64,000 nt of DNA from Methanothrix thermoacetophila PT (GCF_000014945.1 NC_008553.1:620001-684000), one strand, 5' to 3'. Counted from the stretch's first letter, positions 1 to 64,000 are shown. Made by a program: numbers and translations. Notes: generated by a model from the sequence alone, not told the origin.

Positions 1-1490
1 AACTGGATATGGACATCCTTTGTTGTTATGTCCTCTCCCTGGAGCTTCTTGATCAGAGCTGAGACGTTTGTCACGGCCTCCTTCGCGATCTCCTGAAGCC
101 GGCCGGTCGCAATCACCCGCCCCTCCTCCTTGGACTGGGCAGGAGTGACCTCTGCCATTATGGGCAGGACGATGCCGGAATCGCCAATGACAGCAAGCCC
201 GTTCACCCTCCCCACCTCATCGCCAGAGCTCTTGTACATGCTGTACTCCTTTCGCCTCTCGAGATATCTGTCAGCCATCTGCTGCTCCAGCGATCTCGCC
301 ATCTTTTTGGCCTCTATGACATGCCTGGCCTCGGTCAGTGGAGCGCCCTCAGATCTCGCGATATCGCCGGCGACACGTATAAGACCTCCGAGGTCCCTGA
401 GCATCAGCGTCAGATGGCCCTTCCTGCCGGAACGCCTCTTCGCCTCTCTGATTATCTCGGCCACAGCATCCCTGGTGAAGTGCGGGATCTTGCCGTCACG
501 CACAACCTCCTGGGCCACGAACCTTATCAGCTTGTCCCTGTTCTCCACAGTGTCCTCCATGGTGTCCCTCATGTAGACCTCATAGCCGTAGCCCTTTATG
601 CGGGACCTGAGCGCCGGGTGCATTCCCTGAACCGCGTCCAAGTTCCCCGCGACGACCATTATGAAGCTGCATGGCACAGGTTCAGTCCTCACGAGCGCTC
701 CTGAGGACCTCTCGCTCTGACCTGTTATCGGATACATGCCCTCCTGAAGGGCTGTGAGAAGGCTCTGCTGCGACTCCAGCCGGAGCGTGTTGATCTCATC
801 TATGAATAGCACACCCTTGTGAGCCCTGTGTATGGCGCCGCACTCAACCCTCTCATGGCTAGGGGTCTCGAGGCCGCCAGACTGGAAAGGATCATGCCTG
901 ACATCACCGAGCAGAGCTCCGGCGTGTGCACCTGTTGCATCAACGAATGGAGCTGTCTTCTTGCCGCTGTTGTCGACAAGAAGTTTCGGAATGAACACAT
1001 CCTCTTTTGGTATGAGATACCTCATTGAGAGAAATATCAGTGCTGCTGCGATTATCCCGAAGAGAAGCTGGCCTGTATAGTAGGCGTAGACTATCAGCCC
1101 CATGACGATGAGCATGAAGAACATGTTCCTCGTCTGGACCTTCTTCCTGGCCTCCATCTTGTGTGCATCCACGATCTGCCTGCCCCGACCTGCGGGCACG
1201 ACCCTGATGCGTGGGTTGTTGTTGTCCTCCGGATTGTGATACACCAGGATATCCTGCAGCTCCTCCACAGGAAGGAGCTCGCTCATGGCCTTTCCCAGCA
1301 TTGACTTGCCTGTACCGGGCGAGCCTATGAGCATCACGTGGCGGCGCTGATGTGCCGCCTTCTTGATCACCTCCACCGCCTCCTCCTGACCTATGACCTG
1401 GTCTATGAGGCTCTCGGGGACGGTGATGCTGCTTGTATCCTCAAACTGAATACTGCCAAGCAACTCGTTCGGTTCTTCCATACTCAACAT
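1..1490 (-). CDS. lonB: Archaeal membrane-anchored ATP-dependent protease LonB (C-terminus beyond window)
   Basis: LonB degrades unfolded or regulatory proteins at the inner face of the membrane. The visible part is about 496 residues. It has a Walker A motif GSPGTGKS near residue 56, then two hydrophobic helices around residues 130-170 that interrupt the AAA module (the hallmark of archaeal LonB), then the Walker B motif VLFIDEIN. The reading frame is open to position 1, where the serine-lysine protease domain is just beginning (VIGDSGIVLPIMAEVTPAQS), so the catalytic dyad lies outside. I chose the ATG at 1488-1490 because a GAGGG Shine-Dalgarno sequence sits just upstream; a second ATG at 1481 is possible. 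The next gene on the right is divergent. Confidence 0.95.
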   Translation of the reverse strand, partial: MLSMEEPNELLGSIQFEDTSSITVPESLIDQVIGQEEAVEVIKKAAHQRRHVMLIGSPGTGKSMLGKAMSELLPVEELQDILVYHNPEDNNNPRIRVVPAGRGRQIVDAHKMEARKKVQTRNMFFMLIVMGLIVYAYYTGQLLFGIIAAALIFLSMRYLIPKEDVFIPKLLVDNSGKKTAPFVDATGAHAGALLGDVRHDPFQSGGLETPSHERVECGAIHRAHKGVLFIDEINTLRLESQQSLLTALQEGMYPITGQSERSSGALVRTEPVPCSFIMVVAGNLDAVQGMHPALRSRIKGYGYEVYMRDTMEDTVENRDKLIRFVAQEVVRDGKIPHFTRDAVAEIIREAKRRSGRKGHLTLMLRDLGGLIRVAGDIARSEGAPLTEARHVIEAKKMARSLEQQMADRYLERRKEYSMYKSSGDEVGRVNGLAVIGDSGIVLPIMAEVTPAQSKEEGRVIATGRLQEIAKEAVTNVSALIKKLQGEDITTKDVHIQ

Positions 1491-1893
1491 CTGCCCTCTT
1501 AATCAGATCGTTATCCTTCTGATCTATATATTTGATGCTTACCTCACGCGAACATCTCTGTACCGGCCCGCGAATTGTGAAGTCAGAATTTTGTGCATAT
1601 CCGTCGGCCGGGCCAAAGGGCTCGATTCGCTGAGCTACATCCCATGGTGCACAACCGAGCCGATCACTCGATCCCAGATAGCCTGGAGAGGTGCCAGCTC
1701 AGGTTATTGAAAGCACGCCATTGTGATCCCGGAGGGGCGGCTGGATGAGAGGCCCTGTACAGATAAGATCAGAAGTCAGAAATCTGGGCCTTACTTATTT
1801 TGGATGTTGGATAGACTTAATCCTTATCCGGAGACAACCGAATGATGTAAAGTTAATATAATATGTAGTGGTGTGTGTTTATGGTGAGAGGCA
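1491..1893. other. Intergenic region between lonB and the topoisomerase VI operon
   Basis: I see no convincing gene in these 400 bases. The part next to lonB should hold its promoter (AT-rich around 1510-1540). The part before 1894 is AT-rich (about 1840-1875) and should hold the promoter of the forward operon. On the minus strand 1643-1601 there is a stretch with the conserved tRNA D-arm motif TAGCTCAG preceded by GGGATG, but no matching anticodon stem or acceptor strand. It is at most a tRNA remnant. Confidence 0.4.
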
Positions 1894-2124
1894 ATGGTGA
1901 TTGGAGTAACAATGGTCAAGGTAGTGCCTGGACAGGAGAAGCCGGTCTATAATGCACTGCGGCAGGTGGATGGTATAAAGAACGTCTATCACGTCTTTGG
2001 AGAGTTCGACTTCGTTGTGATCATAGAGGTCGATGGTCTCAGCACACTGAACCGACTGGTCGACACGATTCGCGAGATCGAGAACGTAACAGCAACACAG
2101 ACCGTTGTTGGGGCAGAGCTTTAA
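1894..2124 (+). CDS. Stand-alone Lrp/AsnC ligand-binding (RAM) domain protein
   Basis: This 76-residue protein consists only of the effector-binding/oligomerisation (RAM) domain of Lrp/AsnC regulators. The pattern VxMVKVxPGxE, then [14 protein letters not shown], then [12 protein letters not shown] fits that alpha-beta fold. No N-terminal helix-turn-helix is present, so it cannot bind DNA alone; it may sense a small molecule, possibly an amino acid, and modulate a partner regulator. Its stop codon overlaps the start of top6B by one base, so the two are probably cotranslated. Stand-alone RAM proteins are common in archaea, and the link to the topoisomerase is positional only. Confidence 0.85.
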
Positions 2125-3965
2125 TGGATATAGCCGAGGAGCTGGCAAAGCAGCAGAGATCGATATCTGTTGCGGAATTCTTTGAGAAGAACCGCCAGAT
2201 TCTTGGATTCGACTCCGCTCCGCGCGCCCTCATAACATGCGTCAAGGAGGCTGTCGACAACTCCCTTGACGCATGTGAGGATGCCGGCATACTTCCCGAT
2301 ATTTTTGTACAAATTAAACGCACCGGTGAGCTTTACCGTGTCATAGTCGAGGACAATGGGCCAGGCATCGTGCCATCTGAGATACCCAGAGTCTTCGCAA
2401 TGCTGCTTTACGGCTCGAGATTTCATGTTCTCCGGCAGAGCAGGGGGCAGCAGGGCATAGGCATATCTGCAGCTGTCCTCTACTCACAGCTGACCTCAGG
2501 AAAGCCAGCGAGGATCACATCCAGGACATCGCCTGAGAGGCCAGCGAGATATGTGGAGGTTATGATCAATACGGCGAAGAACGAGCCGGAGATCATCAGA
2601 GAGAAGGATATCGACTGGGAGCGACCAAGGGGCACGCGGGTGGAGCTTGAAATCGAAGGATCGTATGTCCGGGGCAGGAGGCAGTCGGTTTACAGCTATC
2701 TGAAGAACGTAGCGATAGTGAACCCGCATGCAAGGATAACATTCGTGGAGCCGGATGGATCCACAGAGCGGTTTGAGAGGGCGACGGAGCTTCTTCCAAA
2801 GAGAGCATGTGAGATAAAGCCCCATCCTGCAGGAATAGAGCTCGGCGAGCTCACAAAGATGTTGAGATACACCGAGAGAAGAAAGCTCTCAAGCTTCCTG
2901 AAGGAATCGTTCACATCCATCGGCAACATCGCTGCTCAGGAGGTGATCCATAATTCAGGCCTTGATCCATCGATGGATCCCAGAAGCCTCAACTACGATC
3001 AGTCCAAGCGGCTTTTTGAGGCGCTCAGGCGCATAAAGATAAAGTCTCCCCCTGCCGACTGTCTCTCGCCGATAGGAGAGGATCTGATAAGATCCGGCCT
3101 GGCGAAGGAGTACAAGCTGGACTTCATCGCGACAGTCTCAAGGCCGGTCTCTGTATACTCCGGAAATCCCTTTGTGGTCGAGGCAGGAATCGGATTCGGC
3201 GGCGAACTCGAACGGAGTGGAAGAGTGGATATCCTGCGGTTCGCGAACCGTGTGCCTCTTATATACCAGCAGGGTGCATGCGCCATCACCCATGCGGTAG
3301 AAGGAGTCTCCTGGAAGAGCTATGGCCTGGACCAGCCAGGCGGGGGATTGCCGGTCGGGCCTGCTGTGATCCTGGTGCATGTAGCATCCACAAACATACC
3401 GTTTACATCCGAGTCAAAGGACGCAATAGCGGACATCCCTGAGATACTCACTGAGATAGATCTCGCGTTGAAGGAGATCGGCAGAAAGCTGAGGAGATTT
3501 CTCGCACTTCAGGAGACGCTTTCAGAGCGAAGGGAGAAGGAGGAGATCATAGGTAGGATTCTCCCAAGAATGGCAGACAAGCTCGCGGACATGCTCGGGC
3601 TCGAGAGGCCTGATATAAGCATGGTTGTGGCCAGGATCATGGGCAATATTCTGGTGAGAAGGGACATTAAGCAGGAGAATGGGCGTTTGAGGGTGTGTAT
3701 AGAGATAGAGAACAACACCTCCGCGCAGAGAAGCTTCAAGCTGCACGAGATACTCCCTCTGGAGGCGGAGGAACTCGACCCACCTGCCAGAAGGGTTGAT
3801 ATGGGCGACCGCTACGACTACCAGTGGAGGATAGCGATCCGGTCCGGTGAGAGGATGGTCATCAGGTATACGATAAAAAACCACCTGCAGAGAATGCCGG
3901 AGGCTGTTGTCGAGGGGCTGGAGCCAGAGATTGTGACAGGAGCGAGGGTGCTGTCTGATGTCTGA
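2124..3965 (+). CDS. top6B: DNA topoisomerase VI subunit B (ATPase)
   Basis: Subunit B of the archaeal type IIB topoisomerase, which relaxes and decatenates DNA by ATP-gated double-strand passage. The 613 residues match the usual length. The N-terminal GHKL ATPase shows the N-box [14 protein letters not shown], the G1 box VEDNGPGIV and the G2 box [11 protein letters not shown] helix-two-turn-helix and a transducer domain with the conserved lysine region follow. The ATG overlaps the preceding RAM-domain gene by one base, and the 3' end overlaps top6A by 8 bases, the normal B-A order in archaea. This is the main decatenase of methanogens lacking abundant gyrase. Confidence 0.97.
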
Positions 3966-5031
3966 TCCGGAGAGCAGGCTTCTCAGTATAGCGAGATCTC
4001 TCTATGATCAGTTCAGGGAGGGCACTGTACCCCATCTCGTTCTTCCCACGAGGACGAAGAAGAATATCGAGTACAGCACGAAAGATGATGTGTGGGTTTA
4101 TGGCGACCAGGAGAGCGTGAGAAGCGTCAAGACGATACGTGGTGCGAAGACGCTGCTCAAGACCGTGCATCTGGTGGATCTGCTAGTAAAAGAGCATCTA
4201 AGAGGAAATAGGGCATCAACGCTCAGGGAGATATACTACATCTCCGAGAACTGGGATCTTGCGAAGTTTGCAGAGCAGGCTGAGAGCGACCGCCTCATTG
4301 AAGATCTGGAGATAATCACAGGCCTGCAGCGAGAGGAATTTCATGTCAGGCCTGAGGAGGATGGCGCCGCTGTCTTCGGCCCTCTGAGAATCAGGGAGCG
4401 CACGCGGCGCGGCGAGCGTGAGATACACTGCCAGGAGGATATAGGGGAAGCGGGCTACCAGATACCGTTCAACGTTGATTTTGTTGAGTTCCTGGAGCAT
4501 GATGCGAGAATGGTCATAGCAGTTGAGACAGGCGGAATGTATGCCAGGCTGATAGAGAACGGATTCGATGAGGAGTTCGATGCTATACTGGTGCACCTCA
4601 AAGGCCAGCCGGCACGGTCGACAAGACGCTTCATAAAGAGGCTCAACACGGAGCTCGGCCTGCCGGTGGCTGTCTTCACAGATGGAGATCCGTGGAGCTA
4701 CAGGATATTCGCGAGCGTCGCATACGGCGCGATAAAGAGCGCGCATCTCTCCGAGCACCTGGCCACGCCGGATGCACGATTCCTCGGTGTACAGCCCACA
4801 GACATCGTTGAGTACAATCTATCCACAGACAAGCTCACAGACAGGGATCTTCATGCGCTAAGGGCAGAGCTCACAGACCCGAGGTTCGGCAGCGATTACT
4901 GGCAGATGCAGATACAGCTCCAGATAGACCTGAAGAAGAAGGCAGAGCAGCAGGCATTCGCCGGCAAGGGTCTGGACTTCGTCACGAAAAGATATCTTCC
5001 GGAGAGGCTCTCAGAGCTGGGGATGGTATAG
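3958..5031 (+). CDS. top6A: DNA topoisomerase VI subunit A (cleavage subunit, Spo11 homologue)
   Basis: Subunit A cuts both DNA strands through a tyrosyl-phosphodiester link and pairs with the B subunit encoded just upstream (8-base overlap). The 357 residues contain the winged-helix motif [11 protein letters not shown] near residues 89-99 with the catalytic tyrosine. The Toprim fold has its acidic residues visible in VETGG (near 183) and [10 protein letters not shown] (near 240). Length and domain order are standard for archaeal Top6A. A second, diverged protein of this fold lies at 19708-20499 in the same window. No gene follows on this strand until 7.5 kb. Confidence 0.97.
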
Positions 5032-5093
5032 GACGCGAATGAAACTCTTGCAGATGCAAGTGGATCAGCGCTGTCTCACATGCCATCGCTGCG

Positions 5094-5945
5094 CTACCTC
5101 TCGTATGCTGATATGAAGGGGAGCAGGAGGTTGTGGTCGTTCAGCATGCCAATCAGCTTTCTGTGAGCGTTTACAACAGGCATCTGGTCTATCCTCTTCT
5201 GCGACATCGTCCGCGCGCATTCGCTCACCCTGCTGGATCTCAGCGCGGTTATCGCCTGGACCATGGCCTCCTTCACCTTCACATTCTTCAGCGTGATCTT
5301 AGATACCTGGTAGTACCTGGAGATGGCCTCCTTCTGGCTCTCCCAGCTCCACTCATCCATCTCAGGCGCAGTGTCTGCATCTGCCTTCTCCAGGGACTCC
5401 TCGACGACGCTCTTTGCTATGAGATCTCTATCTGTGATTATGCCAACCAGCTGGAGATCTGTATCGATCACGGGGCATGCCTGGACCCCGGCATACTCCA
5501 TTATCGCGCCCACCACCGGCAGCGGCATCTCTGCCCATACAACGACTACATTCCGCTCGAAATATTTATCTATGGTCTCATCTATGTTGAGAGACGCGAT
5601 TACCTTCACGAGATCTGCAACGCTAATGATCCCCACAAGCCTCTCGTCCTCGACCACAGGCAGACGTCTCACACGTTTCTCAACGAAGAGCTTCGCAGCA
5701 TCGACCAGACGATCTTCAGGATGCACGACATATGGATTCCTGGTCATGAGCATGGCGATCTGGTCCTCCTCCGGGTTCCGGAGAAGATCTGTCCTGGTGA
5801 CCATGCCGACTACAGTGCAGTTCTTGACGACAGGAACGCCAGAGACATGCCGCTCGTTCAGAACCTTCAGCACCTTATCCCTGGTGCCGGGCAGGCTCAC
5901 ATAAGCGACATCCCTGACCATTGCATCTCTGACCAGGATATCCAA
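5094..5945 (-). CDS. Four-CBS-domain protein
   Basis: A 283-residue soluble protein made of two CBS pairs. The repeated signature is (S/G)xxPVV...xVGMVTxxDLL or GIISVADLV, seen near residues 35-55, 95-115, 160-180 and 255-275. CBS pairs bind adenosyl ligands such as AMP, ATP or S-adenosylmethionine and act as energy or redox sensors, so this is probably a regulator, but its target is unknown. A linker rich in acid and serine (near 190-215) separates the third and fourth domains. The gene is the last of a reverse operon, 3 bases after the universal stress protein gene. Confidence 0.9.
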   Translation of the reverse strand: MDILVRDAMVRDVAYVSLPGTRDKVLKVLNERHVSGVPVVKNCTVVGMVTRTDLLRNPEEDQIAMLMTRNPYVVHPEDRLVDAAKLFVEKRVRRLPVVEDERLVGIISVADLVKVIASLNIDETIDKYFERNVVVVWAEMPLPVVGAIMEYAGVQACPVIDTDLQLVGIITDRDLIAKSVVEESLEKADADTAPEMDEWSWESQKEAISRYYQVSKITLKNVKVKEAMVQAITALRSSRVSECARTMSQKRIDQMPVVNAHRKLIGMLNDHNLLLPFISAYER

Positions 5946-5948
5946 GGA

Positions 5949-6392
5949 TCAGCCCTCCTTTCTCTCGCCGGGCACTGTTAAAACTGGAACTCTGGAGTGC
6001 TGGACCACCTTCTCTGCAACACTTCCAAGAAGGAACCTGTCGAGGCCACTCCTCCCAACGCTTCCCATGACGAGGAGATCCACGCTGAGATCGCGAGAGA
6101 GCTTCAGGATCTCGTCAGTCGGCTTTCCCTCGACAATCCTCTTCTCGCACGGCACGCCAGCCTCAGACGCGATCGACTCAACGTATGATGTTGCATCTTC
6201 ACCCTCCTTGAGGAGCATGTCCCTTATGCCAACAAGAATCATCTCATCAGGGAGGTGGCTAAGCCTGCCTGTGTCCGCCACATAGACCGCTATGACCCTG
6301 GCCCCCAGATTCCGGGCGAGCTCCACGCCGAACCTCGCGGCCCTCTCGCTCGTCACAGAGCCATCCGTCGCTATCATAATCTTCTCGATCAT
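5949..6392 (-). CDS. Universal stress protein (UspA family)
   Basis: A 147-residue single-domain UspA protein. It begins IEKIMIATDGSVTSERAA, and its C-terminal part reads LLVMGSVGRSGLDRFLLGSVAEKVVQHSRVPVLTV. That carries the ATP-binding G-x2-G-x9-G(S/T) pattern typical of nucleotide-binding Usps such as MJ0577. It sits between an amidohydrolase gene (4-base gap upstream) and the CBS protein gene (3-base gap downstream), so it is likely cotranscribed with both. Pairing with a CBS protein suggests adenylate sensing in stress or starvation, which is inference. Confidence 0.93.
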   Translation of the reverse strand: MIEKIMIATDGSVTSERAARFGVELARNLGARVIAVYVADTGRLSHLPDEMILVGIRDMLLKEGEDATSYVESIASEAGVPCEKRIVEGKPTDEILKLSRDLSVDLLVMGSVGRSGLDRFLLGSVAEKVVQHSRVPVLTVPGERKEG

Positions 6393-6396
6393 GCTT

Positions 6397-7545
6397 TCAG
6401 ATCCTCAGTATTATATCAGAGGGCTCAGCCCTTCTCACGATGCTTCCCAATGGATTCAACGATCCCCTCATGTTGCGTGAGTTCCTGTCGAACACCATCA
6501 CCCGCGCCTCCTTTCCGGGATCGACGGAGCCGAGCCTCTCATCCATTCCCAGTGCTCTTGCTCCATTTATCGTGCACATCATAAAAACCTGTCTGTCGTC
6601 TCTGACAAGCGCTTTTGAGAGAAGCTCCATCTCCCTGAAGATGTTGGTCGAATTTATCATAATGTTATCCGTACCCACACAGACATTGATTCCCAGAGAT
6701 AGCATCGATGAGACATCAGGAAGGCCGGCGCGTGTGAAGAGGTTCGATCTGGGGCACACGACCACAGAGGCGCCAGATTCCGCAACATCCCTGAGATCGG
6801 AGCGCTCCGCTCTGGAGAGATGTATGAGAATGTCGGGGTCGAGCGCGAGCGCGCCATCTATATCATCCCTGCCGGCCTCTCCAGCGTGTATCGCGATGCG
6901 CTTTCCCTCTTTTCTTGCGATCCTCACAACCTCATCCACAAAACTCTGATCGTAATCCCTAGTGCTGCTAAGCCCGACTCCCCAGCATGCTGGATGTATA
7001 TCCCATGGCGCCCTCAGAGGCCTGCCGAAGATCCTGCTCTGGATCCCCAAACCCTCGATAGCTCTGAGGAGTAGCTCCACGCCGTGAGAACCACCCTCCC
7101 TGAAATCGCCGAAGACGCAGGTCCCGGTATCTAGCATCTCTGAAACAGAGAAGCGCATCGATTCGACGAGGAGATCATCGCTCGCGCTCTCAAGAATTCT
7201 GTGCTTGAGACCGCCCGGCCCTACAAGATCCGCGAGATCCATGAACGGCGGATCCTTCGCGATGGAGTCCGCGACATGTGTGTGCGCATTGACAAATGCA
7301 GGGCATATGATTCCCTCGAGGTGGCCTCTCTCTTTGCCCTCACCGATCTCTTTTATTACGCCGTTCTCTATAACGACGTACCCATCCAGGACAACCATAT
7401 CCTCGCCTGCGATCACCGTCCCGGAGAGTATCAGCTCATCCTGAAAGCCAGCATCCTCTGATGCAGAGGCGAGAGATCCCGGACCGGAATATTTGCTGAT
7501 GGGCGGGGCATTCAGCTTATTAACATCCTCATCGATTCTGCGCAT
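6397..7545 (-). CDS. Metal-dependent amidohydrolase (cytosine/SAH deaminase-like)
   Basis: The 382-residue protein has the amidohydrolase TIM-barrel ligands: FVNAHTHVADS (HxH), AIHAGEAG, a further HLS histidine and the late aspartate in CVGTDNIM. A beta-sandwich segment flanks the barrel at both ends (LILSGTVIAGED, then EARVMVFDRNS). This is the ATZ/TRZ and cytosine deaminase branch; the substrate, perhaps an adenosyl or pterin-like amine, cannot be read from sequence. The only in-frame ATG is at 7543-7545. Its first 37 residues look non-conserved and overlap the divergent reductase start by two bases, so translation may begin later at an alternative codon. First gene of a reverse three-gene operon. 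Confidence 0.82.
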   Translation of the reverse strand: MRRIDEDVNKLNAPPISKYSGPGSLASASEDAGFQDELILSGTVIAGEDMVVLDGYVVIENGVIKEIGEGKERGHLEGIICPAFVNAHTHVADSIAKDPPFMDLADLVGPGGLKHRILESASDDLLVESMRFSVSEMLDTGTCVFGDFREGGSHGVELLLRAIEGLGIQSRIFGRPLRAPWDIHPACWGVGLSSTRDYDQSFVDEVVRIARKEGKRIAIHAGEAGRDDIDGALALDPDILIHLSRAERSDLRDVAESGASVVVCPRSNLFTRAGLPDVSSMLSLGINVCVGTDNIMINSTNIFREMELLSKALVRDDRQVFMMCTINGARALGMDERLGSVDPGKEARVMVFDRNSRNMRGSLNPLGSIVRRAEPSDIILRI

Positions 7546-8215
7546 GATGAGACCCTATGTTCTGATCAACAGCGCAATGAGCGCCGATGGGAAGATAAGC
7601 TCTTTTCTCAGGCGACAGGTGCGCATCTCCGGGTCTGAGGACCTCCTCAGGGTGGAGAGGCTCCGCGCGGAGAGCGATGCAGTGATGGTTGGATTGGGAA
7701 CTGTCATTGCAGACGACCCGACGCTCCGAGTGAAGTCTGAGGCGCTGCGATCATGGAGGCTGGAAAGAGGTGTGCCGGAGAACCCTCTCCGGATCGTGGC
7801 TGACAGCAGGGCCAGAACGCCTCCGGAAGCCAGGGTTCTGGGGCCGGGATGCATCGTGGCTGTATCGAGATATGCCCCTGAGGATAGACTCAAAGAACTC
7901 TCTGAGAGGTGCGAGATCGCGATCTGTGGGGAGGATCGCGTTGATCTCAGAGAGCTTCTGGAGATGCTGTACAGGAGGGGCGTGAGGAGGTTGATGGTCG
8001 AGGGAGGAGGCACCCTGAACTGGTCGCTCATAGAGCAGGGGCTCGTCGACGAGATTTGCGTCTTCGTGGGGCCCATGGTGATAGGGGGTCAAGATGCTCC
8101 CACGCTCGTGGACGGCAGAGGCTTCCCGGAGAACTTTCAGAGGCTGGAGCTTGAATCCGCGGAACGCATCGATGATGGTCTTCTCCTGAAATGGAGGGTG
8201 GTCAGGAGCGCATGA
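7544..8215 (+). CDS. 2,5-diamino-6-ribosylamino-pyrimidinone 5'-phosphate reductase (archaeal RibD C-terminal type)
   Basis: Archaeal reductase of riboflavin and F420 precursor synthesis, which reduces the ribosyl side chain with NAD(P)H. The roughly 223 residues begin RPYVLINSAMSADGKISS. They contain DAVMVGLGTVIADDPTLRV and the nucleotide-binding RLMVEGGGTLNWSLI, the standard DHFR-like RibD motifs. No deaminase domain is present, as expected for archaea. Starts at 7544 and 7547 (tandem ATGs) are equally good. An AT-rich TATA-like stretch near 7515 would give a nearly leaderless message. The 3' end overlaps the convergent DUF169 gene by 14 bases. Confidence 0.9.
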   Translation: MMRPYVLINSAMSADGKISSFLRRQVRISGSEDLLRVERLRAESDAVMVGLGTVIADDPTLRVKSEALRSWRLERGVPENPLRIVADSRARTPPEARVLGPGCIVAVSRYAPEDRLKELSERCEIAICGEDRVDLRELLEMLYRRGVRRLMVEGGGTLNWSLIEQGLVDEICVFVGPMVIGGQDAPTLVDGRGFPENFQRLELESAERIDDGLLLKWRVVRSA

Positions 8216-8900
8216 ATCTGTCCCAGCCCTCGTGCCTCTCCTTCAGAACCCTGCATATGTCCTCGAGCATCTCAAATGGGATTCCAACAACCACATCGTT
8301 ATCTGTAAGCCCGGTCTTTTTCGCGGACCCGTCACATCCAAGCGAGACGTTCACATCGCCCTTGAGGATCGGGGACGCTGTGGCATCGACGCAGAAGGAC
8401 TGGATGCCAGCTGTATCAAGATTCATGCGCCCACCGCGCCTGTACAGGACGGCCTGCACTATGCGTCGGGCCTGCAGAGCATTTCCGACGAAGATGACCA
8501 CGTCAGGATTCATATTCAGCTTTGAGAGAGGCGCGACAAGAGTCGCAACCGTGCTGCCAGCCGGAATCTTTGGGAGGTTCGAAACTATCCTCTGACCTAC
8601 AGTTGGCGTGGCACATTTGTTCAATTTTGAGAAATACAGCTTCCCCTGAACTATATTATCCGGGAAGGCGTGCAGGCCTATACCAGCAGCTCCGCCTCTG
8701 CAGGCATGTTTATCAGACCTCGCAAACAGCACTTCGCCTCTTCGTGCGCGCTGTACCATCCCACAGTACGGCAGCGGGCTCTCTATTTCCTTAAGATCCT
8801 TCGGGATATCCTCTTCGCTCTTGAAGAGAACCACACCTACAGGCTCGCTATCGAGGCCGAGCGTGCTCTTCAGAATATCCGACATCTCAGCATAATCCAT
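8202..8900 (-). CDS. DUF169 family protein
   Basis: A 232-residue protein of the DUF169 family, common in methanogens and anaerobes. Visible features are the N-terminal LGLDSEPVGVVLFKSEED, a CGMVQRARRGEVLF segment, the cysteine in HACRGGAAGIGLH and a late GCDGSAKKTGL. Conserved cysteines suggest a metal or cofactor role, but no function is established. No signal peptide or membrane segment is seen. It is transcribed convergently with the riboflavin reductase and overlaps its last 14 bases; no other gene shares its strand nearby. Confidence 0.85.
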   Translation of the reverse strand: MDYAEMSDILKSTLGLDSEPVGVVLFKSEEDIPKDLKEIESPLPYCGMVQRARRGEVLFARSDKHACRGGAAGIGLHAFPDNIVQGKLYFSKLNKCATPTVGQRIVSNLPKIPAGSTVATLVAPLSKLNMNPDVVIFVGNALQARRIVQAVLYRRGGRMNLDTAGIQSFCVDATASPILKGDVNVSLGCDGSAKKTGLTDNDVVVGIPFEMLEDICRVLKERHEGWDRFMRS

Positions 8901-8962
8901 AATGACACCTCATTTGGTCTGGTTATATCATAGGATTTCTCTGTTGCGCTCTGTTGCTGGAG

Positions 8963-9046
8963 CATGTCCAAATACAACCAGATCGCTTCTGAGAACCAAA
9001 AGCATTGGAGTTTATGTCTGGCGTTCCAGCTCTTTATTTGGACATG
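8963..9046. repeat. Inverted repeat (CATGTCCAAATA arms)
   Basis: A perfect 12-bp inverted repeat, CATGTCCAAATA at 8963-8974 and TATTTGGACATG at 9035-9046, encloses about 60 bases. It lies in the 326-bp gap between the divergent DUF169 and lamin-tail genes. It could be a small non-autonomous mobile element or a structured regulatory site. Confidence 0.6.
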
Positions 9047-9170
9047 TCCTGTTGATGGGAAGCGTTTCAATTAAATTCCTCTAATTGTTGAGAAGTTTAT
9101 ATCAAAATTAATCTCAATAAGATGTTATAAACCTGGTTATAATCTCATAAGTCAAAAATTACTTAGAAAA

Positions 9171-9179
9171 GTTTAAATC
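9171..9179 (+). promoter_or_regulatory. TATA-like box upstream of the lamin-tail gene
   Basis: GTTTAAATC in a very AT-rich stretch resembles an archaeal TATA box. It would start transcription near 9200, about 25 bases before the ATG at 9227. A GGTGG Shine-Dalgarno sequence lies just before that ATG. Confidence 0.4.
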
Positions 9180-9226
9180 TTTGCAGCTAATCGTAGTAAT
9201 AACCTCTCTAGAAGAGGTGGGGAAGT

Positions 9227-9649
9227 ATGGTGTGGATCACAAAAGCGTGTTTGGGACTGGCCATCCTGCTGGTCCTATTGGCATCCCCTGTATATGGGGA
9301 TGGAAATGTATCGAGCTCCGAAACGCCTGTGAGAATATCGAACGTCAGCTTCGTGGCGCCGAGTCCGGAGAGGGCGAATCTCAATGAGGAATGGGTGAAG
9401 ATCGAGAACATCGGAAAGATTGATGTGGATCTCACCGGCTGGAGCATATCAGATGAACAGGAGCACACATATGTGTTCCCCGATGGATTCATCCTCCGGT
9501 CTGGTGCCAGTGTGAAGGTGCACACAGGCACTGGCAATAATACCCAGGAGGACCTCTACTGGGGAAGGAGCGTCCCTGTCTGGAACAACGATGGGGACAG
9601 TGCCACATTGCGGGATAGCTCCGGCAGCATCATCGACAGCAAGCCCTGA
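9227..9649 (+). CDS. Secreted lamin-tail domain protein
   Basis: A 140-residue protein with an N-terminal signal peptide (hydrophobic CLGLAILLVLLASPVYG, likely cleaved after about residue 24). A single lamin-tail (LTD) beta-sandwich follows: NEEWVKIENIGKIDVDLTGW, SISDEQEHTYVFPDG, and WNNDGDSATLRDSSG near the end. LTD domains are found in secreted nucleases and surface proteins of archaea and bind other macromolecules. No catalytic domain is attached here. The start is supported by the GGTGG sequence 8 bases upstream. It is isolated, followed by a dispersed repeat. Confidence 0.85.
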   Translation: MVWITKACLGLAILLVLLASPVYGDGNVSSSETPVRISNVSFVAPSPERANLNEEWVKIENIGKIDVDLTGWSISDEQEHTYVFPDGFILRSGASVKVHTGTGNNTQEDLYWGRSVPVWNNDGDSATLRDSSGSIIDSKP

Positions 9650-9675
9650 CCAAGGGCAATATTTTTTCGCTATTG

Positions 9676-9791
9676 TGTGTTCAGCAACTTAGAGGACATG
9701 TAGTCCGGTTGCTGGAAGCACTCATTCATTCTCCAAGAACGCACGCCAGGGCCATTGTCTTTCCAGGGAAGTCATTATATGGATAAGAGCG
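9676..9791 (+). repeat. Dispersed 116-bp repeat, copy A
   Basis: From TGTGTTCAGCAACTTAGAGG to ATGGATAAGAGCG. Copy B at 38893-39008 matches at 109 of 116 positions by eye. Two diverged copies lie at 18065-18176 and, inverted, at 21308-21411. All share a TGGAAGCAC or TGAAAGCAC core and the ATGGATAAGAG end. The AT-rich run ATATTTTTTCGCT lies just upstream, and B has a similar upstream run. Confidence 0.8.
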
Positions 9792-9886
9792 TATTTTTAT
9801 CGCACATAAATTCTGGTTGTGCCGACCAGCTAAAAGGAGATCAGAACAGCGGCACCACCAGCCGGCTGTTCTGAATGATGCAGGTT

Positions 9887-10069
9887 TTAATATGCTTTCG
9901 CTACTGTTATCACCCTGTCGTTCCTGTCTAGCACCAGCACCTCGTCTCCCGGGTTCACATCCGGATCTGCCCTGAGCACCAGCTTCGAGAAGACGCGCCC
10001 GCCCCTCGCCACGAAGGGCACTGCGTAATCGGAGACGACAACTTTTTTAGGTATGTTCGCACCACTCAT
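9887..10069 (-). CDS. Small stand-alone PUA-like domain protein
   Basis: A 60-residue protein resembling the C-terminal PUA domain of archaeal tRNA-guanine transglycosylase and other RNA-modification enzymes. The pattern is YAVPFVARGGRVFSKLV, then DPDVNPGDEVLVLDRND, then ITVAKA. PUA domains bind RNA. Because nothing else is encoded in frame, this is either an independent RNA-binding subunit or the shortest form of the family. The ATG at 10067-10069 follows an AT-rich promoter-like region (10100-10160). It has no operon partner. Confidence 0.75.
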   Translation of the reverse strand: MSGANIPKKVVVSDYAVPFVARGGRVFSKLVLRADPDVNPGDEVLVLDRNDRVITVAKAY

Positions 10070-10207
10070 GGCTTCTCACCGCTCTCTACTGTTGCAACTG
10101 CTTTGATATGAATTTTTCGATAAATAATAACAATAGATGTTATTAATAATATCACCATATCATGCGCGTGTGTGTTGAAGGCTCCTGGGCAGATCCCTTT
10201 CCGCACG

Positions 10208-10804
10208 TCATGGAGGTTTGCAGACGCGGCAGGGAGTGTATCCCTTCGAGCGCGCCTCTGACGGGCTGGAGAAACATATTAGGTTAACAGGGGAGATCTT
10301 CTGCGCCCACTCGCAGTCAGGGTAGTGGTATTTGTTTGACTTCACCGAGCCGACGTATGCGCACCCTCCGCCTGGCTGGAGCGAGCTGTGGTTCCACCAA
10401 TCAGCCGGATTGAACTCGTTATCTGTAAAATCCCTCACAACAGCGTGGCCGCTATCAACGATCATCCTGTTGAAGTTCATCTCCGGATCCGGCGCGCCAT
10501 TTTCATCCAGATAAACAACACAGATCCATCTCCCGTAGTCGTCTCTACCCTTCAGATCGTCTATGTCCAGCCAGACTGTGCGCCCGAAAAGCCAGGAGAT
10601 CGTGTAGTTCGCGGCGGCCCTCCCTGCCTCTGTATCCATCTCCGGACAGTCGACATCCGCCAGCCGCACCCTGCCAAGACCTTCAACGTCGAACGTGTCT
10701 CCGTCCACCACCTTGACGACTGTCCCGTGAAACTCATCCGGTACAGAAGTAACACAGCCCACAACAAAGACGAGCAGGATGGCCATTGCTGGCTGCAGAA
10801 GCTT
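10208..10804 (-). CDS. Secreted staphylococcal nuclease-like lipoprotein with C-terminal Cys domain
   Basis: A thermonuclease (SNase)-fold protein that probably cleaves nucleic acid outside the cell. After a hydrophobic leader ending in a lipobox-like VVGC comes the SNase core VVKVVDGDTFDVEG, RVRLADVDCPEMDTEAG and DDYGRWICVVYLD, with the catalytic Arg, Glu and second Arg in place. A short C-terminal module (YHYPDCEWAQKI...GYTPCRVCKP) has the pattern of the Ada-like metal-binding tail found on many secreted SNases. I prefer the GTG at 10802-10804 because it begins a normal signal sequence; the frame extends to a GTG at 10852. A truncated relative is at 19276-19680. Confidence 0.85.
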   Translation of the reverse strand, partial: KLLQPAMAILLVFVVGCVTSVPDEFHGTVVKVVDGDTFDVEGLGRVRLADVDCPEMDTEAGRAAANYTISWLFGRTVWLDIDDLKGRDDYGRWICVVYLDENGAPDPEMNFNRMIVDSGHAVVRDFTDNEFNPADWWNHSSLQPGGGCAYVGSVKSNKYHYPDCEWAQKISPVNLICFSSPSEARSKGYTPCRVCKPP

Positions 10805-11002
10805 CACATCCCCAGATCTCGAATGGCATGATTTATTGTTTACGACGACCACTATTGTTCCGCATATGGACCTGAAATGAGCATCTTATGTGCCGGCTGA
10901 AGGCCGATCGATACGAGCGAACCGAATGGCCGATCAGGATTTAAAACCTCACTCGATTGAGATCCTGTATAGTTTGAATATCATGAACACGATGATGTGA
11001 TC

Positions 11003-11593
11003 ATGCGCGACTTTGTGATTGTGGGTCATATCGCTAAGACCACGCCGGATTTCTCCCTGGAGGATCTGCCTGGAACCTCAGGAAGGATAGATGTGCTTTG
11101 CAGATGCGTCAACTCGGCATTCATGCTCTCACATGGAATAAGAAGAGATGTCCGGTGCCATCTTATCCTCATGGGCGGGCCCGAGCCAAAGATACTTCGC
11201 TTTGATGGAAGCAGGCTCCGCCATCTGAATCCAGACGAAAGGAGCACGGCTGCCCTGATAAAGCGCGCGCTCTCCATCGATGCCAGCCCCTCCTGGAGGG
11301 AGTCCACGCCAGGCATTTACATCAGGAAAGGAGATCTCAGATCGCTGCTCGAGTCTCTGAGGGATGAGGGTCAGAGGCTGTACTACCTCAGAGAAGATGG
11401 CGCTCCCCTCAGTGAGTCAGTTTCAGATGGCGTGTTCGTACTAGGAGATCACACAGGCATGACAGGAGATGAGGAGCATCTCCTGGATTCAATGGGAGCT
11501 GAGACTGTAAGCATAGGCCCGCTGAGCCTGCACGCAGACCACTGCATAGTGATAGTAAACTGGATGTGCGATAACGCCGCTCTGAGGAGATGA
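11003..11593 (+). CDS. trmY: tRNA (pseudouridine54-N1)-methyltransferase TrmY
   Basis: TrmY (formerly DUF358) makes N1-methylpseudouridine at position 54 of archaeal tRNA using S-adenosylmethionine. The 196 residues show the family start [23 protein letters not shown]. The central [16 protein letters not shown] and the SPOUT-knot motifs [11 protein letters not shown] and [18 protein letters not shown] are also present. The in-frame codon two positions earlier (10997) is a GTG; the ATG at 11003 has GTGAT immediately upstream and is preferred. A TATA-like sequence near 10963 fits a short leader. It is not in an obvious operon. Confidence 0.95.
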
Positions 11594-11713
11594 TCCGCTC
11601 AGGAGATATGAAGCTGTAAGCACTTCCCGGCAGTGAAACGCGGTGTCTCTCCAGCAGCCGTCTCAAGCCATACAAGGAAGGGATTAAAAGGCGGCGAATC
11701 AATACTTCCTGGG

Positions 11714-12685
11714 ATGATCCGGACTCTTGTGGTTTACGATAGCAGATACGGCTCGACAGAGGAGGTCGCACGGACACTCTCGCTGATTCTGGGGCCTTCT
11801 GATGCTGTGAAGGTCGACGAGATCCAGCCGGAGCACAGGAGGTTCGAGCTCTTCGTTCTGGGCGCGCCTGTGTACAAGGGTGTCATCAGCCCGAAACTCT
11901 GGAACTTCGTCAGGGAGAGCCTGAGCTGGCTGCGGGAAAAGAGGATCGCGCTCTTCACCACATCCATAGACAGGAAGGATGGCGAGACAAATCTGGAAAG
12001 CCTCAAAAAGATACTGGGAGAGAGTGTACTTCTCTCGAGAGCCCTCGGGGGAAGGATGTGCGTCGAGAGGCTGAGCTCAAATGATCTCCTCGGCATGGAG
12101 TCGTTCTGCAAGAGGAAGGGCTTTCTATTCCAGGATATCGACACACTGGTCAGGGAGGAGGTTGTTGAGTTCGGCCTGGAGATCAAGCGGACAAGAGATA
12201 CGATCTCTCCTAGAATGCCGGTTAACGAGCTCCGGAGGCTGATAGATGCATTTCTTGCTTCGCACAACACGTGTACACTTGCAACAGGTTATGGGTCAAG
12301 GGTCAGGGCGACGCCTCTTGAGTACCTCTACAGAAATGGCGCCATGTACATTCTGAGCGAGGGCGGGGAGAAGTTCGCGAACATCGTGCTGAACGAAAGG
12401 GTCTCGGTCGCGGTTTACGATCCGTATGAGAGCATGAGGGATGTGGCAGGGATACAGCTGACCGGCAGGGCTGGCTTCGTCGAGGAGGGCAGCGATGAGT
12501 ACAGTGATGTGCTCAGGCAGAGGGGAATAAGCCAGAACATTATCTCTTCACTCCCTGTGCGGCTTTATATGATCAAAATCATGCTGGAAAGAGCCGAGCT
12601 CCTGTGCGCCAGACTGAAATCCAGAGGCTACGAGATAACGCAGATCTATGACTTCCCGGAGTTCGGGGCGGCGGGATCGAATTAG
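11714..12685 (+). CDS. Flavodoxin / pyridoxamine-phosphate-oxidase-like fusion protein
   Basis: A 323-residue fusion of two flavin-binding domains. Residues 1-160 are a flavodoxin: MIRTLVVYDSRYGSTEEVAR is the FMN phosphate loop, and VLGAPVYKG and TTSIDRKDGE follow. Residues 175-320 are a PPOX split-barrel (LRRLIDAFLASHNTCTLATG, RVRATPLEYLYRNGAMYI, VSVAVYDPYESMRDVAGIQLTG). This suggests an FMN-dependent redox enzyme with internal electron transfer; the substrate is unknown. The frame extends upstream to 11633, but the flavodoxin begins exactly at the ATG at 11714. It stands alone between trmY and the convergent tiaS. Confidence 0.87.
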   Translation: MIRTLVVYDSRYGSTEEVARTLSLILGPSDAVKVDEIQPEHRRFELFVLGAPVYKGVISPKLWNFVRESLSWLREKRIALFTTSIDRKDGETNLESLKKILGESVLLSRALGGRMCVERLSSNDLLGMESFCKRKGFLFQDIDTLVREEVVEFGLEIKRTRDTISPRMPVNELRRLIDAFLASHNTCTLATGYGSRVRATPLEYLYRNGAMYILSEGGEKFANIVLNERVSVAVYDPYESMRDVAGIQLTGRAGFVEEGSDEYSDVLRQRGISQNIISSLPVRLYMIKIMLERAELLCARLKSRGYEITQIYDFPEFGAAGSN

Positions 12686-12747
12686 GTTTAATGTAGCTGA
12701 TCTGGCCGCACCTGGCTGAAGGACGGAGGTGATGCCAGAGACCCGAA

Positions 12748-14001
12748 CTACCTGCTCGGATGCGCCCTGGGATTCCGCGTTCTCACAAGAGGCTTCGCCA
12801 GATGTCTCCTCGCAGATGGCGGGACCTCATAGAGGCCCTCTTCGATATCTCGAGGATGCTCCACGATCTCAGCCTCCATGGATCTCGTCCTACACCTCCT
12901 GCACCTGTATCCCTTGCCGGATCCGGCAGACTCCATGCGCCTGCCGCATGCGCAGAGCGGCGGCCTGGATCTCCTCTGCCTCTCAAGAGAGATTATGTCG
13001 ATCTTCTCCAGGTTCAACGTGCCGGACTTCATGGAGCCGTAGACCTCTATCAGATCTCCAGGAATCAGCGATCTGACGATCTTTCTGAAGCATTTCGTAG
13101 GCTCGAAGGCAGCACATTCGATTTTCCTCTCTCCCAGGTCGATGGGGAAGAAGACATGCCCTCCCTCGATCACGCGCGGCTCTCCAGCAACGCTGCCGCG
13201 CAGCCTATAGCTCCTGTCATCATGAAGAAGGATATCGCGATCACTCATATCTATGATGTGCGCATCTGTCCCCTGGTTTGTTACGTACATCACGCATCTC
13301 TCAGGCGCCTCAGATCTTATCATGCTGAACGCCCTTCTTATCGCTCCGGGATCATCACCGCGAATCCCGAAGAGCACAGGATCTGGCGAGTGTGGGGAGA
13401 AGACTATGCGCCTGTTCGAGTAATCCACCGTGTCCCAGGTCGCGGGATACGTCGCTCTGTCCGCATTCCATATCGAATCCTCATCGAGAGCTCTCGGCGT
13501 TCCCCAGAGCCCTCTCCGCCTGTACGCGATGAGCTCGTATGTGTGATCGTCGAACTCCGAGCCGACTGCTGCGAGCGCGCCGATGAGTCCTCGCTGATTC
13601 TTGAAGCCGCGGTGCCATATGCCCTCAGATGACAGTATCCTCTTCGCCTCCTCGATCTCCAGGATCTCCGTGACCGCCCTCCTGTAAAACCGCCTCATCT
13701 CCGCGGTGACCCTGTCTGCGATCACGAGCCCGGGGTTTGTGTTTCTTCCTGAGAGATCTGAGAGCTCCAAGAGTGTATCAAGTGCGAGCTTCCCGATCTC
13801 TTCTGGGTCCTCGGCCTCGACGGGTATGGCGATGGCTGCATTTCCCCTGGTCTTGTATCTCGCACACGGATTGAGGCGCACAAGCCTCGGTGCGCCAGTT
13901 TGACATCCGCTCGCCCTGAGCCTCTCTATGAGTACTGCTGCGAGATACGTTGTGCAGAATCCCCTCTCAGAGTCCGTGTCATCTATACCTACGATAAGCA
14001 T
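12748..14001 (-). CDS. tiaS: tRNA(Ile2) 2-agmatinylcytidine synthetase TiaS
   Basis: TiaS attaches agmatine to C34 of the AUA-reading tRNA-Ile, using ATP. The 417-residue protein starts MLIVGIDDTDSERGFCTTYLA, the family kinase-like signature. It has the NQRGLIGALAAVG and GTDAHI motifs, an OB-fold-like segment (SLIPGDLIEVYGSMKSGTLNLEKI), and a C-terminal zinc ribbon with cysteines in PLCACGRR and YRCRRCRT that contacts tRNA. Length is typical. It is convergent with the flavodoxin fusion, and its 5' side faces an AT-rich region shared with the HTH gene at 14264. Confidence 0.96.
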   Translation of the reverse strand: MLIVGIDDTDSERGFCTTYLAAVLIERLRASGCQTGAPRLVRLNPCARYKTRGNAAIAIPVEAEDPEEIGKLALDTLLELSDLSGRNTNPGLVIADRVTAEMRRFYRRAVTEILEIEEAKRILSSEGIWHRGFKNQRGLIGALAAVGSEFDDHTYELIAYRRRGLWGTPRALDEDSIWNADRATYPATWDTVDYSNRRIVFSPHSPDPVLFGIRGDDPGAIRRAFSMIRSEAPERCVMYVTNQGTDAHIIDMSDRDILLHDDRSYRLRGSVAGEPRVIEGGHVFFPIDLGERKIECAAFEPTKCFRKIVRSLIPGDLIEVYGSMKSGTLNLEKIDIISLERQRRSRPPLCACGRRMESAGSGKGYRCRRCRTRSMEAEIVEHPRDIEEGLYEVPPSARRHLAKPLVRTRNPRAHPSR

Positions 14002-14213
14002 CTCCGAATCACATCTGCCGATTTACAGAGAATTGTACAGCCAGCAGAGTCGGATGCGTCCATAAATAAGCCTTTGGCTCAAGATGCAGTGTTGAATGAT
14101 CAGAAGCTATGAAGTCGAATGCCATCGATTTTATCAGAATTGAAATTTGCATGAATTCGTCCTCAGCTATCGGATCCTCTAACATTTTTCAACACAGCAG
14201 AAAAACCAAAATG

Positions 14214-14220
14214 CTTATAT
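14214..14220 (+). promoter_or_regulatory. TATA box for the HTH-cdc48 operon
   Basis: CTTATAT, preceded by A-rich BRE-like sequence, lies about 50 bases before the GTG start at 14264. It predicts transcription from about 14240. Confidence 0.45.
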
Positions 14221-14263
14221 CTAACTTTTTGTTACTAACCATCAGTTATGATTTCGTGGCAGG

Positions 14264-14887
14264 GTGTTCGGCTTGGATCCGGTCGAGCTGCTTGATGTTC
14301 TTGGAAACGAGAACAGGAGGCGCATACTTCAGCTCCTCTCATTCCGACCATTCTACTTCAATGAGATAGCCAAGAGGCTCGATGTCGGACCGAAGGCTGT
14401 TATTGATCACCTTGGAGTTCTGGAAGCAGCCGGGCTGATCGAGTGCTACAGGGATGAGAGGAGGCGCAAGTACTTCCGGCTGGCGAGAAATGTCGTCCTG
14501 GAGGTCGCGCTGGCGTCGCACTCATATGGGGTGAGGGTCTATGCGCTCTCCTGTCCATCTATGGAGAGGGAGTCGGACTGCCGCGATCTCAGAGCGATAC
14601 ATGAGGAGCTCTCAGCGCTCGCAGCCGAGATGGACAGGCTTAGAATGATGATGGCAGATGTTGCAACGAGGGAGCTGGAGCTGCGCCAGAGGGCGATGAG
14701 AGCGATAGAGGAGTGCGCGACCGATGAGATCGAGGAGGAACTGCTCTTCTCACTCCTATCAGGCAGCTCAACAGAGGAGATGCTCGCTGAAAGGCTCAAG
14801 ATGCCCCCAGCGGTTGTGAGAGAATCGCTCGCAAGGCTTGAGTCGAGGGGGCTGGTGCGCTTCGAGAATGGCTCCTGGAGCATTTAA
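14264..14887 (+). CDS. ArsR-like winged-helix transcriptional regulator
   Basis: A 207-residue regulator with an ArsR/DUF2250-like winged helix at residues 5-75 (LLDVLGNENRRRILQLLS, FNEIAKRLDVGPKAVIDHLGVLEAAGLI, RRKYFRLARNV). A long helical region with a coiled-coil character follows (EELSALAAEMDRLRMMMAD). A second short winged-helix-like segment closes the protein (SGSSTEEMLAERLKMPPAVVRESLARLESRGLVRFENGSW). A GTG start begins exactly at the conserved FGLDPVELLDVLG. The gene lies 20 bases upstream of cdc48 and probably shares its transcript, so it may control proteostasis genes. The ligand is unknown. Confidence 0.87.
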   Translation: MFGLDPVELLDVLGNENRRRILQLLSFRPFYFNEIAKRLDVGPKAVIDHLGVLEAAGLIECYRDERRRKYFRLARNVVLEVALASHSYGVRVYALSCPSMERESDCRDLRAIHEELSALAAEMDRLRMMMADVATRELELRQRAMRAIEECATDEIEEELLFSLLSGSSTEEMLAERLKMPPAVVRESLARLESRGLVRFENGSWSI

Positions 14888-14907
14888 ATCTGTGAGGAAG
14901 ATCGCCG

Positions 14908-17073
14908 ATGAATGATCAGATAGTTCTCAGAGTGGCAGAGGCATACCACAGGGATGCGGGTAAGAGCATAGCCAGGATCAGTCTGGATGTAATTAACAGG
15001 CTGGGGCTCAAGAACGGCGACGTGGTTGAGATCCAGGGAAGGAACAAGGTATGCGCCCTGGCATGGCCCGGAAACCCGGGAGATGCGCCTGACATAATAA
15101 GAATCGACGGAAACCTGAGATCGAATCTGGGTGTGGGGATAGACGACAGGGTCTTCGTAAGACGGACTGAGGTAAAACCCGCGAGAAGGGTGCTGCTCGC
15201 TCCGACGAGGAGCATAAGGCTGATAGGCGGACCGCAGTACCTCCTCAGGATCCTGGAGGGGAGGCCGGTCACAAAGGGCGAGCAGATACGGATAGAGATG
15301 ATCACGAACTACCTGATGATGGTGGTTGTGAGCACAACTCCTCCAGGGCCTGTCGTCATAACCAGAGACACCGTCATAAACATAACGAGCGAGCAGATCG
15401 AGGGCTTCCAGTTCAGAGACGTCACCTACGAGGATATCGGCGGTCTGAGCAGGGAGATCCGAGCGATACGTGAGATGGTTGAGCTGCCCCTCAGACACCC
15501 TGAGGTCTTCCAGAAGCTCGGCATAACGCCTCCAAAAGGTGTTTTGCTCCACGGTCCACCTGGTACCGGCAAGACGCTCATTGCCAGGGCTGTGGCAAGC
15601 GAGACCGACGCGACATTCACGGCCATATCCGGCCCGGAGATCATGTCCAGGTACTACGGAGAGAGCGAGCAGCGACTGAGGCAGATCTTCGAAGATGCGC
15701 AGAAGAGCGCGCCATCGATAATCTTCATCGATGAGATAGACTCGATAGCCCCCAAGAGGGAGGAGGTACTGGGAGATCTCGAAAGGAGGGTCGTCGCGCA
15801 GCTCCTCTCGCTCATGGATGGTCTCACATCCAGGGGAGAGGTGATAGTTATTGCTGCGACGAACCGCCCAAACGCTCTCGATCCTGCCCTCCGGCGCGGC
15901 GGAAGGTTTGACAGGGAGGTCGAGATAGGAATTCCGAACAAGAACGGCAGGCTGGAGATACTCTATGTGCATACGAGGGGTATGCCGCTCGATGATTCCC
16001 TGGATCTGAGCGAGATCGCCGAGATGACGCATGGGTTTGTGGGAGCGGATCTCGCATCCCTCTGCAAGGAGGCCGCGATGCATACGATAAGCAGGATCCT
16101 TCCAGATCTTGATATCGAGGAGGAGATCCCTCCGGAGATACTGGATCAGCTGAAGGTCAGCCGTGAGGACTTTCTCGCTGCGATGAAGAAGATCGAGCCG
16201 AGCGCGATGCGCGAGGTCCTTGTGGAGATCCCCGAAGTCCACTGGTCTGACATCGGCGGCCTGGAGGACGCAAAGCAGGCCCTGAGGGAGGCCGTGGAGT
16301 GGCCGATAATGTATCCGGAGGCCTTCGAGGCTGTGGGGATAAGGCCTCCGAGAGGAGTTCTCCTGTATGGTCCTCCGGGCACAGGAAAGACCATGATCGC
16401 CAGGGCGGTAGCAACAGAGTCTGGGATCAACTTCATAAGCATCAAGGGGCCGGAGCTGATGAGCAAGTGGGTTGGCGAGTCCGAGCGGGCCGTTCGCGAG
16501 GTCTTCAGGAAGGCAAAGCAGGCCGCGCCTGCGCTGATATTCTTCGATGAGATAGATTCGATAGTTCCTGCGAGGGACTCAGGCAGGGATTCACACGTCA
16601 CGGAAAGGGTCGTGAGCCAGCTGCTCACCGAGATCGATGGTCTCGTTGAGCTGAAGGATGTTGTCGTTCTCGCAGCCACGAACAGACCTGACCTGATAGA
16701 TCCGTCGCTCCTGCGTCCCGGAAGGTTCGACAGGATGATCTACATACAGATGCCGGATCTCGCTGCGCGAAAGAAGATCTTCGAGATATACATGCGAAAG
16801 ATGCCGGTGGCAGGTGATGTGAATATCGATGAGCTTGCCGCCAGAACCGATGGATACACTGGCGCGGACATAGAGATGATATGCAGGGAGGCAGGAATGC
16901 TTGCCCTGAGAGAGAAGATCCAGCCAGGCATGAAGCGCGAGTCACTGCTGCTGAGCCAGATCCAGGTGAGAAGGGACCACTTCGAGAGGGCTTATCAGAA
17001 TATAAAGCCCCACATGCCACCGGAGACGTTGAAGGAGTACCTGAGGATAATGGAGATGTTTGGCAGCGGCTGA
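14908..17073 (+). CDS. CDC48/VAT AAA+ ATPase
   Basis: The archaeal homologue of Cdc48/p97, a hexameric unfoldase that feeds the proteasome. The 721 residues hold an N-terminal double-psi barrel ([25 protein letters not shown]) to about residue 180 and two AAA+ domains. Each has Walker A GPPGTGKT (near residues 215 and 488) and Walker B ([18 protein letters not shown]), plus arginine-finger regions ([18 protein letters not shown]). Length is slightly short of eukaryotic p97 because the C-terminal tail is minimal. The ATG at 14908 begins the conserved N-domain. It follows the HTH gene by 20 bases. Confidence 0.96.
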
Positions 17074-17643
17074 GTGGGTTTTATCTTGCGGAGTGGAAAT
17101 GGCGGAGCGAGCCATCGCTCTTCGCCGACAGGCTCTGATGTTGGCTGGTCGAAGCGCGAGAAGACTGTATTCGTGCCTGGGATGAAGACGGGGAGCCATG
17201 CTGAGTCTCGACATTTGTCATCAAAGCTGTCTCAAAACTGTTTAAGCGATGATGCTGATCTGCGTCAACCCTGTGCAGAAATGCGATCCTTATAAACCAA
17301 TACGCATGGGAATTTTGAGACAACTTCATCGAATACTTTCGCACTGCATGGCTAACAGCTTCATATCCGCACAGCTACTACTATCTTGGCCGCTCGTCAC
17401 CGCTGTTATTGCTACTCCCGGACGGGCGGATCTATCCCCCTTCTTGATACATGTGCGGATCTCCCAAATCACATACTGATGCACATGACCTGCGGCAAGC
17501 AGGTTGCTCCAGGATTCTGGACGGATTGAGCGCTGTAACATTTAGTGATGCGCACAACCTGCGCAAAGTTGGATTTTATGAACCTGCACATATGTGCCGG
17601 AGACCTCGACAGACCTGATGGGCTATTATTTTCATAGCCGTCA
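17074..17643. other. Gene-poor region with an inverted-repeat element
   Basis: No credible gene in these 570 bases. It contains an inverted pair, GTCTCAAAA at 17229-17237 and TTTTGAGAC at 17313-17321, enclosing about 75 bases. The right arm on the minus strand (about 17311-17331) reads ATGAAGTTGTCTCAAAATTC and matches the left end of the element at 20787, so the two are probably related. The rest shows no clear structure beyond modest hairpins. Confidence 0.45.
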
Positions 17644-17937
17644 TCAAATGACGGGTCTGTGGAGCACGGATTGGATCCTTGTGTCCATGTCAGATGCGAT
17701 TTTAACCAAAATTTTGAAGACCTCCAGAGAGAGCTCTGATATCACTTCTCCCGCTCTGGTTGCGATCTCCCCAATAAGATTGCATGCAATGCTTATGATT
17801 TGTGATAAAGCATTCTTCGAGACCTCGAGAACGTGTGCGATAGGCATCACTGTATTCAATTTTTCACTGCTTTGTGCCCAGATGCAGATGCATAAGATCA
17901 CCACTATCATGAGAAGAACAATAGCGGATTTCCTCAT
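17644..17937 (-). CDS. Small secreted or membrane protein, unknown
   Basis: A 97-residue protein starting MRKSAIVLLMIVVILCICIW, a typical signal peptide or N-terminal anchor. About 75 amphipathic residues rich in I, L, S and V follow (HVLEVSKNALSQIISIACNLIGEIATRAGEVISEL), predicted helical. A GAGGG-like Shine-Dalgarno sequence precedes the ATG at 17935-17937. I do not recognise a family. Its base composition is AT-richer than the housekeeping neighbours, and it is flanked on both sides by repeats, so recent acquisition or fast evolution is plausible. It could also be chance, though the signal peptide with a ribosome site argues for a real gene. Confidence 0.5.
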   Translation of the reverse strand: MRKSAIVLLMIVVILCICIWAQSSEKLNTVMPIAHVLEVSKNALSQIISIACNLIGEIATRAGEVISELSLEVFKILVKIASDMDTRIQSVLHRPVI

Positions 17938-18064
17938 TCAGGAGCCCTCTTCACGTCCGACATGAAGTTTCTGTAGTTTGATGTATAATAATTTTTTGTA
18001 TAACATTATATCTTACAATGCGCATCCACGCACGCGGTGTAATTCGGCAGACGCTCTCCTGTGC

Positions 18065-18176
18065 GTGAGCAACTTGCAGCCTGCGATGTGGCTGGTGAAA
18101 GCACTCATTCATTCGTCACGAATGCATAGCATGACCACTACCCCTTTTGGGCAAGTCGTCAAAATGGATAAGAGCG
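18065..18176 (+). repeat. Dispersed repeat, copy C (diverged)
   Basis: Shares with copies A and B the order GAGCAACTT, then the 15-bp run AAAGCACTCATTCATT (as GAAAGCACTCATTCATT), then CAAGTCGTCAAAATGGATAAGAGCG. The middle differs. It starts just after an AT-rich run (about 17980-18015). Confidence 0.65.
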
Positions 18177-18437
18177 TGGCAGAAAGTCATGTAATTGAAT
18201 CATAGAACAGCCTCGCAGGGGTCGATTCATCAGTGCATCATGCCAAAGGCGCGCTTCCTGCCGGCTGACGCTGCAGGAGCTAGCCAGCACCCAGTATCCC
18301 AAATTGAGATAAACGCAGAGGCACCGCAGCTCATCGCAGAAGATAGGAATGTGATTTGCACCTGTAAGAGAACATCCCATTTTCCTTTACAAGCAGCCTA
18401 CCTAATCCCTGCAGTTACAATGATGTCACGCATGTGC

Positions 18438-18527
18438 TCAGGAATAAAGGCAAAACATACATATGTACAGCAGGAGCATGGACATGCCCAGGAGCATAGA
18501 CGCGCCGATGAGGGCGATCTTCATCAT
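18438..18527 (-). CDS. Possible 29-residue membrane peptide
   Basis: A short frame begins MMKIALIGASMLLGMSMLL and ends YICMFCLYS. That is a lysine followed by one uninterrupted hydrophobic helix. The start at 18525-18527 is preceded by GGTGATC, a good archaeal Shine-Dalgarno sequence. It may be a small membrane protein, or the signal-peptide stump of a truncated secreted protein. Confidence 0.35.
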   Translation of the reverse strand: MMKIALIGASMLLGMSMLLLYICMFCLYS

Positions 18528-18557
18528 GATCACCTTTTACATGATCCGAAAGAACTT

Positions 18558-18764
18558 TTAGAGAAAACACCCATGATCCAAGGTCACCCATGTGGATGAA
18601 AATGGACCTTTGCGAGAACCATTTTCATACCAATCAGTCATGCAAGGCAGGACCTCAGCCGGCCTTGCCAGTATTCCCGCAGCTGATTCAATTCGAGAGA
18701 AAGCGATTTGAGCTGCCCGAACGGATGCTCTAGCTTTATAAAGCATCTGCTGAGAGAGTTCCAC
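18558..18764 (-). CDS. Possible small protein of unknown function
   Basis: A 68-residue frame with a GTG start at 18762-18764 and a near-perfect GGAGG 8 bases before it. The first 40 residues (ELSQQMLYKARASVRAAQIA and on) look like an ordinary amphipathic helix-rich protein. The C-terminal part (RKGPFSSTWVTLDHGCFL) runs through a hairpin at 18595-18630 and looks less protein-like, so the gene may be truncated by it. No family recognised. Confidence 0.3.
   Translation of the reverse strand: MELSQQMLYKARASVRAAQIAFSRIESAAGILARPAEVLPCMTDWYENGSRKGPFSSTWVTLDHGCFL
18595..18630. repeat. Hairpin with GAAAATGG/CCATTTTC arms
   Basis: GATGAAAATGG at 18595-18605 pairs with CCATTTTCATAC at 18619-18630. 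A similar motif (GATGAAAATG, then CGTTTTCGTACC) occurs at 21477-21507, suggesting a repeated structural element rather than a chance terminator. Confidence 0.45.
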
Positions 18765-19275
18765 AACCTCTGCCTCCTTATGTATATCCCCATTTCACAC
18801 TCCTGCAGGAAATCGCATAATCGAGACCCAGCCGGAGCACAATATCTTCTGCAATTTTTTGTAGATAAATGGGTACGAACCTCTGATAAGTAGTAGAAAT
18901 AATTATGATGAATACGATGCCATAAATCTCAAGGATGGCGTTGCACCTCCCCGACCTGAAGGAAGGGGATTCCACTACCCCACACCCCAGAGGTTCTAGG
19001 ACTTTGTGAGGGATCGATGGCGGTCGCGTTCATGGGCTGCTCGGTATCTGGGGTCCAGCTGGGCTTTCAGGCCTGTGCAGCCTATTTTCGAATCCATCTC
19101 GAGTCAGCCCATATGCCCTCAGTGGTCACATGGTGTACCTCGAGTGGCACTGCATCTGTTGCAGTCCATTGCTGCTGGAGTTTTGAGCACGCTCAGAGAT
19201 CCAGGCCCGCAGTTCCAATCCGCACACACATCTCGTGCGAGACGCTTTTATCATCATCCTGAACATTTTCTTCTC
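18765..19275. other. Gene-poor region upstream of the second SNase-like gene
   Basis: No supported gene. Around 18880-18925 it is AT-rich and could hold promoters for either direction. Long open frames here have atypical composition and no recognisable domain or ribosome site. Confidence 0.35.
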
Positions 19276-19680
19276 ATGAGATGCTTAATTGCATGCGTCA
19301 TGATACTGCTGGTCGCACAGGCGGTCGCGCATCCTCTTGAGGCCAGCGGAAGGGTGAGCAGCATATCGAGTGGTGATACGTTTATGGTAGACGGCTTCGG
19401 TATTGTCCATCTCGCCGATGTGAGGGCGCCGGATGTCCATACCGTAGATGGCGTCCATTCAAAGGAGTTCACCATGGAGAGGCTTCTGAACGTGCAGGTT
19501 TTTCTCGATATCGATAATGTGACCGGCTACCGGCCAGATGGAATAACTGAGTGTCTCGTCTACCTCTCCAACCCGGATGGGACGCCAGACCTGCAGAGGC
19601 TCTTCAACAGAATTATCATGGATGCAGGCTTCGCGAATTTGCGCGACGACGAGAACGAGTTCGATCCAGCCTCGTGGTGA
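19276..19680 (+). CDS. Truncated, probably inactive SNase-like secreted protein
   Basis: A 134-residue paralogue of the nuclease at 10208-10804. A signal peptide (RCLIACVMILLVAQAVA) leads into the SNase fold: SSISSGDTFMVDGFGIVHLADVRAPDVHT, then VFLDIDNVTGYRPDG, then FNRIIMDAGFANLRDDENEFDPASW. The stop comes at the tryptophan where the full-length relative continues for about 45 residues, so the C-terminal cysteine module is absent. The positions of the catalytic Arg and Glu read His (IVHLAD) and Asp (APDV), and the second Arg is not kept. It is therefore probably non-catalytic or decaying. The ATG at 19276 starts the signal peptide; the frame is open further upstream but looks non-coding. Confidence 0.7.
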   Translation: MRCLIACVMILLVAQAVAHPLEASGRVSSISSGDTFMVDGFGIVHLADVRAPDVHTVDGVHSKEFTMERLLNVQVFLDIDNVTGYRPDGITECLVYLSNPDGTPDLQRLFNRIIMDAGFANLRDDENEFDPASW

Positions 19681-19707
19681 CGGGTGCAGTTGTAACTGCA
19701 GGTGAGA

Positions 19708-20499
19708 TCACGCGCGCTCGCGCTCCACATGCTCCCGGATAAGGCTCTCCAGAAAACCAGCTATCCCTCCCGGGTAGCATGCCTCGAGCGCATCTAACTC
19801 GGCCATCATCCTGCCATCGAGGCCGGCGCCTCTGAGAATCTCTTTGTACTGTTTATCTATGGATTTCTTATCAGCCCTGACCATGGGGATCTGCAGCCTC
19901 ACGACCTGCTCTGGGGTCATGGCTATGTGCATCACTCGCATACCTGAATCTGAGAGAGCATCCCTGAGAGTAGTGACAAAGGAGAGTCCGGATGGGCTCA
20001 GATCTGCCATGCATAGGAGACACAATTCCTCATCCTCTGCTCTTATGCGAAGATCCTGCAGGGCATCATCCAGTCGTGCTCCGCTCACCGATACGAGAGT
20101 GATGCCATATCGGTTGCAGACCGGCCAGATCAGCGGGTTGAGCGCAGATCTGTTGATCCAGAGCTCGGCATCCGCGACCGATCTGTGATCAGGGGTGAGC
20201 ACATGTATGCCCGGCATCTCTTCCAGAAGCGCATCCCGTGGGATGTACCCCAGTTCAGATGCGAGCGTGACCCACTTGACCAAGCGGCTTGCGTCGCTCT
20301 CATCAAACGGCCTGGTTACCCGTATCTCGCCCACAAACCCTCCGCATATCGGGTAATCAGATTTGCCTCTGCGAAGAGCGTGATAGAACAGAGATCTCAC
20401 AGTCGTCCTAGGCCTGTTGAACTCCTCAAATACCTTTGCCACCCACCTGCACTTTGTCCTGCACGTCTCGGTCTCGACAAAGGGCTCTGCCATCGGCAT
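19708..20499 (-). CDS. Stand-alone Spo11/Top6A-like Toprim protein
   Basis: A 263-residue protein that lines up with topoisomerase VI subunit A. TTVRSLFYHALRRG matches the catalytic-tyrosine motif [12 protein letters not shown] of Top6A at 3958. DAELWINRSAL matches the first Toprim acidic residue (VETGG). LLCMADLSPSGLSFV matches the second ([10 protein letters not shown]). It lacks the N-terminal extension and has no B-type ATPase beside it. It may be a nuclease/topoisomerase-like cleavage protein acting alone or with Top6B. The alignment is by eye, so family membership is likely and activity is open. The gene is isolated, with a repeat-filled region upstream. Confidence 0.62.
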   Translation of the reverse strand: MPMAEPFVETETCRTKCRWVAKVFEEFNRPRTTVRSLFYHALRRGKSDYPICGGFVGEIRVTRPFDESDASRLVKWVTLASELGYIPRDALLEEMPGIHVLTPDHRSVADAELWINRSALNPLIWPVCNRYGITLVSVSGARLDDALQDLRIRAEDEELCLLCMADLSPSGLSFVTTLRDALSDSGMRVMHIAMTPEQVVRLQIPMVRADKKSIDKQYKEILRGAGLDGRMMAELDALEACYPGGIAGFLESLIREHVERERA

Positions 20500-20786
20500 A
20501 ATTCTCTGATGCGGGCACCTATAAACCTGCCTGTCTCCAACTGAGAATCGCGCATCTGTGGTGAACTATTCTACTTACCATGAGCGCACTTGAGTTACTG
20601 ATCGAGTAAAGGCAATAACAGTGGGCATGGTCGTTCATCAGAAATCTGCCAAGAGGGCAATTTACCTCAACGTATTGAGCATGTTCGAGTTATGACAGCA
20701 ATTCGATCCATTCAGAGCATAATACACCCTGTATTCTGAATTGATATGTTCCGATATCAAGGAGGTGACAAGGCATGGAATGAAGT

Positions 20787-21193
20787 CGTCTCAAAATTCA
20801 AAGCTCAAATGCATATTGATTTATGTGGATTGTATTTCAGCACGGACCTGTCCGAATGAGGATTAGGTGTTTCCGACCTGCGGATTGCGGTAAGGTTCGG
20901 ATTTCTGGCCTCAGCTCTTATTCGGACACATCTTTCCGCACAGGATTGATGCAGATCAGCATGAGTATTCCTATAAACCCATATTTTCACAATGGCGGAT
21001 TCTCGCTGATATCGTATTTGGCACACATTTGCCTCAAAACCAGAGATTTTTAGGAATACTCGCATGAGTATTCTTATAAACCCTTATTTTTACAATGGCG
21101 GATTCTCGCTGATATCGTATTTGGCTCACATTTTGCCTCAAAACCAGAGGTTTATAGGAATACTCGCATTGTTGATTAAATAATTTCGAGACG
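20787..21193. mobile_element. Putative non-autonomous element with CGTCTC-type terminal inverted repeats
   Basis: CGTCTCAAAATT at 20787-20798 and AATTTCGAGACG at 21182-21193 are inverted copies (11 of 12 matching) bounding 407 bases without a gene. The interior carries the tandem palindromic units. A matching end, with ATGAAGTtGTCTCAAAATTC orientation, occurs at 17311-17331. No transposase is present, so at most this is a MITE-like element. Confidence 0.4.
20961..21169. repeat. Tandem pair of ~104-bp palindromic-ended units
   Basis: Unit 1 is 20961-21063, unit 2 is 21064-21169; they differ at fewer than a dozen positions. Each begins ATGAGTATTC(C/T)TATAAACCC. Each ends with the inverse, best preserved in unit 2 as GGTTTATAGGAATACTCGCA. 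Each unit can therefore fold on itself. The TATAAA inside both ends also resembles an archaeal TATA box. Confidence 0.8.
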
Positions 21194-21307
21194 ATTTATC
21201 ATTAGAACCGATGATAAAAGATTCGAACAGCGGACTGGGTCAGGTTATTACCGAGTTTCCGATCGCGGTGATACTGCTAACGGAGAGGATCACCCGATAT
21301 TCCAGAA

Positions 21308-21411
21308 CACTCTTATCCATCTAATGACTTCAGAGACATTGGTCCTCTATGCGCCTCTAGAAAGTAGAGGTGCTTCCAGCGGCCCGTCTGCATACCCACC
21401 AAGTTGCCAAA
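21308..21411 (-). repeat. Dispersed repeat, copy D (inverted, diverged)
   Basis: Read on the minus strand it shows GGCAACTTGG, then GCTGGAAGCAC, then GCATAGAGGACCAATGTCT, then AAGTCATTAGATGGATAAGAGTG. These follow the same order and spacing as copies A and B. Confidence 0.6.
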
Positions 21412-21476
21412 GACATAAGAGCGTTCCAGAAAACGTTCACGACGCAATGCCATACATCTGGATGACATACATCTAG

Positions 21477-21507
21477 ATGAAAATGATCCAGAGCCCGTTT
21501 TCGTACC
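21477..21507. repeat. Hairpin related to the one at 18595
   Basis: GATGAAAATG pairs imperfectly with CGTTTTCGTACC across a 9-base loop. Same arms and spacing class as 18595-18630. Confidence 0.35.
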
Positions 21508-21558
21508 AACATGGTCTGGCCGTTTAGAGTATATGGCCTAAATATGGGGAAGGCCGGC

Positions 21559-22362
21559 TTACCTCTCGCTCAGTATACTCGCCGCCTCCTCTGCGCTTCT
21601 CCCATGATGCACTATGGCGCATATCGCCCTGGTCATGCGCGTCGGATCCCTGTGCTGGAAGACGTTTCTGCCTATCGCGACGCCTCTCGCGCCCGCCTTC
21701 ATCGCGCCCTCGATCATCTGGAGGAACTCCAGGTCTGTCGCTGTCTTCGGGCCGCCTGCTATGACCACAGGCACCGGGCAACCTGCCACGACATCCCTGA
21801 AGCTATCCGGAGATCCTGTGTAGTTCGTCTTTATTATGTCAGCTCCGAGCTCGGCGCCTGCTCTGGCTGCGTGCGCCACGACATCCGGAGCGTTCGGGTT
21901 TGTTATATTCTTGCCGCGGGGGTACATCATCGCGACCAGCGGCATGCCCCAGAAGTCGCACCTCTCAGAGACCATCCCCAGGAAGTGGAGCTGCTCTGCC
22001 TCTGTCTCGGAGCCGATATTTATGTGGACGCTCACCGCGTCTGCTCCGAGCTTTAGTGCCTCCTCCACCATGGCCACCTGGACCTTGTTGTTCGGATCAG
22101 GACCGAGGGAGGTGGAGGCTGACATGTGGACTATCAGGCCTATATCCCTGCCGTAGCCGCGATGCCCATGCCTGACCATCCCCTTCTGCTGGAGCACCGC
22201 ATTTGCTCCGCCCTTCGCAACCTTATCGACCATCTCAGGCAAGTTCGCAAGCCCCTGTATCGGGCCGACGGATATCCCGTGATCGAGAGGTATTATCACG
22301 GTGTTCCCGCTGTCCCTGTCCATGATTCTTTCCAGACGAACACGTTTGCCAATCTCGCTCAT
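21559..22362 (-). CDS. 2-amino-3,7-dideoxy-D-threo-hept-6-ulosonate (ADH) synthase
   Basis: The archaeal class I aldolase-like enzyme that opens the shikimate-independent-of-DAHP route to aromatic amino acids (MJ0400 family). It condenses 6-deoxy-5-ketofructose phosphate with aspartate semialdehyde. The 267-residue TIM barrel shows [29 protein letters not shown], a DIIKTNYTG lysine (Schiff base) and [12 protein letters not shown] and [11 protein letters not shown] phosphate-binding loops. Fructose-bisphosphate aldolase is the close alternative; the start sequence favours ADH synthase. The usual partner, 3-dehydroquinate synthase II, is not adjacent. The ATG at 22360-22362 has GGGAGATCA just upstream. 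Confidence 0.88.
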
Positions 22363-22500
22363 AGTGATCTCCCAGTGTTAACGTGGTACATGCTAACAAA
22401 TGTCATATATAAAAAGATGGCGGTCAGAGTCAGAGATATGCTTTGCCCTGGAATGACCCGGAGATGAGGCTTAGAGGATCTGAGGACGTTTTCACATGAT

Positions 22501-22607
22501 CCTGCAGGCGTTCCTGTTTAGATCCGCATGACTCAGCTGCACTTCTTCAGCGTCATCTCTCTCGTACTCGACCTGCAGACGTTCCTGTTGAGTTTCGCAT
22601 GACTCAG
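22501..22607. repeat. Two 36-bp direct repeats
   Basis: 22501-22536 and 22572-22607 match at 32 of 36 positions. Both run from CCTGCAG(G/A)CGTTCCTGTT to CGCATGACTCAG, with start points 71 bases apart. They fill the gap between ADH synthase and the FkbM gene; the second ends just before the stop codon of the latter (22611). Confidence 0.7.
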
Positions 22608-22610
22608 ATC

Positions 22611-23309
22611 TCAGACGTTTCCCCTCCACTCGCCCATGACTATGGGGACGCTTGGGGCGAAAGGGCTTCTGTATACGCTCGCCCTCACATGGATTATATT
22701 CGGCATGAAACCCATCGATCGCAGCCTGCCTGCGACCTGGAGGTCCTCAGCAGGGAAGTGGTACGCTGCAATCGCGATCTTCCTGCAGCGCATTCTATCA
22801 GCACAGCTCAGGATCTTCAGCGCAGCACCCTCAGCGTCGATCTTGACCACATCCGGCCCGATCCCAAGCTCCTCGATGAGACCGTTCATGGTGTTGACAG
22901 GAACCTCATCCCAGGAGGTGCTTCTGCGGAAGACCAGGGAGTGAGCAACTGTCCCCTCTGCAAGAAATAACCTGCCAGTTCCCCTGAAATCAGACAGAGC
23001 CATGCGCAGTGGAATGATGCTATCCATTCCCTCCGAATTCATCCTGAGAAGCTCGTAGTTGCTCCGCTCCGGCTCCACCGCGACCACAAGGCCATCCTCC
23101 CCCACCATCCCTGCAGCTCTTAACGCGAACGATCCGATATGCGCGCCAACATCAAACACCACCTCGCCCGGGCGTATGTCCAGGAGATCGTAGTGCCTGT
23201 GCTGGTATACGTCCCTTATCATATCAGCGTCCCCCTCGGAGAACGGCCGGAATCTGATCAGAACACCATCTGGGAGCTCTGCGCCCAGCACAAGACGATC
23301 CAGATCCAT
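22611..23309 (-). CDS. FkbM-family methyltransferase
   Basis: A 232-residue S-adenosylmethionine-dependent methyltransferase of the FkbM family. Motif I is VVFDVGAHIGSFALRAAG, motif II VVAVEPERSNYELLRMN, and the FkbM signature VVKIDAEGAALKILS follows. Such enzymes O-methylate sugars or natural products and often sit in glycan loci; here it is solitary, so the substrate is unknown. The ATG at 23307-23309 begins MDLDRL. The gene is divergent from the CoA-transferase fusion, with an 86-base shared AT-rich promoter region. Confidence 0.88.
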   Translation of the reverse strand: MDLDRLVLGAELPDGVLIRFRPFSEGDADMIRDVYQHRHYDLLDIRPGEVVFDVGAHIGSFALRAAGMVGEDGLVVAVEPERSNYELLRMNSEGMDSIIPLRMALSDFRGTGRLFLAEGTVAHSLVFRRSTSWDEVPVNTMNGLIEELGIGPDVVKIDAEGAALKILSCADRMRCRKIAIAAYHFPAEDLQVAGRLRSMGFMPNIIHVRASVYRSPFAPSVPIVMGEWRGNV

Positions 23310-23395
23310 GTAGATACATCTGCCTGTATGGGCGCATAAATCCTCTGCAGGTAAAATTAATTAAGTCAGCCTTTAATTGAGCCTGGGGGAAGCTT

Positions 23396-25279
23396 ATGGA
23401 GATCATGGAGCACTACTACAGTGATCTGAGGGCGCAGTGGCCTGAAAAGTTCGTCTCGCTGGAGAGGGCGTTCAGCCACATACACGCGGGCGACAGGATC
23501 TTCATAGGCACCGGCTGCGGCGAGCCGCAGTTCCTGGTCCAGGCGCTCGCCGACTACGTTAGGGAGCATCCGAAGGCCTTCTTCGACACTGAGATACTTC
23601 ACGTATGGACGCTGGGCGCTGCTCCATACACGGATATCAAGTTCAGGGAGAACTTCAGGCTGAACACATTCTTCATAGGGAGAAGCACGCGCGATGCTGT
23701 TAACAAGGAGCTCGCGGATTACACCCCAATATTCTTCTCAGCTATACCGGATCTGATCTACAGGGGGCGCATACCCATAGACGTCGCGCTCATACAGACG
23801 ACCCCGCCGGATCGGCACGGCTACCTGAATCTGGGGATAAGCGTTGACATCGTGAAGGCTGCTGTGGAGAAAGCATCAGTTGTCATTGCACAGATAAACT
23901 CAAACATGCCCAGGGTCCAGGGGGACGGCTTCATCCACATGGACGATGTGAGCTTTGTGATACCCCATGACGAGCCACTTCTCGAGTATATGGAGAGTGT
24001 GCCGACAGAGCTGGCCCAGCAGATCGGAAGATATGTGGCGAGGATAGTGGAGGACGGATCCACGATCGAGGCCGGCTACGGGATGATACCGAACGCCGTC
24101 CTCGCAAACCTGAAGCACAAGAAGCATCTCGGCATTCACACATCGCTTCTCACAGATGGGTTCATAGAGCTCATGAAGGTAGGGGCTGTTGATAACTCGA
24201 TGAAGAGCATAGACAGATACAAGACCATAGCCTCGTTCTGCATGGGCACGCGGAAGACGTACGAATACATACACGATAATCCAGCGATAGAGTTCAAGAC
24301 GATCGATTACACAAACAATCCTCTCATCATAGCAAAGAACCGAAACATGGTATCGATCAACAGCGCGATGGAGGTCGATCTCACAGGCCAGGCGACAGCC
24401 GAGTCTCTCGGAACGTTCTTCCACAGCGGCATTGGAGGCCAGGCAGACTTCATGCGCGGCGCGGTCCTCTCGCCAGGGGGCAAGGCGATTCTCGCTTTGC
24501 CATCGACCGCTGAGAACGGGAGAATATCCAGAATAGTTCCGATGCTCAGGGAGGGCGCCGGGGTCACGCTGACGAGAGGGGATCTGCATTATGTCGTCAC
24601 AGAGTATGGGATCGCATACCTGCACGGCAAGAACGTCAGGGAGCGTGCGATGGATCTCATAGCCCTGGCACATCCGAAGTTCCGGCCGTGGCTTCTGGAG
24701 GAGGCGAAGCGGCTCTCGCTCATCTATGCTGACCAGGAGTTCGTACCAGGCGAGAAGGGAGAGTACCCGGAGCATCTGGAGACGTACAGGACGACCAAGA
24801 CCGGGATCAACATACTTCTCAGGCCTGTGAAGATAACAGATGAGCCGCTCCTGAAGGACTTCTTCTACTCTCTATCAGACGAGACTATGTACCAGAGATT
24901 CGCATCCGCACGGAAGGGCATGAGCCACAAGCAGCTTCAGGATTTTGTTGTCATTGATTACACCCGGGAGATGGTGATCCTCGCCGTGATCGAGGAGGAT
25001 GATAAAGAGGAGGTGATCGGCCTCGGGCAGTACAGCATCGCAGAGGGGACGCATACCGCAGAGGTGGCCATAGTCGTCAGAGATGATTACCAGAGGAAGG
25101 GAGTGGGCATGGAGATCCTCTCGTATCTTGTGTACCTTGCAAGAAAGCAGGGTCTGTTCTACCTGAATGCGGAAGTGCTGGTGGAGAACCAGGCGGTTCT
25201 GAGGATGTTCGAGCGGCTTAACCTCCGCACTGAGCGAAAGCTGGAGGAAGGAGTGTATTCAGTTAAGATATATCTGTGA
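23396..25279 (+). CDS. Acetyl-CoA hydrolase/transferase fused to a GNAT acetyltransferase
   Basis: A 627-residue fusion. Residues 1-440 are a 4-hydroxybutyrate/acetate CoA-transferase-type fold: DRIFIGTGCGEPQFLVQAL, IEAGYGMIPNAVLANL, and SINSAMEVDLTGQA, whose Glu is the expected thioester-forming residue. Residues 460-627 are a GNAT domain (EVAIVVRDDYQRKGVGMEIL is the acetyl-CoA pyrophosphate loop). The enzyme may exchange CoA between acetate and another acid while the GNAT half acetylates a protein or senses acetyl-CoA. That would be relevant to an acetate-using methanogen, which is inference. GGGGGA precedes the ATG at 23396. Confidence 0.88.
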   Translation: MEIMEHYYSDLRAQWPEKFVSLERAFSHIHAGDRIFIGTGCGEPQFLVQALADYVREHPKAFFDTEILHVWTLGAAPYTDIKFRENFRLNTFFIGRSTRDAVNKELADYTPIFFSAIPDLIYRGRIPIDVALIQTTPPDRHGYLNLGISVDIVKAAVEKASVVIAQINSNMPRVQGDGFIHMDDVSFVIPHDEPLLEYMESVPTELAQQIGRYVARIVEDGSTIEAGYGMIPNAVLANLKHKKHLGIHTSLLTDGFIELMKVGAVDNSMKSIDRYKTIASFCMGTRKTYEYIHDNPAIEFKTIDYTNNPLIIAKNRNMVSINSAMEVDLTGQATAESLGTFFHSGIGGQADFMRGAVLSPGGKAILALPSTAENGRISRIVPMLREGAGVTLTRGDLHYVVTEYGIAYLHGKNVRERAMDLIALAHPKFRPWLLEEAKRLSLIYADQEFVPGEKGEYPEHLETYRTTKTGINILLRPVKITDEPLLKDFFYSLSDETMYQRFASARKGMSHKQLQDFVVIDYTREMVILAVIEEDDKEEVIGLGQYSIAEGTHTAEVAIVVRDDYQRKGVGMEILSYLVYLARKQGLFYLNAEVLVENQAVLRMFERLNLRTERKLEEGVYSVKIYL

Positions 25280-25377
25280 AAACTCCCTTGAAGAACTGCA
25301 TAACGGGCGATACCACCCATCTGCGCCATCCTAATCAGAGCAGATCTTGTGCTGCCAGATAAAATTACCAGGGCAGC

Positions 25378-26388
25378 TCAAGACTTGCGCAGCTGGGCAT
25401 GCGTCATATTTATCGTAAACTCACCGATGTTCTTTATGTGATCCAGGAATCTCGCGATGCTGCTTGAGATCACCATCCTCATCAGGATCTCCTCCTGGTT
25501 CACCCCCGTAGATGAGCTGGATATAACTGGCTCGAAGCTCCTCATCGCCTCTCTGCGTATCTCCTTGGTTTGTTCTATTATCGAGTTCGCGATCTCTGTG
25601 TTTCTGTGGAGCAGTGCTGATATGGCCTCATCTATGAGGCCGCAGATGATTGAGGAGATCCTCGTGAGCTCCAGCGCCATATCATCTGGAACAGACATGC
25701 TGTGCTCGATCACCAGATTTGCTATGCTGTGTGCGTGATCTGCGATCCTCTCCAGGTTGGATGCAGCGAGCGCATAGTTGAAGGCTGTGATGACATCGAG
25801 CGAGCTCTGAGAGAGCGCGCCAGTCCTGAGCATCTCGATGAACTGGCGTGATACAAGAAGATTAAGGCGATCCACATCATCGTCGCGCTGTATGACATCC
25901 TGTGCGAGTCTCTTCTTCATCCCTATCAGAGAGTCGATCGCATCCTGTATCATCGATTTCACAACGGTCCTGAGCCGCCTGAGAGCCCTATCGGACTGGA
26001 GCTCATCCGAGTTCAGGAGATCCTGTATCAGAACCTTGTTTCCTGTCTCTTCCAGTATCTCAGGCCCTATCAGCTTGCTCACTATCTGGTGTATGTCCCT
26101 CTTCTGCTCTGGCGTCATGTAGGGGGAGACCACCTCGATCGTTCTGTACCCTGACAGGTAGCATCCGATTATGTCCCTTATCAGCGCCTCTCCCGACTTC
26201 TCCCCGATATCCAGCTTCACCTTCAGGCTCTGGCTCGTCCGCTCAGGCGAGAGTACGAGCTCCCCACTCTCTCCCTGTGTGATGTACACTATCGACCCGG
26301 GCTTTATGCCGCTTCTCACAACCCAGCCCTTCGGGAGTGAGACTATGAACGTTGATTTCCCGGTCCTCTGAACCTTTCTGGTCTCCAT
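25378..26388 (-). CDS. PhoU-domain protein with N-terminal AbrB-like DNA-binding domain
   Basis: A 336-residue regulator. Residues 1-45 form a SpoVT/AbrB swapped-hairpin domain (METRKVQRTGKSTFIVSLPKGWV, then KPGSIVYITQ). The rest contains two PhoU three-helix repeats (SDRALRRLRTVVKSMIQDAID, then NLERIADHAHSIANLVIE with the metal-binding E-x2-D type motif). This archaeal architecture suggests a phosphate-responsive DNA-binding protein. It is the third gene of the pstB operon, 5 bases after the PhoU gene. Confidence 0.88.
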   Translation of the reverse strand: METRKVQRTGKSTFIVSLPKGWVVRSGIKPGSIVYITQGESGELVLSPERTSQSLKVKLDIGEKSGEALIRDIIGCYLSGYRTIEVVSPYMTPEQKRDIHQIVSKLIGPEILEETGNKVLIQDLLNSDELQSDRALRRLRTVVKSMIQDAIDSLIGMKKRLAQDVIQRDDDVDRLNLLVSRQFIEMLRTGALSQSSLDVITAFNYALAASNLERIADHAHSIANLVIEHSMSVPDDMALELTRISSIICGLIDEAISALLHRNTEIANSIIEQTKEIRREAMRSFEPVISSSSTGVNQEEILMRMVISSSIARFLDHIKNIGEFTINMTHAQLRKS

Positions 26389-26393
26389 GTCAA

Positions 26394-27074
26394 TCAGTTC
26401 AGATGCTCCCTCTTCCCTTCGATCATATAAACTATGGACTCGCAGATGTTGCAGATGTGATCCCCGATCCTCTCAATGTGTCTGTTCACCATCAGCAGTG
26501 GGATTGTCTGGTCCATGAGGTTCATGTCTTCCGCTGTCATCCTCATGAGCACATCACGTACCTTTACGTAGAGAGAATCGATCACGTAATCATGCCTCGT
26601 CACGTTCCTGGCCATATCTGGGTCCCCTTTCTCGAGAGCCTCCATCGCTCCAGATAACATCTCGACTGCTATGCCTGCCATCTTCGAGAGGCCGTCTGGC
26701 ATCTCCATGCGGTTCTTGTCCTTCGTCTGGATCACGACCCTCGCTATGTCCACGGCGAGATCTCCCGCGCGCTCGAGATCTATCCCTATCTTCAGTATGC
26801 CGATTATCATCCTCAGATCCTTCGCCATGGGCTGCTGAAGGGCCAGGAGCTCCATGCACTTGCTCTCCAGCTTCACGCTCAGATCGTCAACCGCGTAGTC
26901 GCCCTGAACAACCTCCCTGGCCAGGATGGCATCGTTCCTGCAGAGTGCCTCCACGGATCTCTCTATCGAAGAGGAGACGAGATCTGAGAGCTCTCTTGTC
27001 ATCGCCCTGAGCGCGTTCAGATCTCTGTGGTACCTCTCTCTGTACGGACTCACAACCCCCCACCCCAAAGTCAA
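26394..27074 (-). CDS. phoU: Phosphate regulator PhoU
   Basis: A 226-residue classical PhoU with two three-helix bundles. The metal-binding motifs are [19 protein letters not shown] and [18 protein letters not shown] (E-x2-D-x3-D type). PhoU restrains phosphate uptake through the Pst transporter. Its start overlaps the 3' end of pstB by 4 bases, so the two are cotranslated. The Pst permeases and binding protein are not in this window, so the partner must be encoded elsewhere. Confidence 0.93.
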
Positions 27075-27880
27075 CCGAACCTTCCAGTGATGTAATCCTC
27101 TGTGCTCCTCTCTCTAGGGTTCTCGAAGATCTGCTTCGTCTCTCCGAACTCGATCATCTCCCCCATGTAGAAGTATGCGGTGTAATCAGAGACCCTCGCA
27201 GCCTGCTGCATGTTGTGCGTCACGATGATCTGTGTGTATTTGCCCCTTAGCGATTCCATGAGCTCCTCTATGCGTGCTGTCGATATCGGATCGAGCGCGC
27301 TACACGGCTCGTCGAAGAGTATGACCTCAGGCCGCATCGCCAGCGCTCTTGCTATGCAGAGCCTCTGCTGCTGCCCACCGCTCAGGCCCATGGCAGGCTG
27401 GTCGAGCCTGTCCTCCACCTCCTCCCAGAGCGCTGCATCCCTCAGGCTCTGCTCCACGATTCTGTCTATGTTCTTATAGCCGTGAATCCTCGGGCCGTAT
27501 GCGATGTTATCGTAGATCGACATCGGGAAGGGATTTGGCTTCTGGAAGACCATGCCAATCTTTTTTCTTAGAGCCACAACATCAGTGTCCCTGTCGTAGA
27601 TGTTCTTTCCATCGTACAGAATCTCTCCTTCTATCCTGACGCCTGGTATGAGATCGTTCATCCTGTTGATGCATCTGATAAACGTAGATTTTCCGCATCC
27701 TGATGGACCTATTAGCGCTGTTATCTTGTTCTCAGGAATCCCCAGGGTTATGCTCTTCAGAGCCTGCTTACTGCCGTACCAGAGCGATAGGTTCCTCGAC
27801 TCTATCTTGAACAAGCAAGATACCTCCTGCCGCCCACGGCTCATGCTGAGCGGAACAGGCACGCTGACCGCATTGGACAT
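27071..27880 (-). CDS. pstB: Phosphate ABC transporter ATP-binding protein PstB
   Basis: A 269-residue ABC ATPase of the phosphate importer. It has Walker [20 protein letters not shown] (the RCxNRMND extension is diagnostic for PstB), Q-loop [12 protein letters not shown], signature [15 protein letters not shown], and Walker [17 protein letters not shown]. The conserved protein begins near [14 protein letters not shown], so about 20 N-terminal residues are extra and a later start is possible. First gene of a reverse operon with phoU and the AbrB-PhoU gene; PstS, PstC and PstA are absent here. Confidence 0.94.
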
Positions 27881-27924
27881 CTGGTGGTCTCCTGTGTTAA
27901 ATGAAGATACTGGGCTTCCGGGAT

Positions 27925-27936
27925 CTATTTATATTT
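27925..27936 (-). promoter_or_regulatory. TATA box of the pstB operon
   Basis: On the minus strand AAATATAAATAG, preceded by a BRE-like CGAA, lies about 45 bases upstream of the pstB ATG. Predicted transcription start is near 27900. Confidence 0.55.
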
Positions 27937-28041
27937 TCGCCGGTTCTGCACGCAGAGATCAACTGTGCTCAGCGAGGCATCGAGAATTGGGTTCGTGTGA
28001 GTGGGTTATGCCTGGCTGGAACCAAATGCGGACACACCGGG

Positions 28042-28144
28042 TGGCGTCTCCTGCCAGAGGAGATCAGACGGAAGTCTCTGCCTCGAGGGAGACGCATCGG
28101 GTGAGCTGACCACAAGACCACAGCACATGTATTGCTGCGGTCTT
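28042..28144. other. Structured intergenic segment between aspS and pstB
   Basis: Two inverted repeats occur in the 320-base gap: GCGTCTCC (about 28045) with GGGAGACGC (about 28087), and AAGACCACAGCA (28114) with TGCTGCGGTCTT (ending 28144, one mismatch). The second lies just past the aspS stop and could act as its terminator or protect the 3' end. Confidence 0.4.
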
Positions 28145-28201
28145 GAGTCAGCAATCGATTGCGCTTTCCATTCCCAGCACGTGGGCGAGAGAGCACTGCG
28201 A

Positions 28202-29506
28202 TCAGGGAACCAGTCTCCTCCTGTCCCTTGGAAAGAGCACTGCATCCCTGATGTTCTCGAGTCCGAGCATCGTCTGGACGAGACGTGCCAGACCCAGCCC
28301 CCAGCCTGCATGCGGCGGCATTCCGTACCTGAAGGGCTTGAGGTAGAACTCGAAGCTCTCCGGGTTCAGCCCCTTCTCTTTTATTCTGCTAATGAGAAGC
28401 TCATAATCATGGACGCGCTGAGCCCCGCTGGCGAGCTCCATCGACGGATGCATGAGATCGAACCCCTTGCAAATCTCCGGCTTATCCTCGTAGGGCTGCG
28501 TGTAGTATGGCTTCACAGAGCTCGGCCAGTCCGTCAGGAAGTAGTGCTCTCCTATCAGAGATCCGAGGTAGTGCTCGGTCTCCGTATCTATGTCATCGCC
28601 CCACTCCATGCTTTTCCTCCCAGACTCACTGGCCATCTCAAGGGCCTCTGTGTAGGTGATCCTGCGGAAGGGTGTCTTCGGGATATCCAGATCCACTCCC
28701 AGAATCTGGAGCTCTTTCTCGCAGATCTCCGAGACGTATCTGTAAGCCGAAGAAACCGCGTTCTCCAGGAGCGACATCACATCCTCGTGATCCGCGTAGC
28801 TCACCTCAACGTCCACTGAGATCGCCTCGTTAAGATGTCTTCTGGTATCATGCTCCTCCGCCCTGAATATCGGTCCTATCTCGAAAACCCTATCGAGACC
28901 CGTAGCCATCAGAATCTGCTTGTAGAGCTGCGGGCTCTGGTTCAGGAACGCCTCCCGCTCGAAGTAGCTTATCGGGAAGAGGGCCGTGCCGCCCTCAGTT
29001 GCTGTTGCAACGATCTTTGGCGTGCATACCTCGATGAATCCCTTCTCGTAAAACGTATTCCTCAGGCTTCTCATGACAGCGGATTCTATCTTGAAGACAG
29101 CCATGGACGCAGGCCTTCTGAGATCCAGAAACCTCGCATCGAGCCTGGTGTCGAGCTCAGCGCCCACCTTGCCTGTGGGATCCAGAGGCAGAGGCGAATC
29201 CGCCCTCGAGAGCACCTCCACAGCCTCAGGGAGGATCTCGAAGCCGTTCGGGGCCTTCGGCTCTGCCTTGACCCTGCCGCGAACGAGAACCACACTCTCC
29301 CTGCTCACGCCGCGCACAGTCTCCACCAGCTTTCGGTCAGCCCTCTTTGTGAGAACCGTCACCTGCGCGAGCCCCTCCCTGTCTCTGAGAACGAGAAAGC
29401 ATATTCCACCAAGATCCCTGATCTCGTGGACATGTCCTGCCAGCGTGACCTCTGATCCGTCCATCTCCGGACGTATCTCACCGGAATAATGAGTTCTGAG
29501 AATCAA
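28202..29506 (-). CDS. aspS: Aspartyl-tRNA synthetase (archaeal type)
   Basis: Charges tRNA-Asp, and tRNA-Asn where the indirect route is used. With the TTG at 29504-29506 the protein has 434 residues, the usual archaeal length. The OB-fold anticodon domain is [20 protein letters not shown], and class II motifs include [20 protein letters not shown] (motif 2) and [20 protein letters not shown] (motif 3). The frame is open to 29665, but those 53 extra residues look non-coding and cross a TATA-like box at 29537-29548, so I reject the longer start. Shorter N-terminus and sequence style fit the non-discriminating group, which is not certain. Confidence 0.93.
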
Positions 29507-29536
29507 TGGAATCTCACCCTTCGAAAGATTGGCTCC

Positions 29537-29548
29537 GGGTATAAAAGC
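29537..29548 (-). promoter_or_regulatory. TATA box for aspS
   Basis: GCTTTTATACCC on the minus strand lies about 35 bases upstream of the TTG start. It indicates that aspS is not simply the second gene of an mptE transcript. Confidence 0.45.
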
Positions 29549-29567
29549 AGTCCGGAATCGTTGATGC

Positions 29568-30218
29568 TCAGGGATCTGTGCATCCGGGTCCGAGCGCGAT
29601 CTCAAGGAGCACCTTCGCCCATCTGAGCTTCTTGGACTTTCTGGGCGTGACGTTCTCATCATCAAAATCGAACCCGATCAGTCTGATGCTTTTGGGCATG
29701 AACTCGAGTGCGAGAAACACGGCCCTGTCGCCGTCTGTGAACCCTCCGAAGTTGTGGACGTTCTCCAGCGGCGATGCCTGTGTCGTTCCCAGGACACGCC
29801 TGAGATGCGGCACGTGCTCCTTCAGCTTATCGATGTTATCCCCGTGCGCATGCACCACGACCGCAGATCCCCTGCGATTGGCATCGATGATGTCCGGCAT
29901 GCATCCATCCAGATCTGTCACTATGATGTCAGGGATCACATCATGCTCAAGAAGCACTGATGTGGCGCCGTCTGCTGCCAAGACAACATCCGAGGGAGTT
30001 ATTCCTCCGATCTCATCTCTCAGGCGGGGAGCGTTGCCGCACACCACCACATCCCTGCCGCGAACAGCATCCTTGAGCTCGTCCAGCGTGATCTGATCGA
30101 TGGAATCGAGAAGAGAGGAGAGAACGCGCGCCGCCTCCTCATCCCTGGATCTGGAGAAGCTGAAGTCGGCAAGGATCCTCTTGTATATCCTATCCCATTC
30201 CTCAAAGCGCATCTGCAT
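29568..30218 (-). CDS. mptE: 6-hydroxymethyl-7,8-dihydropterin pyrophosphokinase MptE
   Basis: MptE (DUF115) activates the pterin alcohol with ATP in tetrahydromethanopterin synthesis, replacing bacterial FolK. The 216 residues show [45 protein letters not shown] (the D-D pair for metal-ATP), [34 protein letters not shown] and [11 protein letters not shown], all family hallmarks. Its presence implies a methanopterin-using archaeon. It lies 61 bases upstream of aspS; the gene before it is separated by about 100 bases. Confidence 0.95.
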
Positions 30219-30320
30219 TTAATTGATTGGAGAAGCAAAAAGCCTTGTGCTGATAATCCGGAGGAGAAACGGCAGACGGCTGCTCAGAATAAAACAGAAA
30301 GGATAGGGATGGATCCCTAT

Positions 30321-31355
30321 CTAAGCCCACGCCTTGAATGGCGGGTTCACATCAGTCGGCCCGTACATTCCGGCCCTTGCCTTCGCGAGGCAGGAGCAGT
30401 CGAATATGCCCTCAGCGCTCGAGCCGAAGCCCCTCTTCAGTGCAGCCGGAATATCAGCCCAGCCGCCCGAACAGCATGGCAGCCAGTCCTCGCTCTTCTG
30501 GGTGATCTTGTACGGCACGTTCAGTGTCATGTTCTTGGTTATGTCGTATGTGCCGAAGTAGTCCTCATCGATCTCTATCGCCGGGTTCTTGTAAGCCCGT
30601 ATATCGCTCAGGGCGCTGCCGGTCAATGCAGTGCCTGGATATGCTGGCGCGGTCGCATTCGCTGTGTAATCTGAAGATGCCTGGAGCACTCCGAAGTGGA
30701 CCTTGCCGTTGTCGACATGCTCGTTGATCTTCATCTGTGTGTAGCCCACTCCCTCGTACACCGGATCGTACTGGTGGAAGTACTTCTCCTTCGCAAGGAC
30801 CTCAAGCTCCTTGTCTATGCCGTGAGCGTACTCGACCTCATGGTGCATCGAGGTTCCTGCGCGGTAGTTCTTTATCCAGGTCTTCTCCTTGAGCAGCGAG
30901 TCGAAGACGAGCGGGTTCACAGCGTAGTAGCCCGCGCCGATCGCGAACTGGTACGGCGAGTAAACCATCACGTTGTCCTCCTTCACGGAGATGCACGAGA
31001 CGTCCTCGTCGACCCAGTCGGCATCTATCGGGTGCGTGTTCTTATCGAGCTCCTGCGTGAACATCACGAACTCGTTGTCTATGGAGCCCGAGCCATGGAC
31101 GTAATCCTTGAAGGCGAGCGCGCCGGCCTTGGCATACCTGTATGTCATGAAGTAGCCGCTGCCCTGGACGTCCTGCTCGAAGTTGAAGGTCACGTTCTTC
31201 TCTGCGACCTCGTAGGGGTATCTAGGATACTCCTCGCCCTCAGCGTCTTTTTTTAACTCATAACCAGGAGGTCTCAAGTCATTCGAGAGACCTGCCCCAG
31301 CCGAGAGCCCGATAAAAACCATAACTGCAAGCAGCAGTATAATTACTCTCTTCAA
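30321..31355 (-). CDS. Secreted protein of unknown function (Methanothrix-type)
   Basis: A 344-residue exported protein. The signal peptide is KRVIILLLAVMVFIGLSAGAG. The mature part is rich in aromatic residues and glycine (GSGYFMTYRYAKAGALAFKD, FAIGAGYYAVNPLVFDS) and predicted mostly beta. The end carries cysteines (WLPCCSGGWADI, GIFDCSCLAKARAG). Codon use is strongly biased to C-ending codons, suggesting high expression. I chose the TTG at 31353-31355 because GGAGGG lies 6 bases upstream; the frame extends to another TTG at 31373. I do not recognise a named family. A sheath or surface-layer associated role is a guess from export and expression. Confidence 0.75.
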   Translation of the reverse strand: MKRVIILLLAVMVFIGLSAGAGLSNDLRPPGYELKKDAEGEEYPRYPYEVAEKNVTFNFEQDVQGSGYFMTYRYAKAGALAFKDYVHGSGSIDNEFVMFTQELDKNTHPIDADWVDEDVSCISVKEDNVMVYSPYQFAIGAGYYAVNPLVFDSLLKEKTWIKNYRAGTSMHHEVEYAHGIDKELEVLAKEKYFHQYDPVYEGVGYTQMKINEHVDNGKVHFGVLQASSDYTANATAPAYPGTALTGSALSDIRAYKNPAIEIDEDYFGTYDITKNMTLNVPYKITQKSEDWLPCCSGGWADIPAALKRGFGSSAEGIFDCSCLAKARAGMYGPTDVNPPFKAWA

Positions 31356-31590
31356 ATCTTTCCCTCCATCCAAATTCGATACAGACTGAAACTGTTATCT
31401 TTTCTGTGAATCTCCTATTTTAATCTGTTGATTGAAACAACGCCGGAAGCGCCCCAGCAGAGCACAGGACATCCGAAGATCTCGCACTGAGATGCATGAT
31501 CAGAGATGGATGCCAGATTGCACCTCGAACTTTGCCAAATGCAGCAAGTATAATCGCACCTCGCAGCATATCCGAACCCCAGATTTGCAC

Positions 31591-32634
31591 TCACGATGCT
31601 CCTGGAATCCTGAAGCGCAGCAGCGCAGCGACCCCGCCCAGGGCCTCCAGCCTCTCCCCTGGCTCAAACTCTGTGCTGAATATCACAACCCTGCCGCGTC
31701 CAGCTGCTACATCTCTTATCAGGCTCTCAACGTCACCCCTGCGTACGAGCTGATCCACAATCATGAGCGTCTCGATCGCGCCGTAGTTCGCAGCCTCCCT
31801 GACCTCTCTGATGCCGTAAGCTGCCCTCCCATCTGTCGCTATCTCCTTCATCAGATCGTCCATCAGCCTGGTCTCGCGCGATATCCTGCTCGCCTCGACG
31901 ATCCTGTCAACCGTTCCTCTTCTCAGAACCTCCTGGAATCCAGACCTTCCTGTGGATGATGCATCATCCATTGTGAGGCGCTTGAGGAGATCAGGGTACC
32001 TGGCCTCCATCACCTTCCTGAGATCCTCCTTCGTGAAGCCCGGGCCTGCCAGGACAACATAAGCATCATCGCCAGCAGAGTTCGCAATCTGATCCGCGAC
32101 CTCTTTTAGGAAATCATCTCTCACGCTGGATCCAGAGCCTTTCCCGCTCCCTCCCCTGATCTCGGCCACGGTCTGGACGCCGAACTGCCGGAGGACGCCT
32201 ATTGTTGCCTCCCCCTCCTCGACGAGAGCCAGGACGACGCGCGGGCGATTCGACTCCGCAACAGCCTCCTCGATCCTCTGGAGCTCGTCAGGGCGCCATC
32301 TCTTTATTATAGAGAGCTCCGACCCGGCCTCGATGTTCAGCGTGTGATAAGACCCGATATCCACCCCTGACTTTATCACCCCATGGATCCTGAGCCAGTT
32401 TGAGTATGTGTGGAACTCCACAGCCTCAACTGAGATGCCAAGCCGTACAGTCCTGCGCTCAGCCTTCTCCGGCCGGAGCTTGTCCGTCGCGCCGGAGATC
32501 TTGCGCTGTGTTGTGGCAAAGACCAGATCTCCAGGAGAGACGAGATGCTTCAGATGCCAGAGATCATCGAGGCTCTCGGCAACGAGCGAGATCTCGCCCT
32601 CATCACCGCGAAGGTTTCTTTTTATGACGCGCAT
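31591..32634 (-). CDS. pelA: mRNA surveillance protein Pelota (Dom34)
   Basis: Pelota rescues stalled ribosomes together with aEF1A and ABCE1. The 347-residue protein from the ATG at 32632-32634 (MRVIKRNLRGDEGEISLV) has an Sm-like N-terminal domain with FHTYSNWLRIHGVI. A central eRF1-like domain without GGQ (VVLALVEEGEATIGVL) follows, then the C-terminal eRF1-3 domain (YGIREVREAANYGAIETLMIVDQLVR). Five residues upstream (MMMVF) are an unlikely extension. The gene is solitary; about 120 bases separate it from the ferritin-like gene. Confidence 0.95.
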   Translation of the reverse strand: MRVIKRNLRGDEGEISLVAESLDDLWHLKHLVSPGDLVFATTQRKISGATDKLRPEKAERRTVRLGISVEAVEFHTYSNWLRIHGVIKSGVDIGSYHTLNIEAGSELSIIKRWRPDELQRIEEAVAESNRPRVVLALVEEGEATIGVLRQFGVQTVAEIRGGSGKGSGSSVRDDFLKEVADQIANSAGDDAYVVLAGPGFTKEDLRKVMEARYPDLLKRLTMDDASSTGRSGFQEVLRRGTVDRIVEASRISRETRLMDDLMKEIATDGRAAYGIREVREAANYGAIETLMIVDQLVRRGDVESLIRDVAAGRGRVVIFSTEFEPGERLEALGGVAALLRFRIPGAS

Positions 32635-32751
32635 AAACACCATCATCAAAGAGCATCGATCTCAACGCCTGATCCCGGCAGCCGATCAGATGGTAGTGGG
32701 CTCTGAGCTCGGATCAGAGCCCCGCATGAACCCGGCGTCCCGATGAGATGA

Positions 32752-33057
32752 TCACTTTCTGAGCTTCTCCAGAATCTCCTCAACCTCCTCATATCCCTCT
32801 TTATACAGTTCCTCCTCGCGCGGCTCGAGCTCCTTTAAAAGCCTCAGGAACTCGCCTGCGTGCACAACCTCCTCATCAGCGATGTCGATCAGGACAGCCC
32901 TTGCGCATTCGTCATCTGTCGACTCTGCGAGCTGCGTGTAGAGCTGGATCGCCTCATACTCAGCCGCGATAACGTACCTTATCGCCCTCACAAGCTCCTG
33001 CTTTGTAAGCTTGCGATCGCTGGCCATGCCAGCAAACGGTGTGGCAAACTCAGGCAT
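32752..33057 (-). CDS. Ferritin-like diiron protein (encapsulated-ferritin/rubrerythrin type)
   Basis: A 101-residue helical protein from ATG 33055-33057 (MPEFATPFAGMASDRKLTKQ). The iron ligands are visible in AAEYEAIQLYTQLAEST and IADEEVVHAGEFLRLLKELE (E and ExxH), the pattern of short ferritin-like proteins that dimerise to complete a four-helix site. These are often encapsulin cargo; no encapsulin gene is seen beside it. Acidic C-terminus (EEELYKEGYEEVEEILEK). The frame runs upstream to 33162, but those 35 residues look random. Probable role: iron storage or oxidative protection. Confidence 0.85.
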   Translation of the reverse strand: MPEFATPFAGMASDRKLTKQELVRAIRYVIAAEYEAIQLYTQLAESTDDECARAVLIDIADEEVVHAGEFLRLLKELEPREEELYKEGYEEVEEILEKLRK

Positions 33058-33847
33058 CGAAAACCACCAAGTTCTTTTGGGGGACGGGGATGAAATAGTT
33101 GTCGATAACTGAGAAGCGGCGTTCAATGCCATCACGATTAGCATGCCGTAGCGTTCATTCATACTAAGAATTTCATTAAAATTTCCATATACACAGTTCT
33201 GGATTTCATCTCATTTTGAGATCTCCCAGAAAGTGACACCTCCAAGAAAAAATGAATACCGACACTGTTACTTTATAATTATCCATTGGGATACGAACTT
33301 GCCATATAACCCCTGGGAAGATACTACGATGGACAGCGATCCTGCAGCAACTAAATGAGGAGGCAAATTGGTCAAGCATTCTGGATCAAAATTCAGGGTC
33401 TACGAAGAAGAGCGGTCGATTTTAGATGCTCCCATCCGATATCAGGGAGGCCTATCAGGATATTATAAAACATCACAGCCAGCTCCTGGACTTGCTTGCT
33501 CAGGAGTAATCGTATAGGATTCTCTGCACTGTCGCCCACCAGCGCTGCTCTTTTTCTTAAGCCATCGCTTGATGTCTTCAACATCGCACTCGTACTACAT
33601 TGGAGATCTTATGGAGAACTCGATGGATCACCTCCTCGTCCTGTTTTCCTATCCAGAACCTGTAGATTCTTAGAATCATTGCTGCAAAAGCGGTTCTTTT
33701 ATTTCCGTCATAAAATGGATGCAGCCGAGACATATCCCATTGCAGCCTTCCGAAGTAATGGGTTCCTGGGAGTGCTCTCGATTCGTTTATAAAGAGACAT
33801 TACCAGATCCTAACATCGCAAAGATGAAGAGACCACAGGTAAGAGAG
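33058..33847. other. Long region with no intact gene
   Basis: The left 200 bases are AT-rich and should hold the ferritin promoter (TTAAAATTTCCATATACAC near 33175). At about 33320-33509 on the plus strand one frame reads protein-like on both sides of a single TAG stop (EEANWSSILDQ before, SDIREAYQDIIKHHSQLLDL after), possibly the remnant of a regulator. On the right, GTTTATAAAG at 33785-33794 is a good TATA box for the HAD gene. Confidence 0.4.
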
Positions 33848-34489
33848 ATGCCAGAAGTGATATCCTTCGATATGGACGGGACCCTAGTGAGCCCGAAGTA
33901 CGTTGACAGGGTGTGGATGGAGGGGATCCCGGAGCTTTACGCGAAGCGCCATGGCGTGGAGCTGGACAATGCAAAGGAGATCGTCATCGGGGAGTATTTG
34001 AAGATCGGAAGCGACAGGCTCGAGTGGTACGACCTGGGGTACTGGCTGGAGAAGTTCGATCTCAAGATCGATAAGTACGAGCTCCTCGAGATGTACAGAT
34101 CTGAGATAGAGGTGTACCCCGAGGTGGAGGAGGTCCTCGATTCTCTGAGAGATGCTGGCTACGAGCTCGTGGTAACATCCAACGCGGCGAGGGAGTTCAT
34201 CGAGATGGAGCTCGACGGGCTGATGGACAGGTTCAGCAGGGTATTCTCTGTGACATCTGATTTCAGGGATGTTAAGAAGTCGCCCCGATCGTACATCCTG
34301 GTCTGCAGGGCTCTTGGAAGAAAGCCACTGGAGGTGCTCCACATCGGGGATCATTACGTTTACGACTACGAGGCTCCAATCGAGGCCGGCCTGGATGCGC
34401 TCTTCCTGGACAGAATGGGGAACAGAAGTGGCCCTGAGGTCGTGGTAGATCTGAGAGAGGCGGCGGACAGGATATTGAACGGAATGTAA
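33848..34489 (+). CDS. HAD-superfamily hydrolase
   Basis: A 213-residue HAD phosphatase-like enzyme. Motif I is ISFDMDGTLVSP, motif II the VTSNAA serine/threonine loop, and motifs III and IV lie in KKSPRSYIL and LHIGDHYVYDYEAPIEAGL. The cap is a small helical insertion between motifs I and II (DRVWMEGIPELYAKRHGVEL), so it is a subfamily I HAD; the substrate is unknown. The start is taken at ATG 33848, just before the catalytic strand, with AGGT 8 bases upstream. ATG 33824 is a possible alternative. pyrF follows on the same strand. Confidence 0.88.
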   Translation: MPEVISFDMDGTLVSPKYVDRVWMEGIPELYAKRHGVELDNAKEIVIGEYLKIGSDRLEWYDLGYWLEKFDLKIDKYELLEMYRSEIEVYPEVEEVLDSLRDAGYELVVTSNAAREFIEMELDGLMDRFSRVFSVTSDFRDVKKSPRSYILVCRALGRKPLEVLHIGDHYVYDYEAPIEAGLDALFLDRMGNRSGPEVVVDLREAADRILNGM

Positions 34490-34591
34490 AATGTGGTTGT
34501 CGATCGAATGCCATCGGGAGGATGGTTGAACGCATGTGGATTGCAGTTGTTTGCCCAGATCTTCCGTGCAACTAAGCGCCCGGGAGGTATC

Positions 34592-35230
34592 ATGAAGAAG
34601 AACAGCAGACTGATTCTCGCATTGGATGTTGAGTCAAGGGATAAGGCTAACAGCATAGCCTCTGAGACAGAGGGGATATTCGATGCGATCAAGGTCGGAT
34701 ATCCGCTGATGCTCTCAGAGGGTCTCTCCGTCATAAAAGAGCTGTCGAATATCGCTCCCGTCATCGCGGACCTGAAGATCGCGGATATACCGAACACAAA
34801 CCATCTGATATGTAATCGACTCTTCAGCGCGGGCGCTCAGGGTGTCATAGCGCATGCCTTCACTGGAAGGGACAGTCTTGAGGCCTGTGTGGATGTGGCG
34901 AAGAGATGGAGTGGAGATGTGTATGCGGTGACCGAGATGAGCCATCCTGGAGCGCTGGAGTTCATGGCCCCTGTGGCGGAACGCATGGTCATGCTCGCTC
35001 TGGTCGCAGGAGCATCGGGAATAGTAGCGCCAGCCACCAGGCCGGAGCGGATAAGAGCGCTCAGGAGAGCTGCAGGGGGCCTCACGATAATCTCCCCCGG
35101 GGTCGGGGCTCAGGGCGGCTCTCTCAGAGATGCGCTCGAGGCAGGCGCAGACTACGCGATTGTGGGCAGATCCGTGTACGAGAGCGCCAATCCCAGGGCA
35201 GCGGCTGAGGCGCTGCTCGATCTCATTTGA
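34592..35230 (+). CDS. pyrF: Orotidine 5'-phosphate decarboxylase
   Basis: Final step of UMP synthesis, orotidylate to UMP. The 212-residue TIM barrel has LILALDVESRDKA, the catalytic K-D-x-K tetrad in VIADLKIADIPNTN, the VTEMSHPGA loop and the phosphate gripper PGVGAQGG with VGRSVYESANPRAAA at the end. GGGAGGT lies 6 bases before the ATG at 34592, which fixes the start. The HAD gene is about 100 bases upstream, and the convergent kinase gene ends 14 bases downstream. Confidence 0.96.
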   Translation: MKKNSRLILALDVESRDKANSIASETEGIFDAIKVGYPLMLSEGLSVIKELSNIAPVIADLKIADIPNTNHLICNRLFSAGAQGVIAHAFTGRDSLEACVDVAKRWSGDVYAVTEMSHPGALEFMAPVAERMVMLALVAGASGIVAPATRPERIRALRRAAGGLTIISPGVGAQGGSLRDALEAGADYAIVGRSVYESANPRAAAEALLDLI

Positions 35231-35243
35231 GGTCATTCCACAT

Positions 35244-37385
35244 TCAACGGTACAGATCGCCGAATGGACTCTGCGACTCCTCCGAATTTGACTTCCGGCT
35301 GAGAGGAAGTGTGAAGCACACGGTGCATCCCTTTCCACCCTCAGACTCTATCCAGATCCTACCGCCATGGACCTCGACGATCTTCTTTACTATCGCGAGG
35401 CCTGCGCCCGTGCCCGGAGTGCTGCGGTCTATCCTGTAGAAGAGATCGAAGACCTTATCATGGTACTTCGGGTCTATGCCGATGCCGTTATCTTTCACAA
35501 AGAATGCCGCGTCCTCTGGGCGCCAGCCTATCTCTATCCTCGGATGATCTGTATTCGCTGTGTACTTGATGCTGTTGTCTATGAGATTCGCGAGCATCTC
35601 CCCTATACGCATCCTGTCGACGTGGACAGAGGGCATATCATCAGCGACGATGATATCAACGCCCCTGAGCTTCGCGTTCATATCAGAGAGCACTTCCCTC
35701 ACGATATCTGAGAAATACACATCCTCTGGAGGGCTGATCACCCTTCCGATCCTGCTCAGCTCCAGGGTGTTTGTGAGGAGTCTGTCCATCTTCAGCACGG
35801 AGTTCTCTATGAACCTTATATCGCTCTCGACCTTGTCAGTCTGACCGGATCTGAGATCCTCCCTAAGGTATCCAATAAATCCGAGTATGGTTATCAGGGG
35901 TGACCTGAGATCATGAGACACTGTGTAAACAAACCTCTCCATCTCCGCATTCTTCCTCTCGATCTCCCTTGTTCGGTCCTCCACCATCCTCTCGAGCTCT
36001 GTTGTGTATCTGCGGAGTTCATCCTCCAGCCTCTTTCTATCACTAATATCCATGAAGGATACGACAGCGCCCACGATCCCGCCGGAGCTGTCCTTCAGGG
36101 GCGCTGAGTTTAGCAGCAGATCAAAGGACTCGCCGTCAACAACCACGCGCTCCTCTTTGCTCTCTGTGATCGCTCCTCTGAGAGCCCTCGAGATGCAGAG
36201 ATTCCACTCCGGCTCATCCTCCGAGTTGTGCGATCTCAGCTCGAGAGATCCGCCCGGACGTTTCCTCAGTATCCGCCTTGCAGCATCGTTGATGAACAGT
36301 ATCTTTCTATCGGCATCGACAACAAGGATGCCGCACTGCGCCTGGCTGAGTATGCTCTCCAGGAGGTTTTTGCTCTCGGCAAGGCTCTTCTCCATGGCAG
36401 CCCGTCGCTCTGCCTCCTCTCGCAGGTTTTTGAGCATATCATGCATTGTCCGCAGAGATTGCTTCTCGCGCAGGAGCATCAGGCCGATTATGCCGGATAT
36501 GGATGCCACCAGAGCTCCTGCATTCGATACTGACTCATGTTCTCTGATGAGCACAAGGATAAGTGCAATGCCGAGCCAGATGACAGGGACATAGTAAGAG
36601 ATCCTCTTGATGTTGATAGGTCTCCATGAAGGGGGATGAACCGAGAGGAGGGGAGCGATGCCGATGAGCATGTAAGCTGCAAGCCAGCCGGTGTCAAGCA
36701 GGCTCCCTGAGGTGTACGTTCCTTGGATCTCCTGATATGCATAGCCCAGATCTGTTATTATCATGGCACCCATTCCGAGAATAAGAATGAATGATGGCCA
36801 GTCCTCAGCTGCCTCGTGCTCTCTAAAGAGTATGTCCATCAGCGCGATGACCAGGAGAAGGTCCATGAGCACGTAGGCGATCGATACGAACGTGGCCACT
36901 GGATCCTCCTCATACAGCTCGGGAATGATGTAGATCCACAGTATCAGAAGGGAGGAGATCATACCTATGCATTCATCCAGCAACAGCCTGGCCCTCTCGT
37001 TTGCTGACCGCGGCACAGATGGGAAGAGAAAGATGCCTGCTGCAAAGAAAGGGTAAAACGCCAGGTATCCGATGTCGGCAGCGGATGGAAATGGATCTCT
37101 TCTGAGGAATACCTCCAGCACAAGCCATGCGAGCTCTCCAGATGTGTTGAAGATCATCGCGACGAAGATCGCCAGCCAGGCCGCCCTGACCCTGCCTGTT
37201 GAGCGTTTGAATGCGTAAAAAAAGCAGAACGCTGCGATGGCTGATGACATCACAAAGGGAGCATCTTCCAGCAGAAGAAACATATCTGCATCTCGAAATG
37301 CTGTTATCAGAATCAGATGTGCTGCTATAAGAAACGCAAACGCAGAGGTCGCGATCAGAATGCGCTTGTCGATGGATGCAGACAT
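35244..37385 (-). CDS. Membrane sensor histidine kinase with PAS domain
   Basis: A 713-residue sensor. About ten membrane helices fill residues 10-305 (for example FAFLIAAHLILITAF, CIGMISSLLILWIYII, YYVPVIWLGIALILVLI). A coiled linker follows, then a PAS domain at 340-460 (GILVVDADRKILFINDAARRI, VVSFMDISDRKRLEDEL) and a HisKA domain with FVYTVSHDLRSPLITIL (phospho-acceptor His). The GHKL ATPase has MLANLIDNSIKYT, VKDNGIGIDPKY and GTGAGLAIVKKIVEVHGG. All catalytic boxes are intact. No response regulator is adjacent, so the partner and signal are unknown. It is the only kinase of this kind in the window. Confidence 0.92.
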   Translation of the reverse strand: MSASIDKRILIATSAFAFLIAAHLILITAFRDADMFLLLEDAPFVMSSAIAAFCFFYAFKRSTGRVRAAWLAIFVAMIFNTSGELAWLVLEVFLRRDPFPSAADIGYLAFYPFFAAGIFLFPSVPRSANERARLLLDECIGMISSLLILWIYIIPELYEEDPVATFVSIAYVLMDLLLVIALMDILFREHEAAEDWPSFILILGMGAMIITDLGYAYQEIQGTYTSGSLLDTGWLAAYMLIGIAPLLSVHPPSWRPINIKRISYYVPVIWLGIALILVLIREHESVSNAGALVASISGIIGLMLLREKQSLRTMHDMLKNLREEAERRAAMEKSLAESKNLLESILSQAQCGILVVDADRKILFINDAARRILRKRPGGSLELRSHNSEDEPEWNLCISRALRGAITESKEERVVVDGESFDLLLNSAPLKDSSGGIVGAVVSFMDISDRKRLEDELRRYTTELERMVEDRTREIERKNAEMERFVYTVSHDLRSPLITILGFIGYLREDLRSGQTDKVESDIRFIENSVLKMDRLLTNTLELSRIGRVISPPEDVYFSDIVREVLSDMNAKLRGVDIIVADDMPSVHVDRMRIGEMLANLIDNSIKYTANTDHPRIEIGWRPEDAAFFVKDNGIGIDPKYHDKVFDLFYRIDRSTPGTGAGLAIVKKIVEVHGGRIWIESEGGKGCTVCFTLPLSRKSNSEESQSPFGDLYR

Positions 37386-37570
37386 GCATCACGTGGTTAA
37401 CATCAGAACAAATTAAATGTTTTGCAGATATTGGCAGCTCTGTGTAAGGCGTGAATGCGTATCCAGACACCCTGCACATTAACAGGGAGGTCGCTCATCG
37501 CATCTGAAGAGGCAGATATCCGGCCTGTGCTGCATGTATCTTACGCCGTCCAATCAGCATCTCTCTGGCA

Positions 37571-38140
37571 TCATACCTTTCTCTCAACATGTATGGTTCC
37601 AAGCAGGCTTGCAGTCTCATCCGCGGGGAATGTGGAGAAGAGCCTGCAGTTTGCTGTGACCAGTTGCCTTCCCTGGGCGAAGACACCCTCGGGCGCGTAG
37701 CTCGCGCAGAATATCACCCTGTCCGATGGAAGGATCCCGCCGCCCAGAGCCCCTACTGTCCCATCGATCACGGTCTCGGTGATGTTTATGTTGCTGCATC
37801 CCTGCTCTGTGAGGAAATCGTTGACGATCTTCCAGTCGTTGTCAAGAGGAACCTCCACGAGCTTCTTCCCGTATTCAATGCCGACGTAGTCCGTGACGAA
37901 TATCCAGATGGAGCTGTCATCTCCCCTAACACCGAGACCGTACGTGATGTAGCTTCTGCCTTTTTGGATGCTTCTCACAGGCTCATCGACAGCAACTGTA
38001 TATGGCATGCTTGTGTTCAGATCAAAAGATACCTGGAAGGGGCCGAGGTCTCTCACAACAGGCTCCGCTGAGGTGGGCTGAGAAAGGAGGATGGCTGAAA
38101 GCACTATGATCAGCGCTATGACAGATCGGGATGCTCTCAT
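37571..38140 (-). CDS. Secreted protein of unknown function
   Basis: A 189-residue exported protein. The signal peptide is RASRSVIALIIVLSAILLSQ with likely cleavage after PTSA. The mature domain (VVRDLGPFQVSFDLN, YITYGLGVRG, SIWIFVTDYVG, and late CSNINITETVIDG and VIFCASYAPEGVFA) is predicted beta-rich, with two cysteines that may form a disulfide. I recognise no named family. I use the ATG at 38138-38140, where the basic signal-peptide start lies; the frame opens 16 residues earlier. It is isolated. Confidence 0.7.
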   Translation of the reverse strand: MRASRSVIALIIVLSAILLSQPTSAEPVVRDLGPFQVSFDLNTSMPYTVAVDEPVRSIQKGRSYITYGLGVRGDDSSIWIFVTDYVGIEYGKKLVEVPLDNDWKIVNDFLTEQGCSNINITETVIDGTVGALGGGILPSDRVIFCASYAPEGVFAQGRQLVTANCRLFSTFPADETASLLGTIHVERKV

Positions 38141-38439
38141 GCTGTGACTCTGGGATCGTATACGTAATGAATTCTGCGGTACGGCCATGATCTCAGAGGT
38201 TGAAAGATAGGAGATCTTGCATGTCGTGTACTCACATCACTGATGAGACTGCCGGGGATCAGCACCCAATGACATAAATCCTCATGAGTCATGTGAGGCC
38301 ACATGCTGTTGGGTTCAATTATACGACGATCGATCTGCATGCAAGATCTTTCTGCAGTCTCTAAATCCAGTCCCTTTTCAGGAGAGTTCATGCTCGCCTC
38401 CGAAACCTTTTTTAGATCGTATTGTGTTCGCCAAAAGGA

Positions 38440-38751
38440 ATGAAGGCAGCAGAGACGAAGATGGACCAGCTGAAGGGAAAGCTAGGTGTTGGCGGATCTG
38501 AGAAGAAGACCGGGAAGAAGGGCAGGGATGCGAAGACAAAAAGCGATCTCACAGATATGCTCGATGACATCGGCATCGAAGCCCCATCGATGGACCTTGG
38601 CGAGTACATACGCGTCCTGAAGCTCGCAAGAAAGCCGACCAGGGAGGAGTTCATGATGATTGGGAAAGTATCGATCACGGGCATATTCCTGATCGGCATG
38701 ATTGGCTTCATCATATACGCGCTCCTCACAGAGCTACCGAAGTCGATATAA
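38440..38751 (+). CDS. secE: Preprotein translocase subunit SecE/Sec61-gamma with charged N-terminal extension
   Basis: The C-terminal 60 residues are a typical archaeal SecE. An amphipathic helix with LGEYIRVLKLARKPTREEFM leads into one membrane anchor (ISITGIFLIGMIGFIIYAL-like), as required to clamp SecY. The N-terminal about 45 residues (KGKLGVGGSEKKTGKKGRDA and following) are charged and low in complexity, longer than the usual 55-70 residue protein. A TTTTTTAGA box about 30 bases before 38440 suggests a nearly leaderless start there; an upstream TTG (38422) and ATG 38461 are alternatives. The usual neighbours nusG and rpl11 are not present. Confidence 0.88.
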   Translation: MKAAETKMDQLKGKLGVGGSEKKTGKKGRDAKTKSDLTDMLDDIGIEAPSMDLGEYIRVLKLARKPTREEFMMIGKVSITGIFLIGMIGFIIYALLTELPKSI

Positions 38752-38892
38752 CTCAAAAAACATCGGATCAAAAACACAGCTTCGCTGGTCTTATGGCTGC
38801 CCACTGGCGTGCGTTCTGGATCAGCTCGGCAGACTGGCTGCAGATAAAGAGCTCGAGTGGGCAGGTTCCAGATATTTTAAAAACGTCGCTCT

Positions 38893-39008
38893 TGTGTTCA
38901 ACAACTTAGAGGACATGTAGTCCGGTTGTTGGAAGCACTCATTCATTCTCCAAGAACGCATGCCTGGGCCATTGTCTTTCCAGGAAAGTCATCATATGGA
39001 TAAAAGCG
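38893..39008 (+). repeat. Dispersed 116-bp repeat, copy B
   Basis: About 94 percent identical to copy A at 9676-9791, from TGTGTTCAACAACTTAGAGG to ATGGATAAAAGCG. It is preceded by ATATTTTAAAAACG, a TATA-like run about 20 bases before its first base. It lies between convergent secE and the ligase gene. Confidence 0.8.
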
Positions 39009-39031
39009 AAAAACATTTGATGCAAAGTATT

Positions 39032-40330
39032 TCAGGTCCTTCTCAGATCCACCACCTTCTTCGATTTGCCTGCTGTTCGTGGAATCGAGCCCTTCTCAAC
39101 GAGCTCCACCTTGCTCCGGATGTTGAGCACAGCCTTTAGCCTCTCCTCGACCTTCTTCTGGAGACGTGCGAGATCCGCGAGCTCACCTGTGAACGCCTCA
39201 TCCTTCATCTCCACTTGAATCGTGAGCTCGTCCAGGCCGTGATGCTTTCTGTCGACTATGACTTGGAAGTAATCCCCGATCTCGGGTATCGAGAGGAGCA
39301 CATCCTCTATCTGGCTCGGGAAGACGTTTATGCCCCTCACGACGAGCATATCGTCCGCTCTCCCCAAGAACCTGTGGAGCTTCCGGCTCGTGCGCCCGCA
39401 GCTGCATCCGTCCTCCATGAGATACGTCACATCCCCTGTTCTGTACCTTATCAGGGGCATGGCCTCTTTGGTCAGGGATGTGAGGACGAGCTCCCCGCGC
39501 TCGCCCGGAGCACATGGATTTCCATCTCCATCAAGAATCTCCACCAGGAAGTGATCCTCCCATATGTGCAGACCATTCTGTTCCTGACACTCAAATGCAA
39601 CGCCCGGCCCGAACATCTCTGAGAGCCCGTACGAGTCATAGGCCTTTATGCCGAACGCCTCCTCAAGCTCCTGGCGCGCCTCATCCGACCACGGCTCGGC
39701 CCCGAAGCAGCCTATCCTGAGCTTCAGTTTGTCCATGATGCCCTTCGCCTTCGCTGTCTCCGCCAGGTATAATGCATAAGATGGGGTGCAGTGTATAACT
39801 GTCACACCAAAATCAGCCATGATCTCAAGCTGCCTCTCGGTGTTGCCTGTGCCGGACGGGACCGCCATCGCGCCCATCCGCTCTATGCCGTAGTGCACGC
39901 CGAGGCCGCCGGTGAAAAAACCGTAATTCACAGCGTTCTGGAATATGTCATTCCTGGTCACCCCGACCATCACGAAGTCCCTTGCCATAAGATCAGACCA
40001 CGTCTCTATATCTCTCTTTGTGTACCCAACAACCGTGGGCTTTCCGGTGGTTCCTGATGATGCATGTACCCTCACGATCTCCTCTCTGGGAACAGCGAAG
40101 AGCCCGAACGGATAGTTGTCCCTCAGGTCCGTCTTCCTTGTCGTAGGAAGCTTCTCGACATCCTTTAGACTGTTTATATCATGTGGGGTGATGCCCATCT
40201 CGGTCATCTTTCTGTGATAGAATGGAACGTTCCTGTAAACCTGTTCCACGGTCTTTCTCAGCCGGCGCAGCTGGAGTTCCTCCAGCTCAGACCTCTCCAT
40301 GAGCTCCAACTTAGGTTGCCAGAATGCCAT
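39032..40330 (-). CDS. Phenylacetate-CoA-ligase-like AMP-forming enzyme (coenzyme F390 synthetase family)
   Basis: A 432-residue adenylate-forming ligase. The start MAFWQPKLELMERSELEELQ, the ATP loop RVHASSGTTGKPTVVGYT, DSYGLSEMFGPGVAFECQ, and the C-terminal hinge GRADDMLVVRGINVFPSQIE with final IPRTAGKSKKVVD are those of PaaK. In methanogens this branch includes F390 synthetases that adenylylate F420; activity on aryl acids is the alternative. The ATG at 40328-40330 has GGGTAG upstream; the frame is open 25 residues further. It lies downstream of glnA on the same strand, but a 310-base structured gap separates them. Confidence 0.9.
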   Translation of the reverse strand: MAFWQPKLELMERSELEELQLRRLRKTVEQVYRNVPFYHRKMTEMGITPHDINSLKDVEKLPTTRKTDLRDNYPFGLFAVPREEIVRVHASSGTTGKPTVVGYTKRDIETWSDLMARDFVMVGVTRNDIFQNAVNYGFFTGGLGVHYGIERMGAMAVPSGTGNTERQLEIMADFGVTVIHCTPSYALYLAETAKAKGIMDKLKLRIGCFGAEPWSDEARQELEEAFGIKAYDSYGLSEMFGPGVAFECQEQNGLHIWEDHFLVEILDGDGNPCAPGERGELVLTSLTKEAMPLIRYRTGDVTYLMEDGCSCGRTSRKLHRFLGRADDMLVVRGINVFPSQIEDVLLSIPEIGDYFQVIVDRKHHGLDELTIQVEMKDEAFTGELADLARLQKKVEERLKAVLNIRSKVELVEKGSIPRTAGKSKKVVDLRRT

Positions 40331-40531
40331 GTTACTACCCTGATGATTTTGATGCAGCGTGAGCTGACACGCCGTAGCGTGGTAGATTCGCTTACAGTAT
40401 ATCAATCATTCCCCATCGTGGCATCACCACATTCGGTACAGAGGAAACGATGGATGATGCGGGTTTGCAGAAGCAGATTAAGAGGATCTCTGAGACCAGG
40501 CTCGCAGAAAGGAAAAGCACTCTGTGGCAAT

Positions 40532-40592
40532 GATTGGAGCGCTGGAGGGGTGAAGCCCACCAGCGCCAATCGACCTCGCCTCTTTCGGAGGC
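40532..40592. terminator. Two stem-loops between glnA and the ligase gene
   Basis: GATTGG(AG)CGCTGG pairs with CCAGCGCCAATC at 40532-40571 (12 bp with a 2-base bulge). GCCTC pairs with GAGGC at 40578-40592 across TTTCG. They follow the glnA stop by about 50 bases and may terminate or stabilise its message. No T-run follows, so termination is not certain. Confidence 0.45.
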
Positions 40593-40641
40593 TCATCGAG
40601 CCGCCGAATCAACAGGGTTGTGCCGAAGGGTGTGCCGAATA

Positions 40642-41976
40642 TTAAAGAAGCGGCAGGTACCTCTCCAGCTCCCACCGGCTCACGTTTGTCCGGTATTCAT
40701 CCCATTCCGCCTTTTTGATGGCTATGAAGTTCTCGAAGACGTGATCGCCCAGAGCCTCACGAACGATGTAGCTCTGCTCAGCAAGCTGGATCGCCTCGTT
40801 GAGGCTTCCCGGAAGGGAGTTTATGCCAGCAGCTTTCTTCTCCTCCTCGCTCATGTGATATATATCGCGCTCTTGCGGCGGTGGCAGCTCGTATTTGTTT
40901 GCGATGCCCGCGAGACCGGCTACGAGCATCACCGAGAAAGCAAGGTATGGATTCGCTGCTGGATCGGGGCTCCTGTACTCTACTCTTGTGGCAGCTTCCT
41001 TGCCAGGCTTGTACATCGGGACCCTCACGAGCGCAGACCTGTTCCTCCTCGCCCAGCTGATATAGACAGGGGCCTCGTATCCGGGCACGAGCCTCTTGTA
41101 GGAGTTGACCCACTGGTTCGTCACTGCTGTTATCTCGGGCGCATGCCTGAGCAGGCCTGCGATGTACCACTTCGCCTCATCAGAGAGATGATATTCATCA
41201 GCTGCGTCGAACATCACGTTCCTCTTCCCCTGGAAGAGCGACTGGTGGACATGCATCCCGCTTCCGTTCACCCCGAAGATCGGCTTCGGCATGAACGTCG
41301 CGTAGCAGCCGTGCTTTCTTGCGATCTCCTTGACTGTTATCTTGTATGTTATCACGTTGTCAGCCATTGTCAGTGCATCAGCATACCTCAAATCGATCTC
41401 ATGCTGTGATGGCGCGACCTCGTGATGGCTGTACTCGACATCGATGCCCATCGCGTCCAGCGCCAGGATTGTATCTCTCCTGAGATCAGATGCGACATCC
41501 AGGGTTGTGAGATCGAAGTACCCTCCTGTATCGAGTATCTCTGTTGAGCAATCGCTCTTGAAGTAGAAGAACTCCAGCTCAGGTCCGACCATGAACTTGT
41601 AGCCCTTCTCCTTGAGACGGGAGAGGTTTCTCTTAAGAACATATCTCGGATCGCCCTCGTAGGGAGTGCCATCTGGATTCAAAATGTCACAGAACATCCT
41701 CGCCACAGCGTTCTCCTGCTGGCGCCACGGAACGATCCTGAATGTAGATGGATCAGGCTTCGCAATAAGATCTGACTCGTATATCCTGGCGAAACCTCTC
41801 ACAGAGGAGCCGTCAAATCCCATACCCTCTGAGAAGGCGCCATCCAGCTGGTTCGTGTTGATGGCAAAGCTCTTCGGGATGCCGAGGATATCAGTGAACC
41901 ATATCCTGACAAATCTCACGTTATGCTTGTCTATCGCCTCAAATACATCGTCTTTTGTCGCAGGGGCGTTCATCAT
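40642..41976 (-). CDS. glnA: Glutamine synthetase type I
   Basis: Assimilates ammonia into glutamine with ATP. The 444-residue enzyme has the beta-grasp segment FVRIWFTDILGIPKSFAI, the metal motif VGPELEFFYFKSD, NGSGMHVHQSLFQGKRNVMFD, and RRNRSALVRVPMY with YRSPDPAANPYLAFSVML. Length fits the GSI-alpha group, which lacks adenylylation. The ATG at 41976 is preceded by GGAGGC about 8 bases upstream. A TATA box TCTATAAATC lies at 42009-42018. No NrpR-type GGAA-N6-TTCC operator is evident near it. Confidence 0.96.
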   Translation of the reverse strand: MMNAPATKDDVFEAIDKHNVRFVRIWFTDILGIPKSFAINTNQLDGAFSEGMGFDGSSVRGFARIYESDLIAKPDPSTFRIVPWRQQENAVARMFCDILNPDGTPYEGDPRYVLKRNLSRLKEKGYKFMVGPELEFFYFKSDCSTEILDTGGYFDLTTLDVASDLRRDTILALDAMGIDVEYSHHEVAPSQHEIDLRYADALTMADNVITYKITVKEIARKHGCYATFMPKPIFGVNGSGMHVHQSLFQGKRNVMFDAADEYHLSDEAKWYIAGLLRHAPEITAVTNQWVNSYKRLVPGYEAPVYISWARRNRSALVRVPMYKPGKEAATRVEYRSPDPAANPYLAFSVMLVAGLAGIANKYELPPPQERDIYHMSEEEKKAAGINSLPGSLNEAIQLAEQSYIVREALGDHVFENFIAIKKAEWDEYRTNVSRWELERYLPLL

Positions 41977-42008
41977 CGAAGCCTCCAGAGAGGAGTCAAA
42001 GAGAAAAA

Positions 42009-42018
42009 GATTTATAGA
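42009..42018 (-). promoter_or_regulatory. TATA box of glnA
   Basis: TCTATAAATC on the minus strand, about 33 bases upstream of the glnA ATG. Confidence 0.5.
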
Positions 42019-42117
42019 TATTTGAGATGTTTTCTTAAATGTTATGAAGATTTATGATGTGAAAAATGCTCACAGAGGGCCTCATATTTGAGAGGCATGT
42101 GTTAAGTAGATAAAAAT

Positions 42118-42137
42118 AATTTAAAAATTAATTTATA
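42118..42137 (+). promoter_or_regulatory. Promoter region of the type I-B cas operon
   Basis: An AT-rich run containing two candidate TATA boxes (TTTAAAAA near 42119 and TTTATACA near 42130), just before cas1 at 42154. The first box would start transcription near 42146 and give an almost leaderless message. Confidence 0.5.
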
Positions 42138-42153
42138 CACAGGATCGATCTGG

Positions 42154-43489
<1,336 letters not shown>

Positions 43490-43525
43490 GAGGCGGATGG
43501 TATCGAGGAATCGCTCGATCAGGAT

Positions 43526-44101
43526 GTGCTCATAACAGTCTCAGATGTGATCGAATACCTCTTCTGCCCCAGGTTCATATTCTTCATGCACTGTCTCAAC
43601 ATCCCACAGAGGGAGGAGAGGTACTACAAGGTTCTGAGGGGCAGGGAACTTCACGAGAGCCGGGAGAAGGTCAACACCAGCTACGTGAGAAAGAGGCTCA
43701 GGTGCGTGAGAAAGGAGGTCGCTGTTTATATGACATCCCGCAGGTACCGGATAAAGGGGGAGGTGGATGAGGTTCTCTTTCTGGATGACGGGACAGCTGC
43801 CCCGATGGATTACAAGTATGCGGAGTACAACGATGTGGTTCACAGAACACACAAATACCAGCTCGCTCTTTACGGGCTGCTAATAATGGAACATTTTGGA
43901 GCCCCTGTGAATCGGGGATTCATATGCTATACTCGCAGCGACCACCATGTGGAGGAGGTGATTTTCCGGCGAAAGGATTATCATGCTGCTCTTGAGATAG
44001 TAAATGAGATACTTAGAACAGTTCAGTACGGTTACTATCCGGAAGGGACGAAACAGAAGGCCAGGTGCGTGGACTGCACGTACAGAAACATATGTGATTG
44101 A
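43526..44101 (+). CDS. cas4: CRISPR adaptation nuclease Cas4
   Basis: A 191-residue RecB-like nuclease with an iron-sulfur cluster. The first cysteine is in YLFCPRFIFF. Nuclease motifs are KGEVDEVLFLDDG and APMDYKYAEYND (D and DxK type), with a C-terminal cluster CVDCTYRNIC. Cas4 trims prespacers and picks the PAM end. A GTG at 43526 is the earliest reasonable start; cas2 ends 36 bases upstream and no ATG lies in that frame between them. cas8b follows after 3 bases. Confidence 0.93.
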   Translation: MLITVSDVIEYLFCPRFIFFMHCLNIPQREERYYKVLRGRELHESREKVNTSYVRKRLRCVRKEVAVYMTSRRYRIKGEVDEVLFLDDGTAAPMDYKYAEYNDVVHRTHKYQLALYGLLIMEHFGAPVNRGFICYTRSDHHVEEVIFRRKDYHAALEIVNEILRTVQYGYYPEGTKQKARCVDCTYRNICD

Positions 44102-44104
44102 TGC

Positions 44105-45961
44105 ATGGTGATCCGTGTGATCGAGGCAGTAGCAAGAATTGGTAAGCAAAGAATTGGTGAGCATGCTCAGAGCGGTTGTGAGGATATCCTGTATTACATT
44201 GTGGAGAATCCAAATCTCAATGGCGGTTACAACCATGCTCTTGTTGTCACACTCGAGGAGAAGGACGGAGATTTCTCCTACAGAGGGGTGGAGCTGGAGG
44301 AGCTCAAGGATTACAGAAGATACCTGTACAAGGGGAAGAAGGGGAATGCCACCGATGCCACCCCGACATGCAAGATCGCAAAGGATATCGAGAAAACATT
44401 CGAGAAAAAATTTCTGAGATGGTTTGATGGCATTGATTCTTCAGATCTAAGCGGGGAAGAAAGAGCCACGCTGAAAAATATAAAGAATGTGTTATTCTCA
44501 AACAAAGATAAAATCTTTAAGGAGCTACAGGAGAAGCGATCTCATCTCAAACAGAGAGAGAACTGCATAATAACCCTTGGATTTGTGAAGGATGGTGATC
44601 TTAAATACCTGGCGGATTATCCGGCGTTCAGAAACGTTCTCCTCAAAAATAGCTGCGATCGGTTCTTCCGTAAATACGGCGGCGAGTCCAGAGGAACGGA
44701 TGCGCTCTGCTCTGTCTGCAAGGAGCAAAAGGATGAGGTTTACGCATACGCCATCCCCTGGCCGTTCCACACATTCGACAAGCCCGGATTCATAGCAGGC
44801 GGGTTCAGGCAGTCTGATGCATGGAAGAACACGCCCGTCTGCTTAAACTGTGCGATAAATCTCGATGCGGGAAAGAAGTACATTGAGGAGAGCCTTGACT
44901 TCAGCTTCTACGGCTTCAGGTACCTTCTCATACCCAAGCTCATAATCGGCGATGACTACCAGGAGATCCTGGATATTCTGAGTGGTATGAAGAAAGAACT
45001 GAAGATGAGCCGGAAGACCAGGAACCGCATAACCGACGACGAGGATGAGATCCTGGATATGGTGAAGGATCAGAAGGACTTCTTCAGCAACAGCCTGATG
45101 TTTTATAAAAAGGATAACTCCGCTTACAGGATACTCCTTCACATCGATGGCATTCTCCCATCCAGGTTGAGAAGGCTGTTCGAGGCCAAGGAGAGGGTTG
45201 AAGGTGCCTTCGGGATATACAATGAGATGGTGCTATCCGAAGACAAAGGCAGGCTTATATTTGATTTTGGCGTTCTGAGGCGGTTCTTCCCCAGGGAGTC
45301 AGGAAACGTTACACACGACAAGATGTTTCTGGAAATTGTCAACAGGATATTCGTGGGGAGGTATGTGGATCGCCATCTTCTGATCTCATTCATGATGAAG
45401 AGAATCAGAGATGATTTCGTGCATGGGCGATCCACGCTGATGAACACGCTCAACGGATTCATGCTTCTTCATTATCTGAAGGAGCTGAATCTTCTGAAGG
45501 ATCTTGAGGTAGACAGAATGTCAGGAATTGTTCTCAAAAGAGAGGAGCTCGAGGCACTTCCTCTGGATAAGAGGGTTGAGAGGTTCTTCGAGGCGAACAG
45601 GGAGTTCTTTGACAGCGATGCGAAGAAGGCAACGTTTCTGGAAGGCGTGCTTGTGCAGAAGCTGCTGAACATCCAGTGGATGGAGAAGAATGCAAAGCCG
45701 TTCTACACAAAGCTGCATGGGCTCAAGATGAACGAGGCCCTGATCAAGAGGCTTCTTCCGGAGATACAGAACAAGCTTGAGGAGTATGAGAAGAACTACT
45801 ACAGGGAGCTCGAGGCGATCATAGCGGAGCATTTCGTTCTTTCGGGCCGCGGGTGGAAGGAGACAGATGATGAGCTGAGCTTCTACTTCGTGCTCGGTAT
45901 GAACCTGCACGAGCTCTTCAGGGTGGATAAAGAGAAGGAAAAGACGGAGGAAACAGCATGA
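44105..45961 (+). CDS. cas8b: Type I-B Cascade large subunit Cas8b (Csh1/TM1802 family)
   Basis: A 618-residue large subunit of the I-B Cascade complex, which reads the PAM and holds the R-loop. The zinc-finger cysteines are visible in ALCSVCKEQKDE (near residues 198-202) and TPVCLNCAINL (near 245). The flanking GFIAGGFRQSDAWKNTPVC is typical of the TM1802/Csh1 group. Downstream of the zinc finger it is helical and charged, with an acidic ending (VDKEKEKTEETA). Its stop overlaps cas7 by 4 bases. A small-subunit gene is not separate, as usual for I-B where an internal start can supply it. Confidence 0.92.
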   Translation: MVIRVIEAVARIGKQRIGEHAQSGCEDILYYIVENPNLNGGYNHALVVTLEEKDGDFSYRGVELEELKDYRRYLYKGKKGNATDATPTCKIAKDIEKTFEKKFLRWFDGIDSSDLSGEERATLKNIKNVLFSNKDKIFKELQEKRSHLKQRENCIITLGFVKDGDLKYLADYPAFRNVLLKNSCDRFFRKYGGESRGTDALCSVCKEQKDEVYAYAIPWPFHTFDKPGFIAGGFRQSDAWKNTPVCLNCAINLDAGKKYIEESLDFSFYGFRYLLIPKLIIGDDYQEILDILSGMKKELKMSRKTRNRITDDEDEILDMVKDQKDFFSNSLMFYKKDNSAYRILLHIDGILPSRLRRLFEAKERVEGAFGIYNEMVLSEDKGRLIFDFGVLRRFFPRESGNVTHDKMFLEIVNRIFVGRYVDRHLLISFMMKRIRDDFVHGRSTLMNTLNGFMLLHYLKELNLLKDLEVDRMSGIVLKREELEALPLDKRVERFFEANREFFDSDAKKATFLEGVLVQKLLNIQWMEKNAKPFYTKLHGLKMNEALIKRLLPEIQNKLEEYEKNYYRELEAIIAEHFVLSGRGWKETDDELSFYFVLGMNLHELFRVDKEKEKTEETA

Positions 45962-46923
45962 GCACAGTCTCGAACAGATCTGAGCTGCTGTTCATCTACG
46001 ATATAAGAGATGGGAATCCGAATGGAGATCCGATGGACGAGAACAAACCGCGCATGGATGAGGAGACAGGGGTGAACCTGGTAACCGATGTGCGTCTCAA
46101 GAGGACGATAAGAGATTACCTCCACAATTTCAAAGGGCTCGAGATATTCGTGAGGGAGATAATCTATGATGAGGAGAACGGGTACATCCAGGACGCCAAG
46201 AGGAGGGCCAAGGATTTCGGGGAAGATCAGGAGAGGATTCTGAGTGAGTGCATCGACGTGAGGCTGTTCGGCGGTGTGATTCCGCTAGAGAAACGGAGAC
46301 AGAACAAGCAAAAAGATGAGGGTGAGGGATCATCCAAAGGGGATTCGATTACCTATACAGGACCTGTTCAGTTCAAGATGGGGCGCTCGCTCCACAGGGT
46401 GGCCCTGAAGCACATAAAGGGCACAGGAGCATTCGCCTCGAAGGAGGGCATGACGCAGGCGACGTTCCGCGAGGAGTATGTTCTCCCCTACTCACTGATA
46501 CTCTTCTACGGCATAATAAACGAGAATGCTGCGAAGCACACTGCTCTCACAGAGGAGGATGTGAGGCTGCTCCTCGAGGGCATGTGGAACGGGACGAAGA
46601 GCTTGATATCGAGAACGAAGGCAGGACAGGTGCCCAGGCTGCTGCTCAAGGTCAACTACAGCAAGGCGAACTACCACATCGGGGATCTGGACAGGATGAT
46701 AAAGCTGGTATCGGATGTGCAGCACGAGGCGATCAGAGGGCCCGAGGATTTCTGTCTCGATGTCTCAGCGCTTGTGAGCAGGCTCAAAGCTGAGAAGGAC
46801 TCGATCAGGGATCTTGAGCTCTGCTTCGACAGGCAGCTCAGGTTCGTCAGGGACGGCGCCGAGTTCTCCATGGAGAAGCTGAACGAAGCAACTGGCATAG
46901 CGGTAAATCCGATTGCGTTCTAG
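45958..46923 (+). CDS. cas7: Type I-B Cascade backbone Cas7 (Csh2)
   Basis: A 321-residue RAMP protein forming the crRNA-coating filament. It begins NRSELLFIYDIRDGNPNGDP and continues TGVNLVTDVRLKRTIRDYL, the Csh2/Cst2 signature. It overlaps cas8b by 4 bases and precedes cas5 by 9 bases. About six copies assemble per Cascade. Length and order fit subtype I-B. Confidence 0.95.
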   Translation: MSTVSNRSELLFIYDIRDGNPNGDPMDENKPRMDEETGVNLVTDVRLKRTIRDYLHNFKGLEIFVREIIYDEENGYIQDAKRRAKDFGEDQERILSECIDVRLFGGVIPLEKRRQNKQKDEGEGSSKGDSITYTGPVQFKMGRSLHRVALKHIKGTGAFASKEGMTQATFREEYVLPYSLILFYGIINENAAKHTALTEEDVRLLLEGMWNGTKSLISRTKAGQVPRLLLKVNYSKANYHIGDLDRMIKLVSDVQHEAIRGPEDFCLDVSALVSRLKAEKDSIRDLELCFDRQLRFVRDGAEFSMEKLNEATGIAVNPIAF

Positions 46924-46932
46924 AGGTTCTCG

Positions 46933-47634
46933 ATGCGGGATAGCGTACTGGTCTTCGATGTGTGGGGGGATTACGCGCACTTCAGGAAGATCTACACAAC
47001 CAGCTCTCCCCTCACGTACTCTTTTCCTCCAAGGACAGCGATATCGGGAATCATCGGGGCCATAGCAGGGCTCAGCAAGGAGAGTTACTTCAGGTACTTT
47101 TCCAGGGATAAAGCAAGCATCGGTTGCAGGATCCTGGAGCCTGTGAAGAAGGTGCGCGTTGGCGAGAACCTGATCGACACAAAGAGGAGCATGCACAGGA
47201 TCCATAACAGGACGCAGGTCAGGTTTGAGTTTCTGAAGGATCCCAGGTTCAGGATATATCTCAGCCATTCTGACGATCGCTTCTCACGGGATCTCAGGGA
47301 TATGCTGGAGGATCACAGATGTGTGTACACACCATGCCTGGGCCTGAGCCAGCTAGTATGCAACTTCAAATTCGTCGGCGAGCTGGGTTTGAGGAGATGC
47401 GGTGATGGATTACAGGAAATAAACAGCGTTGTGCCTCTGAAATCTCTTCTGGAGTCGCCGGAGTTTGAGGAGGGCAGGGAGTATTTCTCAGAGATCATGC
47501 CCTGCGTTATTGGAGAGGGACGGGAGGTCACGGATTACAGTGAGGTGCTCTACGAGAGGAACGGAGGGAGCATCAGGGCCAGAACAAGAGATGCGTGGGA
47601 GCTGGATAATGGGGAGAGGGTCGTTTTCATTTAA
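46933..47634 (+). CDS. cas5: Type I-B Cascade subunit Cas5
   Basis: A 233-residue RAMP protein that caps the crRNA 5' tag. It begins DSVLVFDVWGDYAHFRKIYT and contains SPLTYSFPPRTAISGIIGAIAGL, typical of Cas5h/Cas5t. The last 26 bases overlap the start of cas3. Cas5 binds the 8-base handle, here ATTGAAAC from the repeat. Confidence 0.94.
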   Translation: MRDSVLVFDVWGDYAHFRKIYTTSSPLTYSFPPRTAISGIIGAIAGLSKESYFRYFSRDKASIGCRILEPVKKVRVGENLIDTKRSMHRIHNRTQVRFEFLKDPRFRIYLSHSDDRFSRDLRDMLEDHRCVYTPCLGLSQLVCNFKFVGELGLRRCGDGLQEINSVVPLKSLLESPEFEEGREYFSEIMPCVIGEGREVTDYSEVLYERNGGSIRARTRDAWELDNGERVVFI

Positions 47635-50023
47635 ACTCAGATCCCATCCCGATAAGCTTCTGGTGGATCACCTCAGAAACGTCGGGGAGATGTGCAGGAG
47701 GACAGTGGCTGAGAGCGCACGGAACCTCGATGATGCGGAGATTCTGAAGAATGTCGCATACATCATCGGAGCGACACACGATCTCGGAAAGGCGACGGGC
47801 TTCTTCCAGGAGTACCTGAGGGAGACTGATGAGAAAAGGAGGCGGGCTCTGAGATCGAGAGATGTCACGAAGCATGGTCTTCTCTCATCGCTCTTCACGT
47901 ACGCAATTGTCAGGGAGCATCTGAGGAAGAGAGGATGCGAGATGCCCGGCGCACTTCCCCTGGTCTCATTCATCGCGGTGAGGCGCCATCACGGGGATCT
48001 GACGAACGCGCTGGATGAGATCTCGGCGATCTACGCTGAGAGGGAGAGGGTCCTATCTGTGATCGAGGAGCAGGTCTCCAGTCTTGACAGAAACGAATGC
48101 GCGCAGATATTCAACGCCCTTCTCGGCGGTGTGGTTGAGATAGATCTTGATTCTCTTTTGGACCACATCCTCAGAGATGCTCTGAAGGATTTGAGGGGTG
48201 AGAAGCCGCTTGTCAGGAATCTCGGCAGGAGAAATGATGTTCTGCCATACTTCGTGGCCCAGCTCCTGTACTCCGCGCTTCTGGATGCGGACAAGACAGA
48301 TGCAGGGCTGGAGGGCGTGGATCTGGGCAGGGTGAATATTCCTCCAGATCTTGTGGACAGGTACAGGGAGGCGCGCGGGTTCTCCGAGAGGAGAGATGGC
48401 ATCAATGGAATGAGGAACGAGATATACCATGATGCAGTCAGCCGGATCTCAGGATGGGACCTCAATGAGAGGATAATATCGCTGAACGTGCCCACAGGTA
48501 CAGGCAAGACGCTGACATCCCTGGCGATGGCGCTGCGGCTCAGGAGAAGGCTGATGAACGAACGTGGGGTCATGCCCAGGATAGTATACGCTCTGCCGTT
48601 TCTCAGCATAATCGATCAGACATGCGATGTCTTCGAGGATGTGCTGGAAAGCGCGGGCATCAGGGCTGACTCAAGCGTGCTTCTGAAGCACCATCATCTC
48701 TCCGACATCACATACACAAAAGGGGATGAGGAATTCGAGTCTGACGTGAGCCTTCTGCTGATGGAGGGATGGAACTCTGAGATCGTGGTTACGACGTTCT
48801 GGCAGCTCTTCCACACGATATTCTCAAACAGAAACAGAAGGCTTCGCAAGTTCAACAGGATTGCAAATTCAATAATAATAATGGATGAAGTTCAGGCTGT
48901 GCCCCACAGGTACTGGCATCTTCTGCATGATTCTCTGAAAATGCTCTGCGAGAAGTTCAACAGCTATCTGATACTCGTCACCGCGACCCAGCCGCTGATC
49001 TTCTCTGAGGAGAGCGGCGAGATCAGGGAGGCTGTGAGCGATAAGGAGCGGTACTTCAGAGCGCTCAACAGGGTTGAGCTGCGCCCCATGATCGATGCTC
49101 CCATGAGCCTGGAGGAATTTGAGGCTCTTCTGGAGGGGGAGATTCACAATAACCCGGAGAAGGATTTTCTCATCGTGCTCAACACCATCCGCTCAGCCAG
49201 GAATGTGTACAGCGCCATAAAAGCTCTTGATCTGAGGGATACAGAGCTGTTTTACCTCTCCACGCATGTCGTTCCCAGGGATAGAAGGGATCGCATACGC
49301 AGGATCAGAGATGAGCGTGGAGGGCGCAGGAAGATCACAGTGAGCACGCAGCTCATAGAGGCGGGTGTTGATATCGATGCTGATATCGTGTTCAGGGATC
49401 TCGCGCCCCTCGACTCGATAAATCAGGTCGCGGGAAGGTGCAACAGGAACCTCTCGAAGGGCAGGGGGCGGGTCTCAGTTGTCATCCTCAGGGATGAGCG
49501 GAGGGAGCTGTGCAGGTACATCTACGATGGTTTTCTTATCTCAAAAACACTTGACATATTGAGGTCGTGCGGAGAATGCATAGAGGAAAGGGAGATACTG
49601 GAGCTGAACAGCAGGTACTTCAGGGTGGTGAGGAGCGGCATGAGCGATGAGACCTCCAGGAGGTGCATGAGCATGCTATCAGGCCTGGAGTTTGGAGATC
49701 TCGGGGAGAGCTTCAGGCTGATAGAGGAGGATGAGCCCAGGGTGGATGTTTTTGTGGAGACGGATGAGAGGGCCTCTGATGTCTGGCAGGCTTACAGAGA
49801 TCTCAGATCCGAGAGGGATCTCTGGGAGAGGAGAAGGAGATACCTGAGACTTAGAAACGCACTGAGCGATTACATGATCTCCCTTCCGAGGAGACTCGCT
49901 GCGGATCTTGTCGTGGAGAATCAGGGCACTGGCTACATATCGATGGACGAACTCCCTCACTACTACGATCCAGAGACCGGCTTCAGGGTGGAGGATGCTG
50001 GCGAGGGATCTATGATAATCTGA
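47609..50023 (+). CDS. cas3: Cas3 helicase-nuclease
   Basis: The signature type I effector that degrades target DNA. The 804-residue protein has an N-terminal HD nuclease (HLRNVGEMCRRTV, GATHDLGKATGFFQEYL, then FIAVRRHHGDL) to about residue 230. The superfamily 2 helicase that follows has NVPTGTGKTLTSLAMAL (Walker A), IIIMDEVQAVPHRYW (DEVQ box), TATQPLIF (motif III) and STQLIEAGVDID with DSINQVAGRCNRN (motifs V and VI). HD and helicase are fused in one chain. The start is ATG 47609 inside the end of cas5; an open frame upstream to 47465 overlaps cas5 and is rejected. Confidence 0.96.
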   Translation: MGRGSFSFKLRSHPDKLLVDHLRNVGEMCRRTVAESARNLDDAEILKNVAYIIGATHDLGKATGFFQEYLRETDEKRRRALRSRDVTKHGLLSSLFTYAIVREHLRKRGCEMPGALPLVSFIAVRRHHGDLTNALDEISAIYAERERVLSVIEEQVSSLDRNECAQIFNALLGGVVEIDLDSLLDHILRDALKDLRGEKPLVRNLGRRNDVLPYFVAQLLYSALLDADKTDAGLEGVDLGRVNIPPDLVDRYREARGFSERRDGINGMRNEIYHDAVSRISGWDLNERIISLNVPTGTGKTLTSLAMALRLRRRLMNERGVMPRIVYALPFLSIIDQTCDVFEDVLESAGIRADSSVLLKHHHLSDITYTKGDEEFESDVSLLLMEGWNSEIVVTTFWQLFHTIFSNRNRRLRKFNRIANSIIIMDEVQAVPHRYWHLLHDSLKMLCEKFNSYLILVTATQPLIFSEESGEIREAVSDKERYFRALNRVELRPMIDAPMSLEEFEALLEGEIHNNPEKDFLIVLNTIRSARNVYSAIKALDLRDTELFYLSTHVVPRDRRDRIRRIRDERGGRRKITVSTQLIEAGVDIDADIVFRDLAPLDSINQVAGRCNRNLSKGRGRVSVVILRDERRELCRYIYDGFLISKTLDILRSCGECIEEREILELNSRYFRVVRSGMSDETSRRCMSMLSGLEFGDLGESFRLIEEDEPRVDVFVETDERASDVWQAYRDLRSERDLWERRRRYLRLRNALSDYMISLPRRLAADLVVENQGTGYISMDELPHYYDPETGFRVEDAGEGSMII

Positions 50024-50029
50024 GGTGCT

Positions 50030-50872
50030 ATGGATCTAAGGATTCTGCGGCTGAGACTGCGCTCTGATTCGCATGTTAAGGAGGATGCTGCGAAGCTGCG
50101 CGGCTTCTTTGCCACGAGCTTCAATGATCAGATGCTTCTGCATCATCATTTCACTGACAGACTGATCTACAGGTATCCGCTCATACAGTACAAGATAATC
50201 CAGGGTGTTCCGGTCATCCTGGGGATAAACGAGGGCGCGGATGTTCTCAGGGATGTATACGATAAGTTCGGCGAGATCCGGCTTGGGGATCGGAGCTATT
50301 CTGTTGTTGAGCGGCATATATGCCTGCGGAGGGAGAGGTTTGGGTGTGCTGGAGAGCTTCATGCGTACAGGTTTGTCACTCCCTGGCTTGCCCTCAACCA
50401 GGAGAACTACATGCGCTATGCGGATGCAGCTTCCTGGTATGAGAGGAAAGAGATTCTGAGGAAGATCCTGGTTGGGAACATACTCTCTGCTGCGAAAGGT
50501 CTTGGATACACGGTGGATGAGCAGATACGTCTTGAGCTTGGCAGGGTGAGGGATGAGATCTGCATCTTGAAGGGTGTAATGGTCACCGGCATAAAATGCG
50601 AGTTCCTGACGAACTTTCACATTCCGGATCTGATGGGTCTGGGGAAGTCTGTCTCAAGGGGCTTTGGGGCTGTGGGGGCTCTGGAGGGCAGGCGAAGAAA
50701 GCTTGATGATTGCGGAGATGGAGTTACAGAGAGGAATGAATTTATAAAGGGTTCGATAAATTCCACTCATGCCAGAGACCCCCTCGAAAAGGAGATCTCC
50801 AAGGGGAGATCTGCCAAAAAGAACGAAAAATCGCCGCTGTCGAAGAGCGAGTTCCAGGAAAACAAGGATTGA
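50030..50872 (+). CDS. cas6: CRISPR RNA endonuclease Cas6, with frame running into the array
   Basis: Cas6 cuts the pre-crRNA inside each repeat. The fold begins MDLRILRLRLRSDSHV, has LIYRYPLIQYKIIQGVPVILG, and ends with the glycine-rich loop MGLGKSVSRGFGAV near residue 225, where a normal Cas6 stops. The frame continues about 50 residues of lysine- and serine-rich sequence through the leader and takes its TGA stop from the first repeat (50870-50872). The extra tail is either a real disordered extension or an unselected read-through. The crRNA promoter lies inside it. Cas6 probably also supplies crRNA to the Cmr complex, which has no processing enzyme of its own here. Confidence 0.92.
   Translation: MDLRILRLRLRSDSHVKEDAAKLRGFFATSFNDQMLLHHHFTDRLIYRYPLIQYKIIQGVPVILGINEGADVLRDVYDKFGEIRLGDRSYSVVERHICLRRERFGCAGELHAYRFVTPWLALNQENYMRYADAASWYERKEILRKILVGNILSAAKGLGYTVDEQIRLELGRVRDEICILKGVMVTGIKCEFLTNFHIPDLMGLGKSVSRGFGAVGALEGRRRKLDDCGDGVTERNEFIKGSINSTHARDPLEKEISKGRSAKKNEKSPLSKSEFQENKD
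50690..50838 (+). promoter_or_regulatory. CRISPR leader and pre-crRNA promoter
   Basis: The leader lies between the end of the conserved Cas6 fold and repeat 1. TTTATAAA at 50741-50748 is a strong TATA box predicting transcription from about 50772, giving a 65-70-base leader RNA. Near 50790 the palindrome GGAGATCTCC is followed by GGGAGATCT, which could be an adaptation anchor site. Direction follows from the ATTGAAAC repeat end. Confidence 0.7.
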
Positions 50873-53800
50873 AACTTTCCGGATTAGAATAATAAGGAAC
50901 TTCCGGTACGGGGTCGAAGAGCGAGTTCCAGGAAAACAAGGATTGAAACGGTATACTAAGCGTACCGTTCGTCTCAACATCGACTAGTCGAAGAGCGAGT
51001 TCCAGGAAAACAAGGATTGAAACACACCATATGCTCCGGGCAGAGGAGCATGTTCACACTGTCGAAGAGCGAGTTCCAGGAAAACAAGGATTGAAACCCA
51101 GTCCTCCTCCTCAGGAGGACTGGCTTTTTCAAAGTCGAAGAGCGAGTTCCAGGAAAACAAGGATTGAAACCACAATAAATCCCCCTTTGAAAACGAGTTC
51201 AAGCGTCGAAGAGCGAGTTCCAGGAAAACAAGGATTGAAACTATGTAGCTGCATATCTACACCTCCACGGATATAAGAGGTCGAAGAGCGAGTTCCAGGA
51301 AAACAAGGATTGAAACTCTTCTGGCTCTGGCACGGCGAGAACTATCTCGCCGTGTCGAAGAGCGAGTTCCAGGAAAACAAGGATTGAAACTCCAAATTAC
51401 CAAGACAAACATGCTTGTCATGGGTGGTCGAAGAGCGAGTTCCAGGAAAACAAGGATTGAAACCTGCGAACTTTGCCATGAGCACCTCTTCGTGAGGTGC
51501 TGTCGAAGAGCGAGTTCCAGGAAAACAAGGATTGAAACGATGATTAATCTCATAACTGGTGAGATTTTCGACTCTCGTCGAAGAGCGAGTTCCAGGAAAA
51601 CAAGGATTGAAACCCTGTTGATGGTGCTCAGTGACGTTTCGATAGAAGAGTCGAAGAGCGAGTTCCAGGAAAACAAGGATTGAAACAACTGATTTCCTTG
51701 TCGGCAAATTTGTTGTTGTAGAGTCGAAGAGCGAGTTCCAGGAAAACAAGGATTGAAACCCTCCTAGCCCTTTATTCGCTGGCTGGAGCTTCTGCTGTCG
51801 AAGAGCGAGTTCCAGGAAAACAAGGATTGAAACTACAATTCCTTCCCGCACTCTGAGCACCTCACGAAGTCGAAGAGCGAGTTCCAGGAAAACAAGGATT
51901 GAAACAGATGAACTGATACCAGTTCACCTCGGTCGTTTCGAGTCGAAGAGCGAGTTCCAGGAAAACAAGGATTGAAACGGAAATCCCAGACCCCGCTGAG
52001 TGTATCTTTCAGTTGTCGAAGAGCGAGTTCCAGGAAAACAAGGATTGAAACTCCATTCTCGAGCGGAAACGCGCTCGGGCCGAGGAGTCGAAGAGCGAGT
52101 TCCAGGAAAACAAGGATTGAAACACTGCCTGCTGCTCAAAGCCGGCGAAGGTGAACCTGGTCGAAGAGCGAGTTCCAGGAAAACAAGGATTGAAACAGGT
52201 ATCAGGAGACCTGCGGAGCAAGTACACTCCAGGGTCGAAGAGCGAGTTCCAGGAAAACAAGGATTGAAACCCGACGATTTTGACTCAAACCAAGCGGTGT
52301 ATGTCGAGGTCGAAGAGCGAGTTCCAGGAAAACAAGGATTGAAACTCGTTTTTTGTCGCGCGCACAATCTCACGATACCAACATCATCAAGTCGAAGAGC
52401 GAGTTCCAGGAAAACAAGGATTGAAACCCAGCAGCGATCTTACCTCTGAGCAATACTCGCCGCGTCGAAGAGCGAGTTCCAGGAAAACAAGGATTGAAAC
52501 ATGAACTCATCCGAGCGATTCCTGTAGATCTGGCCGGTCGAAGAGCGAGTTCCAGGAAAACAAGGATTGAAACACTACTCCTTTGTCTGGAAGATCCAGC
52601 ATTTACTTGTCGAAGAGCGAGTTCCAGGAAAACAAGGATTGAAACTGGCGTCATCAGAATAACCAAGAGCTTTCATTAGAGTCGAAGAGCGAGTTCCAGG
52701 AAAACAAGGATTGAAACATTAAATCCTTATCCAGCCTGGTTAAGCCTTACGATGTCGAAGAGCGAGTTCCAGGAAAACAAGGATTGAAACATCTACTAGC
52801 GTCGCTTGCGGCGCAAGTAGATATAGTGTCGAAGAGCGAGTTCCAGGAAAACAAGGATTGAAACAAGAATTGTAACTCGTATTAATGGGGCAAATCAAGT
52901 CGAAGAGCGAGTTCCAGGAAAACAAGGATTGAAACTCTCGGTTAACGGCGAGATAGTCCTCGCCGTCCCAAGTCGAAGAGCGAGTTCCAGGAAAACAAGG
53001 ATTGAAACTCCTACGCCATACGGCTAGCGTGAAAAAAAATGCCGTAGTCGAAGAGCGAGTTCCAGGAAAACAAGGATTGAAACCGCCTCCCAGTTCTCGT
53101 CGTTCCATACTGTCTCAGGTCGAAGAGCGAGTTCCAGGAAAACAAGGATTGAAACAAGTTCCAGGTACTTCTCCTGTCCCGGTGGAATGATGTCGAAGAG
53201 CGAGTTCCAGGAAAACAAGGATTGAAACAAAGATGTCATGATCGCATCGGTGATCGGCTCGGTGTCGAAGAGCGAGTTCCAGGAAAACAAGGATTGAAAC
53301 ACAGCTTAGCGGTCTTGTTCTGGCCCGACAGCGCCTCCTCCTGGTCGAAGAGCGAGTTCCAGGAAAACAAGGATTGAAACCCTCATCGGGTACTGGTGAG
53401 CAGCCCTCGCATCCTGTCGAAGAGCGAGTTCCAGGAAAACAAGGATTGAAACGATTTGCCCCTGGGCATATCGGATCACTATCTGATGTCGAAGAGCGAG
53501 TTCCAGGAAAACAAGGATTGAAACTCACGAACATGTACCGACTGCGGCGCTTCACCCGCGTCGAAGAGCGAGTTCCAGGAAAACAAGGATTGAAACCGTC
53601 ATTCACGTTCTCCTACCCGATAATTCCCGGGAGTCGAAGAGCGAGTTCCAGGAAAACAAGGATTGAAACATCTCGCTCAATGTCAGAGACGCTCTAGTAT
53701 CTGGAGTCGAAGAGCGAGTTCCAGGAAAACAAGGATTGAAACTCGAGGAGGTGAGAGGACGGCTAAACTGCGACGTGGTCGAAGAGCGAGTTCCAGGAAA

Positions 53801-56800
53801 ACAAGGATTGAAACCCGACTTGATTCAGATGAGAGTCGGATCTTCTGGGAGTCGAAGAGCGAGTTCCAGGAAAACAAGGATTGAAACTTTGGTTCTGGTG
53901 CTGTCATTTTTTTCTCCTCCACGGGTCGAAGAGCGAGTTCCAGGAAAACAAGGATTGAAACTATTTAGATTTATTTGAAGGCCAGCGGCTCCAGCCAGGT
54001 CGAAGAGCGAGTTCCAGGAAAACAAGGATTGAAACATGTCTCCGACAACTTGCAACGGATAATCATTACCAAGTCGAAGAGCGAGTTCCAGGAAAACAAG
54101 GATTGAAACTGACCTGGACTAAATTTGACATGTCGAAGGAGGAGGAGTCGAAGAGCGAGTTCCAGGAAAACAAGGATTGAAACATCACGGCTAGGTAGCC
54201 TAAATACTCCTTTTGGTGTCGAAGAGCGAGTTCCAGGAAAACAAGGATTGAAACCCTCCAAATACCATATACGCATTATTGGTATATAAAGGTCGAAGAG
54301 CGAGTTCCAGGAAAACAAGGATTGAAACACCTAATGCAGCGGCTCGACAAAGAAGTGCTCAGGGTCGAAGAGCGAGTTCCAGGAAAACAAGGATTGAAAC
54401 GAGCGCAAAGCACGAGATGCCTTCTTCAGGCGGGAGGTCGAAGAGCGAGTTCCAGGAAAACAAGGATTGAAACTTATGTTCCGGTCCACGTACCGGTATG
54501 GTCGTGAAAGGTCGAAGAGCGAGTTCCAGGAAAACAAGGATTGAAACACAATCTTCTATTTCGCTGCGCACGCCAGCAACGAGTCGAAGAGCGAGTTCCA
54601 GGAAAACAAGGATTGAAACACGCGCAGAGGATAACGGAGCTCATGACCGTTCCGAGTCGAAGAGCGAGTTCCAGGAAAACAAGGATTGAAACCGAATTCT
54701 CTGAGCATAAGTGATATCAAAAAAATATAGTCGAAGAGCGAGTTCCAGGAAAACAAGGATTGAAACTATTTAGATTTATTTGAAGGCCAGCGGCTCCAGC
54801 CAGGTCGAAGAGCGAGTTCCAGGAAAACAAGGATTGAAACATGTCTCCGACAACTTGCAACGGATAATCATTACCAAGTCGAAGAGCGAGTTCCAGGAAA
54901 ACAAGGATTGAAACTGACCTGGACTAAATTTGACATGTCGAAGGAGGAGGAGTCGAAGAGCGAGTTCCAGGAAAACAAGGATTGAAACCGCCCACAGCGA
55001 TAGGTTTTCGAATAATGAAAAAGCGGTCGAAGAGCGAGTTCCAGGAAAACAAGGATTGAAACACAGAATCTTCGACCATGATCAGGAACTCATTCATTGT
55101 CGAAGAGCGAGTTCCAGGAAAACAAGGATTGAAACGCAATTTTCCAGCATGCATCACAACAGAATCACGAAGTCGAAGAGCGAGTTCCAGGAAAACAAGG
55201 ATTGAAACTATGGAGACTTCTGGAAGAAACCCTCTCAACACTCTCGTCGAAGAGCGAGTTCCAGGAAAACAAGGATTGAAACTCGTCAGGGCATTCGCCA
55301 GGCATATGCTGTGTGTCGTCGAAGAGCGAGTTCCAGGAAAACAAGGATTGAAACTCCGCCTGGCTCCACCTGCGACGGCGACCATTCAGTGTCGAAGAGC
55401 GAGTTCCAGGAAAACAAGGATTGAAACCTTTCTGCTACGATGGGGGGTGTCACGATCCACGTGTCGAAGAGCGAGTTCCAGGAAAACAAGGATTGAAACT
55501 CTCCAGCAGACTTTGCGACAAGCTCTCCAGTCTGCGTCGAAGAGCGAGTTCCAGGAAAACAAGGATTGAAACTGACACCTTCATTATATAATACAGAGCA
55601 TAATATGGGTCGAAGAGCGAGTTCCAGGAAAACAAGGATTGAAACTGTTGAATACTGTAAGAAGAACAATCTCGCATATAGTCGAAGAGCGAGTTCCAGG
55701 AAAACAAGGATTGAAACCGGGATACGTTCAAGCGATCAGCGGATGGAATGAAGCGTCGAAGAGCGAGTTCCAGGAAAACAAGGATTGAAACTATACAATG
55801 AAAGTCTATATGGTAAATAGAGGCCCGGTCGAAGAGCGAGTTCCAGGAAAACAAGGATTGAAACCGCATAAAATGCGCATGTTCTAAAAATAATCCCAAG
55901 CGTCGAAGAGCGAGTTCCAGGAAAACAAGGATTGAAACATCTCTGATGCAGGAGGAACGGTCGCAACATCCGGGTCGAAGAGCGAGTTCCAGGAAAACAA
56001 GGATTGAAACCGAACAACTTTAAGATCTGTACGGAACTCGGTCTCAGGTCGAAGAGCGAGTTCCAGGAAAACAAGGATTGAAACACTTGACTTTTGTATC
56101 CAACCAACACATCTTTCGATGTCGAAGAGCGAGTTCCAGGAAAACAAGGATTGAAACACGATTGATACGAACGTATTCTGAAAGGATGAAGATGTCGAAG
56201 AGCGAGTTCCAGGAAAACAAGGATTGAAACTCCTTGCAAATCTCCACAGATCGAAGATCGAGGATTGAGTCGAAGAGCGAGTTCCAGGAAAACAAGGATT
56301 GAAACTCCTTATTAGGATGTGTTCAACGCCGTCGGCATTGTCGAAGAGCGAGTTCCAGGAAAACAAGGATTGAAACCGAACGCTCTGGTCTTTGAGCGCT
56401 CGTAACTATTTTGTCGAAGAGCGAGTTCCAGGAAAACAAGGATTGAAACAAATTCCAGCCCAGGATGGGCTGAAGGCGCTCATCCGTCGAAGAGCGAGTT
56501 CCAGGAAAACAAGGATTGAAACCCCGAATGAATTCACCGTATATGGTACATCGGGAATTGTCGAAGAGCGAGTTCCAGGAAAACAAGGATTGAAACTCGC
56601 ATTTAATGTGTATCGTACACACTTGAAGCCGGAGTCGAAGAGCGAGTTCCAGGAAAACAAGGATTGAAACCTCCTGGGGATACGCCCCATAATATACGTA
56701 TACGTCATGTCGAAGAGCGAGTTCCAGGAAAACAAGGATTGAAACCATCGAGTGGATAAAAAAGACACTCGATGACGAGGGGTCGAAGAGCGAGTTCCAG

Positions 56801-57982
56801 GAAAACAAGGATTGAAACTATATTTCCCTCTCGGGAGACTCGGGAGAATTACAGTCGAAGAGCGAGTTCCAGGAAAACAAGGATTGAAACTGCATCCAGC
56901 GCTTCTGCATCATCAAAGCAATTCGAGTCGAAGAGCGAGTTCCAGGAAAACAAGGATTGAAACACGCTGCCTTCGATATCATGTCGGCGACATGCTTGTG
57001 TCGAAGAGCGAGTTCCAGGAAAACAAGGATTGAAACTACACAGCCCTGAGCCAGCGGGTCTCGGGGGCTGGTCGAAGAGCGAGTTCCAGGAAAACAAGGA
57101 TTGAAACTCGAAAACGTTGTCAGCGTGCCCAGTGAACCTCCAACGTCGAAGAGCGAGTTCCAGGAAAACAAGGATTGAAACACAATTTAGGAAAAAAAAA
57201 AAGTCGAAGAGCGAGTTCCAGGAAAACAAGGATTGAAACCGGACACAATCGGGTGGACAAATCTGCTCATTCAGTTCTGGTCGAAGAGCGAGTTCCAGGA
57301 AAACAAGGATTGAAACTATGAATCGGATGCGCGACGCGATAGCATCGCTATCTGGTCGAAGAGCGAGTTCCAGGAAAACAAGGATTGAAACATCATACAG
57401 ACGTGTTGCGTGTTGATTACAGAAACAAGGTCGAAGAGCGAGTTCCAGGAAAACAAGGATTGAAACCGCCATTCGAAATTCGTGGCGCGGGGGAGCCCTG
57501 GAGTCGAAGAGCGAGTTCCAGGAAAACAAGGATTGAAACTGTCACACAAAACGCGAAATCAATACCGGTATCTACAAGTCGAAGAGCGAGTTCCAGGAAA
57601 ACAAGGATTGAAACCTGCGTATCTCCACGCACTGCACGGGTTGTCGAAATGTCGAAGAGCGAGTTCCAGGAAAACAAGGATTGAAACCCTCGACAACCTG
57701 ACCGTTCTTCACTACTGCCTGAAGTCGAAGAGCGAGTTCCAGGAAAACAAGGATTGAAACGCCCATATCTCTTCGTGATGCTCCGCGGTCCTGCTGGTCG
57801 AAGAGCGAGTTCCAGGAAAACAAGGATTGAAACAGCAGCATCTTTTTTCACCTCATGATATCATTATGACGTCGAAGAGCGAGTTCCAGGAAAACAAGGA
57901 TTGAAACTTTCTATACTGGGGATGTTGTACTTCCTTGCCTTCCTTGTCGAAGAGCGAGTTCCAGGAAAACAAGGATTGAAAC
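50839..57982 (+). CRISPR. CRISPR array, 98 repeats of 37 bp, 97 spacers
   Basis: I counted 98 repeats that begin GTCGAAGAGCGAGTTC and end AAGGATTGAAAC, all identical as far as I can see, including the last. Spacers are mostly 34-38 bases (average unit 73.3). Outliers are spacer 21 (45), spacer 34 (43), spacer 88 (40) and spacer 87 (21 bases, mostly A). Spacers 43-45 recur as 54-56. The 3' end ATTGAAAC is the canonical 8-base crRNA tag, so transcription runs left to right from the leader beside cas6. The repeat fits the I-B type, and the Cmr module at the other end probably uses the same crRNAs. Confidence 0.98.
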
Positions 57983-57992
57983 GAACGCGCGG

Positions 57993-58265
57993 CTAAGGCG
58001 GCGTCACATCGACCACCTGCCCGGGCCTGTACGCAGGTGTGTGCGACGCGACGACGACCGCGCCGAGTCGGGGGTCAAAAACCGCGATCGCCCCCGCGGG
58101 AGAGCCGTGGAGGCGATGAAGGGCGAGACCGTATCTCCAGATCGGCGCCCGCCCCTCCACGACGACAAGCGCACCCCGCGGGATGGGCGGCAGCGGCGGC
58201 AGCGGTTCATCCGGCGCGATCGGCGACTCGACCCCGATGTGGTAGAAGACAACGCTCTCCATCAA
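57993..58265 (-). CDS. csx3: CRISPR-associated Csx3 (Crn3-type ring nuclease)
   Basis: A 90-residue protein with the Csx3 core RGALVVVEGRAPIWRYGLALHRLH followed by AIAVFDPRLGAVVVASHTP and PGQVVDV. It matches the AF1864 type of Csx3 as I recall it. Csx3 is a manganese-dependent RNase and a ring nuclease that degrades cyclic tetra-adenylate by dimer sandwiching. The gene is far more GC-rich than its neighbours, suggesting separate acquisition. It is the last gene of the cmr operon, overlaps the Can2/Card1-like gene by 4 bases and stops 10 bases from the last repeat. It should switch off Cas10 signalling. Confidence 0.88.
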   Translation of the reverse strand: MMESVVFYHIGVESPIAPDEPLPPLPPIPRGALVVVEGRAPIWRYGLALHRLHGSPAGAIAVFDPRLGAVVVASHTPAYRPGQVVDVTPP

Positions 58266-59476
58266 ACCGCCTGCCGTATGTTGAAGACCTGCGCAACCCT
58301 CGCGTTCAGCCGCACGTCACCTGCGAGGTACATCTGCGCAAGACTGCGAACATCTTCAGGCTTCACAATGTTGCACTCATAGAGCCTCGATCTGTCCTCC
58401 AGATGCTCCTTGATATTACCGGTCTCGGAATCGATCACGTTATCAGAGGTCGTGACAAGATAGGATCGAACACGAAGTGCTCCGAGCTGCTTCCGTATCG
58501 CCTCAATCTTGTACAGCGTATCACTCCCCTCCCTGTCGTGCTCCTGCCCGCCGCTCTTGCACTCCACGATCCTGAGGGACTGATCTGTCATGAACACAAC
58601 ATCCAGATCGTTCTGGAGCTTCTCGTTCTTCATTCCAATCTGCAAACCGAGATGCACATCCCAGACACGATCAAGCCCCCTCAGCAACCCCCATGTGAAG
58701 ACCTCAAGCCAGCCGCCTGTGAGGAACCTGACAGCGTATTTATCCAGGGCGCCTGTGAAGTGCCCACCATCACATGCCAGACCAAAGCTCGAAGCGATCA
58801 TCTCACGCAGATGACCATCGTTCAGAAATAGACCATCTGATTCTGAGATCTTGAGTCCCCTGTACCTGCCCCTCCGCTCTTTCGATATCCTCGATAAATT
58901 CGCGAGAAGCCCGAGAATGGCGCCATTCTGGCTCCTCGCCGCGATCTCTGCTGCAAGACCAAGCCACCTCCTGCTCCGCTCCTCGTTCTCCTGGACCTTG
59001 TCGTAATGGAGCACATCAAACCCATAGCCTGCGAGGAACTCAGCCACAGATATCCTGTGGCTCAGAGGTATGTCCGCTCCACCCGAGAAGTCCAGCGCCC
59101 TCGACTGGTCAGACGCGGAGACATAGATTATCCTGGCATTCTTCTTTTGCCTGAAAAACCCGTATGCTCCTATGCTCATCGGCTTCGTGCCGCCTGTGAT
59201 GTTCACGATCCACTCCGCATCTCTGTATCTCTCATAGACCCCTTTCAGCGCCCTCTCAGTCTCCTCTATTGAGTCACCATCCTCCAGCGGCACGATCTCA
59301 TTTCTTGTTAGGTAATCCTGACCTCCGATCGCAAGGGCTTTCAGGAATCTGTTTGCAGCCTCCCTCCTTTTCATCCCCTCGGTCTCAAGCAGCACGAGGA
59401 GATCCGGCCGCAGCTCGTGAACGCCCAGCAGGTTCGGAACATGCTGCTCGCTGATAAGACAGAGCATCGCTTTCAT
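58262..59476 (-). CDS. CARF-nuclease effector (Can2/Card1-like, DUF1887 type)
   Basis: A 404-residue type III accessory. The N-terminal CARF half (to about 160) has LLVLLETEGMKRREA and the ligand-loop motif VNITGGTKPMSIGAYGFF. The C-terminal PD-(D/E)xK nuclease contains LQNDLDVVFMTDQSLRIVECKSGG, with the Asp, Glu and Lys of the active site in place. Card1/Can2 proteins cut single- or double-stranded DNA (and RNA) when bound to cyclic tetra-adenylate. It is 4 bases after cmr6 and overlaps csx3 by 4 bases, so effector and ring nuclease are co-expressed with the complex that makes their signal. Csx1/Csm6 is excluded because no HEPN motif is visible. Confidence 0.88.
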   Translation of the reverse strand: MKAMLCLISEQHVPNLLGVHELRPDLLVLLETEGMKRREAANRFLKALAIGGQDYLTRNEIVPLEDGDSIEETERALKGVYERYRDAEWIVNITGGTKPMSIGAYGFFRQKKNARIIYVSASDQSRALDFSGGADIPLSHRISVAEFLAGYGFDVLHYDKVQENEERSRRWLGLAAEIAARSQNGAILGLLANLSRISKERRGRYRGLKISESDGLFLNDGHLREMIASSFGLACDGGHFTGALDKYAVRFLTGGWLEVFTWGLLRGLDRVWDVHLGLQIGMKNEKLQNDLDVVFMTDQSLRIVECKSGGQEHDREGSDTLYKIEAIRKQLGALRVRSYLVTTSDNVIDSETGNIKEHLEDRSRLYECNIVKPEDVRSLAQMYLAGDVRLNARVAQVFNIRQAV

Positions 59477-59480
59477 CCTT

Positions 59481-60512
59481 TCATCTCCAGGCCTTGTAAC
59501 GATCCAGAGTCTTTCGCATGCTCTTTGAGGGCGCGTCTTCCCAGAGATTCATGCATTGGTATATCTGCATGATCTCCTGCCGGACCATCCCTTTGAGCTC
59601 ATCATTCTCGATCGCATTCCACCTGTCAGCGAGCACTTTTGGGCACTCTTTAGCGAAATCCTCCACGCTCTTTCCCATTTCTTCGGCGAGCTTCTCCAGC
59701 CACTCGCGCCCCGGTGTCATGGGCTCTGGCGCCGCTTCCTCTGGGGTCTCTGCTTCGATGCAGGCGAACCTGCCGTATCCGACTGCGGTCTTTGCGCCCG
59801 CGCCGATCTCCTGCAGCGCCTCTTTGAGCCATCCGATCACCTTCTCGCAGTCCTGAGTGGCTTCTTTTCTCGGAATCACCCCAAAGAGGAACTCCTGGCC
59901 CTCAGCGACAGCGAGGAACGGTATCGGCACAGGGCTGTGCCAGTCAGCAGGCCAGCCCTCTGGAGGTTTATCACCTCTGTAGTACGGCCCGTAGTGAGGC
60001 GTCATTATCTCCGCCTTCAGCTCCACAGGTCTGACCGGCAGGGCGTCCAGGAAGATAACGGATCCCACACTGCCTGCGCCATCCGGTCCGAAGATCCTGC
60101 GGATCTCCCCGTTGTCCAGATTCCTCCACAGCCGCGCCCAGCCCCTCACAATTCCCTTAACAGATGAGCCAGGAAGGTACGGGATGCCGAGCGTGTGGTG
60201 CCACGCGAAGCCGTTCTCCACAGGATGGCTCCTCCCGAGGCCTGTGACGAACGGCGCGGTGGTCCTGAAGAGCATGGCCTTTCCGCCCGAATTTGAGATC
60301 AGGGAGATCACACGCTCCTTGATCTCCCTGAGGAGAGCCTCATCTCCCACATTCCTCACAACAGTCCTGATCCACTCCTTCTTGCCGTTATCCCCCAGGC
60401 TGTTGAAATCATCGTTCCACATGTCGCAGAACTTGTCGTACCAGAGCCCTGCGTTTCCTTCTACACACTTGGGCTCAGAGATGGTTCTGTAAAGAGGCAG
60501 TGGCATGATCAC
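59481..60512 (-). CDS. cmr6: Type III-B Cmr6
   Basis: A 343-residue RAMP protein capping the Cmr backbone at the crRNA 3' side. The motif LFRTTAPFVTGLGRSHPVENGFAWHHTLGIPYLPGSSVKGIVRGWAR holds the RAMP glycine loop. The region EIGAGAKTAVGYGRF is the conserved late G-rich loop. About 80 C-terminal residues after it (from near 265) are helical and acidic, longer than many Cmr6. Start overlaps cmr5 by 4 bases. Confidence 0.94.
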   Translation of the reverse strand: MIMPLPLYRTISEPKCVEGNAGLWYDKFCDMWNDDFNSLGDNGKKEWIRTVVRNVGDEALLREIKERVISLISNSGGKAMLFRTTAPFVTGLGRSHPVENGFAWHHTLGIPYLPGSSVKGIVRGWARLWRNLDNGEIRRIFGPDGAGSVGSVIFLDALPVRPVELKAEIMTPHYGPYYRGDKPPEGWPADWHSPVPIPFLAVAEGQEFLFGVIPRKEATQDCEKVIGWLKEALQEIGAGAKTAVGYGRFACIEAETPEEAAPEPMTPGREWLEKLAEEMGKSVEDFAKECPKVLADRWNAIENDELKGMVRQEIMQIYQCMNLWEDAPSKSMRKTLDRYKAWR

Positions 60513-60910
60513 GCCTCCTTATCCTTCTCCAGGAAGGCCTGGCTGAACTTCTTCAGCCATTCAAGGTACGCCAGCGCCTCAGCCTGGGCGAGAACGTACT
60601 GCTTCTGATCGCCATCAACAATCGCCTTCATCAGATTCTCCTCAGCTGAGTAGATTCTCCTCGTGCGAATCCAGCCCGCGACCAGCTCGTAGAGCTTGTT
60701 ATGGGCTTTTTTGTCGTCACTCATCTCCCCCGCCCTGCCCGCAGCTGCAAGCTCGCCAGCCATCGCCTGGCCCAGGCCGTTCATCACTATGGCAGGAGGC
60801 AGGCGCTCCACATAGCTCCGGAATTTGCCCGCCCAGCTTTCACCCCTGATGGAGTTCACAGCCTCCAGCGCATGTTTCGCACGCTCCTGCTCCAGACTCC
60901 TCTCACTCAT
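60509..60910 (-). CDS. cmr5: Type III-B Cmr5 small subunit
   Basis: A 133-residue all-helical small subunit lining the target groove. Features are LEQERAKHALEAVNSIRGE, YVERLPPAIVMNGLGQAMA and the central NKLYELVAGWIRT, as in the Cmr5 family. Overlaps of 4 bases on both sides place it firmly in the cmr operon. Confidence 0.92.
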   Translation of the reverse strand: MSERSLEQERAKHALEAVNSIRGESWAGKFRSYVERLPPAIVMNGLGQAMAGELAAAGRAGEMSDDKKAHNKLYELVAGWIRTRRIYSAEENLMKAIVDGDQKQYVLAQAEALAYLEWLKKFSQAFLEKDKEA

Positions 60911-61728
60911 CTCCCCTCACCCTGCTCCAGGATCTTCACAGCAAACCACCCCATCCCCACGGTCTCGTTCCCGCCGAGCTGTAGGTAGGGCTTCGTCTCG
61001 AACATAGACTGCACTTTGCCCAGCGCACCATCCTTGCGCTCGAATACCATCGCATACATCAGGGTGTCTGGAGCTAGCGCCTCCTCGTACCAGAGGTTCT
61101 TGCTCTTCTTGTTGTCATCCAGCTTGTTTCTGGCGATCACAGGCAGGCCATAGCTGGCAAACCACCCGAAATCATCATCGCTGATGATCACAAGCTGCCT
61201 CTCGAGCCTGGATGCGGTCTGCTTGTGAGGCACCATCTTCTTCAGAGCATCAATCAGCGCACCATCTATCCCGTTAGATCTCTGGAACTCCCTCTCCTCC
61301 AGGAAGATCTGATTTAGATCGTCGGTGCAGCAGGCTTTACCCCTTTCAACGCTCGCTCCCTCAAATCCATCAGATATGCCGCAGAGCCTCATGTCCCTGC
61401 TCAGCCTCTCCAGGATGTGTGGACAGGTGACCCACCTGTAAGATCCGGTGAGGCTCCTCACCGGAAGGAGGAGAAGCCTGGCGTCGGATACCAGCACATC
61501 TCCCGCCCTGTCCTGGTCGCCGAAAATCGATTCGTCCATCCCTCTCTCTCTGGCAGCGTCCCTCAGCGCGCCTTTCAGACTGGATCCAGCTATTACCGGA
61601 TAGCTGGTCACAGCCTCTCTCGCCACAGGCAGATCCACAAAACCCTCAGACCTGCCTGCTCCTGAATGTATGTGGGTTTCGGCAAGCATGCCGAGCATCA
61701 TGCCTCTCATGATCTCCAACCTCACCAA
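60907..61728 (-). CDS. cmr4: Type III-B backbone nuclease Cmr4
   Basis: A 273-residue RAMP that forms the repeated backbone and cuts target RNA at 6-base intervals. It starts GMMLGMLAETHIHSGAGRSEGFVDLPVAREAVTSYPVIAGSSLKGALRD; the active-site Asp lies in that first loop (EGFVDLPV). The thumb and glycine loop follow, ending LQLGGNETVGMGWFAV. Overlaps cmr5 by 4 and cmr3 by 7 bases. Confidence 0.95.
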   Translation of the reverse strand: MVRLEIMRGMMLGMLAETHIHSGAGRSEGFVDLPVAREAVTSYPVIAGSSLKGALRDAARERGMDESIFGDQDRAGDVLVSDARLLLLPVRSLTGSYRWVTCPHILERLSRDMRLCGISDGFEGASVERGKACCTDDLNQIFLEEREFQRSNGIDGALIDALKKMVPHKQTASRLERQLVIISDDDFGWFASYGLPVIARNKLDDNKKSKNLWYEEALAPDTLMYAMVFERKDGALGKVQSMFETKPYLQLGGNETVGMGWFAVKILEQGEGR

Positions 61729-62798
61729 ATGCCTAGAGCAATCTCTCCAAAACCAAATCCTGTGTACTCTCCTATCCTGCTCACGCTCATAACATCGTTC
61801 AGCTCATCCGCCTCAGCCTCGCAGAACCAGACGGATCCCGGTGGAATGAACGGCTTGAGCTCCACAGGTCTCCTGTTAACAGAATCCCAGCCACCGATGC
61901 GAAGGGCTCGCCCCACGCAGGCTGATACGACCTCCCCAGGAACCCCGGGGATGCTCTCTCCCGGACGGGGCCACCTCCCCAGAAACGCCGGGGTGATATG
62001 CACCAGCGTGAATCTGACCCGTCCGTCGATCGGCCCGATCTCCTGCCTGATCTCAGAGACGCCTTTTCCGGGGCTGAGCATCTCGACACACCCCATCCGC
62101 CCCTCTCCGCCGATGGGCATCACCGCGCCGTCCAGCTTTTCCAGGAGGCCCTCATCGATCCCCTCAACGCCCATGATCAGATGCACTCCGCGCACAAGCC
62201 TGATCCTGTTTATCGAGTAAAGATGCGCTTCCTTAGCTGTTCTTGTATCCCTTTCTCTCTCAAGACCGACAGCGTACTCCGTCCCCCATAACTCCTCCCT
62301 CGGGATCACCCGTCCCTCCGGAACCTCTCCCCTCAATACCTGTTTCAGCTGATCTCCATTTACGTATCCTGACAGCTGCTTCATGCCATCGATTTTCTCC
62401 GCTGTGGGAAGCCTGACCCTTCCAAGATCGCACTCCACCTCCTCCCCGGGACGGAGTAGCCTCATCTCGTACCCGCTGTCGTTCCTCTTCCCGAGTAGGT
62501 TCAGCGGCGCTGGATACAGCATCTCTGGACCGCGATCTCCCTCCCTGCAGAGCAGCGGTCCCCTGAACCTGAGACCAGCCAGATCATACCCATCCCCGAG
62601 CACCCTGCAGATCTCTTCACTCCACTTCCCTTCACGCCAGCCCATGCTCCGGGCGAGGTGCGCCCTTATCGCTCCGACCACAGTGAACGCGCTTGGGGGA
62701 AAGAGCCCCCCAACGTCTGATGTCGCCTCTCCCAAATGGAACGGCCTTCCGTCCCTGAAGAACCAGGAATCCACCGGGGTGATTCTGAGATAAATCAT
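61722..62798 (-). CDS. cmr3: Type III-B Cmr3
   Basis: A 358-residue RAMP that binds the crRNA 5' tag and Cas10. Its start YLRITPVDSWFFRDGRPF is diagnostic, followed by LGEATSDVGGLFPPSAFTVVGAIRAHLARS. The end TGFGFGEIALG is the glycine-rich RAMP loop. Overlaps cas10 by 4 bases upstream and cmr4 by 7 downstream. Confidence 0.95.
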   Translation of the reverse strand: MIYLRITPVDSWFFRDGRPFHLGEATSDVGGLFPPSAFTVVGAIRAHLARSMGWREGKWSEEICRVLGDGYDLAGLRFRGPLLCREGDRGPEMLYPAPLNLLGKRNDSGYEMRLLRPGEEVECDLGRVRLPTAEKIDGMKQLSGYVNGDQLKQVLRGEVPEGRVIPREELWGTEYAVGLERERDTRTAKEAHLYSINRIRLVRGVHLIMGVEGIDEGLLEKLDGAVMPIGGEGRMGCVEMLSPGKGVSEIRQEIGPIDGRVRFTLVHITPAFLGRWPRPGESIPGVPGEVVSACVGRALRIGGWDSVNRRPVELKPFIPPGSVWFCEAEADELNDVMSVSRIGEYTGFGFGEIALGIW

Positions 62799-64000
62799 TC
62801 CTGAACCCCCTTCTGTGACAGGAACTTCACAAGCAGCATGCCATCCGCGCAGATCTCCTTGCCAGTTGCCCGCTCATGCTCAGGGCCCCGGTGCCTCCGG
62901 CTCACAGAAAGAAGATCTCTCACGTATCTCACCGCGCTGTCGCGTACCTCCTCTGTTATCTCAGATCTGTGCTCAAGCGCGTTGAGGTATTCGGCCTGCA
63001 GGAGCGTCTCTATATCCAGACCTCCGAGATGTGAGAGATCGAAGAACATTCCCGGGCTCCATCTCTGCTCGCCGGCGAGCATGAGCAGCAGCTCTCTCGA
63101 CTTGTAGAAGAACGAGCTCGACGCCTCTATGCCGTCAGGTTTCTCTGAGAGATTCTTCGCCAGCCGCTCCAGAACGACCTCGTTCTCTGGAGATACAGCA
63201 CCCTTCCAGGAGCTGACCCATCTGCAGTACCTGCCGCTGCCCTTGAGGACGCTGACAGCCATGCTTCCCCTGCCGTTCTCATCCTTCGCTATATCGTCCA
63301 GGATGGAGTGCGCCTCTCGCATAACAGAGCGGAGCGGCACGCGATGGCTGGCGAAGACCAATCCCGCTGATATGGTCGCCTCCATCCCCTGAGCTTCGAA
63401 CGACTCCGCGAAACTGACAGAGAGCCTGTACGCGCAGCTCATCGCTCTTTCAACAGGCAGCATCGCGAGGACGTCGTCTCCACCCGCGTACACCAGGACT
63501 CCAAGGTTATCGTGCACGACACGCTCAACATCTTTTGCGAAGGATGCAAGAGCTCTGCTCACAGCCTCTCCACTCTCCCTGATCAGCCTCCCCATGTTGT
63601 CCCCGTCCATGAGGAGCATGGCGTAGAATGGAGAGGGTTTCCCTTTTTTATTGTAAAGCTCCTCAAGGCATTCAATAAGCTCTTCCCGCCTTCTCCTCAC
63701 ATCCTCCGGTTCATCCCCATCCTCCGGGGTCATTTTGAGTGGGGTGCTCTTCGGGTTCTTCAGGGAGGTGGTGTGGTAGAAGTTCGCATCGATCTCCAGG
63801 AACAGGTCTTTCCTTCCGAAGATCTGCTCTGCAACACCCTTTCTCTGTATGTGCTCCGCATAGCTAAACGCCTTTTTCGCGTAGTCGTTCGCATAATCCC
63901 TCTCAGCTGATTCAATTACAGCACTGAGCCATGGTATCGCTGCCACGTAGAGCGTGGAGGGCCAGCGATCCGCGGAGACCTCCCATCCTATGGCATCCTC
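62795..64000 (-). CDS. cas10: Cas10/Cmr2, type III-B signature subunit (N-terminus beyond window)
   Basis: The last 402 codons of Cas10. The frame is open to the window edge, so the HD domain and first palm are not visible. The second palm shows LLMDGDNMGRLI and the cyclase motif LVYAGGDDVLAML (GGDD), so synthesis of cyclic oligoadenylate from ATP upon target RNA binding should be possible. The helical C-terminal domain follows and ends LVKFLSQKGVQE. It is the most upstream visible gene of the reverse operon. A cmr1 gene is not seen and may lie beyond the edge. Confidence 0.95.
   Translation of the reverse strand, partial: EDAIGWEVSADRWPSTLYVAAIPWLSAVIESAERDYANDYAKKAFSYAEHIQRKGVAEQIFGRKDLFLEIDANFYHTTSLKNPKSTPLKMTPEDGDEPEDVRRRREELIECLEELYNKKGKPSPFYAMLLMDGDNMGRLIRESGEAVSRALASFAKDVERVVHDNLGVLVYAGGDDVLAMLPVERAMSCAYRLSVSFAESFEAQGMEATISAGLVFASHRVPLRSVMREAHSILDDIAKDENGRGSMAVSVLKGSGRYCRWVSSWKGAVSPENEVVLERLAKNLSEKPDGIEASSSFFYKSRELLLMLAGEQRWSPGMFFDLSHLGGLDIETLLQAEYLNALEHRSEITEEVRDSAVRYVRDLLSVSRRHRGPEHERATGKEICADGMLLVKFLSQKGVQE

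Follow-up and report, generated by a model that had tools for sequence, protein, structure and literature searches.

Many spacers of a CRISPR array in Methanothrix thermoacetophila PT contain long perfect inverted repeats. Does this pattern exceed chance, and if so, does it reflect the acquisition machinery, the invading DNA or the way in which that DNA was broken? The array lies in a stretch of 64,000 nucleotides (NC_008553.1:620001-684000; hereafter the window) of a genome that is a single contig of 1,879,471 bases. The original prediction, made from the sequence alone, was that hairpin stems are over-represented, and that either acquisition favours hairpin-forming DNA (terminators, origins, cruciform ends) or the targeted elements are rich in hairpins; it was further suggested that such crRNAs would fold on themselves, which could impair targeting. 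Coordinates below refer to the + strand of the window unless otherwise indicated.

Results

A type I-B array with a conserved leader

The array (50839..57982) consists of 98 identical 37-nt repeats (GTCGAAGAGCGAGTTCCAGGAAAACAAGGATTGAAAC) and 97 spacers, 94 of which are distinct: spacers 43-45 recur as 54-56, the three-spacer block with its repeats being internally duplicated (53962-54146 and 54767-54951). The array is preceded by a complete type I-B operon, cas1-cas2-cas4-cas8b-cas7-cas5-cas3-cas6b (42154..50872). With Pfam and NCBIfam profiles, the curated cut-offs are reached by cas8b, csh2, cas5h, the core and HD domains of cas3 and the N- and C-domains of Cas6b, and the NCBIfam profiles TIGR00287, TIGR01573 and TIGR00372 are matched in the same locus. 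Gene content and order resemble those of the type I-B systems of methanogenic archaea (Cas8b/Csh1, Cas7/Csh2, Cas5b, Cas3, Cas6b, Cas4-Cas1-Cas2), as do the 37-nt repeat ending in ATTGAAAC, the 34- to 38-nt spacers and the conserved leader; the machinery does not differ from known type I-B, and what sets this array apart is the make-up of its newest spacers alone.

The leader side of the array (50679..50838) is conserved among genomes of the same genus, with about 1 difference in 238 nt from two of them and a clearly related sequence in a third. Since the leader is conserved and the arrays of these genomes have the same orientation, spacer 1 can be placed at the leader-proximal, newest end. 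The cas6b frame (50030-50872) crosses the leader and stops at the TGA of GGATTGAAAC inside the first repeat; the leader thus lies within this open frame, and leader and repeat may encode the C-terminus of Cas6.

Perfect short-loop stems exceed chance

When perfect stems of 7 bp or more, with loops of 3 nt or longer, were counted over the 94 distinct spacers, 11 proved to have one (spacers 3, 4, 7, 9, 10, 15, 27, 29, 64, 77 and 81). Comparison with shuffled spacers had been set beforehand as the check that could overturn the claim, and the shuffles fell far below 11: mononucleotide shuffles gave a mean of 0.92 and a maximum of 4, and dinucleotide shuffles a mean of 1.54 and a maximum of 5 (300 trials each). 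The expectation from 36-mers drawn at random from a 450-kb sample of the host genome was 1.56 (binomial P 5e-7). The predicted excess over chance is therefore borne out by both the dinucleotide shuffles and the host background. When only hairpins proper (loop 3-8 nt) were counted, 8 were observed against 0.81 expected. The overall folding energy of the spacers is ordinary, with 16 below -10 kcal/mol compared with 12.6 for host 36-mers, indicating that the excess is specific to perfect short-loop stems; folding energy, being in line with host DNA, was dropped as a measure of the anomaly.

The eight spacers named at the outset (3, 4, 7, 9, 15, 27, 29 and 81) carry their stems as described and in the right places, and spacers 10, 64 and 77 are additions to that set. 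Spacer 3 pairs ATGCTCC with GGAGCAT across a loop of 7 (51031..51051), spacer 9 pairs AGCACCTC with GAGGTGCT across a loop of 5 (51481..51501), spacer 10 AATCTCA with TGAGATT across 7 (51546..51566), spacer 15 TGAACTG with CAGTTCA across 4 (51909..51926) and spacer 77 CAGCCCA with TGGGCTG across 3 (56456..56472). Spacer 4 has an 11-bp stem, CCAGTCCTCCT/AGGAGGACTGG, with a loop of 4 and then CTTTTT (51098..51123), while spacer 27, in which ATCTACT/AGTAGAT encloses the inner pairing GCGTCG/CGGCGC, is a near-continuous 32-nt hairpin (52791..52822). The hairpin of spacer 7 (ACGGCGAGA/TCTCGCCGT; 51332-51353) is flush with the 3' end of the spacer, and that of spacer 29 is ACGGCGAG/CTCGCCGT (52945-52966). 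Inverted repeats with longer loops are found in spacer 64 (GCAGACT/AGTCTGC, loop 16; 55506..55535) and spacer 81 (CATCGAGTG/CACTCGATG, loop 11; 56746..56774). The offset of the hairpin within the spacer varies, with no fixed position, which fits a site-based effect and not a length-ruler effect.

The excess belongs to the newest spacers

Among the 32 leader-proximal spacers, 7 have a hairpin with a loop of 3-8 nt compared with 0.27 expected, whereas the older 62 have 1 compared with 0.6. This clustering toward the leader is significant in a permutation test in which the placing of the cut is taken into account (p 0.0008), and the excess is a trait of the recent batch, the newest third, and not of the whole array.

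Hairpins are mildly over-represented in spacers generally: of 790 control spacers, taken from further arrays of this class, 18 have a stem of 7 bp or more, against 9.9 by shuffling (1.8x). The control rate of 2.3% is nonetheless well below the 11.7% seen here (Fisher p 8e-5). A closer comparison is offered by a sibling genome of the same genus (G003), whose Cas1 is 100% identical, whose repeat is the same, whose leader differs by about 1 base and whose array is syntenic. Only 2 of its 98 spacers have such a stem (Fisher p 0.009), although this contrast is not overwhelming; between the newest 32 spacers of each array, p is 0.053.

The host has a second array, of type I-D, with 60 repeats (G000:C1:1696036-1700458, host contig coordinates), served by its own Cas1 and Cas4, distinct from those of the I-B locus. 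It is weakly enriched, with stems of at least 7 bp in 4 of 59 spacers against 0.92 expected (P 0.01-0.05); its spacers include an 11-bp hairpin, TGACGCATACT/AGTATGCGTCA. Over both host arrays, 8 of 15 stems are flush with a spacer end, compared with 22.5% expected. This surplus is suggestive, but spacer 9 shows that truncation of a longer natural stem accounts for at least part of it, and snap-back synthesis was therefore given no weight.

Two hairpin sites were each sampled twice

An all-against-all comparison of the spacers yielded only two convincing overlaps, 7/29 and 9/14, both on hairpins and both on opposite strands. Spacers 7 (51328..51353) and 29 (52945..52970) have 24 of 26 bases in common, and both mismatches fall at third codon positions of a frame reading GEIVLAVP, the pattern that homologous genes in related invaders would show; the palindrome keeps the opposite-strand frame open too. 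Spacers 9 and 14 form a 13-nt dovetail that ends exactly at both spacer ends, the 3' end of spacer 14 (51856..51868) being one arm and the loop of the spacer 9 hairpin. Joined, they span 60 nt and contain an open frame, CELCHEHLFVRCSECGKEL, that has a CxxC-x8-CxxC zinc-ribbon pattern, and the natural stem is 10 bp, clipped by the end of spacer 9. Judging from these frames, the hairpins of 7/29 and 9/14 probably lie inside genes. Where it can be judged, then, the idea that the hairpins mark terminators, origins or cruciform ends finds no support, both pairs reading as coding.

In both pairs, the newer spacer (7, 9) overlaps an older one (29, 14) on the opposite strand. This order and strand arrangement fits primed adaptation as known from the type I-B systems of Haloarcula hispanica and Haloferax volcanii, in which a new spacer likewise overlaps an older imperfect match on the opposite strand. 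Priming by itself, however, supplies no reason for the hairpins seen here.

Search for the source of the spacers

Exact pattern scans of IMG/VR with the hairpin segments of spacers 3, 4, 7/29, 9/14, 15 and 27 gave no protospacer. A hairpin look-alike in IMG/VR (L059) was rejected as a protospacer of spacer 7, as the match is confined to the stem, and an actinobacterial look-alike of the 7/29 hairpin, from a scan of genome contigs, encodes a similar GEIVLAVP stretch and is no protospacer. Matches were at chance level in BLAST searches of 93 of the 94 distinct spacers against phages (the 21-nt spacer 87 being left out) and of the hairpin spacers plus spacer 14 against plasmids, and also when selected spacers were compared with 100 related and 394 archaeal genomes in a search that scores few candidates per genome. 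As for self-targeting, spacers 1-33, 64, 77 and 81 matched nothing in the host beyond the array at E<=1, and a short-word BLAST of the full spacer set against a sample covering 24% of the host gave no full-length match.

We also determined how often hairpins occur in possible source DNA. In seven records of archaeal and bacterial viruses (psiM2, Drs3, HRPV-1, M13, HF2, SIRV1 and phiX174), 0.7-2.8% of 36-mers bear a short-loop stem of 7 bp or more, SIRV1 being the highest, and the densest 1-kb stretch found in the host reaches 10%. The newest 32 spacers stand at 22%, and even at a rate of 3% the probability of 7 or more among 32 is 4e-5. Uniform sampling of any virus genome like those seven is very unlikely to give 22%.

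Discussion

The anomaly in this ordinary type I-B array is statistically real; it is a lead, and does not amount to a new system. Its cause is probably to be sought in the captured DNA or its breakage and not in the enzyme itself. The reading we favor, at a little short of an even chance, is that a recent batch of acquisitions (roughly spacers 1-32) returned again and again to sites that can form hairpins in one or a few invaders. Its mechanistic extension, which we hold as rather doubtful, is that hairpins of the invader, once extruded, acted as acquisition hotspots by yielding ends for Cas4-Cas1-Cas2, so that a single episode left a batch of hairpin spacers from both strands with repeated sampling. 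On this scheme, the hairpins would be extruded during replication or Cas3 unwinding; nicking or stalling at the extruded hairpins would create local DNA ends, which could serve as prespacers for Cas4-Cas1-Cas2; and the older, imperfectly matching spacers 29 and 14 may have primed re-acquisition at the same spots, giving 7 and 9. Because a genome with the same Cas1 has no such excess, the trigger would be the replication mode of the invader or the processing of breaks by the host at that time, and not the structure of Cas1.

The excess itself, its restriction to the newest spacers, the contrast with the sibling and the two hairpin sites each sampled twice are all in favor of such hotspots. On the other hand, breakage predicts that many spacers end in or beside a hairpin, and spacer 14 alone clearly does; in addition, the numbers are low, and only a few infections may lie behind the hairpin spacers. 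In E. coli, SbcCD, which cuts hairpins formed by palindromes, influences primed adaptation and is needed for it redundantly with RecBCD (PMC6896009). Break-dependent acquisition of this RecBCD/SbcCD-linked kind would likewise sample breaking sites repeatedly, but in E. coli it acts regionally, near breaks or priming sites, whereas here the hairpin is inside the spacer itself; in the literature that we found on E. coli break-dependent acquisition, spacers themselves holding a hairpin are not reported. An SbcD/Mre11-type gene lies at 1598291 of the host contig; its score of 64 bits is below the curated cut-off of 78.

Both causes first put forward, hairpin-favoring acquisition and hairpin-rich targets, remain viable; an intrinsic preference of Cas1/Cas2/Cas4 is disfavored by the 2/98 of the sibling. 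The invaders behind the newest spacers may simply have been unusually rich in inverted repeats, with spacers drawn from them without hairpin bias. This would account for the strain- and time-specific pattern, and also for the mild type I-D excess (4/59, with its own Cas1), as the two arrays would be exposed to a common set of invaders. We consider it somewhat unlikely, since about 22% of the 36-nt windows of such an invader would need a short-loop stem, against 0.7-2.8% in the seven viruses and 10% in the densest kilobase of the host, and since it leaves unexplained why both overlapping pairs sit on hairpins. Chance, added to the mild general excess in spacers and boosted by the selection of whatever looked most striking, is improbable in our judgment. 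The array was indeed singled out by a reading that scanned for anything odd, and against the baseline of the controls (18/790, 1.8x shuffled) its P value becomes 1e-5, or 5e-5 when 7/29 is counted once. The type I-D array, however, was looked at only afterwards and is enriched too (P 0.01-0.05), and the clustering toward the leader (p 0.0008) was no part of the original claim.

Two further readings have very little probability. An intrinsic preference of Cas1-Cas2-Cas4 for self-folding prespacers, or the capture of single-stranded or RNA-derived DNA, would yield hairpin spacers directly; the sibling with identical Cas1 largely refutes the former, the position of the hairpin within the spacer is not fixed, and capture from RNA finds no reverse transcriptase among the cas genes scanned. 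Neither locus is an RT-Cas1 system, both encoding a plain Cas1 (ORFs of 360 and 351 aa). It is just as hard to credit that the hairpins are terminators, replication origins or transposon ends in the invading element, taken up for their DNA ends. Spacer 4, whose 11-bp stem followed by CTTTTT resembles an intrinsic terminator, is alone in this, and is open in several frames as well; the near-perfect 32-nt hairpin of spacer 27 would suit such an element, but the hairpins of both overlapping pairs read as coding sequence, and bacterial-type terminators are not the usual form in archaea.

Little is known of how prespacers arise in archaea without RecBCD. Should hairpins prove to be local hotspots, the choice of spacers would be tied to DNA secondary structure and to hairpin nucleases (Mre11-Rad50), and the resulting crRNAs would be prone to self-folding; the sibling with identical Cas1 and without the excess makes a clean comparison. 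If the invader sequence or chance is responsible instead, the array counsels caution in inferring bias from a single array.

Several other features of these loci are of note. Spacer 87 (57182-57202) is just 21 nt long (ACAATTTAGGAAAAAAAAAAA), its final eleven bases being A, possibly through slippage or a truncated integration. Downstream of the I-B array, type III-B cmr genes (cmr3, cmr4, cmr5, cmr6 and a cmr2/cas10 fragment near the window end) and a gene for a Card1-type CARF nuclease lie on the - strand (58262-63946), and the cmr genes have no array of their own within the window. At the type I-D locus (L060, 7294-15924), csc3 is split into two ORFs of 840 and 148 aa. The cas1 matches in three other genomes of the genus (L116, L117 and L118, in G001, G004 and G002, respectively), 88-89% identical to the Cas1 of the window, each contain one in-frame TGA, which is possibly an artefact of the end of the matched gene or a sign of a disrupted cas1.
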